Below are positions 1-64,000 of a stretch of DNA of 64,000 nucleotides, piece by piece. A program made the position numbers and the translations under genes. Source of the DNA: Gigantopelta aegis (Eukaryota; Mollusca; Gastropoda; Neomphalida; Peltospiridae); assembly GCF_016097555.1 (NCBI RefSeq), contig NC_054706.1, positions 56,497,407 to 56,561,406 of the forward strand, written 5' to 3'. Numbering within the stretch: position 1 is the stretch's first letter; each line of letters begins with the position of its first letter. The notes beneath the pieces were generated by a model that saw only the letters and a list, made by a program, of their open reading frames with translations, did not search any database and had not been told where the DNA came from.

Positions 1-379
1 CCTAATGATGCATGCTTAATTAGGAATGTTAATACGGTACGTGTCACTATACACGGGTCTTGTGTGTATATTCATGTTGTACTCACATTAAGTGCCCAAA
101 GTCAGAACATTGTGCCTATAATTGGCATTCTTTAATTATAAAAGCTTGATTAAAATGAGCGCATTCAAATAATTCACAAATCTTGCCTTGAGTTAATGTT
201 TGTTTTTTTGTGTGATAACGGTGCACTTGGAAATGAAATTTTCACAAACACATTAATTGCACTGTCCTTGTCAATTAAAGCAACATATCTGCACAGGTGC
301 ATGGTTTTAAAATAATTATATAGGTCTCAAGTTTTTTTTAAATCTCAACATACCGGTATAGTCTGTTCCATCGTCATAC

Positions 380-530
380 AAAACTGTTTTTTTGTGTAAA
401 TAATTTCAGTTTGGTTTGACGTAAGAAGAAAAGTAAAAGTATTTTGTAAATAACAATTTTTTTTACTATTTTTGTGTCCATTGTAGAAAACAATCAGCTC
501 ATAAATAAATAACATGTAGTAATTTCCATA
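380..530 (+). repeat. interspersed ~150-bp repeat, copy 1
   Basis: Contains tttggtttgacgtaagaaga and aaagtaaaag, then caatcagctcataaataaat. The same sequence occurs inverted at 30155-30290 and direct at 31985-32145. Confidence 0.75.
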
Positions 531-1028
531 GTATCAAAAAAAAAGCACTCCCTTTGGGAAGGACTATAAAACTATAACCTATATGTACATGTACTCTTAA
601 ATCCAAACTTAATAAGGATTTCTTTTAGGCTGAAGAATACATACACCCTGTTTATTGGACATAGGTATTTTACATAATATGTATACATGTACATTGAGTA
701 CCAATGTTATATGTATGTGTAATTTAAAAAATATGTATTTGTTTATTTATTTACTGGTACACATTTTATTTTTATATTCCACAGTTCAAACCACACCTGT
801 ATACTTATTTAAATGTTGTTTTTTCACTTACATATACATGTACCATGATTCTCAACATGTATGTGTATATATATACACATACATACATACATACACACAT
901 ACATACACACGCACACACGTATATCAGAAAACAAATAAAAAATCACTTCACACCATATTCATATTATTTTTGTTTTGTTATTTTATTCATCGGGTATCTC
1001 ACAATGCATTCATCAGTGACAGCTTGAG

Positions 1029-1360
1029 GGGCGGGACCTAGCTCAGTGGTACAGCGCTCGCTTGATGTGTGGTCGGTCTGGGATCGATCCCCGTCAGTGG
1101 GGCCATTGGGCTATTTCTTGTTCCAGCCAGTGCACCACGACTGGTATATCAAAGGCCGTGATATGTGTTATCCTGTCTGTGGGATGGTGCATATAAAAGA
1201 TCCCTTGCTGCTAATTGAAAAGAGTAGCCCATGAAGTGGCGACAGCGGGTTTCCTATCTCAATCTCTGCGTGGTCCTTAACCATATGTCTGATACCATAT
1301 AACCATAAAATAAAATGTGTTGAGTGCGTGTGTCATTAAATAAAACATTTCTTTCCTTTC
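1029..1360 (+). mobile_element. SINE family A, full length with target-site duplication
   Basis: tRNA-like head (cctagctcagtggtacagcg as A box; ggtctgggatcgatcc as B box), core (gcatataaaagatcccttgc) and tail (gtaaataaaat-type, aaataaaacatttctttc). A perfect 15-bp duplication cagtgacagcttgag flanks it at 1014-1028 and 1361-1375. Confidence 0.93.
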
Positions 1361-2110
1361 CAGTGACAGCTTGAGTTGTATGATCAGTTATATTTTGTTT
1401 TGAATTAATTACTTTGGATGAATAGTATTCAATCTAACATGTCATGTATCGTACAACTGATAAACAAATTATTCAAGCTAAAAATCGCAGGGGGGGGGGG
1501 GATATGTTGATTGATCTCGATTCCAGTGTAAGATTAAAATTTGAGTTTGTTTTTAAACAGTAATACAGTAACATCAACATTTGTGGTGTGAAATACCTGT
1601 TTCCAATTTTTATCCAAGAAAACAACAGAATAATTCAATGTGGAAGTTAATTTTACAGTCAAAACTATTTGTGAAAATATTTGGATAAAAACTACTCATA
1701 CACTTGACAATGCATGTTACAGGTATGTTCCAAATCATAATTTTGGTGTTTATTTGTTCTCCACATTAATGTTGTATGTTATTCCCACATGCAGTCTCCA
1801 TACACTTATTTATAACTAAGTAGACTGTAGACTGTAAAATTAATTTCCAACTTGGAAACAACAAAAATACTTATGCTGTATTATATTTATAATCGGCAAT
1901 GCATGATACATGTATTTTTAACTTCAGTATATTATATTATTTTTATATACATGCACTAGCATAAATAGGTATGATGACCTTTACTGATCGATTTGTTTTG
2001 CCATCAATAATAAAATTACTACTTTTAGAAAAACCTCAAAATGCTTAATTGATGTTAACCCATTTGCTCCTAAGTTTTTTCACAAATACCTATGTACCAT
2101 TCCTGAAAAA

Positions 2111-2426
2111 GGGCGGAACGTAGCCCAGTGGTACAGCGCTCGCTCAATGCATGGTCGGTGTGAGATCAATCCCCGTCGGTGGCCCCATTCCGCTATTTCT
2201 CGTTCCAGCCAGTGCACCACGACTGATATATCAAAGGCTGTGGTATGGTGCATATAAAAGATCCCTTGCTGCTAATCGAAAAGAGTCCATGAAGTGGCGA
2301 CAGCGGGTTTCCTCTCTTAATATCTGTATGGTCCATAACCATACATGTATGTCTGACGCCATATAACCGTAAATAAAATGTGTTCAGTGCGTCGTTAAAT
2401 AAAACATTTCTTTCTTTTTTTTCTTT
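2111..2426 (+). mobile_element. SINE family A
   Basis: Same head, core and tail as the copy at 1029, with an internal deletion around 2240 in the core. Flanked by cattcctgaaaaa on both sides. Confidence 0.9.
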
Positions 2427-2994
2427 CATTCCTGAAAAAAAAAATTCACTCTAATATATACCATTCTTTAAATAATTTTTTGTCTGAGTATTCTATTTAA
2501 ATTTGCAACAATTTTACTAATAAATATGACTACCTCAGACTATTTTGTTTGTACAGAGCAATCACTCCGTAACCCCATTGTGCTGAAAAATTGAAATGGG
2601 GTAGGGGGTGGTGGACAATATGAACCCCTTTAAAAAAGCAAACTCAGAAATTAGTTACCAATATTTATGACTGCTGCCACTAACATGACTAAATATAATA
2701 TGGATTGGTTTTTATGACCCTGGAATTTTCCAATATGATTGATTATTTACAAGAGTAGCAAAATGACAGCTAGTATTTCAGATATACATGTACATGTAGC
2801 TTACAACTTTGTGTATAACAAATAAAACCCATATATACATTTGAAGTGCATACAATCTCTGCATACGTTGTTCCTCATCGTGGTACAGGGGTGGCAACAT
2901 TCTTATGGGTTTCCTTGAGAGTGGTGAATACAGCACATATTGGGTTTCTCTTAGAAATTTTAAAACACGTTCTATAAGCATCTGTGACAATGTT

Positions 2995-3290
2995 TTCAAA
3001 TATGTTTTTCATTTTGTGCAATATTGGATTGTTTACTACAACTCCAACCACTGTTTCTATGGTCTGACCACAGCGTTTGTTTTTGTCTTTTCGAAGATTT
3101 TATTTTTGGTATGTTGTTTTGATCATTTGCAGCTGTTTACTTTCTAATCTGTTTTTCGTTTTGTCTCGATAATTCGGTTCAATATTGGTTTGTTAATTAA
3201 CCACAGCTCCATAAACTGAACTGTTTTCATGGTCTGACCATAGTGTTTATTTTTTATCTTTTTGAAGATTTTATTTTTTTTGTATTTATT
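2995..3290. repeat. tandem duplication (~165 bp)
   Basis: Two diverged copies sharing caatattgg, atggtctgacca and cgaagattttattttt / tgaagattttattttt. Confidence 0.6.
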
Positions 3291-3339
3291 GTTAATAATT
3301 ATGCTTAATTGTATCTTTCACAAATGTGACTCTTTCAAT

Positions 3340-3483
3340 GAAGTCTACACTATTTTTATTAATTACATTTTTTTACATTGATGTTGATCATCAAATACCG
3401 TTGTTTGACACCCACTGGCCAATTTGTTCTTTGTGCTTGGGTGTTGTTAAACATCCATCCATCCATTCATTCATTTATTCATG
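3340..3483 (+). mobile_element. LINE 3'-end fragment
   Basis: Resembles the LINE tail at 31,600-31,750: ttgatgttgatcatc, tttgacacccactggcca, gggtgttgttaaaca, then a CATC/CATT tail. Confidence 0.65.
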
Positions 3484-3600
3484 CATATATGCAAAATATA
3501 TAAGAAATAACACCCAGTACAATTTCATCTACATGTATTAACAGCATGTACTTAATCATGTAAGCTTACATAAAAACAATTTATGGCACTTAAATTTAAC

Positions 3601-3897
3601 TTTGGAAAGTAGCCCAGTGGTAAAGCTCTTGCTTGATGCATGGTCAGTGGGCCCATGGGGCTATTTCTTGTTCCAACCAGTGCACAATGAATGGTATATC
3701 AAAGGCCATGGTATGTACTGTTCTGTCTGTGGGATGGTGCATATAGAAGATCCTTTGCTACATTAGGACAAATGTAGCGGGTTTCCTCTGATGACTGTGT
3801 CAGAATTACCAAATGTTTAACATCCAATAGGCAATAATTAATAAATCAATCTGCTCCAGTGGTGTCGTTAAACAAAACAAACTTCTTCTTTTTTTTA
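3601..3897 (+). mobile_element. SINE family B
   Basis: tRNA-like head shared with family A but tail B: aattaccaaatgtttaacat, gtggtgtcgttaaacaaaac. The B-box region is partly deleted. Confidence 0.85.
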
Positions 3898-3937
3898 CAC
3901 TTAAGTTGATATACTGGACATTTACGTATTGTGTCTT

Positions 3938-3940
<3 letters not shown>

Positions 3941-3995
<55 letters not shown>
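3941..3995. repeat. (TA)n microsatellite
   Basis: Uninterrupted TA run of about 55 bp. Confidence 0.95.
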
Positions 3996-3997
<2 letters not shown>

Positions 3998-4552
3998 GTA
4001 ATTGTTATCTTCAAATAACTTTCTTTAAATCATAATTATTTGCTATAAAATAAAAACAACTCATGATTTATTTGTTATCTAACATTTAATTAATGCGAGT
4101 TATGTTTCTCTTGTTATTTTGACATCTGTTTTCTTCTTAGTAGATTAAGAAATCATTTAGAAAGTAGAGGCTTATACTTTCACCATGCTACATGTATTAG
4201 TAGTATTAGGTTTGGAATAGGACTTTATAATACATGTAAATAACCATCTACATTAACATATAAACAGCTATAATTACTAACAGTCTATAGGTATGTGTCA
4301 ATCAGATACTTTCTCTTCAGCCTGTAGTATAGGATTGTCTTTTAATTTATATGTTATATATCAGTGCAATATATATCTATTATCATATAAACCATGCATG
4401 AGGTATTCTTAGTTTTGAAATTCTTCATTATGCTTTTTAACATAAACTACAGAACATTGATTCTAGATTTTTCTGCTTTTTAACCGATTTTAGGTGGGTT
4501 TTTTTTGCATAAAACAATTTTCACAAAGTAGACTCAATTTGATATGAAATGC

Positions 4553-4897
4553 TAAGGAGTGGAATGTAGTCCACTAGTAAAAGTGTTCTCCTGAGGCTTG
4601 ATCAATCTAGAATCGATCCCTGACTTGGCCCACCATTGGGCTATTTTTTTTTCCAGCCAGTGCTCCACAGCTGGTATTACAAAGGCTGTGGTATGTATGC
4701 ACTATGCTGTCTGTGGGATAATGCATATAAACAATCCCTTGCTGCTAATTAAAAAGAGTAACTTATGGTATGGTGGCAGTAGGTCTCATCTCTCATTACC
4801 TGTATGCATGACCCTTAACCATATGTCTTATGCCATATAACTGTAAATAAAAATGAGTTGAGTGTGTCATTAAATAATACATTTCTTCTTTCTTTTC
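4553..4897 (+). mobile_element. SINE family A, diverged
   Basis: Recognisable core (gcatataaacaatcccttgc) and tail (gtaaataaaaatgagttgag) with many changes; an old copy. Confidence 0.85.
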
Positions 4898-5461
4898 CTA
4901 AAATGTTGAAAAATTACTATAATTATAATAATAGTATAGTACAATGTACATGTGTTCAGCTATTTAAAGATAATTTCAGCTTTTGTTTTTAAATGGGTAT
5001 TACATGTACATCCCTAGATTATTATTTATAAAGTTTTAAATACAAAATTTATATCTCATTCATATATATATGACATTTCGTACTCATATTATAGCATATC
5101 GAGTTTAGAAGATAGTAAAGGGATTGTACCTATGTTGTGTCATACCAAAATAAAACCAATATTTAGCATTGATCTGCCTATATGAATACAAAACATATTA
5201 TGTGAAAAATAAGATTTTATGCTGATTTATGTGTTATCATAGTCAAACGAAAGTTAGTTAGATGATTTAGTTTTTGAGGATAAATATTTTTATGTTCTTT
5301 GATTAACTGATAAAGTTCACTTTATGGTTTTAATTTTAAAAAATTCATTATTAAATTCAATGTTTGTAATTTATGACTTAAATTTTTTATTTTATTAAAT
5401 TTACAGGGGATGGAATAAATTTACATAATTATGATAATCTTGTTTTTTTATTTTCATCCAG

Positions 5462-5544
5462 ACAACAACACTGGTAGTGCTAGATATGACAAACCATACA
5501 GCCAACTACCCGATCAGCCGAGGAAATCACGCAAATACTACTAG
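5462..5544 (+). CDS. possible terminal exon of an unidentified plus-strand gene
   Basis: A good acceptor (pyrimidine-rich tract, tttcatccag) is followed by an open frame. It reads NNTGSARYDKPYSQLPDQP then RKSRKYY and stops at TAG 5542-5544. The basic, Tyr-rich tail looks protein-like, for example a cytoplasmic tail of a membrane protein. AATAAA at about 5683 could be its poly(A) signal. I do not recognise the protein and see no convincing upstream exon in 1-5461. A longer overlapping frame (5477-5737) is less protein-like. Confidence 0.3.
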
Positions 5545-8500
5545 TTTACCAATATTCAGAATCCATCTTACTGCAGACGACGCATTCTATGGCATAAAAT
5601 ATCTACTCACGATTATGGTTTTTGGAGGATTACAGATGACAGCCATAATCTTCATTTGTCGGAAAGAAATCCAGGAATCCTGTAATAAATCCATTATCAG
5701 ATTTTTTTTGTCATGTATACAACACAGGTTTTTATAGACTCTGTTACTTATATATATGTTATTGTAATTAAAAAAAAAAAGGAAAATCATTTTCATTCAG
5801 TTTATTTTATTTGGTTTTATGTATCAACTAAAACATAAGCAGCCTCCATGCAGCCAAAGCAAGGGACACTATAATGTTTGTGAACAATTGGCTTGGTTTC
5901 GCAATGTGGTCTTTCGGTTTATATAGTAAAGTGCATAAACCAGTCACGTGTATGTTTCCTACTCTAATTGGCTGATATAGCAGAAACATTTTAATTGTTC
6001 AAGCCATAAAGTATTTTTTGACAGAGCATATATATTTTGTAACAGAGCCTTAATATTTTTTTAACAGAGCGTAAAAAATTTTTTGAGTCCGTTTAAATGC
6101 ATTTATCACTTGAATAACTGTTAATTAAGAGAACTTTAAAACACATTTGGCAACCCGAAACTGATGACCCAGATTTCATTGACAGCACTTATTGTAGCAC
6201 AATTAATCTAGCGAAATCCTGAAAGGGAACTTGATGTTTCCATAAGTCTGTGATTCTAGTGCCTTCAATTAGTGATTATCCGCCCTTTAACATCTCAGCT
6301 GTCTGATGGATATACATGAGACGTGTTCAGGAGGGAGAGCAATTGCGGTCAGTCACTAGACCAGTTTTTGCAGCATAAGTTCAATACATGAATGTGTACC
6401 AGTTAAATAGTTTGTTAGTGCTTGGCCTCCTGAACACACCTCTGTATTTCTTTTTTATTATTCACGATTCATCTTGATATCACTGTCATCAAACTTTTGT
6501 GTCCTATATTATTAATGCTGTACTATGTTTTAAGAACATGAAATGGATACAGAGGCTGGCATTTCTATACAAACCATGTTCGCTTTTCATTTATCACATT
6601 ATATTATGTAAAATGTTTGAAGTTTGGTTTGTTCATAGTGACAGACACTAGTTTTTAAACACTCCTGCACATTTGTCTCTATTAGATCCATTTTTTGAAA
6701 ATTGAAAACCGATATGACATCCATTTTATTGTTTAGATTATCCATTTCTGTACATCCAAAGTTGGTCTGGCCATTTTGGAGTTTGTAATACTGTGACATG
6801 AATTTGTCATAATTCTAAAATTATATGTACATGTACCTCTGAGAGTAGTAACTGTTGGAGGTAAGATCCAGTCTATTTTTAAAGGGTATTTCACTATTTC
6901 AGACTCTTGTTTCACTTTATTGTAATTTATACAGATGTGTTTTAGGTTTGTATATTAACCAAACTTACTGTCCATTTTCATTGGCTGAAACTACGGTCGG
7001 AGACTTTAAAGTTTGGGTTGTTCTTAAATTATTATTTAAAAAAAAAAAATTGTTAATACTCATGAAATAGTACAGGTTAGCCATTTATGAAGTTTTACTA
7101 AGGTAAAAGAAATTTAGTTGATCTAAACATTGTAAATATAATAATTAATGGTGCAAAATTTATTTAATTAATATTTTTTACATTATCTTGTTGTTCTCAT
7201 TAGACTTAGAAGTGTGTAAAACATAATCAAGCAGGGGTTTTAAACTTGTAAAACAAATTAAGCAAGATATGTTATGTGTGTTAGTCCAGCTTTGGTTTTT
7301 GTCTTTAATTTAAATTATTGCATGTGTTCGAAATATTTTCCTCTTCTTTTTTTTAGTGTTAGTTAGGAATACTTTCAAGCAGACATTTCATAACCTTTGT
7401 GAACCAGGAGCCTAATTCACTAAACTCTCACAACGCAATATGCTAAAAGACTTGCAAAGAAGATGCTTCGTTGTCTAATAGAGCCTAAGAGACCTTTGTG
7501 AATTAGGCCCCAGTTTCTTTTTGCTGTACTTAAGTCATCTTTCTACATGTATACTCAGCAATAAAAGAAATACAAGTATTTTAATATCTGATATTTTTTT
7601 TCATGATAAAATCAAATTTGGTAAATAGACATTGGTGATATATTTTAAATTTGTAATAGACACATAAAAATTAATGGAATTAAAAATGAATAATTTTAAA
7701 TACATTAAAGAAAAAAATGTGTTTCTTTTGTTGTTCCGTGTACATGTGCATGTATTTTCATATAACTTGCAATAGGGAAATGTAGACATGCATGTTAGTG
7801 AACTAGTATGAATTATTAACAGATTTTATACATTTGCCCGTGATTTTATTTTTGGAAGTATATATTGATACTAATAGAAAAATACACGGTCAATATTTTG
7901 GAGGAATCATAATTTTATAGATTTAATTTGGTACATATAATAAAAATTGTGTTTTGATGCAAAGCATCTTTTGGCCATTTCCAATACCTTTAATTTGTTT
8001 TCTTTGGAATAATTGTTAAACCTATTGAAAAAATTTACAAAAAAAAAATCCTTAAATGAATATTTTTCTATGATTGATGTTGACAGCAACTGTCCAATGA
8101 TGAAAATGCTCAAGATAATATATTAGGTTTTAAGCTTTGGTTGCCCCCACCCACCCTAAAACAAGTTCTGCTTCTGCCCCTGAAAGGACTGAATAAGTAC
8201 ACCACCAGAACTATATAAAAAATATTTTTAAAAGTCCACACCTCAGTCAAAATGACTTTTCTTTGGTTTTGCATTGTCTGTTGTTTATATTATTTGAATG
8301 GAATTATTTTTTAGCACATATATATTGTGGTGATTTATGTATGGTGATTTATTTATCACACTTTGTTCATATTACTTGGCATATAATTTTCTTACTTTCA
8401 TTTGTATAATTTCATGTTTTATTTCAGTTTGTTTTTACATGTAAATAATTAATTAACATGTGTAACGAAGTGGTGTTTTGTGTTCATGTGGTGTTGTTCA

Positions 8501-9509
8501 TGAGTATTGTGATGTTTTTGTGTTTGCATAATTTTAAATGTATTTTTGATTCATGCATGTTGGAGAGATAAAACTTATAATAATTATAGGACTATTTTTA
8601 TGTAATGAGCCTCATTACGAAAATAATCCATAATTATACAAGTCATTTAATACTGTAAATATATATATATAATTATATATGTTTTGTACTAGAGTCTAAT
8701 GGTGTATCATTGTTCGTACAATAATTGAATGTATTATTGAATTAGCATTCTTCATAGGGAATTATATTATTGGGTATACAGTACATATATGTATGTCTTT
8801 AATATGTTAGGGAAATATTTTTATTATATAATTTTGGCCTTGTTTGACCAAGAAATGTTCTTAAACACTACAGATCATTATATTAAATCCTTTTCTTAAA
8901 TTGTAAACTACTACAAATCACTCGAAAATTTAAGAAATAAATGGAAAATGTATTATATAAAATACAATGAAAGAGTTTACCTGTTTCCCCCCATATTGAT
9001 GCTTAGACGTAATACTAGAATAAAATGTCTGAATTGGGGGAATTCTTCCTGAATTCTGTTGGCCGAGTAGAAGGTAAATTCCTACTACCTATTGAAATCA
9101 TTTACTTGTTCTGGCTGACATCTCCTTGGCACATATGTTCCGACTTCATCAGGCCTGTAGGAGTGGAGGTGAGGTTGTGGTGTTGGGATGGGAAGCTGTG
9201 TCCCCTCCAACTCAAAAATGTTTGTTTTGTGTGTGTCTAACTATATAAATAAAAGTAAAAATATGGCTTGTGCCACCATTACAGAGGTTGTGCCCCCACT
9301 CACACACTCCAGATATCGTTCCTATGGGTCTGCCGTATTGTAGGAGAAATACACCAGTACACTGCCAGTAGAAGCACAGAAATCACTTCACATACCTGAT
9401 ACATATTATATTCTTGTGAAGAAATGTAAATAACACATTTCCATGGTCATAATTACAAACATTCCAGTTGAATGGGACATTATGATCTGTGATAAAATAA
9501 TGTTTTCTT

Positions 9510-9780
9510 ACATTCAGTTTAAAGAGTAATGATTTGATTGGTGAACAACATCAATATTTTAATATTAAAATGTGATATTGAGGGTTTTAATTTTAGGGTA
9601 CCAGCTAGTCCTTCCAGCCAATGAAATGTCCTGGTTGTTGTTTTTACTTTCAGACTAAAGAGTAATGATTTGATTGGTGAACAGCATTCAGTATTTTAAT
9701 ATTAATATGGAGTGTTTAGCTTTAGGGTACCAGCATTTTAATTTTTTCTTAACAAATGAAATGTCCTGGTTTATTTATTT
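9510..9780. repeat. tandem duplication (~133 bp)
   Basis: Two copies share gagtaatgatttgattggtg, tattttaatatta, agggtaccagc and aatgaaatgtcctggtt. Confidence 0.85.
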
Positions 9781-10385
9781 TAAAAATAATAAGACATTTA
9801 ACGTGTATGATTGAGCCTGAGGCTAGATATAAAAAGGCAGCTAATTGGATAATCAAAATATGTCCATATATATATGTGCAGATTTCAAGTTATACATGTA
9901 TATTATGCCATGAGGACTGGGCTGAATATTACGGTATCCGGTAGAACTACAGATGATGGTTTAAGATGGAATTTAACTGACTGCCGACTGTGATCATACT
10001 TGAAATTTGTTTCTTAAATATTTATGCATGCAGTGATGGAAAATTTACTCCTCTTCAAGTGTGTATGTAAAATATATATATATATTTTTTCCCACTAAAA
10101 TGATTTAGGCACTTACATCAATATTTATTTACGCTTTACAAATCCAAGAATGTTTAATTTTGTTTTTTCATTTCCAACATTTTGTGCCCATTGTCCCCTC
10201 TCCCCCCCCCCCCCCCCCTCCCTCTATTCCAGCAACATGTAAACAATGATTCTACATCTGATTCAGTGTTTAGTGAAAGGTATATCTATTTTTAAATAAT
10301 ATAATAACCGGAGCTGGTCAAAATGTACCTAAACCAGGTTCTGATGACCTCAGGCTTTTGAAAAAACCAGTTTGGCCAGTCAAAT

Positions 10386-10580
10386 ACTATCTGTAATATG
10401 TGTCCACTAGATCTTGCCTTAGAATGTCTTTCAAAACCTTCAAAACACCATGCCCTTCAACCTGTCACCATAGACAAGTTCATTCAGTTGGGTCTTAGAC
10501 TCTCTGTTGATCTTTGCTGGATTACAGCTCATTCCATTGATGGTAATATACAATTAATAACACATCAAAGAGACTTATGA
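10386..10580 (+). other. unassigned open stretch
   Basis: An open frame (MCPLDLALECLSKPSKHHAL, then VTIDKFIQLGLRLSVDLCWI) with less AT bias than its surroundings. A gtaata follows at about 10,544. Not recognised; it could be a transposon scrap or chance. Confidence 0.15.
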
Positions 10581-11579
10581 ACTTTACATGTGGGTTTTTT
10601 GGTGGGGGTTTTATTTTTATTTTAAATGTTTTAATCTAAGTATACATTCATGTAGAGTAAAATATTTGAAATGAAATATTCTGTCAGATTTTTCAATGTA
10701 CACGTAAATTGTTATTATAATAATGTAATCAAATATTCAGCAAGAACCTACATGTATATTGTAGTGGTTTCCTAGCTTGTTTTAGCATGGTGCGGCACCA
10801 TGCATGCCTCAGTAGTCTAGCACCATCTTGCCTTAATCAGCACCATGCTGCCCTGAGATTAAACAAGCCTTTTTCAGTAATTAATTCTAAAATTGCCTTT
10901 ATAAAACACCCAAAAAGGTATTATTGATTAATAAAATATGCCTTTTATATCTTTTGCCATTCATTTCTTAAAGCAAGCACATAAATTACACCCGAAAATG
11001 ATGAAAATGCACCAAAAGTGTTTGGTCTGCCATGCCTTGCCAAATTTCTAGAGAAATCACTATACTGCCAATAGGAAAAAAAAAAGATTTTTTTTTATTA
11101 TTTAAAAACTGGTGTGCTTTAAAAAACATCATTGAAAAACCTACACTAATTTATATATTTTTTAATACATATATTTCTTTTAATTATTTGATTTACAGTG
11201 AATTAGACCATCTAATAGGAGGCATGTTGAAGGGTGTGGTTAAATTAATCTTTGTACCATAATGTGCCTTATTACGCTCAGAGCAAACAGGTTGTGAATA
11301 AATTAAATAAATCTTTTATACATTGTATGTTAATTATATTTATTTTATAAACTTACTAAATTTTACAGTAGACAATTGAAATATATAACTGGTACTCAAA
11401 AATGAACATACAGAAAACTACTGTTATATCTTTTCAAAATGTATTTTATGCTAGTGTTTTTAGAGAAACACATGTTCAAAGTATGCAGTTTTAATATGCA
11501 TCATTTCTGTAATAGAGATATAATAAACAATTGTCCAATAAATTGAGTATATTATAGTTTTCAGTTTATATACATGTAA

Positions 11580-12160
11580 GAATACATTTCTGACCATTTT
11601 CCCTGTGTTCAGTTTCCATTATATAAAATTTCTATTTATTTTGTATCCAGTTTGTATAAGACAATAAAATATAAAGTCCCTTTTGTTTAAAACTTTTTTT
11701 CAATGTTCATATTAATAAAAATAAGTTACAGTCCATTTTGTACAAGATCAGATAATTATGTGTTCAGTTCTTTATGACATTAAATTTCAGTCTGTTTTGT
11801 ATACGGTAGTTTGAATAAGATGGTGAATTCAGTTCATTTTGTATAGATCAATTTCAGTGTTCAGTTTATAAAAAACAATACATTTTTATAGACTAGCTAC
11901 TAGTATGTTATAAAATAAATTTCTTGGTACATTTTATATGCTCCAGTGTCCACATTGTATAACTTCAGTGTTCATTCTGTATTAAACAAATTCTGTATTA
12001 AACAAAACCCATGTATATTCCCATTTTCGGTTTAAGCAGAAAACAATAACTTACAAAACATTTTGAAGTCTATATGTTGTAAGATTATTCAAGAGTTCAG
12101 TTCAGTGGAAAACAATAAATTGCAGTCCATTTTATATTACCCTGGTAACAGAATTTTTCA
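11580..12160. repeat. degenerate tandem repeat
   Basis: Recurrent variants of ttcagt, ttttgtata and aataaa spaced about 45-90 bp apart suggest an old, decayed minisatellite. Boundaries approximate. Confidence 0.4.
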
Positions 12161-12962
12161 TTATTTAGTTTGTGTATGTGTTAAACACGACAATTGTCTT
12201 TTGTTCACATGTTAACTGGACTCATTTACAAAACGTCTGTCTGGATGCTTTTACAAGCATGGAGTCGGGATTTGAAACTGCAATTCACATTGTAAGCCAG
12301 AGCATTACTCAAGTACCTACATGTATATAATTAATTGAAATTTTTTGGTTTGTAGCACTACTTGAAATTATGTTTTTACATTTAGTTCGACCAAGTTAGA
12401 TTACTCATAATTTTTACTTCAATTTGTCTTTATTTTCTGTTTTGTTTCCACAAACCAAGTCCTAGATCAGTAAAACTTGGCTTGTAGTTTCTTCTGTGAG
12501 TATGACTCATGGAGGTTCATTTCAGTGGATGTTAAAAATAAAATTAAATTTAGTAAAAAATTAGTTTTTAAATAATAAACAAGCTGTATCAATGATTTTT
12601 GTCATTAAAAAAAATACATTTTTGGGGGTAAAATTATTAAATTTAACAAAATGGTATTGATATTTGTAAAGGTAGGTGACACATTTAATTTAGCTATAGT
12701 CTTGGATCAACTATTAACAGGAAAATCAATGTTGCTAAACCCTCATGTTAGTCCTATTCCATCTTGACATAATGTATGTTTTATAGTACCTTCCCTTTTC
12801 TGCCACCCTAATGTTCCAGTGAAATCAATAAATATTTAGCTGTATAGTTACATGTGTCTTTTAAAAGTTCAGGTGTGTTACTGTTACTAACCATTTTATT
12901 TCCAGTATAACATTCCATGTAATATGTGTTATAATTAATAGTAGCAGGATATATACAATATG

Positions 12963-13138
<176 letters not shown>

Positions 13139-14589
13139 ATATCGCAGTTACTGTAAATAACAACAATTGACATTTGTTTATCCAGATAAATACCTTTATT
13201 AATCAATTCAAACATGTCCTTCATTAAGTTTAATCATTCACCCATTTCAGTGAAGCTCAGAAACAATGCTTTCTTGATGAAAGACATTTTATCAATCACA
13301 TATGTAGAAACGTGCATTATATGTACCGGTGTGGATGAGTGCATAATATACATTGTGATAATTTCAGGACTTTTGTTGATGGTTTTAGTGTTCCATTTGT
13401 GAAGTAAACATGATTTTGTATTATTGATAAGAACGTATGCTTGTGAATACATATTAAATCATATTAGCTATTTTCGGTTAACAAAATTGTGTTAAATGTG
13501 TATGTGATGACTTTGTTAAAACTCCTATTTAATATTAATGAGCTAGTGTTAAATACTTTGTGTAATACAACATAAATCACTTTTGCTGTGTACTGAAAAT
13601 TTTATGTTAAATTTATGTGTAGCAAGGTGCTTATAAAACAAGTTTAAAATTGGTGAGAAAGGATGCCAGGAAAGTTATACTTGAATAACAATATTACATC
13701 TTGTTTGGTAGCTATACTATATGTTGTGCCTTTGTTCAGAGTTTATCTTTTATTTGTTAATTGTGATAAGAGAGAAAGGTGGGTTTTTCCCTCACATTGA
13801 ACATATTCGTTCACAAGTCTTTGTATTTATACTAAGTATTATTTTCCAGCTTATCCTCTACTTACGAAATGTTTCAACTCAAATTTGATTGAATGTGTTC
13901 ACTTGACAGCTAAACAAAAATGTAATAGTTTCGTCCATCATTGGTGTATCCGTGATATTTAAACAAAATGTGTATGTTTTTATTATAATGGCCAATACTG
14001 TATAAAATATATAAAAGTATTTGTATTTTACCAAGTGCCTAAAATATAATTTAAAATGAAAATAGTTTAAAATTTTAATATTATTTTGCAGTACTAATTA
14101 TGATTACATTTAATTTGTATTTAAAATGTATATCTTTTTTTCCCCCACATTAATATGTGTATCAGTATGCATTAAAAAAAAAATATTTGGAGAACATGAC
14201 AACCAGAAGTTTCCAAAAATAAGTTGTTAATTTAGTAATATTTATAATCTTTTTTTGGTCAATATGTGTTTGATATGATTTACATTCTGTATATTTTTAT
14301 CATATTTTCCCTTAGATTTAATCTTAAGTTATAACATCATCACTGGTGGTATTAATTTTGTGTCTAATTTAAAAATGTTTTGATGGAATGTTATTAAAAA
14401 AACCATTGTTACTTTATTTTAAAAATACATTTATCGGAGAATGTGATATTAATATTCATGAGAACTGGTGCACAGATTTTTAGTTTTCTTTTTTATCCAG
14501 CAATGTTTTCATATCAGAGATGTATATTTCTATCACAATATCTAATCACAGAGCTTAATAAATATGAAATATTTTGTGTGTGTTTCTTT

Positions 14590-14685
14590 TCTGTTGTACC
14601 AAGTGTTTGACATCCAATAGCCAATGAGTAATTAATCAATGTGCTCTAGTGGTGTTGTTAAACAAAACAAATTTTAACTTGTTTG
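14590..14685 (+). mobile_element. SINE family B 3' tail fragment
   Basis: Contains gtttgacatccaatagccaa and gtgctctagtggtgttgtta followed by aacaaaac. The head is missing. Confidence 0.75.
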
Positions 14686-14729
14686 TTGTGATGGGGTTTA
14701 GCTTAGATGGTAGAGCTCTTTTTCCCCCG

Positions 14730-15122
14730 ACCGGCCTCGGTGGCATCGTGGTTAGGCCATCGGTCTACAGGCTGGTAGGTACTGGGTTCGGATCCCAGTC
14801 GAGGCATGGGATTTTTAATCCAGATACCGACTCCAAACCCTGAGCGAGTGCTCCGCAAGGCTCAATGGGTACGTGTAAACCACTTGCACCGACCAGTGAT
14901 CCATAACTGGTTCAACAAAGGCCATGGTTTGTGCTATCCTGCCTGTGGGAAGCGCAAATAAAAGATCTCTTGCTGCTAATCGGAAAGAGTAGCCCATGTA
15001 GTGGCGACAGCGGGTTTCCTCTCCAAATCTGTGTGGTCCTTAACCATATGTCTGACACCATATAACCGTAAATAAAATGTGTTGAGTGCATCGTTAAATA
15101 AAACATTTCTTTCTTTCTTTTC
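14730..15122 (+). mobile_element. SINE family C (different tRNA-like head, family A body)
   Basis: Head ccggcctcggtggcatcgtg gttaggccat with B box tgggttcggatccca, then aatccagataccgactcc, then the core and tail of family A. It appears inserted in another SINE head fragment (14695-14729). Confidence 0.9.
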
Positions 15123-15186
15123 CCCCCCCGAGGTGCAGTGTGCTGCAAAATCGAGCACCCTCTTTAGACGCTTTTGTTTTTATTGT

Positions 15187-15478
15187 AGAGGCGAGACGTA
15201 GCTCATTGGTAAAGTGATCGCTTGATTGGTGGTAGGTTTGGGATTGATCTCCTTTTGGGGAATCCGTTGGATTATTTCTCTGTCCAGCCAGTGCACTACG
15301 ACTAGTATGTGCTATCCTGTCTGGGATAGTGCTAATAAAAGATCCCTTGCTACTAATGGAAAAATGTAGCAGGTTTCCTCTATATGACTCAAAATTACCA
15401 AATGTTGGACATTACAATAACTGATGATTAATAAATCAATGTACTCTAGAGGTGTCGTTAAACAAAACAAACTTTTTT
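15187..15478 (+). mobile_element. SINE family B
   Basis: Head gacgtagctcattggtaaag, B box gtttgggattgatctcc, tail ggtgtcgttaaacaaaacaa. Confidence 0.88.
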
Positions 15479-15654
15479 CAAACTGTTGCTTTATCCGTCG
15501 GAGCTATATATATATAGTAGCCTATTTGGCACAGCAAGTTTTGTTTCTTTTGGCAGTGTTGAAATAAGCGTGCTTAAAAGCAAATGGCTGTAATTAAAAT
15601 GTACTGAGGTGTTTAATATTCTACTAATTTCTATTTTGCCCTTAATGACACCAG

Positions 15655-15990
15655 CGATAAAAATCAGTGTGTCGCTGAATTCACTGTACTGTGTGTTGGT
15701 TAACGATAAACAGACGGTGGATAGCCATACCACCTTGTGAGCAAATCAGTGTGTCGCTGAATTCACTGTACTCTGTGTTGGTTAACGATAAACAGATTGT
15801 GGATAGATATACCACCTTGTGAGCAAATCAGTGTGTCGCTGAATTCACTGTACTCTGTGTTGGTTAACGATAAACAGATTGTGGATAGATATACCACCTT
15901 GTGAGCAAATCAGTGTGTCACAGAATTCACTGTACTCTGTGTTGGTTAACGATAAACAGACGGTGGATAGCCATACCACCTTGTGAGCAT
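15655..15990. repeat. ~83-bp tandem repeat, 4 copies
   Basis: Units begin at about 15662, 15743, 15826 and 15908. Each has aatcagtgtgtcgctgaatt, gttggttaacgataaacaga and ataccaccttgtgagca. Confidence 0.95.
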
Positions 15991-16400
15991 GAAGGCAGGT
16001 CCAACAGAATAGGAAACCATTTAACAAAACATTGTAAACTTAATCTTGCATGTAAATGTAAATCTACGAATAGAACAGAATTGTTATTAATATACAGGAC
16101 AAATAATACAGAGAAACGAACCTGTGCTGTACTTTCTTGTGACATATAGGGGTGGGGTGGGGGGTGGTGTATGTTCTTAGTGTAGTGTTGGTACTGGTTA
16201 ACAACATGTAAGTTTAATGTCATGACGACATGAGAATAATCAAACTAAAGCTCTGTGGCATCAGATTTAGGAAACAAGTTGTATTTTAGACCGTAGCTGG
16301 CTACCATTTGGTCGACAACGATTACCAAAGTATTACACAGTCCATCTCTAGCTCTCCCCTACAACATATTTACAAAGGGGAGGGCTAGAGGTCACTCGAA

Positions 16401-16640
16401 GGAAGGAAGGAAATGTTTTATTTAACGACACACTCAACACATTTTATTAATGGTTATATGGTTATGGGCCACAATATTGAGAGAGGAAACCTGCTGTCAC
16501 CACTTCATGGGCTATTTTCGATTAACAGCAAGGGATCTTTTATATGCACCATCCCACAGACAGGATAGCACGGTCTTTGATATACCAGTTGTGATGCACT
16601 GGCTGGAGCGAGAAATGGTCCAATGGGCCCACCGATGGGG
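16401..16640 (-). mobile_element. SINE family A, 5'-truncated, with target-site duplication
   Basis: The minus-strand copy lacks the tRNA-like head. Flanked by agaggtcactcga (left) and agaggtcacttga (right). Confidence 0.92.
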
Positions 16641-17439
16641 AGAGGTCACTTGAGCTAACCTGCAGTATGCACACTATTAGTCCCCGACAGATCCAACCAG
16701 AGTGCACAACAGGTTTCGTCTCCATTCGTCTGTTCCGCAAATAGTTTTCAACTTTTTTTCTCACAATTTTACGTATAGCTTTATCATGTGCTGCTACAGA
16801 TCATTTTTGACATAAGTATCAAAAGATCAAGTTTAACTTTATTGGGAATTTTTAAAAGGGTCACAACTATCAAAAATAAAATTTATTGATGTTTGACGGA
16901 GTAATGGCCCTTGAACTTGGGCGATATATAAATAGTGGGGGACATGGGCAAACTAGGGAGACATCCTCCAGCACCAACACGGTCTTAATAACGAGCTACT
17001 CTCGGCCTAATAATTTCAAAACCTATATGTAGCTCCCCACCTTTCACTTTCGAACGACCTTCAAAATTGCGCCAAATTTACTTCCAACAAAAATGCGCAC
17101 ATTTTCTCTTTGGCTTAATCCTACGGGACTTCCAAAATTCCATAACACCTACCACTCACTGCCTGTTACCAACCTTGATTGGGCTGCTGGTGCTCCCTTG
17201 CACCTGCCAGAGCAGGCGGACCCTCCTTCACCAGCCAGCTCTTGTGCCCAAGATAGGTGTGCGCTACAACAGCTTGCTCTGAATGTACACGTTAAGACCT
17301 TCCATTCCATTGTTTTAGCAGTTCTCTCAGAATGCTCATTTTATTAGTAGCGATTAAGTGTCAGAATAATCCTTTGTTTACCTTCTGCCATATGAGTTAG
17401 TACTGAACAGGATCATGTATACTAGTCGCAATAAGTTAC

Positions 17440-17640
17440 GGGCCATATGAACACTGCATCTCCGAGGGGTAGCCCATTCACTGTGCCAGTCATGAAAACG
17501 CTCTTGCAGTTAAAGGATGACGGAATGGCTCACTTGTAGGTATCTCGCTACTTGTCTCATGGATATGCTATCATTCAGACATGACAGGGCTTGACCAGTC
17601 CAGAATGCTGTTTACGTTTTGGTGGCATGGTTATCCGAAG
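17440..17640 (-). pseudogene. relic of a second Tc1-like transposase (N-terminal HTH)
   Basis: Minus-strand reading gives CLNDSISMRQVARYLQVSHS, a Tc1-type helix-turn-helix, soon followed by a stop, then LQERFHDWHSEWATPRR. Weak resemblance to later transposase parts may continue toward 16,900 through many stops. No terminal repeats found. Confidence 0.45.
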
Positions 17641-18014
17641 CTAGATTGCAAAGAAATTTATACCCTTCCAACCCTAATCAAACATGAAAAGTGTTAACAT
17701 AAAAAAGGAATTTTACATCTACCATGTAGTTTTAAGGGAGGTGCCCTGCTTAGTCAGAAAAAAAGTCAATCTTGATAATGCATTTGCCATATGTTTTCTA
17801 CCGGTAACTAAACAAACTGCTAGTAAAAGGCTCATGTACATGCAATCTGAAATGCTTTATTCAAGTCTGTAGCCTGCTTTTTATTACCTATCACCATCCC
17901 CGATTTATTTTTCAAAAAAGGTAAAATTTCATACTGGTAAAAAGGTAAAATTTCACACGTGTTATGACTAGTATCTTTTTTTACATGCATTTTGGTATTA
18001 CCTATCAAGACCAA

Positions 18015-18120
18015 CATTTGATACACCAGTCCTTGAGCACTGGTTGGAACAGGAAATAACCAAATGGACCAACAGAGAGGAATCAAGGAAGGAAATGTTA
18101 TATTTAATGACGCACTCAAC
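18015..18120 (-). mobile_element. SINE family A fragments
   Basis: Tail (gaaatgttatatttaatgac) abuts a head-proximal piece (tgagcactggttggaacagg); the core is missing. Confidence 0.65.
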
Positions 18121-18617
18121 AAATTACTATCACCTGTCAAGGAAAAGGCTTTTTCATTACAAAATGGGCACTTTTCTTATGGGCATCTAATTTGTATTCT
18201 AGTGCGAGTTGTTACTAAAAGGGGATTAGTTCTTATACCACAAACAAAATAAAATGCTGAACAAAAAAGCTTCTAGAGTGGTAAAAAAAAGTCTTTTTGC
18301 AACTACTACATGTAGAAGTAATTTAGTTTTGACCTGTAATTGCTAAAGGTAAACAGAAGTTGGCTCAAAGTCCACACAGCGAAACAGAATTGCATTATAT
18401 AGTTCATACAGAGCAGCACAGAACAAAGGCGTACAGGCGGAGTTTTGTTGCAGGGGCAGGTTGCCTCCCCCCCCCCCCCCGATTTAAATGAAAATGCCTG
18501 AACCTGGATAACATTTATTCATATAAGCTTTACTGCCAAACAGCTACTAGTATATAGGTTGCAAACAAATTATTATGCATTTTTACATGGAATACAACTA
18601 ATTTTGAGGGCAGAAGG

Positions 18618-18774
18618 AAGGAAATGTTTTATTTGACGACGCACTCAACACATTTTATTTACGGTAATATGGCTACGGACAACACAGATATTGAGAGAGG
18701 AAACCCACTTCATGGGCTAATCTCTTTGATTAGCAGCAAGGGATCTTTTATATGCACCATCCCACAGACAGGAC
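18618..18774 (-). mobile_element. SINE family A, 5'-truncated
   Basis: Tail and core only. Flanked by gagggcagaa / gagggtagaa, a likely target-site duplication. Confidence 0.85.
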
Positions 18775-19033
18775 TGAGGGTAGAATGATGGAAATACATG
18801 TACATAAAAAGGTCTCACGTTTGCACATTTTGCCCGAATACGTGTATAATTTTTGCCTGAAATTGAGGTTTTGCTTCAGCACTAGGGGGGAAGTTAACGC
18901 CTCCTATGCTTTTGACACAGGAAGCACTTCCACATTAGTATTTTATGATGGGAGATAACCCAAGCTAGACCAAGCTTCCCAAGAAATAACCAAAACCGAC
19001 ACAAGTTGACAAGGCAGAGAATGTCATGCTCAT

Positions 19034-19039
19034 TTTATT
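19034..19039 (-). promoter_or_regulatory. candidate PSMD12 poly(A) signal (AATAAA)
   Basis: AATAAA on the minus strand about 1.5 kb beyond the stop. It would give a 3'UTR of about 1.5 kb containing one SINE-B. Other AATAAA words occur in this AT-rich sequence, so this is only a candidate. Confidence 0.3.
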
Positions 19040-19213
19040 ACTACAAATCATGACACAACATCTTTATATAATTTGAACAAGAAAAATATCAACATAAATA
19101 ACACTTGACCCTTCTGCAAATTCATACATTTGTCAAAACATTTTTTCAACAAGCTGTTGAAAAGAACCTTCCATAAGATGACAAACAGAGATCATTCCAT
19201 AAGAGATAAAAAA

Positions 19214-19462
19214 AAGTTAAAGTTTATTTTGTTTAACAATAACACTAGAGCACATTGATTTATTAATCATCGGCTATTGGACGTTAATAATTTGGTAATT
19301 TTCACAGTCTTAGAGAGGAAACCTGCCATATTTTTCCATTGGTAGCAAGGGATCTTTTATATGCACCATCCCACAGACAGGATAGCACATACCATAGCCT
19401 TCAATGTACCAATCCTCATGCACTGGTTGGAATGAGAAATAGCCCAATGGGCAAGAGATGAA
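19214..19462 (-). mobile_element. SINE family B, 5'-truncated
   Basis: Minus-strand tail (gtttaacaataacactagag) through core to cagccaatgggc. Flanked by agagataaaaaa / agagatgaaaaa. It lies in the presumed PSMD12 3'UTR. Confidence 0.88.
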
Positions 19463-20552
19463 AAAGCAGATGGTATAAATTACAGATGAACAGAAAACTG
19501 AATCCCCAAAACTGCATTACTATCAAGCTCCCCAAAACCCAAGCTCTTAATCAGAATTTTTGAATATTAAAGATATTTTTTTAACTTATCTCCAGTAAAA
19601 AGACTTGGTTGCCGATGACAGCAATACTAGTTTGTGTGTAAAAATGTTTGAAGATGTCAGTGCTTAATCTGTAAGCTGGTTCTTTTTCAATAATTTATAG
19701 TATCAAACATTTAAAAAATATTGTTTGCATTACAAGATATTTTTTTTTATTAATATACATCTCACAAGAGTTTACACTCAAACATGCAATGATATGGTTA
19801 CAGTTCTAGACTTGACACTCGGTTAAGTCTTCAAGAATGATACAAGTACTAGATTTAACATGCATTTTGCATGACAAAGAGATAAAAATGACACTGGCAA
19901 AAAACCCAAAACACTGGAAAACTGTGAAGTACAGGGTTATTGTAAAGATTTTTTTTATCAAAGAACAAGGATTAGTAACAGTTTCATGGAAACACTAAAA
20001 TCTGGACTTCTGAAAAATCCATAATTTCAGCTTATTTGAAATTTTGTGAAAATATGGAATTCCAACTATCTGGAATTTAATAAAAATCCATAATTTCAGT
20101 TAATCTGGAATTCTGTATAAAAATATGTAATTCCATGAAAATCAGAAATTTTATAAATATCTAGAATACCATAAAAATCTAAAATTCCAGAAAAATAAGC
20201 AGCATTTTCATCTCTGAAACCTGAATTTGAGTCAACAACTGCTGGTCATTTTGGGGAAGCTTAGTGGAAAAAAATTCGGGTAACTCTAACATTTGGAATT
20301 CTGAAATAAGACCTGGAAATATTTTTAAAAAATCTCTAATGTCAGAATCTCAAGAGTCTAAATGTTTCACAGTCACTAGACTCAGCAACAAATTTGAACT
20401 ATGAGTCAGCAATCGCTGGGACATTCTTACTGAAATGAGTATGACTGCTTTATGAGTTACAAGAATGATGTTCTGATGTTGAGAAAGGGTTAACAGAGTG
20501 ATATCCGGTGCTGATAAAGGGTTAACTGTTTACAGGGTTAACCGAAGTGACA

Positions 20553-20762
20553 TCAATGAATGCGGTGCACCATCTCCTCCTTGTTAATGAGGTGGTTCGT
20601 CTTGTTCACCAACTGCATCAGATCGTTAAGTTTGTACGACCATTCGTTGAGAATGTCATTGGGGTCTTTGTGAGATGTGAAGCTTACTATTCCATCAAGA
20701 CGGTCGATCTTCGCTGATACTGTCTTGTTCACTACGAGGTTTGACAAAAAATCCTCAGTTTC
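20553..20762 (-). CDS. PSMD12: PSMD12 exon 11, C-terminus and stop (residues 385-453)
   Basis: Acceptor tttttccaag|GAAACT. 69 codons then TGA at 20555-20553. Encodes [18 protein letters not shown] and a C-terminal helix ending KEEMVHRIH, as in human KEEMIHNLQ. Confidence 0.96.
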
Positions 20763-23700
20763 CTTGGAAAAATTAAAATAAATACATAATAAAAAATAAA
20801 GCATTAAGTTAAGGTGTCAGGGAATTTAACTGAAAATCAACTATTGGTAGCTGCAAAACTGTCTGTTTACTTTAAATATGAAGTCAAAACAAGGTATCAT
20901 TTCAATTGGTTTTTGCCGTAAGCATTTGCTTATTGGTACAAACAGTTACGGATTGTCCGTTATTTCTTTTACATTCATCGGCGTATGAAAACAAAAAAAA
21001 TCATCTGCAAACTGTGTGAATCTTTAAAGCCATTCTCACATAAGTTTACTGATGATTTTTGTTTGTTCATACCCAGATGAATGTTAAAGAAATAACAGAC
21101 AATATTTATAATTAAATTTGAATCATACTTGCTAATAATAACACTAAAACGTGATACTTTATTTCAACTGATTTTTGGTCCATAAACAATAACGCTCAAC
21201 AAGACAACTTGCCCATATTAAATGATGTCATCAGATATGACATTTCTTGACAATGTAATTTTTACATTCATTGAGAAAGGAACAAACTCCCATTGCTACA
21301 TCTGGACCAATGGGATGACGTTATGTTGTAATGGAAATTTAATTATTATATAATACATAGAACAATTGTTCGTGTTTCTTCTACCACATTCTCAATTATT
21401 ATCAAAATTGGTATCATATTACATTTTGCTTTGCACAACTAATTTGTAAAGATAAATCCGCTGTTGATTCTTGTTATTATTAAATTGTTAAATACAGCTG
21501 CATATGAGAACAACACATTTATTAGTTGGCTAGCTAATGGAGAAATGTACCACACACTCACAGATTCTGGCTGGTCTAGCAATTCGGCCATTTTAGTCAT
21601 TCGAACTCTTGTATAATACTTAGCCATCACTCGGATGTTCTGCAACAAAGAATCAAATTATTACTTGTTAAACAAATTAAACTTTTCCTTAAATTCAAGC
21701 CCTGCATTACTCACTGGATCACATGTTTTTTTTACACACCTGTTGGTGAGAACATCATGTATTATTTATGATAACATATACTAATAACACACATACATGT
21801 GACAACAATATAAAAGGCATATCATGGGCTGCTCTTAGATCATGACGAGGTTGTTACTGCCATACCATCCAATGAAAAAAAGAAAAGAAGCTCAATCGAA
21901 ATTGATTACTCCGTGTCATATAAGTCAATCTAAAACTGATTTCTCTATTTATTTTAAAACTCATTTTAAAAATGTATCTAACTCGCTTGTGCTTGTTAAA
22001 TATATTAAAAAAAACTCATTTAAAAATATATCCAACTCTCTTTTGCTTGTTAAATATGTTTTTTTTTTAAACTCATTTAAAAATGTATCCAACTCGCTTT
22101 TGCTTGTTAAATATGTGGTTTTTTTTAAACTCATTTAAAAATGTATCCAACTCGCTTTTGCTTGTTAAATGTTTTTAAACAACTTTCTGTAAGATAAATG
22201 GTTTCTAATAGTCAGTCATGTAGTATTCTCTATTAAACTAAACTAAAAAAAAATATACATAATAAAAAAAAAGTTGCAATCAAATTTTGTAGTAGAGTGA
22301 AATAAATCTCACATGTTCAACAACTCTGTTCTTCAAATCCTGCCACCTCTTGACACCCCCTTCTGACTTGGAGTTAAACACGTGGGTCGGGGGGTTGGCG
22401 GAAGAACCAGTTTTCAGTTCCGACTCGAACGACTGACACAGCTGTTTCCAGTTTATTAACTCATGGGTTGTAAAGTGTTTCAGAAGATCTCTGAATCAAA
22501 ATGTAACAAAGATAATTTAAAACAAATATAAAAAATTAATAAATAATTCCCTGTAAAATTGATAAATAATTCCCTGTAAAATGGTTTAGGGTTGTAAAGT
22601 GTTTCAGATAATCTCTTAATCAAAATGTAACAAAAATAATTTAAAACGATTATAAAAAATTAATAAATAATTCCCTGTGAAATGGTTTAAAGTCAGCAAC
22701 AAAATGATTTAAAATGTCATAACATTTCTTTAGTCATTATGAAACCAAATTTTAAAACAAGAGAAGTGTTCCATGGAATTAAACGGATTGCCTGTCATAA
22801 ACTTATTTGATATCACAGACATGCATCCACATATGTCCATCTAAACAAAAAAATCAAACCTTAAAAACAAAATTCAATTACAATTTAATTTCATTAATTT
22901 TTATTCTTCATAAAGTTTTATTAATTTAGGACTAATAAATGGAAAAGTTAATGCCATTGCTGCCACCACAAAAGTAATAACTACAATGTATAGCTCACCT
23001 TTTACATTATAAATGCGAGACATAAAAGTCAATAATGTTTCCAACATAAATTACTTTCTGATCCCACTTTAATAAATTAAAACTAGGTTGATTTGTTGTA
23101 AATCTAAACACAATTTGGTAGTTTGGTGTTGTTTAAACATACTATTTTCTTTTATTATATCTCCATTAAATCTTACTATATATATATATATATATTGTCC
23201 CAAATACAGTCAACACTAAACTACTTTTACACTTATTTAAAATAGGCTATGTAATAGATACCAAAACACATGTATGTGGAGTTTTTTAATTTCTGCATTC
23301 TATTCATTTATTAATTTCTGCATTCTATTCATTTATTTCTGCTTTCTGATGATTTATTTCAGGTTGGAAATCCACTTTTGGAATACAGTAACAACAGAAA
23401 AACATGTATATGATTAATATATTTACTATAATGATAATAATCGCATAAATTAAAAAACAAAAAGTCAAAAAAGAAGAATTTATGGCTGTAAACACCCAGA
23501 CAATACTAAATAAACAAAACCAACCACAAAAACCCAGTGTGTCACCTGAACTGAAACATTAAGTGACACTTCACGTGCGTAACTACTCATACCTTTAACT
23601 CCGCCCACTGCCAAGCACCCTGGCCAATCATTACAACGAGAAAATGTTTTCACTCTACATGTAGTTCTTGCATCAAACAATTAAAATCATATTTAGAGAG

Positions 23701-26700
23701 TGTTACCAGTTGGCTGCTGTGTATTTGAAAGGCCTCACCTGTATTTGGGAATCTCCTCCAGGTTGCCATCTTCCTTCACTCGGTGTATGAGATCTGCCTG
23801 CTCGTTATCATACGGGGCTAAAATCATGTACAGGACCACACACTTCAGAGCCTGAAAAAAACAAAAACATACCATCACTGTTTTTTGGTGACCCAACACA
23901 ATACACACAGTGAAGCACACTTATAATGAACATGCTTAGAACAAACTACTACCTAGAATGAACTGGTTGCAAAGTCCTGTTTATCTCCCTATACATTAAT
24001 AACAAACTAACTATCATGGTCCCTTCCAGTTCATTATAAATGGAGAAAACTTGGAGTGTTTTCTCTTTTATAGATACATTACCTGTCCTCAAACAAGGGC
24101 ACCTCCCCCCCCACGCAAGTGGTCTGGTCCGAACATCCCAACAGCCAATGGGATGGCCTAAATTCTTCTACTGCATACTGCTCTCTAGTTCCGGTCACAT
24201 GACTGTAACTTCCTTCTTTTTCCCAGAGCGCATCGCACGGAGAACAGGAAGCGGGGAGGCCCAGGCGGGATAAAATCTTGAGGACAGGTAATGTATCTAT
24301 AAAAGAGAAAACACTCCCAAGTTTTCTCCATTTCTATAGCCATTACCTGTCCTCAAACAAGGGCAGCATTCAACAGATGGTGGTGGGTGCCGAGATCCGT
24401 AGATGCTTGTGATAACTCCCCAACCGGAAAGAGGCTGACTAGTGGAAGAATAAGGCCAACCTTGGTAAGCCCTCCTCCTAGGGATGCCCGTCACAGACCA
24501 ATGCAGGTGATGTTAGTAACAACAACCAGAATGGTGGCATCCATCAGCAGTGGCAGGTATGGCTCCCAGAACAAGGACCAGGAGGCGGCAGCCACATCTC
24601 ATGCTGGTTCTGACAGGTGGGAAGTCGTAGCCACCAGGGATGCAGGTGTTAGGTAACCCTCACGTATTGAAGTGTTATTTGTTTCAATAACAAGCGACAA
24701 CCTAATGAGGTGCATCCGTCAGAACATTGAACAAAACAAGACCCCCCCGAGTGTTTTCTGTCTAGTACACCAAAGATCTGTTAGTTCAATAACGACAACC
24801 AATAACCACATGCAGTGCAGGGTAAAGGTTATCGAGACAAAAAGTTCCGGCACCAGTACGTGAACTGTGCAAAAGAACAAAAGTCTAAGCAATCCTCATC
24901 TGTCGATTCGATGGACATCTCGGTATGCAGCCCAGAATCAGACAGACATCAACGAGGACGGCTTGTATTCAACAGAGTCTGTGCAGCAATAACCGGACCC
25001 AGATGATGGAACCCCTCAACGTCTTCTGTGGAGACATCCCTCAGATAATAGTTGGCGAAGATGGAGTCCGTAGCCCAGAAACAACCAGTGATAATGTGCT
25101 GAATGGGTGTGTTGCGGTGCAGGGACATCGTGGCAGCCAAGGCACGGAGTTCATGCGGATTAGAAGCAGACGGAGCAGGTAAACCCTCCTTCTGATAGGT
25201 GGTCAGGATAGAAGACCGGATCCAGGTGGCCACCGTGTTCTTGGTAATATCCCTCAACCGACTCTGGTTACAGGAGAGGAAAAGTCTTTTGCGATGTTGT
25301 CGAAAAGATCTGGTCCTCTCGATGTACTGGTGCAGGGCTCTAACAGGGCACAACGCCAAGTCCTCAACGTCCGCTGGACCAACGATAGAGGAGAGGGCCT
25401 GCACAACATACGAACGAGGCACTTGGTCTGGTAACTGATTCTTTGCAACAAAGTTCATGAGTAACCCCAAGTTGACTGCACGCCGATCTCGGTGAAAACG
25501 TACCAAGTCTACATCAAGCGCATGGAGTTCTGAGACACGGGCAGCCGTGGCGAAACCGAGTAAAAACACCATCTTCCGCGTCAAGTCTTGCAGGGAAGAG
25601 GATTCGATCGGCTCATACGGTGCGGTCGATAACGCTCGTAACACCAGATTCAGGTCCCATCTTGGTGGCCGAAACCGGTGTACTTGATCTTCAAGGCGAA
25701 ACCCTTTGATCATCTTATGGATCTCAGGAATACCCGATAACTTCGTTCCAGTAGTGACATCATGAACAGTAGCGATGACTGAAACGTACCCAGCGATGGT
25801 AGACCCCTTCAATCGTAAAGTGGTCCGCAGATACAGCAAAAAACCCAGCAAGACGAGGTATTTGAATCGTCTGAGGGTTGAGTTTTTGCCAGACACACCA
25901 TCGGTGAAGACAAAGCCATCTGACGTTGTAAGCCGCAGTAGTAGATGATCTGTGCGCTTTCAAAATGGCCGCCGTAGACTGTGAAGAAAAACCTTTCTTC
26001 CTCAAACTCTTGGAGATAAAGTCCACGCGCGCAGTTGGAACAACTGCGGATGTGGATGGTATAGTCTTGATGTGGGATGCAGCAACAGATGATCCCAGTC
26101 TGGCAGCGATAAAGGATGTGGATCGGCAAGACGTATTAGATCTGGATACCACATCCTGGATGGCCACATCGGAGCAATGAGTAACAGGCGACAATGGTAC
26201 AGCTGAAACCTCTGAAGCACCCTTGGAAGGAGGATTGGTGGAGGAAAAGCGTATGTGTTCATCTGTTCCCAGCTGATGGCCAATGCGTCGAGATCCAGAG
26301 CTTCGGGATCCGGCACCAGAGACACGTAAACCCTCAGCTGATGATTGAATCGTGTGGCGAAAGGATCGATGTTTGGTGTGCAAAGTCTGTCGCACACCCA
26401 TCGAAACGCTTTCGGGATGGAGCATCCATTCCATCGGATGTGGAGACAACGGCCGAGACAGTGTGTTGACTAGTACATTGGAAACCCCTGGAATATGGCG
26501 AGCCCGAAGTTGCAACGGAATCTCGTCAACCAGCTTGTAGAGACGATAAGTCAACTGTAGCAGACTGCTGGAGTGGGTTCCGCCCCGACGGTTGATATAA
26601 GCCACTGCGGTGGTACTGTCTGTGGCTACCATGAGAGAGGCGCCTGACAGCATCTCTCGCCAATGAAGGATGACGTAACTGCCAACATCTCCAACAGGCT

Positions 26701-29700
26701 GATGTGTAGATCGGCTTCATCTGGAAACCACAGCCACCAACAGGGACTGGACTGCAAGGCGACTGGTAACCGGATCAGCAAATCTGCGTTATTGTACTGA
26801 ATGCATGGATTCAGAAACAAACTGGATACCGCGACCTCTAAGCATAAAATGTTGCGCCGACGTCAAAATTACTCTTGCAATGATACTTCATGAAACAGTA
26901 ACAGAGTGATTCAGGAATCAAGACATCGGAAACAGCGACCCCGTGATACAGGCAAGAGCCAAGACAGCGTAGCAACTCGCTACGCTACATGCCCGATATA
27001 CCTGGAAGTGAAGCAACGCAAAACAGCAACCGGCTAAAATCCACGGTCGTCACACCACCCGGTGCGGAACAGCAGCAGAGACCATCTAGACAGCATCGGT
27101 CACGAACTCTGGCGGTAACAACAGTGAACGTCAGTGAGTTGATAAGCCGCAATGAACCATAGGAAAACGGTGAATGTAAAACCCCCGTACCACGTGATGG
27201 CAACTAGATAACTTCTGGAACCAGCGGAAGTAGCAACTGTCTTGCATCGCCACCGGATATAGAGAACGATCTGCCGAATGTCGCTGAACCTTCCTCGAAC
27301 AAGAGAATATCGGTGCACGGGATCTCAACACAAGTGACCGGACCAGTAGACTGTCTTCGTCACCAACCCGGAACGCTTGTAACGTCGAACCCCTTCACGG
27401 CAAAGAGCCGTATGTAGACCACAGGTCTGCCAAGATTACCGGCTTGTGCTGAAAGTCGAGAATGGATCGCTTCAGGCAAGTCGGTTGACGATAGTGTGCA
27501 ATCGTAGTGCACATCGACGTCACGGAAGATATAAGGTAGACCAACATCAAAGTCGACGGCTAGAACAAGGTATATCCTCTGGCATCCTGCACACGAGGAG
27601 TTATGGTCGCCATGTACATGTACGCTGAACTGAAGCCATCGACAGGACGTGCCAATCTGTAAGTTCTAGGAAGACGTCTGGTCCCGCCGGAAACAGCGTC
27701 ATCCAAAGCCGGCGCCACACCGTTGAAGGATAGGTTGAAGACGGGAGACAATCAGTCACAGCCATGTGGGTCACTGCGTCCGGATCTTCTATAACGGAAG
27801 GTGCCGACGCATCATCTGGAAAATCAGTCAGTAACCTGGCACAGGCACTTCGATCCAATGTACTGGCTGCAATCGGAAACACGGACCGTGGACGGTCTCG
27901 TCAGGAGCCGGTGTAAACCCTGAATGCCGAATCAGCTGCTGACTGGTGTGGACGGTACGATGTACACGGACCGGCAGGAGCCGGTGGAACCCTGGACGCT
28001 GCACCACTTCGATCGATCACGGGACGACGGTACCAAACGGTGAGCCGATGACGCAATTTTCCAGTTCGTTACAGGGCTCCGTTTGCTTGCTGGAACAACG
28101 ATCCGCACGGGCCGGTTACTGGTAGCCGTGTAAACCGACGGGGGCCTGTGGCAGCCAACGATCGAATGCCGACATCTGCCGGTGGAACCTCCGTGGCGAT
28201 CGTCGAAACCGGACCCTTCTTGGCTGAAACAGGTGGATGGGCCAGCGGCGGTAGCATATCAGATATGACAGCCAGACAATCCCTCAGTGACAGGTGGTCC
28301 GCCGCATCCAGATCTTCCAGCACCGCAAGAACCGATACATCATCAGAAAGTCACGTAGCACCCGTGAACAGGGCAGTCGCTCTGGTCATGGCCCGATGGA
28401 GATACCGGAGAACCGGACCGTGGGCGGTCCCGTATGGATGCCAAGGAACGGATGACCACATCGTCGTTGGATGTGGCAAGGACGGCAACATGTCGTAGAC
28501 GGCCGCCAAGCAATCCCTCATAGTCATATGGTCCGTAGAGTCGGGCTCTTCAATGACAGATGCCGCAGGCGCATCATCACCAAAGTCTCGTAGAACTCGA
28601 GCACAGGCCAATCGATGTACCGTAATGGAAGCCGCCGGTTAACCGGACCGTGGATGGTCCCGTCTAACCTTCGGAGGCCTTGGAAGCCACATCAACTGAA
28701 GGTTGGCGCTGACGATCTGTGGAACCCGTAGGGAGCCGTACAGGTCGTGTGGAGTGGCTACGGTCCCGGCTCCGATGCGCCGAAGAGGACTTCCCCGCCG
28801 AAGATCGGTGAGCCTTGGAATCCGTGGAGTGTCTATCTGAATGAGCCAGCTTCTTAGAGGGCTGCGTAGAGACCGCAGGCCTGTCATCCGAAGTCTTAGG
28901 TATCGGTGGAGCTGAAGAAGCCGCACCCCCTGAAGAGGGGACTGGAACTGGACCTGACCCCGAACCCGCCGGTTTGGGTAAGGTCGCCATTGACGCCATT
29001 GTTTCTTCCAGCATGGTCAGTAGAATTGAACGTAACACTTCCGCCACGGAGTCAGCAATCGAAGGCGAAGATTCCACCTTCTTGGTCCTCGCTGACACCA
29101 CCTTCAGGTAAGCCGCGAACTCGACATCAGACAAGCCCGCACAAAGGTCGCATATAGAAGTGAGGCCACACGAAACACGACAACCTGGACATAAGTCGTG
29201 TGGGTCGTCGCCGGCACTAACTTCTTGCAGCGTAACACGCTCGAACTAGTCGCCTGAACATTATCAGATATGATAATAGTAATTTTTCAATCTGTGAAAA
29301 GAAAGAAAAACCAACCATAACACACAAATACAAAGCCGGTAAATAAAGACGCCATTTTGCAAATGGCGTCTGACACGACAACCGGCGATATAACAACATT
29401 TCATGTAATTAACACTTAGCAAGTCAAGCGAAATACGCGAAAGACATACAAAAACTAACGAAAATTAAGGTGAAAAACATTTCACCCAAACACAAAGCCA
29501 GTCAACACAGACACCATTTTGCAAATGGCGTCCGACACGACAACCGGCAATATAAACAACATTTCATGTAATTAAACGCTTGGAAAGTCAAGCGAAATAC
29601 GCGAAAAAAACATACGAAAGCTAACGAAAACGAAGGTGAAAAACATTTCACCCAAACACGAATACAAAACCAAAGGTCTTATAAAAGTTGACTCCAAACA

Positions 29701-32700
29701 GAGCCAAGCAAAAGGACGTCCAGACCCTTTAGCGAAGAGAAAAAGAAGGAAGTTACAGTCATGTGACCGGAACCAGAGAGCAGTATGCAGTAGAAGAATT
29801 TAGGCCATCCCATTGGCTGTTGGGATGTTCGGACCAGACCACTTGCGTGGTGGGGAGGTGCCCTTGTTTGAGGACAGGTAATGGCTATAGAAAAGTACTT
29901 TACTGTATATGAAAGATAAAAAAAAATCCCAATTTTTATTTTTTAAATTAAGGGCTAAAACACATTTGAGTATTTATTCATAACTTTCTTTTTTTTAAAT
30001 CTTAAAATGTGTTAAATTAATAATAAGTAATAATACAGGCATCAAAATAGGCATACCTTTTGGTACCCTATATGTAGATTATCGTAAAATACAGGCCGAT
30101 TGTCTGTCCCACAGGGAACACCTTTGTTTCGTACTATCAAATTTACTAGAAGTTAATTATTTTTGAGCCGGTTGATTTGTCAATTGCACACAGAAATATT
30201 TTTTTATTTATTTCCAAAACACTTTTACTTTTCTTCTTACGTCAAACCAAACTGAAATTATTCACAAAAGACATTTTTGTAGGAGGATGGGACGGACGGA
30301 CGGACTATAGAAAAACCTCAAAGTTACAACACATTTATCAAGTTTACAATTCCCATTATTATTACTATAAAATCACATAGCAGATACTTTGATACTTTGT
30401 TATTCATTCATATTACTGTTCTTACTGTACTTACACTTGGATGAAAGTTTGATTTAAAAGAAAAAATGACAATTAATCAAAAGTTAGGATGCAGTTTTTG
30501 TTTCAAAAAGATTGTGTGAAGAACGAAGTACCGTTCTCGACTCTCTTGACAGGTGCTAACCCCCCAGTAACCTGAATGATCAATCTCAACTTATTTCAAT
30601 GCCAACTAAAACAAATGTCAAGGCTTAAATATCAAATTAAGGTTCGAGCATGCTGTCCTGGGATCACACCCCAGCTATCTGGTCTGTCTGTCCAGGACAG
30701 TGGGTTTGTTGTTAGTAGTTAGTGGTTAGTGATAGAGAAGAGAGTGTAGTGGTTTTACACCTACCGATTGAGTCATTAAAACTCTCTATGAGTGAGAGCT
30801 GGTACTGGACTGTGAACCCTGTACCTACCAGCCTTATGTCTGATGGCTTAACCACGACACCACCGAGGCTGATGTAATATAGTTGATGATTTCCACTAGC
30901 TCAGGCAATAAATTCACTAGCCAGAACAGAGGAATTTGGCAAACCCCGATGTTATCACAGAAACAGGCATACCTCTTTCATTTTGTCCTTGTTTTCTTTG
31001 ACCTGCGTGGTGTCGTAGATAGCTCGGTAGTGTTTACAGATGGCTAGATACGAGCCCTCATGCTCATCCAGCTCTATCATCAGCTGGTAAAACTTTAACT
31101 TCAGTTCCTGCAAACAAATAGTGTAACATCGTAAAACACAATTTCAAATCAAGTGCAATAAAATAAGCCTGGAAATACTCCCAAATATACAGGGATGTAT
31201 TTAGCCTAAAATATCTTGGAAGGTGGGGAGACGGTGCAGTAAAAATATCAGCACAGTAATGAATAATTTTTTCCAGTAAAACAAAAGGGCATTTTAAAAC
31301 TAAAGAGCCTTTTTGGGGTGGGTGGGGTGTTTAGGGGGAGTAACTGCTCCCCTCTAGGTTTGATTTATATGCATGATAGATGACAAATTCCCAAATGCGA
31401 CTCTGACTGTGTGTCACATTTTGGTGAAGTGTCAGTTTCTGAAAGAAATTCGAAAAGATATATTTGGACCACGAACTGTGATGGAATCCTTTCGATTCCA
31501 TCCAGAACTTATTTTACAATTTTTACGTGATACTGAGTTTTATTCTAAATTTTAATTTTATCTGTCTGTGATATTTGTATTTTTGCACAGTTCTTTACAC
31601 TGTGTTTTAATTTAACTATTGAATTTTTATATTGATGATGATCATCACACTGTTGTTGCATTTTACCATAGTTTGACACCCAATAGCCGATGTATTTTTC
31701 GTGCTGGGGTGTCGTTAAACATTCATTCAAACATTCATTCATTCATTCATTCCCAAATGCGATGATAATTATATGAACTCTTTTTAACATACCTGTATAT
31801 CTATATATACATTTATTTTACACATGATATGAATAAATAATATGCATTATTTACTACAGTAAGTATTATTTTACTATATAATTAACCGACAGTTAATTAT
31901 ATATAATCGCTATGAAAGAATGACAAGATATTTGTTTACGAACACCACAGCACATTAAAACCAAAAAATATATTTATAGTCCATTCCATTCTAAGAATAT
32001 GGGTTTTTTTAATAAATAATTTAAGTTTTGTTTGACATAAGAAGAAAAGTAAAAGTGTTTTGGAAGTAACAAAAGAAAACTATTTTTGCATCCAATTTAA
32101 AAAACAATCGGCTCAGATATAAATAACTTGTAGTCAATTACACGAAAAACGGTATTCAAGTGATACAGAGTATAGTTTCTGTTTATCATATTGCCATATC
32201 AACACTTAGTTGACATTATCTGGACAGGACACCTGCTGCCACCAAATAGGTTACTCTTCCGAGGAGTATTTTACATGCATTTTCTCAGCTGTAAGGCACT
32301 AGTTAGGATGGCATAAAAACACAACTGGTAAATATTTTGTTTTTAATATTATTATTCTTGATAAATTGATTAGTTTAAAGTTTGTTTTGTTTAACGACAC
32401 CACTAGAGCCCACTGATTTATTAATCATCGGCTATTGGATGTCACACGTTTGGTAATTTTGTCATGTAGTCAGAGAGGAAACCTGCTACATTTTTACATT
32501 AGCAGCAAGGGATCTTTTATATGTACCATCCCACAGACAGGATAACATATACCAGGGCCTTTGATATACCAGTTGTGCTGAACAAAATATTTCTTGAAGA
32601 ACCCACTGCACCAGCCACAGGAGAGTGACCTACCCCCCAGTTTTGTGAATAAAGCAGTCAGTAGAACACTCACCGTGGTATCCTTGTCTTCAAAGTATCG

Positions 32701-35700
32701 AATGCTCACTTTCTTGCTGATGATTTGAGTCCTGATATAGTCCTTCTTTGCCAGGCACAGTCTCATCTGCTCCAAAATAAACTCGACCTTCTCTTTCTTT
32801 TCCATAGATCCAAAGGTTTCAACCTAATCATTAAACACAGATGGTTTATTAACTATTAAAAAATGCTAATAATATAATACAGGTATGCAAAAAAAATACA
32901 TGATTTGCCAAATTTGATAATTTAAGCAAGAAGTAACGTGTGCCTAAATTCTAAAAAAGGTTTTTTATACTACATATAAACTGAAGAGGGGAAAAAAAAG
33001 AGGACACGTGATATATATATATCCTTCAACCACCGTTTCTCTGACAGAATATGATGACGGATAAAGCAAAGTCATATCTGTATAACAGAAGGATATCACT
33101 TTTGATGTCACATGCATAGCTACATTACACAATTGCTCCTTTGACCTCTAATTAATCGTACAATGTGGCTGAAATAACAGAAAAATTGCTTTTTTCCCTT
33201 AAGTTATATGGTCTGCAGGACAAAGATTTATAGAGAATAACTAGTTAATGACGTTGAATATCTGCTTTATCCTATTCAGGCCGAAAGAAATTCCATGAGG
33301 CTTATTTCCCATTCTTACCGTCACAGGATAAAGCAGATATTCGAGGTCATCAACTAGTTATTTTCAATACACACTTACTGAAAAAAGTCATAATAAAATG
33401 GACTCAAACCAACTGTGAAGTTTGTAAATGGTTGAAATTTGTGACTTTTGTTCATATCATCTCATAATGTTAATGAATAACCAATAAATAATTTCATAAA
33501 AACAATTTGGTTATTTTCAAAACTGTTAATTATATACCTTGTACAATACATGCATCAAAAGATACTCTCTCCATTAGTATATAATTGTTTTGTTTTAACC
33601 GGAATCCAATGTGTTTTAAGTCTCATGCATATAAGTCTGAAGTTAATATTTACAAACACAAAGTATCAATTGGCAGGATTTGAACCTACTGCATCGATTC
33701 GCATGGCATTTGACAGCATGCTTGGTCAACGGGTACATTCAATCTTCAAGGCTTTAATAAAAGTTTCACTCATACCAACAGCATGTAGTTAAAGCCTTGA
33801 GACTTTGCTAAAATCTTGTGTCCAGACTTCTAAAAGTTTTATAAGCACGGGATCTGGTCGTCCTGCTGTTTGTACTAGCTCCAAATGGATATTATTGGAA
33901 ACTGTCAATGTACAGGAATAGAAAACTAGGGCCAGTTAAAGTTTGTTTTGTTTAATGACACCACTAGAGCACATTGATTTAATAATCATCGGCTATTGGA
34001 TGTCAAACATTTGGACATACAGTCTCAGAGAGGGATCTTTTATATGCACATCCAACAGACAGGATAGCATATACCACGGCCTTTGATATACCAGTCTTGA
34101 TGTACTGGCTGGAAAGAGAAATAGCCCAATGGGCCCATTGATGGGGATCGATCCTAGGCCTATTGCGCATCAAGCTAGTGCTTCACCACTGGGCTACGCC
34201 CCACCCCACTAGGGTCAGTGACTTTTAATGTACAAAGTTGTCTTTGCTTTTAAACATCAAAAACAAGTGTAGGTGTAAGAAATATTGGGAGATTTTAAAC
34301 CATTTCACTGGCTGCTGGGATGTTCAGACAAGTCTACTATGACAGGAAGTAAATGCCATTGGTTGGTGGTCAGGTTCAGTTAAAAAGAAATATATGTATT
34401 ATGTACAAGTGAAGGCATACAAAATATTTGAACAGTGGGTTTTTTCCTTTTGACAAACACCCCAGTAAAATCAGTTATTTCTTACTTGAAGCTCTTGTAA
34501 GATGGTGGCCGCTTCAGAAATCTTCCCAGCATCCTCCTTGATTTTTGCCAAGGTCATGGTTAGTCTTGCTCTTTCTATTTCTACATATATCTGTAGCGAC
34601 AGAATACCAATAATAAACTATTCAGATAATCTGATTAGGAACAGTTCTTACAATTCATAACAAACAATGAAGGAAGAAAATGTTTTATTTAATGACGCGC
34701 TCAACACATTTTATTTACATTTATACGGCTTCAGACATATGGTTAAGGACTACACAGATATTGAGGGAGGAAACCTGCTGTTGCCACTTCATGGGCTACT
34801 CTTTTCGATTAGCAGCAAAAGATCTTTTATATGCACCATCACACAGACAGGATAGCACATACCACGGCTTTTGATGTACCAGTCGTGGTGCACTGGCTGG
34901 AGCGATAAATAGCCCAATGGGCCCACCCGACGGGAATCGATCCCACAACAACTGTGCATTGAGCGACCTCTGTACCCGCCCCACAAGGCCACTAGAACAC
35001 ACCATAAGAAGACTTGGTTAAAGAGCTTTTTAAAACACACACATATATTTATTACACTGTGGTGACGGAGATATCCATGTGATATTTTCCGTCTCCCACA
35101 ATGTGAAATAAGTCTTTTTTTAAGAGGTCATGACCTCTGATCAGCTGATCAACTGTGTCACACAGTACAACTCCATGTAGTGGGTAGTACAAAAAGTGTG
35201 CCCATCATTCCTTTGATTCATATATTTATAATCAAAAAGAAACTTGATGTAAATTCTTACAATTAATGTCAGCTGCATAATTTAACAAAAAATATATTTT
35301 AATAATTTTGTTTACCTTTGAAAACATTTATTGCATCGTTTATGTAAACTTGATTGATAAATGTGTGGCAAAGTTTCATTGATAAATAGCTAAATCAAGT
35401 CAACACTAAATGATGTAATTTGACAAGTGGTGCAATTTTTTTGGTCTTAGGACTGCATTTTCAAGTCTTGTTTAGTTGTGTTGTAAGCAATTATTGGACT
35501 TTTGTTCATTGATAAGCAGCGTAATAAACTGAATACTATACTCGTTCCTGAAAGAAACCATTTATATTACAATTTGTGTATTTTTAATACCACACCACTC
35601 ACTTTTGCGTGTGACGTACGCTTGAAAACACACTTCTTGTAATATAAATGGTCTCATGCAGGGCACGCACTGGGTCAGCAGAAGATTTGGCCAAATTATC

Positions 35701-38700
35701 TATTAAACTTACAGAAACCCAGTTTAGTTTTTTTTAACAAAATATCAATTAATACTTGAAATTATTTCGCCAAATTAAAATAAAATTCGCCAATTGTTTT
35801 TAAAAATCGCAATTGGCGAATGTGGGGAGTGCCAGAGCCAGCCCTGCTCATGTACATGTATGTAATTTGTGGTGCAGCATATGTAGGTATATCAGCCTGT
35901 TCCAAAATCTGTACAATCAGTATGTAATTTGTGGTGCAGCATATGTAGGTATATCAGCCTGTTCCAAAATCTGTACAATCAGTATGTAATTTGTGGTGCA
36001 GCATATGTAGGTATATCAGCCTGTTCTGTACAATCAGTATGTAATTTGTGGTGCAGCATATGTAGGTATATCAGCCTGTTCCAAAATCTGTACAATCAGT
36101 ATGTAATTTGTGGTGCAGCATATGTAGGTATATCAGGATGTTCCAAAATCTGTACAATCAGTATGTAATTTGTGGTGCAGCATATGTAGGTATATCAGGA
36201 GCAAAATCTGTACAATGTATGTAATTTGTGGTGCAGCCAGGATGTTCCAAAATCTGTACAATCAGTATGTAATTTGTGGTGCAGCATATGTAGGTATATC
36301 AGCCTGTTCCAAAATCTGTACAATCAGTAATTTGTGGTCCAGCAGTATCAGCCTGTTCCAAAATCTGTACAATAATTTGTGGTGCAGCATATGTAGGTAT
36401 ATCAGCCTGTTCCAAAATCTGTACAATCAGTAGGTATATCATGTACGTATATCCTGTTCCAAAATCTGTACAATCAGTATGTAATTTGTGGTGCAGCATA
36501 TGTAGGTATATCAGCCTGTTCCAAAATCTGTACAATCAGTATGTAATTTGTGGTGCAGCATATGTAGGTATATCAGCCTGTTCCAAAATCTGTACAATCA
36601 GTATGTAATTTGTGGTGCAGCATATGTAGGTATATCAGCCTGTTCCAAAATCTGTACAATCAGTATGTAATTTGTGGTGCAGCATATGTAGGTATATCAG
36701 CCTGTTCCAAAATCTGTACAATCAGTATGTAATTTGTGGTGCAGCATATGTAGGTATATCAGGATGTTCCAAAATCTGTACAATCAGTATGTAATTTGTG
36801 GTGCAGCATATGTAGGTATATCAGCCTGTTCCAAAATCTGTACAATCAGTATGTAATTTGTGGTGCAGCATATGTAGGTATATCAGGATGTTCCAAAATC
36901 TGTACAATCAGTATGTAATTTGTGGTGCAGCATATGTAGGTATATCAGCCTGTTCCAAAATCTGTACAATCAGTATGTAATTTGTGGTGCAGCATATGTA
37001 GGTATATCAGCCTGTTCCAAAATCTGTACAATCAGTATGTAATTTGTGGTGCAGCATATGTAGGTATATCAGCCTGTTCCAAAATCTGTACAATCAGTAT
37101 GTAATTTGTGGTGCAGCATATGTACGTATATCAGGATGTTCCAAAATCTGTACAATCAGTATGTAATTTGTGGTGCAGCATATGTAGGTATATCAGCCTG
37201 TTCCAAAATCTGTACAATCAGTATGTAATTTGTGGTGCAGCATATGTAGGTATATCAGGATGTTCCAAAATCTGTACAATCAGTATGTAATTTGTGGTGC
37301 AGCATATGTAGGTATATCAGGATGTTCCAAAATCTGTACAATACCTATGTAATTTGTGGTGCAGCATATGTAGGTATATCAGCCTGTTCCAAAATCTGTA
37401 CAATCAGTATGTAATTTGTGGTGCAGCATATGTAGGTATATCAGCATGTTCCAAAATCTGTACAATCAGTATGTAATTTGTGGTGCAGCATATGTAGGTA
37501 TATCAGCCTGTTCCAAAATCTGTACAATCAGTATGTAATTTGTGGTGCAGCATATGTACGTACATCAGGATGTTCCAAAATCTGTACAATCAGTATGTAA
37601 TTTGTGGTGCAGCATATGTAGGTATATCAGCCTGTTCCAAAATCTGTACAATCAGTATGTAATTTGTGGTGCAGCATATGTAGGTATATCAGGATGTTCC
37701 AAAATCTGTACAATCAGTATGTAATTTGTGGTGCAGCATATGTAGGTATATCAGGATGTTCCAAAATCTGTACAATACCTATGTAATTTGTGGTGCAGCA
37801 TATGTAGGTATATCAGCCTGTTCCAAAATCTGTACAATCAGTATGTAATTTGTGGTGCAGCATATGTAGGTATATCAGCATGTTCCAAAATCTGTACAAT
37901 CAGTATGTAATTTGTGGTGCAGCATATGTAGGTATATCAGCCTGTTCCAAAATCTGTACAATCAGTATGTAATTTGTGGTGCAGCATATGTACGTATATC
38001 AGGATGTTCCAAAATCTGTACAATCAGTGTGTAATTTGTGGTGCAGCATATGTAGGTATATCAGCCTGTTCCAAAATCTGTACAATCAGTATGTAATTTG
38101 TGGTGTAGCATATGTAGGTATATCAGCCTGTTCCAAAATCTGTACAATCAGTATGTAATTTGTGGTGCAGCATATGTAGGTATATCAGGATGTTCCAAAA
38201 TCTGTACAATACCTATGTAATTTGTGGTGCAGCATATGTAGGTATATCAGCCTGTTCCAAAATCTGTACAATCAGTATGTAATTTGTGGTGCAGCAAATG
38301 TAGGTATATCAGCCTGTTCCAAAATCTGTACAATCAGTATGTAATTTGTGGTGCAGCATATGTAGGTATATCAGCCTGTTCCAAAATCTGTACAATCAGT
38401 ATGTAATTTGTGGTGCAGCATATGTACGTATATCAGGATGTTCCAAAATCTGTACAATCAGTATGTAATTTGTGGTGCAGCATATGTAGGTATATCGTGA
38501 TGTTCCAAAATCTGTACAATCAGTATGTAATTTGTGGTGCAGCATATGTACGTATATCAGGATGTTCCAAAATCTGTACAATCAGTATGTAATTTGTGGT
38601 GCAGCATATGTACGTATATCAGGATGTTCCAAAATCTGTACAATCAGTATGTAATATGGTAATAAATATCTCAGTCATTGACCATTAAAATAAAACACTG

Positions 38701-41700
38701 CTGTGTAAGAGTACTGTTGTAACTGACTTTTCCAGCGGTAACTGTCCGGAGAGTGTCAATCAGCTTCAACTTGACATCCTGTGATGGAGTCTTTTCAACG
38801 TAAGTACAAGCTTCTTGGATCATTTTTGTGACAGCCTGTGCAAAAAATAAAATAAAATAACATTTAATATTTTCAAAAGAAATTGCCAATAGTTAATTAG
38901 CACTAGAGATGGGCACTCTTTGAACTTTGGTTTAAACAATATTTATTTTTATTTATTTACCAAATTGTAATGGTAATGAATTGGTCAACAGGCAATGCCT
39001 ATATTAAGACCTCTCCAAACACTAATTTTAGGTATATATGCAGTAGAGAACAGCCATAATACAACCAGTGAATAAAACGAGGGCAGTCAAATGCCAACAT
39101 TCAATCTCAAATAGTCAAAAGGATGTTATTTGAAAATGAGTTATTTTTAAAAAGACTATGAACATCCAATGTATGATACTGTATAATTAAAATAGCTAAT
39201 ATGTTTCATAACCCAGGGCCCGAACTGAATGACGGCACCTACAGCAATTTCCGCCATTCATATATAATTTGAAGTGGGTGGAAAGCGTCGCCAGCAACAA
39301 TTTTGTTCCGCTGAAAAAATATATATACTGCCATCGGTAAAACTCCTCAACAATGGCAAAATAATATCTTGTGTACATTATCTGCCAATATTTAACATTT
39401 GTACATTTAAAATATATCTACATGCAAAACAATAACCTTTCAGTCATGTTTATTTGCTGCAAACTGACAGTTTAAAAATTACCAGATGCAAGCTCAAAAT
39501 TGCTGTAGTTGGCCGTTTCACCCATGGCAATTAAAAAACCAAAATGCTGTGGGTGACAAATTCTAAAGTTTGAGCCCTGATAATCTTAAGGAAAGAAAAG
39601 AGCGAAAGAAATGTTTTATTTAATAACTCATTCAACACATTTTAATTAAGGTTATACTGTGCAAGACAAACATGTATTGTAAAGGACCACACAGAAGAGA
39701 GGAAGGAAGGAAATGTTTTATTTAACGACGCACCCAACACATTTTATTTACTGTTATATGGCATCGGACCACACAGATATTGTGAGAGGAAACCCACAGT
39801 CGCCACTCCATGGGCTTCTCTTTTCGATTAGCAGCAAGGGATCTCTTATGTGCACCATCAAACAGACAGGGTAGTACATACCACAACCTTTGATATGCCA
39901 GTCTAGTGCACTGGCAGAAACAAGAAATAGCCAAATGGGCCCACCGACGGGGATCAATCCCAGACTGACCGAGCACTTTACCACTGGGCTATGTCCCGAC
40001 CCCACACAGAAGAAAGAGGACGCCCGGTGTCACCAAGCCATGGGCTACTCTTTCTGATTCGCAGCAAGGCATATTTTATATGCAGCATCTCACAGACAGT
40101 ATCTATAGTATATACCATGACCTTTGTTACACCAGTTATGGAGCACTGGCTGGAACAAGAAATAGCCCAATGGGCCCACCAACTGCACACCAGGCAAGCA
40201 GTTTACCACTGGTCTACATTCCGCAGCTATAATCTTTAGTGGGGAAAAAAAACCTATACAAGTAGAAAAAGTTCTGTATAAAAATAAAATGAACCATCAA
40301 ATCTGAGAATTACCTGTTTGATTTGGCCACGTTTTTTGGTAAGTAAGACAATGTTTTCATTCAAGGCATCCCAGTTTTTACTCTCAAAACAAAGTTTAAC
40401 CACTGATACCAAAATACGACCAGTGGAATGTGTGTCTGAGGCCTGAAATAAATGAATAAATAAATGAACACCAACAAACAATGAAAAATATACATATATC
40501 TAAATGTGGATCCAAGATGCTTCAGAATTATCATTTAATTTGTCCAATGTGTTTTGTATACATGTAGTACAATAATAATTTTAAAAATAAATAAATATAT
40601 CTATAGATATAATATTCATTTAATTATGTTGTGAGTGGTCAACAATGGCCAAAAGACTGCATATAAACACAACCTCCATTCCATACATGTATTTGTTGGT
40701 TTACACATTACATTTAGGTTTTACATTCCGAAGATTGGAGACATTTACTAGTATATAGGCGTACCATATGTTTGCCGATCCACTTCATTTACTTGAATAA
40801 ATAGTTTAAAAAACACACCCCACTTTGATATACATACATGTATGTAACTTCATATACATGTATATACAGCAATTATAGCTTTCAAGGCTGGCTCTGCCAC
40901 TCGACAAATTTGCCAATTGCGAATTTTTAGAACAAATGGCAAATTTTATTTTAATCTGGCAAATTTCTTTTTATAATAATTCGTATTTTGTTGGAATATA
41001 GCTATAGGTTTTGCATTTTTGAGATAATGTGGCAAATTTCCTAATCACCCAGAACTAGCCCTGGCTCTATTTTTATTTCAAATAGTTGGTACATAATTAA
41101 CTGAAACATTTTCATTATGGCTAATAAGAATCCCAATTGGCCAATGTTTTGGCCCTGGTTGTTCACAAAACTTTAAAATTATAAACAGTATATCACTTCA
41201 CAGCTGTTCACGTAAACAACAGCAGAAAACGTTAAAAAAAATCCCTATAGGATGTGTGTGATTGGAAATAAATAGTTACAAATATGTATATAATAGTCAG
41301 TAAAAATATTACTCACTGTACGAGTCTGTTTTTCCAATGACAACAGAATGTCTAATGCCTCTGTAAGCTTCCCTTGCTGTAATAATAATAAAAATAATAA
41401 TGATAATAATAATAATAGTGAGTATTAATAATAATAATAGTGAGTAAGGTAGGTTATAAAAAAAAAAAAATTGTGTGTCCATTTGTTGCACTATTTCGGT
41501 TGAGAAACGTTTAAAACATGGTGCCACAAGTTTTGAATACCAGCTACATATAGGGTATGTAATAAGGTTCGGACATAGAATGAATGAATGAATGTTTAAC
41601 AACACCCCAGCATGAAAAATACATCGGCTATTGGGTGTCAAACTAAGATTCGGACGTAAAAGTCCCTTTGGACTAATAATGAGGGGTGAAAAAAAAAAAA

Positions 41701-42184
41701 GGACAACAGAACGTGAAAGGAGGCCGCAAAATGCAATAGAATGGAGCAGCGAAAAGACTGCAAACAAAAATAATTTAAAGTCTGATCATTAATTAATGTC
41801 AATTTTCTATTATTTTGACCAAATCGAATTATGTCCCTTGAACCAAAAATCCAATTTTTATGGGGTTTAGAAGCGAGATGATTACTATTATTTGAAAGGT
41901 ATTCCTTCACTACAGCTAAAACTAAATTTATGTCATTCTTCAGAAGCTTAGTGTCTACGAACCCTAATATCACGAAATAAACAGACAAACGAATGGCAAT
42001 GACAAAGCGAATTACAAAAACATTTCAACAAGTACTCCTCATTTATGGAATACAAATTATTGTCAGAAAAACTTAAGTACTGATATACCTTTGCGAGTTT
42101 TTCACACTTAGGCAATTTTTCATCTACAGTGGAACTATAATCCACGTCCATCCGTTGTAGACGGCCTTCGGCTGCGTCCACCAT
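20553..42184 (-). CDS. PSMD12: PSMD12 / Rpn5, 26S proteasome non-ATPase regulatory subunit 12 (11 coding exons, complete)
   Basis: Subunit of the 19S lid of the 26S proteasome, a scaffold for lid assembly around the Rpn11 deubiquitinase in cytosol and nucleus. Eleven exons on the minus strand join in phase with GT/AG borders: 42184-42089, 41376-41317, 40442-40314, 38835-38728, 34590-34486, 32823-32674, 31107-30973, 23851-23739, 22490-22313, 21639-21562 and 20762-20553. They give 453 residues, against about 456 in human. Recognisable family stretches include [14 protein letters not shown] near the N-terminus, [20 protein letters not shown] (exon 6), [14 protein letters not shown] (exon 10) and [10 protein letters not shown] followed by [14 protein letters not shown] at the C-terminus. 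The PCI/winged-helix domain falls in the C-terminal half. The start is the ATG at 42184-42182 (context AAACATGG). No frameshift or stop interrupts it, so I infer a functional gene. It is divergent with PITPNC1. Introns carry heavy transposon load. Identification is by recalled similarity; no search was run. Confidence 0.97.
20950..21345. mobile_element. foldback element in PSMD12 intron 10 (copy 1)
   Basis: 20953-21020 and 21030-21103 are inverted copies of about 70 bp (ttatttctttwacattcatc on one arm). The right part, through gatgtcatcagatatgacat and ggaacaaactccc, recurs at 56505-56830. Confidence 0.75.
21562..21639 (-). CDS. PSMD12: PSMD12 exon 10 (residues 359-384)
   Basis: Acceptor tttgttgcag|AACATC and donor GAATCT|gtgagt. 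78 nt. Encodes [20 protein letters not shown] plus LDQPES, part of the PCI/winged-helix domain. Confidence 0.95.
21950..22185. repeat. ~60-bp tandem repeat, 4 copies
   Basis: Units share actcatttaaaaatgtatcc and aactcgcttttgcttgttaa, in PSMD12 intron 9. Confidence 0.9.
22313..22490 (-). CDS. PSMD12: PSMD12 exon 9 (residues 299-358)
   Basis: Acceptor tttgattcag|AGATCT and donor GAACAT|gtgaga. 178 nt; the first base completes the split Arg. Encodes [14 protein letters not shown] through [13 protein letters not shown], start of the PCI region. Its acceptor region is duplicated about 124 bp upstream (see 22589-22700). Confidence 0.94.
22589..22700 (-). repeat. duplicated PSMD12 exon 9 acceptor region
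   Basis: A tandem copy (offset about 124 bp) of 22465-22577, upstream of exon 9 in transcription. It carries an acceptor-like ttgattaag|AGATTATCTG and roughly the first 25 nt of exon 9 with a few changes, followed by the same AT-rich intron segment. Confidence 0.75.
23739..23851 (-). CDS. PSMD12: PSMD12 exon 8 (residues 262-299)
   Basis: Acceptor ttttttcag|GCTCTG and donor TACAG|gtgagg. 113 nt, ends in phase 2 so the Arg codon is split with exon 9. Encodes [20 protein letters not shown]. The DIRS element lies just upstream in intron 7. Confidence 0.95.
24041..24230 (+). repeat. DIRS left inverted terminal repeat
   Basis: Starts TGGAGAAAACTTGG, includes acctgtcctcaaacaagggc, and is the reverse complement of the right end over about 140 bp, through the segment with agttccggtcacatgactgt. 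Confidence 0.8.
24274..24360 (-). repeat. DIRS internal complementary region (circle-junction copy)
   Basis: Read on the minus strand it runs from the right-end sequence (ttgaggacaggtaatggcta then tagaaa) directly into the left-end sequence (tggagaaaacttgggagtg). The two ends share AAA. This is the structural hallmark of DIRS elements, where the region templates circle closure. Confidence 0.8.
24949..26090 (-). pseudogene. DIRS tyrosine recombinase (YR)
   Basis: The 315-codon open frame 25896-24949 holds the C-terminal catalytic part. It shows the first Arg in [11 protein letters not shown], the HxxR motif as [10 protein letters not shown], and the nucleophile Tyr in [10 protein letters not shown] preceded by CFWATDS, as in DIRS recombinases. 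The N-terminal core-binding part ([18 protein letters not shown] onward) lies just upstream in a different minus frame ending at 25760. A frameshift near 25,880 therefore separates the two halves. The catalytic residues look kept, but the gene as a whole is broken. Confidence 0.82.
26002..26820 (-). pseudogene. DIRS RNase H and downstream domain remnant
   Basis: The RNase H region reads [12 protein letters not shown], then [18 protein letters not shown] and [18 protein letters not shown]. The usual NxLAD(x)LSR is VNT here, so the last acidic residue appears lost. The domain that follows RNase H in DIRS ORF2 continues in another frame (26397-26002) with [30 protein letters not shown] and [12 protein letters not shown]. 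At least one frame change lies between the parts. Confidence 0.7.
27601..28611 (-). repeat. DIRS gag-region internal repeats
   Basis: Three diverged minus-strand peptide repeats: [20 protein letters not shown] plus [34 protein letters not shown] plus [13 protein letters not shown]; and [18 protein letters not shown] plus THMAVTDCL. Spacing is irregular (about 235 and 525 bp). I infer a repeat-rich gag spacer. Confidence 0.55.
28664..29220 (-). pseudogene. DIRS gag-like ORF1
   Basis: The open frame 29134-28664 is rich in Ser, Pro, Arg and Lys. Upstream in the same frame, without an ATG, is a cysteine cluster [11 protein letters not shown] and [10 protein letters not shown], typical of DIRS gag N-termini. 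The expected start lies further right in another frame ([10 protein letters not shown]), so a frameshift near 29,205-29,215 is likely. Confidence 0.6.
29310..29670. repeat. tandem duplication in DIRS leader
   Basis: Two copies of about 180 bp, each with the palindrome gccattttgcaaatggc, then gacacgacaaccggc and aacatttcatgtaattaa. It lies between the right terminal repeat and the gag-like frame. Confidence 0.8.
29740..29893 (-). repeat. DIRS right inverted terminal repeat
   Basis: Reverse complement of the left end (aggtgcccttgtttgaggac near the border). The element ends ...ggctatagaaa. Confidence 0.8.
30155..30290 (-). repeat. interspersed ~150-bp repeat, copy 2
   Basis: Inverted copy of 380-530 (cttttacttttcttcttacg then tcaaaccaaact). 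Confidence 0.75.
30780..30876 (-). mobile_element. SINE family C head fragment
   Basis: Reverse complement of the C head: gtacctaccagccttatgtc, gatggcttaaccacgacacc, accgaggc. Confidence 0.75.
30973..31107 (-). CDS. PSMD12: PSMD12 exon 7 (residues 217-261)
   Basis: Acceptor gtttgcag|GAACTG and donor AAAGAG|gtatgc. 135 nt. Encodes the [20 protein letters not shown] segment followed by [10 protein letters not shown], a family hallmark. No open frame long enough to stand out on its own. Confidence 0.95.
31401..31750 (+). mobile_element. 5'-truncated LINE 3' end with target-site duplication
   Basis: Encodes the last ~50 residues of a non-LTR retrotransposon ORF2 ([17 protein letters not shown], then [14 protein letters not shown] and stop at ~31555). 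Its 3'UTR has tttgacacccaatagccgat and ctggggtgtcgttaaacatt, with an (ATTC)n tail. Flanked by attcccaaatgcga at 31387-31400 and 31749-31762. Lies in PSMD12 intron 6, antisense. Confidence 0.88.
31985..32145 (+). repeat. interspersed ~150-bp repeat, copy 3
   Basis: Matches 380-530: gtttgacataagaagaaaag, taaaagtgttttgg, caatcggctcagatataaat. Confidence 0.75.
32373..32580 (-). mobile_element. SINE family B, 5'-truncated
   Basis: gtttgttttgtttaacgaca, tcatcggctattggatgtca, then the core; ends about 95 bp from PSMD12 exon 6. Confidence 0.88.
32674..32823 (-). CDS. PSMD12: PSMD12 exon 6 (residues 167-216)
   Basis: Acceptor tgattag|GTTGAA and donor ACCACG|gtgagt. 150 nt. Encodes [15 protein letters not shown], then the near-invariant [20 protein letters not shown]. 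Confidence 0.96.
33205..33360. mobile_element. foldback (MITE-like) element
   Basis: Arms of about 40 bp (gaataactagttaatgacgt then gaatatctgctttatcct) inverted around a ~65-bp centre. Diverged by only a few bases. Confidence 0.8.
33938..34206 (-). mobile_element. SINE family B with head
   Basis: Tail, core and tRNA-like head (cttcaccactgggctacgcc). Flanked by actagggccagt / actagggtcagt. Confidence 0.9.
34486..34590 (-). CDS. PSMD12: PSMD12 exon 5 (residues 132-166)
   Basis: Acceptor gctacag|ATATAT and donor CTTCAA|gtaaga. 105 nt. Encodes [20 protein letters not shown] and the AATILQELQ end, matching the family [11 protein letters not shown]...ASILQELQ. Confidence 0.95.
34668..34985 (-). 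mobile_element. SINE family A, full length
   Basis: Tail tgttttatttaatgacgcgc, core agatcttttatatgcaccat, head end acctctgtacccgcccc. About 80 bp from PSMD12 exon 5. Confidence 0.9.
35655..35850 (+). repeat. interspersed repeat, copy 1
   Basis: ccaaattaaaataaaattcgccaattg to ggagtgccagagccagccctg. An inverted copy is at 40880-41065. It abuts the 62-bp minisatellite. Confidence 0.7.
35850..38655. repeat. 62-bp minisatellite with 7-unit higher-order repeat
   Basis: About 45 units of 62 bp (core ttgtggtgcagcatatgtag) in PSMD12 intron 4. Units vary at a few positions (GCC/GGA/GCA before TGTTCC; TAGG/TACG). Between 37108 and 38592 the same variant order recurs every 434 bp (7 x 62), at 37108, 37542, 37976 and 38410. 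The left part (35900-36480) has truncated, irregular units. Frames of about 60-87 codons here are repeat artefacts. Confidence 0.95.
38728..38835 (-). CDS. PSMD12: PSMD12 exon 4 (residues 96-131)
   Basis: Acceptor tttgcacag|GCTGTC and donor GGAAAA|gtcagt. 108 nt, phase 0. Encodes the segment ending [13 protein letters not shown]. It lies only about 70 bp from the end of the 62-bp minisatellite. Confidence 0.95.
39215..39580. mobile_element. possible MITE-like element
   Basis: Begins cagggcccgaactgaatgac and ends attctaaagtttgagccctg, short imperfect inverted ends. It contains acctacagcaattt and tggcaatt words also seen near the 21-bp array at 61,250-61,400. Confidence 0.4.
39593..40225 (-). 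mobile_element. SINE family A host copy split by a nested SINE
   Basis: The tail half is 39593-39698 and the core-plus-head half is 40002-40225. They were separated by the insertion listed next. Confidence 0.85.
39699..40001 (-). mobile_element. nested SINE family A
   Basis: Complete copy inserted in the older SINE, with target-site duplication ccacacagaaga at 39687-39698 and 40002-40013. Confidence 0.9.
40314..40442 (-). CDS. PSMD12: PSMD12 exon 3 (residues 53-95)
   Basis: Acceptor ttatttcag|GCCTCA and donor AAACAG|gtaatt. 129 nt, phase 0. Encodes the segment with [20 protein letters not shown], close to human VVKMCYEAKEWDLLNENIM. Confidence 0.96.
40880..41065 (-). repeat. interspersed repeat, copy 2
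   Basis: Inverted relative of 35655-35850: aaggctggctctgccactcg, gccaattgcgaatttttaga, ending actagccctggct. Confidence 0.7.
41317..41376 (-). CDS. PSMD12: PSMD12 exon 2 (residues 33-52)
   Basis: Acceptor ttacag|CAAGGG and donor CGTACA|gtgagt. Encodes [20 protein letters not shown], matching the family segment with LSLEKQTRT. Phase 0 at both ends. Confidence 0.95.
41573..41645 (-). mobile_element. LINE 3'-end fragment
   Basis: Reverse complement of the LINE tail: gaatgaatgaatgtttaaca, catcggctattgggtgtcaa. Confidence 0.8.
42089..42184 (-). CDS. PSMD12: PSMD12 exon 1 (residues 1-32)
   Basis: Starts at the ATG in context AAACATGG and ends AAAG|GTATAT. Encodes the conserved N-terminal [13 protein letters not shown] segment. 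The 5'UTR extends into the divergent intergenic region. Confidence 0.93.
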
Positions 42185-42924
42185 GTTTGCGATTTGCAAT
42201 TGACTGTTACCGTCCGCAATAATTTAAAAGCGTAGTATTATTATGAAGCGGTTTTGCCAATACGGTCTATTTCGGGCGAGATGTTTCCGTAACTCGCGTA
42301 ACATGATAATAATACAATCAATCAGTCAATCAATCTTTATTTATGAATAATACAAAGAACATGGCACATTTTAAGACATAATTTTTTTTACTAAGAACAT
42401 TTATACAGTCATGTGTGGACTTAAGTGAATAAAGACACATCTTGTACCTAAACATACAAATTTATACATATTTTAGATGGTTTAAAAATGAATATGACTA
42501 TGCTATGATAAATAAAGCACAAAGTAGCAAAATTTAATTAATTTTTCCCCCGTTTTACTTTTTACTCCTTTTTTTTTGTTTTGTTAAAAACATAACTAAG
42601 AAATCCCTACTTTTTACAAAAGAAGATGTTTCAGTTTCGTTTTGTTCTATTCTACTCTGTTCAATATAAGAAAACATGTAAAACATGAACATTTCACACA
42701 TTTACCCAAGTTTGAAACCCATTTTCTTTCTTTTTCTTTTAATTAAAATTTACAATACAAGAAATTGGAGTATCATCCCGCTGCTCAGTATTAAAATGGA
42801 AAACAACACTAATTTTCTTTTTACGTGTGACAAAGCTGGTGACCAAACAATATTAAAGAATATTGTGTGACAGAATTAAAAATAAAATAAATACAGTACC
42901 CCCAATAACACATCTTTAAAATTA

Positions 42925-43027
42925 ATGGATGGATGGATGGATGGATGGATGGGTGGGTGGATGGGTGGATGGGTGGGTGGGTCTTTGGGTGGGAAGATGG
43001 ATGGATAGATGGATGGATGGATGGATG
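42925..43027. repeat. (GGAT)n microsatellite
   Basis: ATGG units with G/A variants (gggt) in the divergent promoter region. Confidence 0.95.
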
Positions 43028-43066
43028 AATACTTGTTTTATTAGTATGTACTCTACATTATTTTAA

Positions 43067-43449
43067 AGGGACATTCCCGAGGTTTCTGCAATTTTCAAGA
43101 TGTTATCGACTAACAGAGACTTTTTAACGATTGTAATTGCATATCAAATAAATTTTTCTGCATAAAATGTTAGTGGCTGTATATTAAATGTGTTTTTGAT
43201 CGTTATAATATTTGTACTAGGTTAAATTTCATTTTATTTCCTAAAATATTTTTTTTTCGCACGTACTAAATTATTTGAAAACTAAATCCAGTTTGGGTTT
43301 CCTACAAATATTGAGACGACCAGAAACACATTGAATATACAGACACTGATATTCTAAACAAGAAAATATATTTAATATGTAAGTTTAATAGTAGAAATAT
43401 GTTATTAGTCGGAAACATCTTACAATGCAGCAAACTCAGGAATGTCCCT
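43067..43449. mobile_element. TTAA-flanked foldback MITE, copy 1
   Basis: TTAA|agggacattcc ... ggaatgtccct|TTAA. Long imperfect inverted repeats span most of the 383 bp. Sister copies at 47353 and 53045. Confidence 0.9.
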
Positions 43450-44235
43450 TTAAAAGTTGTTTAATTTTTATTTTATAGTACTTTATGTTCCATATGGGAA
43501 AGGAAATTTGTACGGAATTTACGCAAATAAATCTGATATTAATTACAATATAAACATTTTAGTTGTTCGTTTTTATGGTAAGCGCTAAGTGTTTTTTTTT
43601 CAATGTAAACTACTTTCAGTTATTCTTTCAGTTGTACTATCAAATTATAGTTAACTTAAGCATTCCTCTATTTACTTAAGTGATAAAGCTTCAGGAATTA
43701 ATTGTTTCTGGTCGTTCTGGTATTTACTAAAAATTACCTTTTTTCAAAACAAAAATATATATTAATTTAATTACATCGAATAAATAAGGCCAACGGCTTT
43801 TGTCCATTGTATGGGAGATAATCCTTACTAAATAATTAGAAATTAAGGTTTCAAGAGTTATCTCCCTTAGATTATTATTATGTTTACATATAGAATTTTT
43901 ATTATTAAAATCAGCGTAGTAATGCTAGTTTTATTAGGGGAAGCATACTATTATATAGAACTTATTTATTACACTTCATTACAAATTAATGCATTAAATA
44001 TAATATCTTTCGTGATTTGTTATTAACTTTCCAGCTTCAAAATCATTACTCGAATTACACGTCCCACGCATGTGCGTTCGAACACGACCATTATTTTCAG
44101 ACAAAACTTCCGGTATTATAGTGTTGACCATTCCAGAAAGTGTTGTCAAATCTTTGACACTGACAGTTGTGATCGAGTATCATATTCGCGCCGATTATGT
44201 TGCTCATGTTTGGTTACTGACAGCTGCCAGCCAAC

Positions 44236-44283
44236 ATGCATATAAAAGAGTACAGAATATGCATGCCTCTCACAGTTGAAGAG
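44236..44283 (+). CDS. PITPNC1: PITPNC1 exon 1 (residues 1-16)
   Basis: ATG in context gccaacATGC, encoding [16 protein letters not shown], then donor GAG|gtaagc. Too short to appear as an obvious reading frame; recognised from the conserved [13 protein letters not shown] start of RdgB-beta proteins. Confidence 0.93.
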
Positions 44284-47200
44284 GTAAGCCATGGACCGAT
44301 GGGGACTTGCTGAGTTAGTGTCCGAACCAAATTGTTAACAACTACGAAAAATTATGGAATATTCTTCAAGAGGGGTGAAAGGATAAGTCTTAATCTAACA
44401 ACGTCATAACATGTTATGATATAAAAGCAAACGTGATGACGTCATATTATTTATTATTATTATTTTTTTTTTAATGATACCACTAGAGATCATTGATTTC
44501 ATATTAATTGTGTCACATACTTTTGAGGCTTTCACCCCTCTTGAAGAGTATTCCATAAACAAGCAACATGGCAGACGACAGAAAACGGCATGTATTTTTT
44601 CCTATGCAATCTCAGCAAAGACGATATTGGCGACATCGTTGCAATCTCGTGTGTGGAATCTGTATATTCGTAGTGGTTTTTTTTGTGATTTGTGTCTGGA
44701 CAAACTTTGGAGGAAATCTAACGGCAATTAAAGTTACATTCTCCGTATACCATATTATAACATCATGTACAAATGTGAAATACAAGCTCAAATGCACTTT
44801 TAAAAAAGTCGTGTGTGTTTGCTATGAACGGATATCGTCAAACGTATATGCTTGATTCGTCGCCTTTGCCGCCATAGCTTGGCAAAGCACAAACGACAGC
44901 CTGTTGTCAGTTTCAGTTAACACGTGCGTTTGCTGATTTCAAATTGTAGAGTTCGTCTCAAAAAATTAAAAGAGTTAAAACCGGTTTGATCTTGACAACT
45001 TATTATCGACAGTCGTACCTTCCTATTTCAAAATTGATATTTTATAAAATGTTAGTAGAACTTTCAAAGTTTAGTTTGTATACTAGTAACACATTAATCA
45101 TGTATATATTTTAGAAATAAAATATACTAAAGTAGACAATGAACGTTTCACTTCTTAATTTTATGTATTAAAATTGACAAATTCAAATAAATATTATTTC
45201 GTTTGGAAAGGGTAAAGTTGGGGGGGGTAGGGGTTGTTTAACGACATCAAAGATAAAGCATACGATTTATTATTGCCCCAGCAGGCACTCTTAATGGGGA
45301 AAATAAAAATCACTGAGAAATTATCATGCATTGGTTTAACGTACACTACTATTGGACGATTTGACGCCAACAAACCAATCACCTTGTCGATACTAAATAT
45401 GACGTCATCACGATTTGGCAAAGCACACACAATGATGTCACGTAGTTTAAAGAGTTTGTGTTTATGTCTTTCTGGTTTCAGTGTTAAACTTGTAATAAAA
45501 TGGTTGTTTAATGCAATTTATTATAGATATTCTTTACAGAATATATAGAACTTTGGGCTTTGAAAATTATCCGTGAATCGTGAATAAAATACAAAGTTAA
45601 AGCAATACCCAGAACAGTAAAGTAGTTAACGTCGTTTCTATATACGTGGACGTGTAGCCGATGTAGGCTATATCGAAAATAAAGGCTTTTAAAAACCATA
45701 CCTAGGGTAATAAATAGAATAACAAACTCGGTACCAGTTATTATCAAATTTATGTCCCTCGTGAAATACTTTTCATTTGTCACTCGCTAAAGCTCATGAC
45801 AATTGAAAATTATTTCACTCGGGATATAAATTTGATAATAACTGGGAACTTGTTTATTATCCTCTATATAATCATCCGACCCCATACAACCGTAAATAAA
45901 ATGTGTTGTGTGCGTCGTTAAATAAAACATATCCTATCCTTCCTTCCATCTACTGTTGGATGTCTAACATTTGGAAATTTTGACATATAATCTTAGAGAG
46001 GAATCGGGTGCATGTGCAGGAGGAGGGTATTGGAGGTCGAAACCCTTACTTGCCCAAGCTTAAAAAAATTTGAAATGTATTTTTGCGGGGAGCATGGCCC
46101 CATATAAACTTCGCTCAATGCAGTCTATAACCCCAACCCCGCTGAAATCCCTGCACGCGTGCCTTGGAAACCCGCTACATTTTTTATTTAGCAAGGGATC
46201 GTTTATATGTACCATCCGACAGACGGGATATCACATACCATGGTCTTTTATATACCCACCGATGGGGATCGATCCTAGACTGACTGCGCATTTCCAAAAA
46301 ACACCTTTTTAGGTCTAAGTAATGAATAAAAATAACATATAGTCTTGAAAAATGTTAACGTAAATCGAACACAGTATCCTCTACCTCTACCCCTAGAGCG
46401 TTACGTAATTAATAACACCCCCTTACATGTAACACACATGGCAACAGCGGGCCACTGTCAAAATTTCAAGGCAAATCCCCCACCCACCGACCCCTGGAAA
46501 GGCGTTGTACCATACCTCTATGGATATAAATATGTTTTGGAGATATGAGACAGTTAAATTTGTTCAAAAATTGCGAAATCTCACGTGATCTCTTGTTGGG
46601 GAATTCTATACTTATGATAAGCCAATGAAAACCGAGATCGGTACGAGCCCGTCAAAAGTGTCACACTTTCAAAATCATGGCTTTGTTTTTAACCTGGATA
46701 AGCCAGCATAGTGAAACCAATGTGGAGTGCGGCGTCATATATGCACCAAACGTAATTGGATTTTCTGTTCTATATTCTTAAATAATAAAAATATTCCAGA
46801 TACTGCCACTTTAAAGGTAGGAGAGTAATTTTTTGTAGTTGTTAACAATTTAGTTCGGACAGTAGTGAGTACTCTGTCGTTTGGGAGCATTTGGATGTTT
46901 ATGATCGGTCTCTACTGTCAGAGATCACTGTATAGCAAAAACGAAATGGATGCCTAAAACCTGGTTGTCAAAAAGTCCCGCTCTAATAGTCTAAACCAAT
47001 AATAACCCTATGTTTGATGTTGAATACCGTTATCAATGTTATGGTATTTAATAACCAATAATAACCCTATGTTTGATGTTGAATACCGTTATCAATGTTA
47101 TGGTATTTAATAACCAATAATAACCCTATGTTTGATGTTGAATACCGTTATCAATGTTATGGTATTTAATAACCAATAATAACCCTATGTTTGATGCTGA

Positions 47201-50200
47201 ATACCGTTATCAATGTTATGGTATTTAATAACCAATAATAACCCTATGTTTGATGTTGAATACCGTTATCAATGTTATGGTATTTAATAACCAATAATAA
47301 CCCTATGTTTGATGTTGAATACCGTTATCAATGTTATGGTATTTAATTTTAACGGGACTGTCCTGAGTTTCCTGCATTGTAAGATGTTTTCAACTAATAA
47401 AATCTTTTAACGTCTAAAAACACGGATTAAATATATTCCATGTGTTTTTGGTCGTCTTAATATTTGTAAGAGGCCCAAACTGGATTTTGTCTTCAAATAA
47501 TTTCATACGTACAATTTTTTTTTATTTTAGGAAATAAAATGAAATTTTACATAGTACAAACACTAGAATGATCAGAAACACGTTTAATATACAGCCACTA
47601 ATAATTTATGCAGAAAAGTATTTTTGATATGTAATTACAGTCGTTAAAAAGTCAACAACATATTAAAAATTGCAGCAAACTCAGGACTGTCCCTTTAACG
47701 TCAAACACAGGGTTATTATTATATTAGAGCAGGAATCTTTGACTACCTGATGGTAGGCAGCCATTCCCTGTTTTTGCTACACAGTTATCTGTTTGTTATC
47801 TGCAAACTTGAAAATGTCCGTCTACAGGTAGCTGTCGAACGGCAGAGTATACTCGGGCTAACCATGGACATGATGAACTTGAAATTAATGTTGATGGTCT
47901 ATTCTAAATTTAACTGTCTAAAGATAAATATTTTTGTTGCAGACTGCAGCTTTAATTTACCCTACTGTCATATGTCTTTCATCAATATTGGTTGGCGATA
48001 CTTCTTATATTAGTAAGAACAGTCCAATGCATAGGAACAACCTCTGGATTAGTGTGTTGTGGGTGTGTGGGTTGGCACAGCAACAATAAATGCTGTTGCC
48101 AAAAAAGCAAATCTAGTCCAAGACAACAAATATCACTTGATCAGTATAAATTTTCAAAACAAAATGTTCTCTGTTATGTTATCTGTTTTTGTCTGTGATA
48201 TATTGTAATGGTTGTGGTTGCAGTATCATATTGGTCAGCTGTACATGATCACAAAACACTGTCATGAGCAGAGTAACCAGGGCGAAGGTGTTGAGGTTGT
48301 GAAGAACGAGCCGTGCGAACATCCAGAACATGGGCGTGGCCAGTACACGGAGAAACGCATTTACCTGTCCAGGTAACTCAGCATACCTTTCACACAATAA
48401 CACACCACATACACCTGTATCTCAATATCAGAGAAACATATTTACCTGTCCAGGTAACTCAACACACTTTTCACACATACAGTACATGAAGAAATACATT
48501 TACCTGTCCAGGTAACTCAGCATACCCTTCACACACCAACACACAACATACCAGTACACAGAGAAACACATTTACCTGTCCAGGTAACTCAGAACACCCA
48601 TCACACACCAACACACCACATACCAGTACACAGAGAAACACATTTACCTGTCCAGATAACTCAGCACACCCTTCACACACCAACACACCACATACCAGTA
48701 CACAGAGAAAGACATTTACCTGTCCAGGTAACTCAGAGCACCCTTCACACACCGACACACCACATACCAGTACACAGAGAAACACATTTGCCTGTCCAGG
48801 TAACGCAGAACACCCTTCACACACCAACACACCACATACCAGTACACAGAGAAACACATTTACCTGTCCAGGTAACTCAGCACACCCTTCACACACCAAC
48901 ACACCACATACCAGTACACAGAGAAACACATTTACCTGTCCAGGTAATGCAGCACACCTTTCACACCAACACACCACATACCAGTACACAGAGAAACACA
49001 TTTACCTGTCCAGGTAATGCAGCACACCCTTCACACACCAACACACCACATACCAGTACACAGAGAAACACATTTACCTGTCCAGGTAACTCAGCAGACC
49101 CTTCACACACCAACACACAACATACCAGTACACAGAGAAACACACCCTGTCCAGGTAACTCAGAACACACACACCAACACACCACATACCAGTACACAGA
49201 GAAACACATTTACAGTTACATGTACCAGGAAAACATTTACCTGTCCAGCATACCCTTCACACACCAACACACCACATACCAGTACACAGAGAAAGACATT
49301 TACCTGTCCAGGTAACTTACTTGTACATGTACACAGAGAAACACATTTACCTGTCAGGTAACGCAGGTACACACCAACACACCACCCGCAGTACACAGAG
49401 AAACACAGTTACCTCAGCATACCTTTTACACACACATAACACACCACAATAACACACCACGTACACCTGTATCTCAGTAACAGAGAAACATATTTACCTG
49501 TCCAGGTAACTCAACACACTTTTCACACATACCAGTACACAGAGAAGCACATTTACCTGTCCAGGTAACTCAGCACACCTTTCACACACCAACACACCAC
49601 ATATCAGTACACAGAGAAACACATTTATCTGTCCAGGTAACTCAACACACTTTTCACACATACCAGTACACCGAGAAACACATTTACCTATCCAGATAAC
49701 TCAGCACACCTTGCACACACCAACACACCACATACCAGTACACAGAGAAATGCATTTACCTGTCCAGGTAACTCAGCATACCTTTCAGACACCTACCTAG
49801 AGAAATTCATTTACCTGTACACAGAGAAACACATTTACCTGTCCAGGTAACTCAGCATACCTTTTCACACAATAACACACCACATACACCTGTATCTCAG
49901 TAACAGAGAAACATATTTACCTGTCCAGGTAACTCAACACATTTTTCACACATACCAGTACACTGAGAAACACATTTACCTGTCCAGGTAACTCGGCATA
50001 CCTTTCACACAATAACACACCACATACACCTGTATCTCAGTAACAGAGAAACATATTTACCTGTCCAGGTAACTCAACACACTTTTCACACATACCAGTA
50101 CACCGAAAAACACATTTACCTGTCCAGGTAACTTAACACACCTTTCACACATACCAGAACACAAAGAAACATATTTACCTGTCTAGGTAAATCAAACACC

Positions 50201-50252
50201 TTTCACACACCTAAACCTCACATCAGTGCACAGAGAAATGCCCACATAAAAC

Positions 50253-50299
<47 letters not shown>

Positions 50300-53200
50300 A
50301 CATACACACGAACATACACACAAACACACACACACACACACACACATGAACACACACACACAAAAACAAAACATATTTCCCACTTTCCCATTCCCCAAGT
50401 CTTTTCCATTCTCTTCCACCTTCTCTCCCCCCCCACCCTTACCTTTCCCACCTTACCCCTTATCTTTTCCACCATTCGCACACCATGTCCCCATACTTCT
50501 CTTATCTTTCTTCTTCCACCTTCTCCCCCCACCCTTACCTTTCCCACCTTACCCCTTATCTTTTCCACCATTCGCACACCGTGTCCCCTTACTTCTCTTA
50601 TCTTTCTTCTTCCATCCATGTCACTCCTGACCTTTCTCTCCAACCTTCCACACTCACCTCAGGTAATCTTTAGTCAGCCTACAGCAGTGCTCGAAATTTG
50701 TGACAGTAATCAACAGTGCTGCTCTGCTGAACAATCAAAGACTGTGGTATGTGCTATCCTGTCTATGGGATGGTGTATATAAAAGATCCCTTGCCACTAA
50801 TGGCAAAATGTAACTGGTTTCCTTTCTAAGACTATATGTCAAAATTACCAAATGTTTGACATCCAACAGCCGACGATTAATAAATCAATGTGCTCTAGTG
50901 GTGTCATTAAACAAAACAACTTTTTTTCTTTCTCATCTATCGCCCTCTGCTTATCATTCTCATTATGTTAATATAAAAACTTTCCAATTTCTCCCACAAA
51001 TTTCAATCTGTTTCGATCCTGTCTGTCAGTTTCCTCCGACTCTGTCTTCTGAGCTACCGGCCTCGGTGGCGCCATGGTTAGGCCATCGGTCTACAGGCTG
51101 GTAGGTACTGGGTTCGGATCCCAGTTGAGGCATGGGATTTTTAATCCAGATACCGACTCCAAACCCTGCAAGGCGCAATGGGTAGGTGTAAACCACTTGC
51201 ACCGACCAGTGATCCATAACTGGTTCAACAAAGGCCATGGTTTGTGCTATCCTGTATGTGGGAAGCGCAAATAAAAGATCCCTTGCTGCTAATTGGAAAG
51301 AGTAGCCCATGTAGTGGCGACAGCGGGTTTCCTCTCAAACTCTGTGTGGTCCTTAACCATATGTCTGACGCCATATAACTGTAAATAAAATGTGTTGAGT
51401 GCATCGTTAAATAAAACATTTCTTTCTTTCCGTCTTCTGAGCTGTCCACACCATCGCCTACCTGTCTCAACTTCCTTCACGGGTGCAGTATCTGGTCTCT
51501 CTATATACTTCCCTACACCCACCTAACATCCTCGTTTATTGCTGCTAATAAAGCTTGTCTGACCCACAGCACTAACTAACAACCCCTGGTAGTAGAGTAT
51601 AGTACATATAGGTGGTTACAAGCTATAGTGCCTCTTAACAATGCTAGAAACTAGCAACTACTGAACATACATTTTTGTTTTTAAAATCAGCAGTGCAGCT
51701 GCGAAATGTTGTTGGTTAATTGATATGAGGTAGCATTTTGATTATTATTGGGAATTTATTTGTTTACCATCTCTACTAAAGTTTTGTAGCGAGATGATCT
51801 AAATTTCAAAGGCTGCTACAGCAGTTATATATATATATATATATTTTACATACATCTATATACGGTAATTTGTGTTTATATTGTCGACTGCATTAATTAT
51901 TACATATTTTCATTAAGAATTGTTTGTTGTTTTTGTGAATTTATCAACGTATAAAACTATAACAGGTTCAAATTGTACAAAATCGCGTAGTGTAGCAAAA
52001 CGTATTGATACTAAATTTGTGACTGTTAGGCCTATACATCGAAAAATTCACCAACATTTTTTACAAACAATTTTTATAATTACAAACAACACTTGTATTT
52101 AGTTAAAAATACACAAACATCAGCGACTAACGTCCTTTCCATGACCTGTTTTACATAATGATGTCCCATTTGATGTATTGATGTCATCTTCTGAGGTTCA
52201 TCGAAGGATGAAATTCACTTTTTAAGTGATGTCGTCCAGTCAGAATAGAGTAAATCATATAACTGTAAATGTATAGTTGTTAACGAATGCTTTCAGTGAA
52301 GGCCATGATCTACAGCTGCACTTTATTTATCAAATATGACATTTGGTATCTTTGCCATAGTTAAATTCAAGCCGTATACCTGTCTGTTTGGTTATAAGAC
52401 TACATGCAGTGTTATTTTATTTATTTCAGTCGATTACCAAGTTGGCTGAAATCCATGATTCCCAGAATCTTCTATGTTACAGAGAAGGCATGGAACTTTT
52501 ATCCATTTACTATTACAGGTAGGTAAAACATCTTAACAAAAAATATCAATGTTCTGCTCGTTAAATAGTGTGGTCATCATGGTGACTGCAATATACATTG
52601 TTCAAGTGTATATGAGTCTTTATATAATAATTATATGGTACTGTATAATATGGTCTTGTCTGCCAAGTCTATTCATCCATGAACATTTGATATTTGTGTT
52701 CTGTGATGAAAGAAGATGAAGGGAATGTCATGACACCTCAGCAACTTTAGTTATTTGGTATCTAAAATACGGTTATTTGATCTTGAGTGAGAAAACGTTA
52801 GTTTGTTTTGTTTAACGACATCACTAGAGCACACATGATCAAAAGGGCAATTCAACTGGCTTCCAGAATTCTTTTATGTTTTGGGTGGAAAAACCCAGTC
52901 TAGTGAGCAACTGCAAGCTAGCACACAGTCTTCTAAACATGACGATGCTCTAGGAATACTTTTTAAGATTTATAAAATTTTGTTTTGTATGTTATAGTTT
53001 TTAATTTTGTAATTTAATTCCTTGTTATTTTTTGTTATTTTTAAAGGGACATTCCCAAGTTTGCTGCATTGTAAGATGATTCCAACTAATAAAATATTTC
53101 TACGATTAAACTTAAAAATTAAATATATTTTCTTATTTAGAATATCAGTATCTGTATATTCAATGTGTTTCTGGTTGTCTTAATATTTGTAAGAAGCCCA

Positions 53201-54652
53201 AACTGGATTTTGTCTTCAAATAATTTTGTATGTACTAAAAAAAAAATATTTTAGGAAATAAAATGAAATTTAAACTAGTACAAATATTAGAACGATCAGA
53301 AACATGTTTAATATACAGCTACTAATATTTTATGCAGAAAAATATAGTTGATATGTAATTACAATCGTTAAAAAGTCTCCGTTAGTCGATCACATCTTAA
53401 AAATTGCAGCAAACTCAGGAATGTCCCTTTAAGAAGCTAAGATATCAAATTATTTACAGTTTGTATTAATGTCATATTTTTGGCTTTCTTTTTTTCTTTC
53501 CATATTTGCCGTGGATCATCTTTTACACAGAATATACTGTAAGTCATTTATACGGTGATTTATTTTGAAGTAAGGAATATTAAAGTTTACATTATTGATT
53601 ATCTTTACAGAGTTCTAACAGGAAGTCATACATGTAATTATATAAGTAATACTCCAATTTAACACTGCTGTTGAAGTGCTTCTAAACACACTTCCAGTGT
53701 ATTGTTATTAGTAAACTGTTTTAAATTAGGATAAATTCCAGGTTTAGCATTGTTCTTAAACTGTTCTAGGATGCACAGGCCCAAATCTAATTGTTGAAAT
53801 GGAGGGGTTTTTTAGCCAAAAGTTAGCTAAAGTTGCATAGTTATTAGCAGTAGTGAGAAGTCAAATTAGCCATAATATTTTGGATTTAATTGATTTCAAA
53901 AACAAATCCCAAAGCATGACCCCCAACTTGTTGTCATACAAGTAGTTCACATAACACGTTGACGGTCTGTATGTTTTACATTGGCGCCATATATACTATA
54001 CAACAACAAATCTCTGATGTCACGTCGTTTGCAGTGAGCACTCAAACGTTGCTTAGAATTACATGTAGTTCTTGGCAAGATTTATTTAAGTAATGCCAGA
54101 AAATACAAATTTATTACTGTCATTTTAACATAACAATGACACATTAATTATAAGTTACTTAATACTATCTCATTTTAAATGACAATATTCAATTGTTGTA
54201 ATTAAATGTTATAATTGATAACGAAATATTAGGATTAAGACCGTGTGTGTAATTTGGAACATTTCCGAATGAATGCAGAACATGATTGATGAAACACAAC
54301 AAAATGTTAACATTGCCTAATTTGACCACACTTCTCTTCTTCCCCCTGGGATGGGAGAAGTCACTTCTCTTACTTTTTCAATTCTAGTTTGGGGCCTGAA
54401 TACATTTTCATTTTGGCATTGTTCTTCAACTGCTTTAGGATAAATTTTCAATTTAGCATTGCTCTTAAACTATGTTAGGATGAAGTTTCCATTTAGCACT
54501 ATATTACATGTATATAGTTAATTTTCCAATTTAGCGTTATTGGTAAATTGTTGCTTTTGATATTTTCAGTGTTCATTCATTCCAAGGTTCTCCATTCACA
54601 TAGACACAGTTTACCAAGATAATACTGGCATATCTGAAAATGTAAGCAAAAT

Positions 54653-54690
<38 letters not shown>

Positions 54691-57600
54691 TGAACAAAAT
54701 AAGAAACTTCCGCTAACTTTGTTTGAACATAACTTGATGAAAACAAACCGGGGGAATAATTGTTATATATGCGTTTAAAGAGTGTTCCATGATGCATCGT
54801 TTGGTGCAAAAATCATGGCCATAGGTTAACAGAAACTGGGAGAAATTTTGACCAAGTGTGGTAGGGGTTAAAAATAAAAACACCCACTTAATAACTGGTA
54901 TGACCACCTCTTGAATTGACCACTGCAGTGCATGGCAGGCGCATAGAATTGACTAAAGTGTTGATTTCTGCCTGTGGAATATTGTTCCATTCCTGAATGA
55001 GCGCTTGACGAAGTTCGTTGACGTTAGCGGGTGGGTTGGGACAACGCCTCAATCGTCTGTCCAGACAATCCCAGGCATGCTCGATGGGGTTGAGATCAGG
55101 ACTTTTAGTGGGCCAGTCATCAATGAAATCAATGTTATTTGTCCTAAGAAAATTTACAGTGTCTCTAGCTGTATGAGAGGTGGCATTATCATGCTGAAAA
55201 ATCGAGATGTTGGCGTTGTTATGGAACAGGAATGATGTGATGAACGAGAATGTCATCGCGGTAACGTTGAGCATTTAAATTGCCATCAATGACGACTAGT
55301 GGTGAACGATAACCATGGGCAGTGGCTGCCCAGACCATGACAGAACCCCCACCCCCGAAACAATCTCGTTCAAGAACACAACAGTCAGCATAGCGTTCAT
55401 TTCTCCAACGGTAGACGCGCACCCTGCCATCACCACGTTGTAAAGAAAATCGGGATTCATCTGAAAAAAGAACGGTATTCCAGCGTCGCCGTATCCAACG
55501 AGTGTGTACACATGCCCAATTAAGACGATTTAGACGATGACGTTGCGTTAAAACGCATCCGACGTAAGGACGTCGTGCATGTAAACCATTCTCCCGCAGA
55601 CGATTACGAACAGTTTGCCCACTGATTCGGTTATTGTGAAGCCCAGGTGTGTTAGCAGCAGTAGCAGTGGCAGTTTGGAATCGATTGCGCAAATGTGTGT
55701 TCATGATATAGCGGTCTTGACCACGTGTTGTAACACGCGGACGTCCACGAGGTGGCAAGTCGTTGGTGCTTCCTGTCGTTCGAAATCTTACGCGAAGATT
55801 TCGTATCGCTCGACTAGAACTCCCAACATGCCTTGCAACGTCTTCTGTCGACATGCCAGCATCAAGCATGTCAGTCACCCGTTCGCGTAAATTATTGGGT
55901 ATTCTTGGCATACTAAAAATGCTACAATGTAAAAAACTTTAATTTTTTTTACAAATTTTGAAGCGTTTTCGTTCACTTGACAACAATGTCAGTAAGACAA
56001 GTAAAAAAAATTGACTGAATACTACACGGGACATGTCGAACCATGCATGCATGTGCAAATTGAATTTCACGTTGTCGACGATTAACAGTGCAAAAATAAT
56101 CAATAAAATTCATGAATCCTGATAATACAGCTCAAGGCTAATACTACCTATATAATTTCATTACACAATGAATTCTTTAACACAACAACTACTATATGTA
56201 CAAATCGGAAGTTTCTTTTTTTGTTCAGTATATATATATATAGTTACAAACTCTGATTTGTATAGATGATACAATGTGTTAATTAAAGTACCTGTGTAAC
56301 TGTTTTATTTTGAGAATATTTAACACTGAAATTATAACAAATGAGACATGTATGCAGTTTATTGGAGCATAGTAAAGGTGGTAATGAGTTGTTTTCATCC
56401 ATGACTCTCCCATACAAAAATTTGTTTAGATTGGGGTTAAAAAACTTAATAATAAAAAATAAAAAAAAAATATATATATATATTTATAATTGTAATTTAT
56501 TTAAGAAAAGCTGTTCTCACATAAGTTTGTGGATGATTTTTTTTGGTTCATACCCAGATGAACGCAAAAGAAATAACAGACTTATAATTAAATTTGAATC
56601 ATACTTGCTAATAATAACACTGAAACTTCATACTTTATTTTGAATTATTTTTGGTCCATAAACAATAATGCACAATAAGACAGCGTGCCCATTTAAAATG
56701 ATGTCATCAGATATGATGTTCCCTGATGATGTAATGTTTACATTCATCGAGAAAGGAACAAACTCCCGTTGCTACATCTAGACCATTGGGATGACATTAT
56801 CTTGTAACGAATATAACGGTAATTTAATTATATACTAGTAATGAAAAAATTAAATAAAAAGGTCAAGTATTTAAATGACACAATAAGTGGGTAATAAAAG
56901 CAAAAACTCAAATTTCTCTAAATAATTTTATAATAATAATACTCGGTGTAGGATAACCTTTATTTGAAGAAAAACTCATTCATTTCCTTTTTTCCTTCCC
57001 TTTGATTTGATTTGTAACAGTACATGATAAAGCTATATAAATTTCAGCTCAATATCTGGAGGTGTTGCAAAATAAAAGTCAAGATTTTCTTCTTCTTTTC
57101 TATCCTATGTTCAAGGACCACAACTCTCTCAATAATCAGTAAATGGACATGAAAATCAAAGTTGATCTGTAACAGTAAATGATAAAGCCATACAAACAAT
57201 TTCAGCTCAGTATTTTTAGGCATTGCGAAAAAAAGTGTGAAAAACTGTATGTGGGACAGAAGGACTCCCTGACAGACAGACAGACAGACAGTCAGACAGA
57301 CAGTCAGACAGACAGACAGACAGATGGTCAGACAGACAGACAGTCAGACAGACAGTCAAACAGTCAGACAGACAGTCAGATAGACAGACAGACAGACAGT
57401 CAGACAGACAGACAGACAGACAGACAGAAGGACAGATACAGAACTTACAGTCCCCTCCGGTTGGACTGGTTGGGGCTAATAAGAGGTTAGGTGAAACACA
57501 ATCTAATTAAAATTAGCTCCACTATTACATGTGGATCTAATGGCAGCACGTTGGAGCTCATGTCCAGTTGACATTTCATTCGACCAATCAAAACCTCACT

Positions 57601-58575
57601 TGCAAAATCATGCCAGTAATTTGAAAAGAATTTGAAAACATTCGGGATTATGCCGAGGGTATACAAAACGATTCAGGTGAATTATAAAGTATGCCGGAAA
57701 CTAATTGCCATATAAAAATTTATATAAAATTTGTTTCAAGATGAAAAAAAAACCCCGTGATGGTATAGCCATAAAATCTGTTTATACTAGTATACAATCC
57801 AGAGTTTATTACTGCACTTTCCCCCCTGTTTTTTCAGTGTTGAAATAAACCAACAAGTTAGCCTATTGCATAAATAGTCTTGGCCGATATTTTTAGAATT
57901 TGTATGCTCCCGAATAACGCTATAAAAGGCAAAGCGTAATTGGTCGATATTTAAATTGTTATTTATAGATGAAATGTCACCTGGACAAGGGAGTCCACGC
58001 AATGCTGTTAGATCTACTAGCAGACCCAGTACAGCTAATTTTAATCAGATTGGGTGAAGCAAACTGTTTATTAAAAAAAAAACCCCCCAAAAAACCTGTA
58101 TACACATGTACATTTAGATGATTCTGTTTTAATCTATATTGAAATGACAAATAAACCAGATTATAGCTCTGAGTAAAAAGCCCAAATTGTTGATAAGGGT
58201 TTTCATTACTTTTTAGAGTTTAAATCTGCCACCAGAGGAGCTGGATGTGCGTGAGGTTGACAATGTTGACATTGTGTTCGACGCAGTGCCAGAAAAACAC
58301 TACAAACCAGAAGAGGTTCGTATGTTACCATAGCAATACACTTTAAAACCAACCAAAAGGATTTTTTTAAATCAATGACTGTTCGGTGTCAAGAAGATAT
58401 TTTTTCATGCTGGGATGTCATTAAATATTATTCATTCCTTCACTCATTTGTAAATTCAATAATTCATCTGTCCATCCGATCATTCATTCATTAATTCAAG
58501 TATTCATTCAATTATTCATTCAATTATTCATTCATCCATCCATCCATCCATCCACCCACCCACCCACCCACCCAC

Positions 58576-58614
<39 letters not shown>

Positions 58615-61600
58615 TCTATCTCTTCCATCCATCCATCCATCCATCTCATCCATCCATCCATCCCTCCATCCCTCCATCCACCCCTCCATCCATCCATTTA
58701 TCCAGCAATCCCTCCATCCATCCATCCATTCATCCAGCGATCCCTCCATCCATCCATCCATCCATCCATCCATCCATCCATCCATCCATCCATCCATCCA
58801 TCCATCCATCCATCCATCCATCCCTCCAGCCATCCAGCCATCCATTCATTGTCAGGTTTTACAGTTACTATACTACACTTGAGACTATTTGTTTTAGTCT
58901 CCAAACCTTCAACCTATATTTTCGCATAATTTGTCTGTTTTACATAATATGGTAATATATTGTGTTATTTTTTTATTTTTTTTAGGATCTCAGAACATTT
59001 ATATCCAAAAAGACTGGCCGAGGCCCAATGAAAGAAGATTGGAAGGTTGTTTACTTTTCTGATTTCCACACATTTATTTGACCATGTTATCTAAGTGGTG
59101 GTGGTGGTGGGGGGGGGGCAGTTGTAGCTCAGTGGTGCAGTGCTCGCCTGATGTACAATTGATCTAGGATCAATTCCTGTCAGTGGGCCCATTGGGCTAT
59201 TTTTTGTTGCAACCAATGCTCCACAACTGGTGTAACAAAGGCTGTGGTATGTACTATCCTGTCTGTGGGATGGAACATATAAAAGATCCCTTGCTGCTAG
59301 TTGAAAAGAGGAGCCCATGAAGTGGCGACAGTGGGTTTCCTCTCTCAATATCTGTGTGGTCTTTAACCATATGTCCGACACCATATAACCGTAAATAAAA
59401 TGTGTCATTAAAACTTGCCGGGTGGGAGCCGGTACCGGGCTGTGAACCCTGTACCTACCAGCTTGTAGTCCGATGGCTTAACCACGACACTACCAAGGCC
59501 GGTAGGTAAATAAAAAACTTACTGCCCTGTCTTCAGATAGGGAAAGTGAATTTAGAAGATCTGTTGTCTTTGTTTTGTAGTAGTGGTCTTCGTGGCCACA
59601 GCAGGTTTCTTCTCTTACTATCTAGACCCAGTGTCATGGTACCCATATGGTAGACACCAAATGGTGTAGTAGTTTAAGATGTGCTGAGGTGTCATTATTA
59701 AACACGGTTGATTCTTTCTTTCCTGGGGCTGGACCCACATTTTTGAAGCCATCGTAGCACAACGAAATCGTAAAACCATCATAGGTTGTGACATCACTAC
59801 AGCACATGCCATAGTGACGTCACAATTTACGATGGTTTTACGATTTCATAGGCTAAGATTGCTTCGAATTAGTTCCGTCAGTAGAACGATCGTCTGAGGT
59901 GCTTGGGTCATGGGATTGAATCTCATTGGCAGACCTATTGGTGCTAATTCCGTGGGTCATGGGATTGAATCTCATTGGCAGACCTATTGGACTAATTCCG
60001 TCAGTAGAACGATCGTCTGAGGTGCTTGGGTCATGGGATTGAATCTCATTGGCCGATTGGGATTTTTCCTGTCCCAAACAGTGTTCCACAACTGGTCTAT
60101 TAAAGGCTAATGTACGTGCTGTTCTGATTGTAGGAAAAGTGTGTGTATAAGATCCACTGCGGCTGATAGAAAAATGTAGCAAGTTTTCTCTAAAGACTGT
60201 GTCAAAATTATAAAACGTTTGACATTCAGTAGTCGATGATTAATTAATCAGTGTGCTCTAGTGGTTAAACAAAAACGTTTAACTTTTTTTCTTTCCAGTT
60301 GCGGTGACTACGGTGTTATCTTTCGTGTTTACATGTAGTTCCTAAATCAATAAAATCAATAACATTTAATTTATTGTTGCATCAGATTCTGTGAATGTTC
60401 ATCTTGGAACATATTTAAAACCAAAACAAAATTATCATATTAAATTTTTATTTTATTTATTTTTCATTTTATTTTTGAAAAAGGAACTACATGTAGATTA
60501 ATCGTGTTTTATATCATGTTTTGAAAAAAAGTTATGTTTTTTTTAGTTTGCATTGAGATGAACATCACAGGGTTTTATCACCTATGTTTCTAAACTCCAA
60601 TAATCAGCACCATTCCCCACCATTCCTCAAAAGCTGTGTTGTTTTTTATTTCCCAATCAACGTAAATAATTCTAATTTTTTAAATATTATATTAAGGCAT
60701 ATTTTTAAAACAGTACATAAGACTAGGTATTAATTTGAATAAATACAAGTATATGTATAGCATTAGCCTTTTCGAATCTAACAAGGCTTACTAAGATGTT
60801 TTTTAAATGAAACTGAAAATTCCCCAGATTTTGTAAAACAATGCTAAAATTCCCAAAGTCAAAGCCATGGGTGTCAAGTCAAATTTTAGAAATAAAACCC
60901 TGCATCAATAGGTGCAATTGTGAGTGACACCAAATCAGTTTATGGAATTTTTGGTTTTAGAAATCTATACACGGTATATTTTAGCTACTCTTAGTAACAC
61001 AACAACACCATGACTCGGAACGTAAAGCCCTGTCCTAACTGGCTGCGAGCGATTATTTTAGAAATCATTGATTTCCATTGCCGCATCCTAACTGCACGTG
61101 TGCGATGCGACAGATTTATATCAATGATTTCTAAAATAATCGCTTGCATCGCTCACATCGCTCACATCGCATGTGGCCGGTTAAGATACAGCTTAAGAAT
61201 TTGTTACATACAGCAATTTTGAATTTTTTTTAAATGAGGCAAAATGCTCACTGATGGCAATTTTGAACCTGCCTACAGCAATTTTAAAACCAGTAACCAA
61301 TGCAATAAATAAATAAAAAATAATTATCCCTTCAACCGATGGCAATAATTTTTATCCAGCAGGAAAAAAATTATCATTGGAAAAGTCCCTGTCATATATG
61401 TATGGCAATTCATATCGCAGTGATGGCAATTCATATCGCAGTGATGGCAATTCATATCGCAGTGACGGCAATTCATATCGCAGTGACGGCAATTCATATC
61501 GCAGTGACGGCAATTCATATCGCAGTGACGGCAATTCATATCGCAGTGACGGCAATTCATATCGCAGTGACGGCAATTCATATCGCAGTGACGGCAATTC

Positions 61601-62869
61601 ATATCGCAGTGACGGCAATTCATATCGCAGTGACGGCAATTCATATCGCTGTGACGGCAATTCATATCGCAGTGACGGCAATTCATATCGCAGTGACGGC
61701 AATTCATATCGCAGTGACGGCAATTCATATCGCAGTGACGGCAATTCATATCGCTGTGACGGCAATTCATATCGCAGTGACGGCAATTCATATCGCAGTG
61801 ATGGCAATTCATATCGCAGTGACGGCAATTGCTGTCATAAAATTCCATCCCTGCAACACTTACTTCAACAACTTATATCTAGTTAAAAGACATGTTGGGT
61901 TTTTCATTCAGGCACAGTGAAGCAGGGGGTCGATGGTGGGGGTGGGTGGGAGGGCTCCAGCCCCAGCAATAATTCTGAATCAAAAATATTATTGTTAGTA
62001 AATCTTAAGGCAGATATGAATTTTAATTGTATTTCAGGACATCTAGTTTTCAAAATTTTCTGGGGGAGCATACCCCCAAGTTCCCTTGAAACTTTGCTTT
62101 GCACCCTTGATATCCATCAGCACCCCCACCCCCCAATGTCTACTTGCTTCTGCCGTACTGTCATTCATACTAATCCTCCATCGCATAGTTTATTTTAAAT
62201 TAAACGTTGTTAGTAATTATCAGTGTTGATAAAACACAAAAAGTTACATGATTATGATATTGTTGTCTTTATATTTGTAGGAGAATACAAAACCAGTGAT
62301 GTGTTCCTATAAGGTGGTCAAAGTGAAGTTTGAAGTCTGGGGAATGCAGGGGAAGGTAGAGTCTTTTACTCACAAGGTACGCATTATAGTTTTCAAATCT
62401 GTTCATTTTAATGCTTAAATTACAACAGAAATGCCATTTTAAAGTAAATTTGCATCAGGTTCCAAAAGTTTATGATGGTTTAAGAACATGACAGTAGAAG
62501 AATTATTTGGTATCTTTTGCATAAAGATAAAGAATTTAAAGATAAATTTTGTAAAAACTCTAGAATTTTAAGATAAATAACTTTTGTCTACAAATACCTT
62601 TTGTCTTTTGTCTGTATTCTATGCAACCTAGGTACCTTGCCACCTTACTATAAGTAAACAATTTAATTAGTAAACTGCATGTTCATCTCCATTATGGTAA
62701 TATTAATAAATAATTTCAAATTCACAAAAAGTGTTTTACATGCAGTTGTGGTAATAGTTTTTTTTTTTCCTATAGGCTGTGAGGTAATTGTTTTTCTTCC
62801 TACAGGCTGTTAGAGATATCTTGTTGCTGGGACACAGACAGGCTTTTGCATGGATTGATGAATGGATAG
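44236..62869 (+). CDS. PITPNC1: PITPNC1 / RdgB-beta, cytoplasmic phosphatidylinositol transfer protein 1 (9 coding exons seen, 3' end outside window)
   Basis: Soluble class II PITP that moves phosphatidylinositol and phosphatidic acid between membranes. Exons, all GT/AG and in phase: 44236-44283, 48224-48372, 52430-52518, 53531-53538 (8 nt), 54570-54641, 58217-58315, 58986-59045, 62281-62376 and 62806-62869. They encode 228 complete codons plus one base of the next. Family stretches: [20 protein letters not shown] (exon 1/2 join), [60 protein letters not shown] and [12 protein letters not shown]. These follow human PITPNC1 and fly rdgB-beta rather than PITPNA/B. The final exon(s), with the variable C-terminal tail, are not visible before 64000. 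The start ATG gives MHIKEYRI against MLLKEYRI in human. Divergent partner of PSMD12. Identification is by recalled similarity. Confidence 0.96.
44350..44557. mobile_element. foldback element in PITPNC1 intron 1
   Basis: Arms 44352-44382 and 44523-44556 (atggaatattcttcaagagg, ggtgaaag) are inverted with one or two differences. The centre holds a decayed SINE-B scrap (ataccactagagatcattga). Confidence 0.75.
44570..44857 (+). other. small ORF with one hydrophobic segment in PITPNC1 intron 1
   Basis: ATG in context gcaacATGG, 95 codons. A basic N-terminus ([20 protein letters not shown]) precedes a membrane-like segment [16 protein letters not shown]. It would suit a type II signal anchor. It begins just after a foldback arm (44523-44556). 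No homology recognised; it could be chance or a first exon. Confidence 0.2.
45731..45850. mobile_element. foldback element (~120 bp)
   Basis: Arms ccagttattatcaaatttat, gtccctcgtgaaata inverted against tatttcactcgggatataaa, tttgataataactggg; about 40 bp each. Confidence 0.85.
45885..46295. mobile_element. decayed SINE fragments
   Basis: Plus-strand family A tail (gtaaataaaatgtgttgtgt) at 45890-45940. Minus-strand family B pieces at 45950-46010 and 46165-46295 (gatcgtttatatgtaccatc, gatggggatcgatcctagac). Confidence 0.7.
46994..47347. repeat. 59-bp tandem repeat, 6 copies
   Basis: Near-identical units (aaccaataataaccctatg, ttatcaatgttatggta); only one substitution noticed (ttgatgctg), so the expansion is recent. 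Confidence 0.97.
47353..47694. mobile_element. TTAA-flanked foldback MITE, copy 2
   Basis: TTAA|cgggactgtcc ... ggactgtccct|TTAA, nested in the composite element. Confidence 0.88.
48224..48372 (+). CDS. PITPNC1: PITPNC1 exon 2 (residues 17-66)
   Basis: Acceptor gtggttgcag|TATCAT and donor TCCAG|gtaact. 149 nt, ends in phase 2. Encodes [18 protein letters not shown], then [11 protein letters not shown] and [10 protein letters not shown]. The last ~33 nt plus the donor is the seed of the minisatellite that follows. The donor lacks G at +5. Confidence 0.96.
48340..50215 (+). repeat. minisatellite derived from PITPNC1 exon 2 / splice donor
   Basis: About 25 copies, mostly 72-73 bp with shorter (~58) and longer (~80) variants. 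Each holds a near copy of the last ~33 nt of exon 2 (cagtacacagagaaacac, atttacctgtccag), the donor gtaact, and an intronic CA-rich stretch. Many copies keep an intact CAG|GTAA. The real junction at 48372/48373 is the first unit. Long reading frames over this region on both strands follow from the repeat and are not genes. Confidence 0.93.
50252..50346. repeat. (CA)n microsatellite
   Basis: CA runs broken by cgaacata and aacacaca words. Confidence 0.95.
50395..50620. repeat. tandem duplication of a polypyrimidine tract (~108 bp x 2)
   Basis: Both copies share cacccttacctttcccacct, taccccttatcttttccacc and attcgcacacc.tgtcccc. C/T on the plus strand. Confidence 0.9.
50727..50935 (+). mobile_element. 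SINE family B, 5'-truncated
   Basis: gtggtatgtgctatcctgtc through accaaatgtttgacatccaa to aaacaaaacaac. Confidence 0.88.
51056..51431 (+). mobile_element. SINE family C, full length with target-site duplication
   Basis: C-type head, family A body and tail. Flanked by gtcttctgagct at 51044-51055 and 51432-51443. Confidence 0.94.
52430..52518 (+). CDS. PITPNC1: PITPNC1 exon 3 (residues 66-96)
   Basis: Acceptor ttatttcag|TCGATT and donor ATTACAG|gtaggt. 89 nt, phases 2 in and 1 out. Encodes [20 protein letters not shown], then WNFYPFTIT. Confidence 0.96.
52797..52835 (-). mobile_element. SINE family B tail fragment
   Basis: agtttgttttgtttaacgac then atcactagagcacac. Confidence 0.6.
53045..53428. 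mobile_element. TTAA-flanked foldback MITE, copy 3
   Basis: TTAA|agggacattcc ... ggaatgtccct|TTAA, 384 bp. Ends about 100 bp before the microexon. Confidence 0.92.
53531..53538 (+). CDS. PITPNC1: PITPNC1 exon 4, 8-nt microexon (completes Glu96, encodes Tyr97 Thr98)
   Basis: AATATACT between acceptor cttttacacag and a near-perfect donor gtaagt. With the last G of exon 3 it gives GAA TAT ACT = EYT. That is exactly the tripeptide missing between FTIT (exon 3) and CSFIPRFS (exon 5), as human PITPNC1 reads TITEYTCSFLPKFS. Without it the frame breaks. Confidence 0.88.
53640..54545. repeat. degenerate ~45-bp motif clusters
   Basis: Recurring tttagcattg, ttcttaaactg, ttaggataaattt words at 53650-53780 and 54410-54545. 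Confidence 0.45.
54570..54641 (+). CDS. PITPNC1: PITPNC1 exon 5 (residues 99-122)
   Basis: Acceptor gatattttcag|TGTTCA and donor GAAAAT|gtaagc. 72 nt, phase 0. Encodes [20 protein letters not shown] plus ISEN, matching the family CSFLPKFSIHIETKY. Confidence 0.94.
54690..56228 (-). mobile_element. Tc1/mariner-type transposon (1.54 kb)
   Basis: Terminal inverted repeats ctgaacaaaataagaaactt / matching right end, about 23 bp, flanked by TA inside a (TA)n run on both sides. It sits in PITPNC1 intron 5 in antisense and contains one transposase gene with a frameshift. Confidence 0.92.
54891..55911 (-). pseudogene. Tc1/mariner transposase, one frameshift
   Basis: N-terminal paired-like HTH begins [16 protein letters not shown] and includes [20 protein letters not shown], then a GRPR hinge ([10 protein letters not shown]). 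The catalytic DDE domain has [20 protein letters not shown] and [11 protein letters not shown], then [16 protein letters not shown]. The first ~230 codons run from 55911 to 55219. The rest (54888-55274) is in another frame, so a one-base indel near 55,220-55,270 splits it. By my count 35 residues lie between the second Asp and the Glu, not the 34 of Tc1. Length is otherwise normal (about 340 codons), so decay is recent. Confidence 0.88.
56505..56830. mobile_element. interspersed element, copy 2
   Basis: Matches 21025-21340: cttgctaataataacactga, gatgtcatcagatatgatg, gagaaaggaacaaactccc. Confidence 0.8.
57263..57430. repeat. (GACA)n microsatellite
   Basis: GACA and GTCA units, about 165 bp. 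Confidence 0.97.
58217..58315 (+). CDS. PITPNC1: PITPNC1 exon 6 (residues 123-155)
   Basis: Acceptor actttttag|AGTTTA and donor GAAGAG|gttcgt (unusual T at +3). 99 nt. Encodes [20 protein letters not shown] and [13 protein letters not shown]. This is the divergent middle of the PITP fold before the conserved KTGRG. Confidence 0.9.
58376..58850 (+). repeat. LINE tail fragment expanding into (ATTC)n/(ATCC)n array
   Basis: The 58376-58430 stretch resembles the LINE tail (ttcatgctgggatgtcatta). It then grades through ATTC units to a long ATCC array with CAGC and CTCC variants (58525-58846). It ends about 135 bp from exon 7. Confidence 0.85.
58986..59045 (+). CDS. PITPNC1: PITPNC1 exon 7 (residues 156-175)
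   Basis: Acceptor atttttttag|GATCTC and donor TGGAAG|gttgtt (unusual T at +3). 60 nt. Encodes [20 protein letters not shown], containing the PITP signature KTGRGP. Confidence 0.93.
59109..59412 (+). mobile_element. SINE family A
   Basis: Head cagttgtagctcagtggtgc, core, and tail ending gtaaataaaatgtgtcatta. A (GGT)n/G run precedes it. Confidence 0.88.
59415..59507 (-). mobile_element. SINE family C head fragment
   Basis: gtacctaccagcttgtagtc, gatggcttaaccacgacact, joined directly to the previous SINE tail in opposite orientation. Confidence 0.75.
59757..59853. mobile_element. foldback element (~97 bp)
   Basis: cgaaatcgtaaaaccatcat ... ttgtgacatcacta inverted against tagtgacgtcacaa ... cgatggttttacgatttc. 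Confidence 0.85.
59867..60295 (+). mobile_element. SINE family B with internally repeated head
   Basis: The segment cttgggtcatgggattgaat, ctcattgg occurs three times in the head. The tail is agtcgatgattaattaatca, gtgctctagtggttaaac. Confidence 0.75.
61018..61180. mobile_element. foldback element
   Basis: gcgattattttagaaatcat and atgatttctaaaataatcgc are perfect inverted arms. Outer cctaactggc / gccggtta also pair loosely. Confidence 0.85.
61405..61832. repeat. 21-bp tandem array, about 20 copies
   Basis: Unit gacggcaattcatatcgcag t, in PITPNC1 intron 7. Variation is nearly limited to gatgg/gacgg and cagt/ctgt. Because 21 is a multiple of 3, several frames on both strands stay open; these are not genes. 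Confidence 0.97.
62281..62376 (+). CDS. PITPNC1: PITPNC1 exon 8 (residues 176-207)
   Basis: Acceptor atatttgtag|GAGAAT and donor CACAAG|gtacgc. 96 nt. Encodes [20 protein letters not shown] and KVESFTHK, the conserved lipid-cavity strand region. Confidence 0.95.
62757..62787 (+). other. duplicated (decoy) splice acceptor before PITPNC1 exon 9
   Basis: A poly-T tract, cctatag and GCTGTGAGG mimic the true tract, cctacag and GCTGTTAGA 30 bp downstream. Splicing at 62776 would read Ala-Val-Arg and then TAA at 62785-62787. It could be a decayed duplicate or a poison acceptor. Confidence 0.6.
62806..62869 (+). CDS. PITPNC1: PITPNC1 exon 9 (residues 208-229, last one seen)
   Basis: Acceptor cttcctacag|GCTGTT and donor GGATAG|gtaagt. 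64 nt, phase 1 out. Encodes [20 protein letters not shown] plus I. The acceptor is preceded by a duplicated copy of itself (62757-62787). The next exon lies beyond the window. Confidence 0.95.
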
Positions 62870-63039
62870 GTAAGTTTCTGTACAGTGCAAGCTGTCAGGC
62901 TACATTTAGGCTGCCATATACTGCCATGCATGAGCTGAGTTTTAAAGGCTAGAGATACATTTTTGAAAAGGAGAGTCTGCCTTTACAAGGTTTGTACCAC
63001 TCGAGGAGCCCTTACGACTGAAACTTGTAAACTAAAAAA

Positions 63040-63200
63040 AAAAAGTTTGTTTTGTTTAAGGACACCACTGGAGCACATTGATTAATTAATCAATGGCTAT
63101 TTGATGTCAAACATTTGGTAATTCTGATATGTAGTTCAGATAAGAGGTCATAAAAGTACATACACAGCCTTTGACCAGTTGTGGTGCACTGGTTGGAATG
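63040..63200 (-). mobile_element. SINE family B, diverged
   Basis: agtttgttttgtttaaggac, accactggagcacattgatt, ending gtggtgcactggttggaatg. Confidence 0.8.
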
Positions 63201-63705
63201 AGAAAACCCCCAATCAGTTGAATGGATCCACTGAGGTACATGAGCACACTGGTTCAGTTCAGAAACAGTATGGCCTACTGGTAAAAGGAAGTGGGTATGG
63301 GATAGTGTGTAAAGAATTAGGACCCCAGAAATGTATTATAGAGTGTTATAAAATTAAAATGTAACAGAATCATAAGGTAAATAGTAGATGAGATGATTGG
63401 ACATACATCTGTCAATGATTATAACTTTTTTGGGGGTTGTTTCAGCAGGTAAATTTCTATTTCACCTTCAAGATCTAAAAAATTTACTGTTTTTTCACAG
63501 GCCACTAGCTGTTTCAAGCCCTGGATAGATTAAACCTTGAGTCAGATGTTTTATTAAATATTCGCTTGTAGAAACATGTCCTTTTGAATTGTCAGAGTGT
63601 TTTGATACTTAAGGTAAAATTTGAAAATTTGGGATGTGAAAAAACTTTACTATAATTTTCAAGAAAGAAAAAAAGTTTCAGAAAAAAATACTAAATTTAT
63701 TGTTA

Positions 63706-63960
63706 TAATAAATAAATAAATAAATGTTGTATTTAACGACACTTTCAACACATTATAATTAAGATTATATGGTGTCAGACGTATGATTAAGGACTGTATA
63801 TTATAGAGATAATTTGAGTGGAAACTTCCTTCTGAGATGCCAGATGGCTCAGCTACTTTTGTTGATTAGCAGCAAGGGATCTTTTATATGGACCATCCCA
63901 CTCGTTAGTACATACTAAAGGCAACACCACACGTTATGAGCACAGAATAGCCAGGAGAAT
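63706..63960 (-). mobile_element. SINE family A, diverged
   Basis: taaatgttgtatttaacgac, then the core gcaagggatcttttatatgg. Confidence 0.78.
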
Positions 63961-64000
63961 AGCCAGTTGTGACAAGACAAACATTACAATGTCATTGGTT

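Follow-up and report, generated by a model that had tools for sequence, protein, structure and literature searches.

A donor-side "mirage" minisatellite at the start of intron 2 of a PITPNC1-like gene in the vent snail Gigantopelta aegis, most likely without a function of its own

Introduction

What does it mean for a gene when a real 5' splice site is directly followed by a ladder of its own copies? The question is raised by a PITPNC1-like gene, a lipid-transfer gene of the vent snail Gigantopelta aegis, which hosts a tandem array in intron 2. The gene lies in a window of 64,000 nucleotides, which is the whole stretch of DNA analysed here. An initial annotation, made from the letters alone, had read the array as copies of the end of exon 2 with its donor, and had suggested that later donors might extend the peptide, influence splice choice or recruit U1.

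Tandem repeats that cross exon-intron boundaries have been named "mirages" in amphioxus, with Adh3 cited as a case (PMC3087553); statements on published systems in this text refer to the accessible parts of the papers. The G. aegis genome (1.15 Gb, 15 pseudo-chromosomes) comes from PacBio Sequel data, with wtdbg2 as assembler and Racon and Pilon for polishing (PMC7895826). Both the number of copies in the array and its single bases depend on that long-read assembly (1,149,253,464 bases).

Results

Host gene and the end of exon 2

The best protein match to the joined exons 1-8 (228 aa) is a 295-aa "cytoplasmic phosphatidylinositol transfer protein 1-like" of G. aegis (public protein P0001), to which 228/228 residues are identical with exon 2 spliced at 48372; P0001 and the other annotated models are predictions. 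Exon 2 on its own matches PF02121 (9e-18), and this match together with the identity to P0001 bears out the exon end first proposed at 48372. The coding features are as follows (a slash within a motif marks the splice junction).

44236..44283, plus strand: exon 1, coding part, donor gtaagc; identical to P0001
48224..48372, plus strand: exon 2, 149 nt, its last 2 nt in the split codon AG/T; P0001 reads YLSSRLP across the junction
48373, plus strand: real donor of exon 2, CAG/GTAACT
52430..52518, plus strand: exon 3
53531..53538, plus strand: microexon AATATACT, 8 nt, between exons 3 and 4, completing E-Y-T; TITEYTCSF in P0001
54570-54641, plus strand: exon 4
58217-58315, plus strand: exon 5
58986-59045, plus strand: exon 6
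62281-62376, plus strand: exon 7
62806-62869, plus strand: exon 8

Exons 4 to 8 are placed by the match of the joined exons 1-8 to P0001, and the 8-nt microexon AATATACT, located through a protein motif, is matched by P0001. Intron 2 measures 4057 nt, of which about 1.85 kb is array.

Two further observations concern the same gene. At the start of exon 8 (62765-62825) stands a near-identical acceptor-like pair, TTTTCCTATAGGCTGT and TTCTTCCTACAGGCTGT (20 nt, 90%), which is a small acceptor-side duplication. On the minus strand, 54891-55911 holds broken Tc1-type transposase ORFs (PF01498, 3.2e-14; PF13358, 2.8e-8).

Architecture of the array

48340..50220 (end approximate), plus strand: minisatellite of exon tail, donor and CA-rich spacer
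48340..48378, plus strand: founder unit of the core, made up of the final 33 exon nt (48340-48372) and GTAACT
48474..49213, plus strand: most regular stretch, 72-bp period, 10.4 copies, 92% matches
49812..50151, plus strand: 140-bp (81+59) higher-order repeat, closest to the exon-adjacent 140 bp
50254..50362, plus strand: (AC)n microsatellite directly after the array

Beyond the real site, a scan anchored on AG/RTAA found 24 copies between 48454 and 50187, 22 with GTAA (21 CAG/GTAA, one TAG/GTAA) and two with ATAA (at 48656 and 49696). A fuzzy scan for exon tail plus donor added about four units that have lost the donor (near 49199, 49228, 49398 and 49800). The array thus totals ~28 copies with a GT donor in 22; the donor has been lost in 6 of the ~28, ~4 times by rearrangement and twice by G>A. 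The earlier description, with about 25 downstream copies of tail and donor and an intact CAG/GTAA in most of them (21/24), agrees with these counts. Its span also stood at the start, 48340, while the end, put at 50215, lies slightly further on, at ~50220.

Copy spacing is mostly 72, 59 and 81-82, with some irregular values, and the repeat periods are 59, 72, 81 and 140. The density of ACAC is 77.5 per kb in the array versus 3.4 in the remainder of intron 2, and AATAAA or ATTAAA occurs six times in the intron downstream of the array.

The neighbourhood is rich in minisatellites, with 13 arrays making up 9.2% of 164 kb. Other examples in the window are 35858-38655 (main block 62 bp x 35.5), 46994-47347 (59 bp x 6, 99%) and 61404-61830 (21 bp x 20), and a 7.2-kb tandem array with a period of 36 or 78 lies ~1 kb beyond the window end (locus L009, 964-8202). 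A GC-richer stretch with minus-strand ORFs at 24952-29134 gave one sub-threshold tyrosine recombinase match (PF00589, 24.3 bits versus 27.1) and is perhaps a DIRS-like element.

Origin of the repeat from exon 2

The exon-adjacent 140 bp are 95.0% and 96.4% identical to the far-3' stretches at 49847 and 49988, and 80-85% identical to the 72-bp copies of 48512-49014. Because of the high identity to the far-3' copies, the exon end is a true member of the array; because it is nearer to these than to the 72-bp copies, the 72-bp block seems to have expanded later, within an older 81+59 dimer array.

T58-E59-K60-R61, encoded in the repeated tail, is invariant in 11/11 aligned PITP sequences (eight molluscs including G. 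aegis, one annelid, one lancelet and one fish), whereas the commonest array copy reads T-E-K-H. The two CpGs of the exon tail are kept in place in 0/24 aligned copies, with G to A as the commonest change at both, and two copies have a CG displaced by one base. Since T-E-K-R is invariant and both CpGs are lost in the copies, the exon is the ancestral form, and the array was copied from the exon tail and donor. The derivation proposed earlier is upheld by the same residues, by the CpG loss and by the 95-96% identity.

Minisatellites are common in this neighbourhood, and the likeness could in principle be a coincidence, or the effect of a dispersed satellite lying beside exon 2. Against it, BLAST of the exon-adjacent 140 bp with single copies gave E-values of 1e-11 to 3e-66, an identity to exon 2 beyond chance as the initial annotation had anticipated, and the exon itself is conserved PITP sequence. 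In the whole 1.15-Gb assembly the repeat unit had 26 matches, all at the array locus on one contig, in a search that skips very common words. The dispersed satellite is rejected on this confinement to one locus, and the explanation as a whole has a negligible probability.

Strength of the decoy donors and their predicted products

The U1 duplex of the real exon 2 donor has an energy of -8.0 kcal/mol, compared with -9.6 for the exon 1 donor and about -11.5 for the exon 3 donor, the last being scored one base away from its actual position. Twenty-one of the 24 copies pair with U1 at -8.0 or -8.1 kcal/mol, one at -6.7 and the two ATAA copies at -1.6. Elsewhere in the window, 56 of 3902 plus-strand GT sites pair with U1 at the level of the real donor or better. 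G at +5 is missing from the real donor and from the copies (0/24). The description of a weak real donor lacking G at +5, followed by a ladder of decoys, was accurate.

The products of these decoys are uniform in silico. When any GT copy is spliced to exon 3, the first intronic codon retained is an in-frame TAA (AG/G TAA; 22/22), and all 22 give one identical predicted truncation of 66 residues, however many units are included. Peptide extension through later donors, which had been put forward for this array, is rejected, because a ladder whose first retained codon is TAA is unable to lengthen the PITPNC1-like protein. The decoy exons would measure 230-1963 nt against 149 nt for the real exon. 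A stop codon more than 50-55 nt before a junction usually marks a transcript for NMD. Since the premature stop lies 77-1810 nt upstream of the new junction in 22/22 GT copies, each of the 22 decoys is a predicted NMD target by this rule, and the ladder can waste transcripts or do nothing.

Waste of this kind could itself be regulatory. In such an unproductive-splicing rheostat, the decoys would compete for U1, some transcripts would meet the TAA and be degraded, and the length of the array would tune the output of the gene. The equal U1 pairing of 21/24 copies and the NMD-type stop behind every GT copy are what this reading requires, but the annotated protein, a predicted model, uses the first donor, the donor is gone from 6 of ~28 copies, and amphioxus mirages leave splicing undisturbed according to the accessible text of two reports (PMC3087553, PMC3902484). 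No clear constraint on the decoys was found in the aligned copies either (see below), and we consider the rheostat unlikely.

The copies also have the form of combined acceptors and donors. Each ACCTGTCCAG/GTAACT might act as a zero-length exon in a silent recursive splicing process, by which the intron would be taken out in steps that leave no mark on the mRNA. Splicing into any GT copy would regenerate an identical exon end and donor, and zero-length use would keep the protein unchanged. The consensus of fly recursive sites is (Y)nNCAG/GTAAGT (PMC5126111, accessible part), however, and the array copies depart from this ratchet-site pattern, as the G at +5 that it requires occurs in 0/24. The pyrimidine content before the AG of the copies is at background (0.55 versus a mean of 0.49), although the exon's own acceptor, at 0.50, is no richer than the copies. 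The intron is just 4.1 kb long. Taken together, recursive splicing is highly improbable here.

U1 shields introns from early polyadenylation, and hnRNP L binds CA-rich RNA. The copies might accordingly serve as a platform that recruits U1 or an hnRNP L-like protein and aids the weak first donor. U1-matching sites alternate here with very CA-rich spacers, and six AATAAA or ATTAAA motifs follow downstream in the intron; yet CA-rich tandem repeats arise without function, and the copies again lack clear constraint. We regard this platform as very unlikely.

Constraint on the decoy donors

Among the 24 aligned copies, non-majority cells make up 1.7% of the junction block (-13..+4), compared with 6.5% upstream and 10.9% downstream. 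Variant types are depleted in the junction block over all columns (Fisher p=0.005), but the units had been picked by AG/RTAA, which is part of the block then tested. With the AG/RTAA selection columns removed, p is 0.056 in the 24 aligned copies (computed with 262 cells, the underlying table summing to 260), and on singletons in the same copies it is 0.12. The junction block is thus only marginally less variable, and we do not count this as selection on the decoy donors, because of these two values and of the donor losses (~4 through rearrangement, two through G>A). A role of the ladder in U1 recruitment or splice choice, as first suggested, finds no support in a p of 0.056 at the junction block and donor loss in 6/~28 copies.

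Other exon-boundary arrays in the genome

Whole-genome searches supplied a sample of 53 coding-exon loci, namely 23 matches to PITP and the 30 best-scoring of 124 to kinesin. In the PITP set, four fall under the family cut-off; the exons of L037, L038 and L040 are backed by annotated proteins, and L039 is unconfirmed. Besides the window, clear arrays across the donor are present at three of the 53 loci: a PITP-alpha paralog has two of them and a kinesin gene the third.

C3:91731195-91731422: L025, PITP-alpha paralog; array at L025 1723-3228 repeating the last 17-18 exon nt plus GTAAAT
C3:91725977-91726063: L038, same gene as L025; array at L038 1564-3087 repeating the last 21 exon nt plus GTAGAG
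C9:83029789-83030040, minus strand: L042, kinesin; array at 1809-3252 (reverse complement) repeating the last 43 exon nt plus GTGAGA

The L025 array has a 57-bp unit (19 codons) in 26.5 copies with 96% matches, that of L038 a 67-bp unit in 22.8 copies, and that of L042 a 58-bp unit in 25.3 copies, these numbers being lower bounds where an array reaches the end of its locus. The exon end of L042 was placed from the reading frame, without an annotated protein. The annotated PITP-alpha protein (P0121) fits splicing at the first donor for the L025 and L038 arrays alike (GPDWK/TSVRP and QLDE/ARL). The L025 array differs from that of the window in that its 19-codon unit keeps the frame open for 684 nt beyond the coding match, so that extension by 19-residue units is possible in principle, though it is missing from P0121.

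Other candidates were set aside. At L043 the repeat starts ~22 nt past the coding match and is intronic; the matches at L044, L049 and L064 are short, weak or of low complexity; at L026 the array abuts the donor with no clear exon part; and at L070, L059 and L057 it lies near the boundary, not across it. L047, a kinesin locus with two or three diverged tail copies, was kept as weak. L026 itself, on the small contig C629, is a PITP exon that contains a TAA in frame and whose array sets in directly at the donor.

At the same thresholds, 0/53 loci showed an acceptor-side array; duplications as short as the 20-nt pair at exon 8 would go undetected at this setting. With the window locus included, donor against acceptor arrays stand at 4 versus 0 (two-sided sign test, 0.125), an asymmetry that is suggestive only. 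By chance, 0.17-0.34 boundary-spanning founders would be expected on one side of 53 exons from the density of 13 arrays per 164 kb. Three were seen in 52 with the window locus left out, and the resulting P of 0.0007-0.005 is optimistic, since one gene contributes two of the three arrays and array density is raised around the sampled exons (40 rows, including double counts where loci overlap).

Genome-wide, a triple AGGTAAGT pattern gave 1109+968 = 2077 matches against 1752+1549 = 3301 for the reversed control, and hence no excess. This test is weak because it counts units, not arrays (among the matches listed, part come from a few large arrays), and because AGGTAAGT demands one strong donor which 0/4 arrays have (GTAACT, GTAAAT, GTAGAG, GTGAGA). 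The absence of an excess therefore speaks weakly against a widespread donor-side class.

If such a class did exist, donor-side mirages would be widespread and one-sided in this genome, with duplication of exon 3' ends tolerated or favoured, duplication of acceptors purged, and some arrays able to extend proteins. Donor-side duplication would be tolerated because the first-transcribed donor wins. On the present sample, we hold this generalization to be possible but doubtful.

Discussion

Considering all the above results, we propose that the array is a donor-side mirage minisatellite in which the first donor is spliced and which most likely has no function of its own; we put the probability of this reading at about 75%. 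A stretch of DNA across the exon 2/intron 2 junction would have been tandemly duplicated, and later expanded and turned over. Exon origin and turnover of the array are evident at the level of sequence, and slippage or unequal exchange would be the duplication process. Coding selection would act on the first copy alone, which stays exon, while the others become intronic with competent-looking donors. The first donor is most likely the one used, as it is the earliest transcribed and closes the normal 149-nt exon, and the annotated protein agrees. Occasional use of a decoy would be noise, because all decoys lead to a single class of product that stops at once in frame, and for which removal by NMD is expected.

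This proposal is supported by the predicted model P0001, which reads YLSSRLP and is identical over 228/228 residues, by first-donor splicing at the two arrays of the PITP-alpha paralog in P0121, by the abundance of minisatellites in the neighbourhood, and by amphioxus mirages, which are described without splicing interference in the accessible text (PMC3087553, PMC3902484). Several points count against neutrality. The junction block is less variable than its flanks (1.7% versus 6.5% and 10.9%) in units that were selected by part of that block, the real donor is no stronger in U1 pairing than the decoys, and up to 22 near-identical donors with copied exonic context could compete with it.

The array has the structural features of a mirage as far as the sequence reveals them. 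Its units are tandem and of minisatellite size (periods 59, 72, 81 and 140; 24 extra copies), they span the boundary (33 exon nt plus donor, in an exon identified by PF02121 and P0001), and AG/GT is kept in many but not all of them (22 GTAA, 2 ATAA, ~4 lost). In amphioxus, the BflGb6 mirage is on the acceptor side, its two haplotypes having 6 and 3 units, and in BflGb9 the 3' boundary of exon 2 is present in duplicate; such mirages seem not to interfere with regular splicing, vary in length even somatically, and were proposed as a source of new introns (PMC3087553). Further cases are PGBD5 and troponin C (PMC3902484). As portrayed in these papers, the likeness to our array lies in minisatellite-size units spanning an exon-intron boundary, an authentic exon at the array edge, splice signals kept in many units and a gene product that fits use of the authentic site. 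The G. aegis array differs in its gastropod host, its donor side, its recurrence among sampled exons and its 24 to 28 copies, versus 6 and 3 in BflGb6 and a duplicate in BflGb9.

Related processes are known elsewhere. Intron gain by tandem duplication of AGGT segments (Rogers model) has been described for ATP2A1, potato RdRp and fission yeasts (PMC4974935, PMC3629103). Tandem AG/GT copies are shared with G. aegis, where AGGT is present in 22/24; according to the same sources those of potato cross an exon-intron border and those of the yeasts comprise several 24-nt units. In contrast, the G. aegis repeats lie within one 4057-nt intron, with no new intron shown, and the potato duplication is on the acceptor side whereas ours is on the donor side. 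Human variable internal tandem repeats at exon-intron boundaries are associated with alternative transcripts and with putative new introns in recent paralogs (PMC2812944); these too are minisatellite expansions able to shift exon or intron identity, but with ~30-bp units in ~4 copies in the accessible text. In myostatin-2 of Sparus aurata, intron 1 carries a length-polymorphic block of repeats at its 5' end, the same placement as here, but with one or two ~150-bp copies and no exon content stated in the accessible part (PMC3045353). The accessible part of an abalone paper reports an intronic 27-bp minisatellite and mentions no exon-boundary repeat, and we found no mollusc mirage in the open-licence literature searched. 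Mirages are thus a rare but known class, and the present case adds a host among the gastropods, a new copy number and recurrence within the sampled exons.

The finding extends an obscure lancelet oddity to a mollusc, where it is not a one-off. With 22 near-identical donors at known spacings behind one real donor, the locus is a natural test of 5' splice site choice, and its readout is unambiguous, as any decoy leads to the same truncated frame. If the widespread class were true, the genome would offer an extensive set of natural 5' splice site ladders, and arrays like that of L025 could lengthen proteins by whole repeat units. If the asymmetry held genome-wide, it would support first-come donor choice and show a route to new exons or introns in the making.
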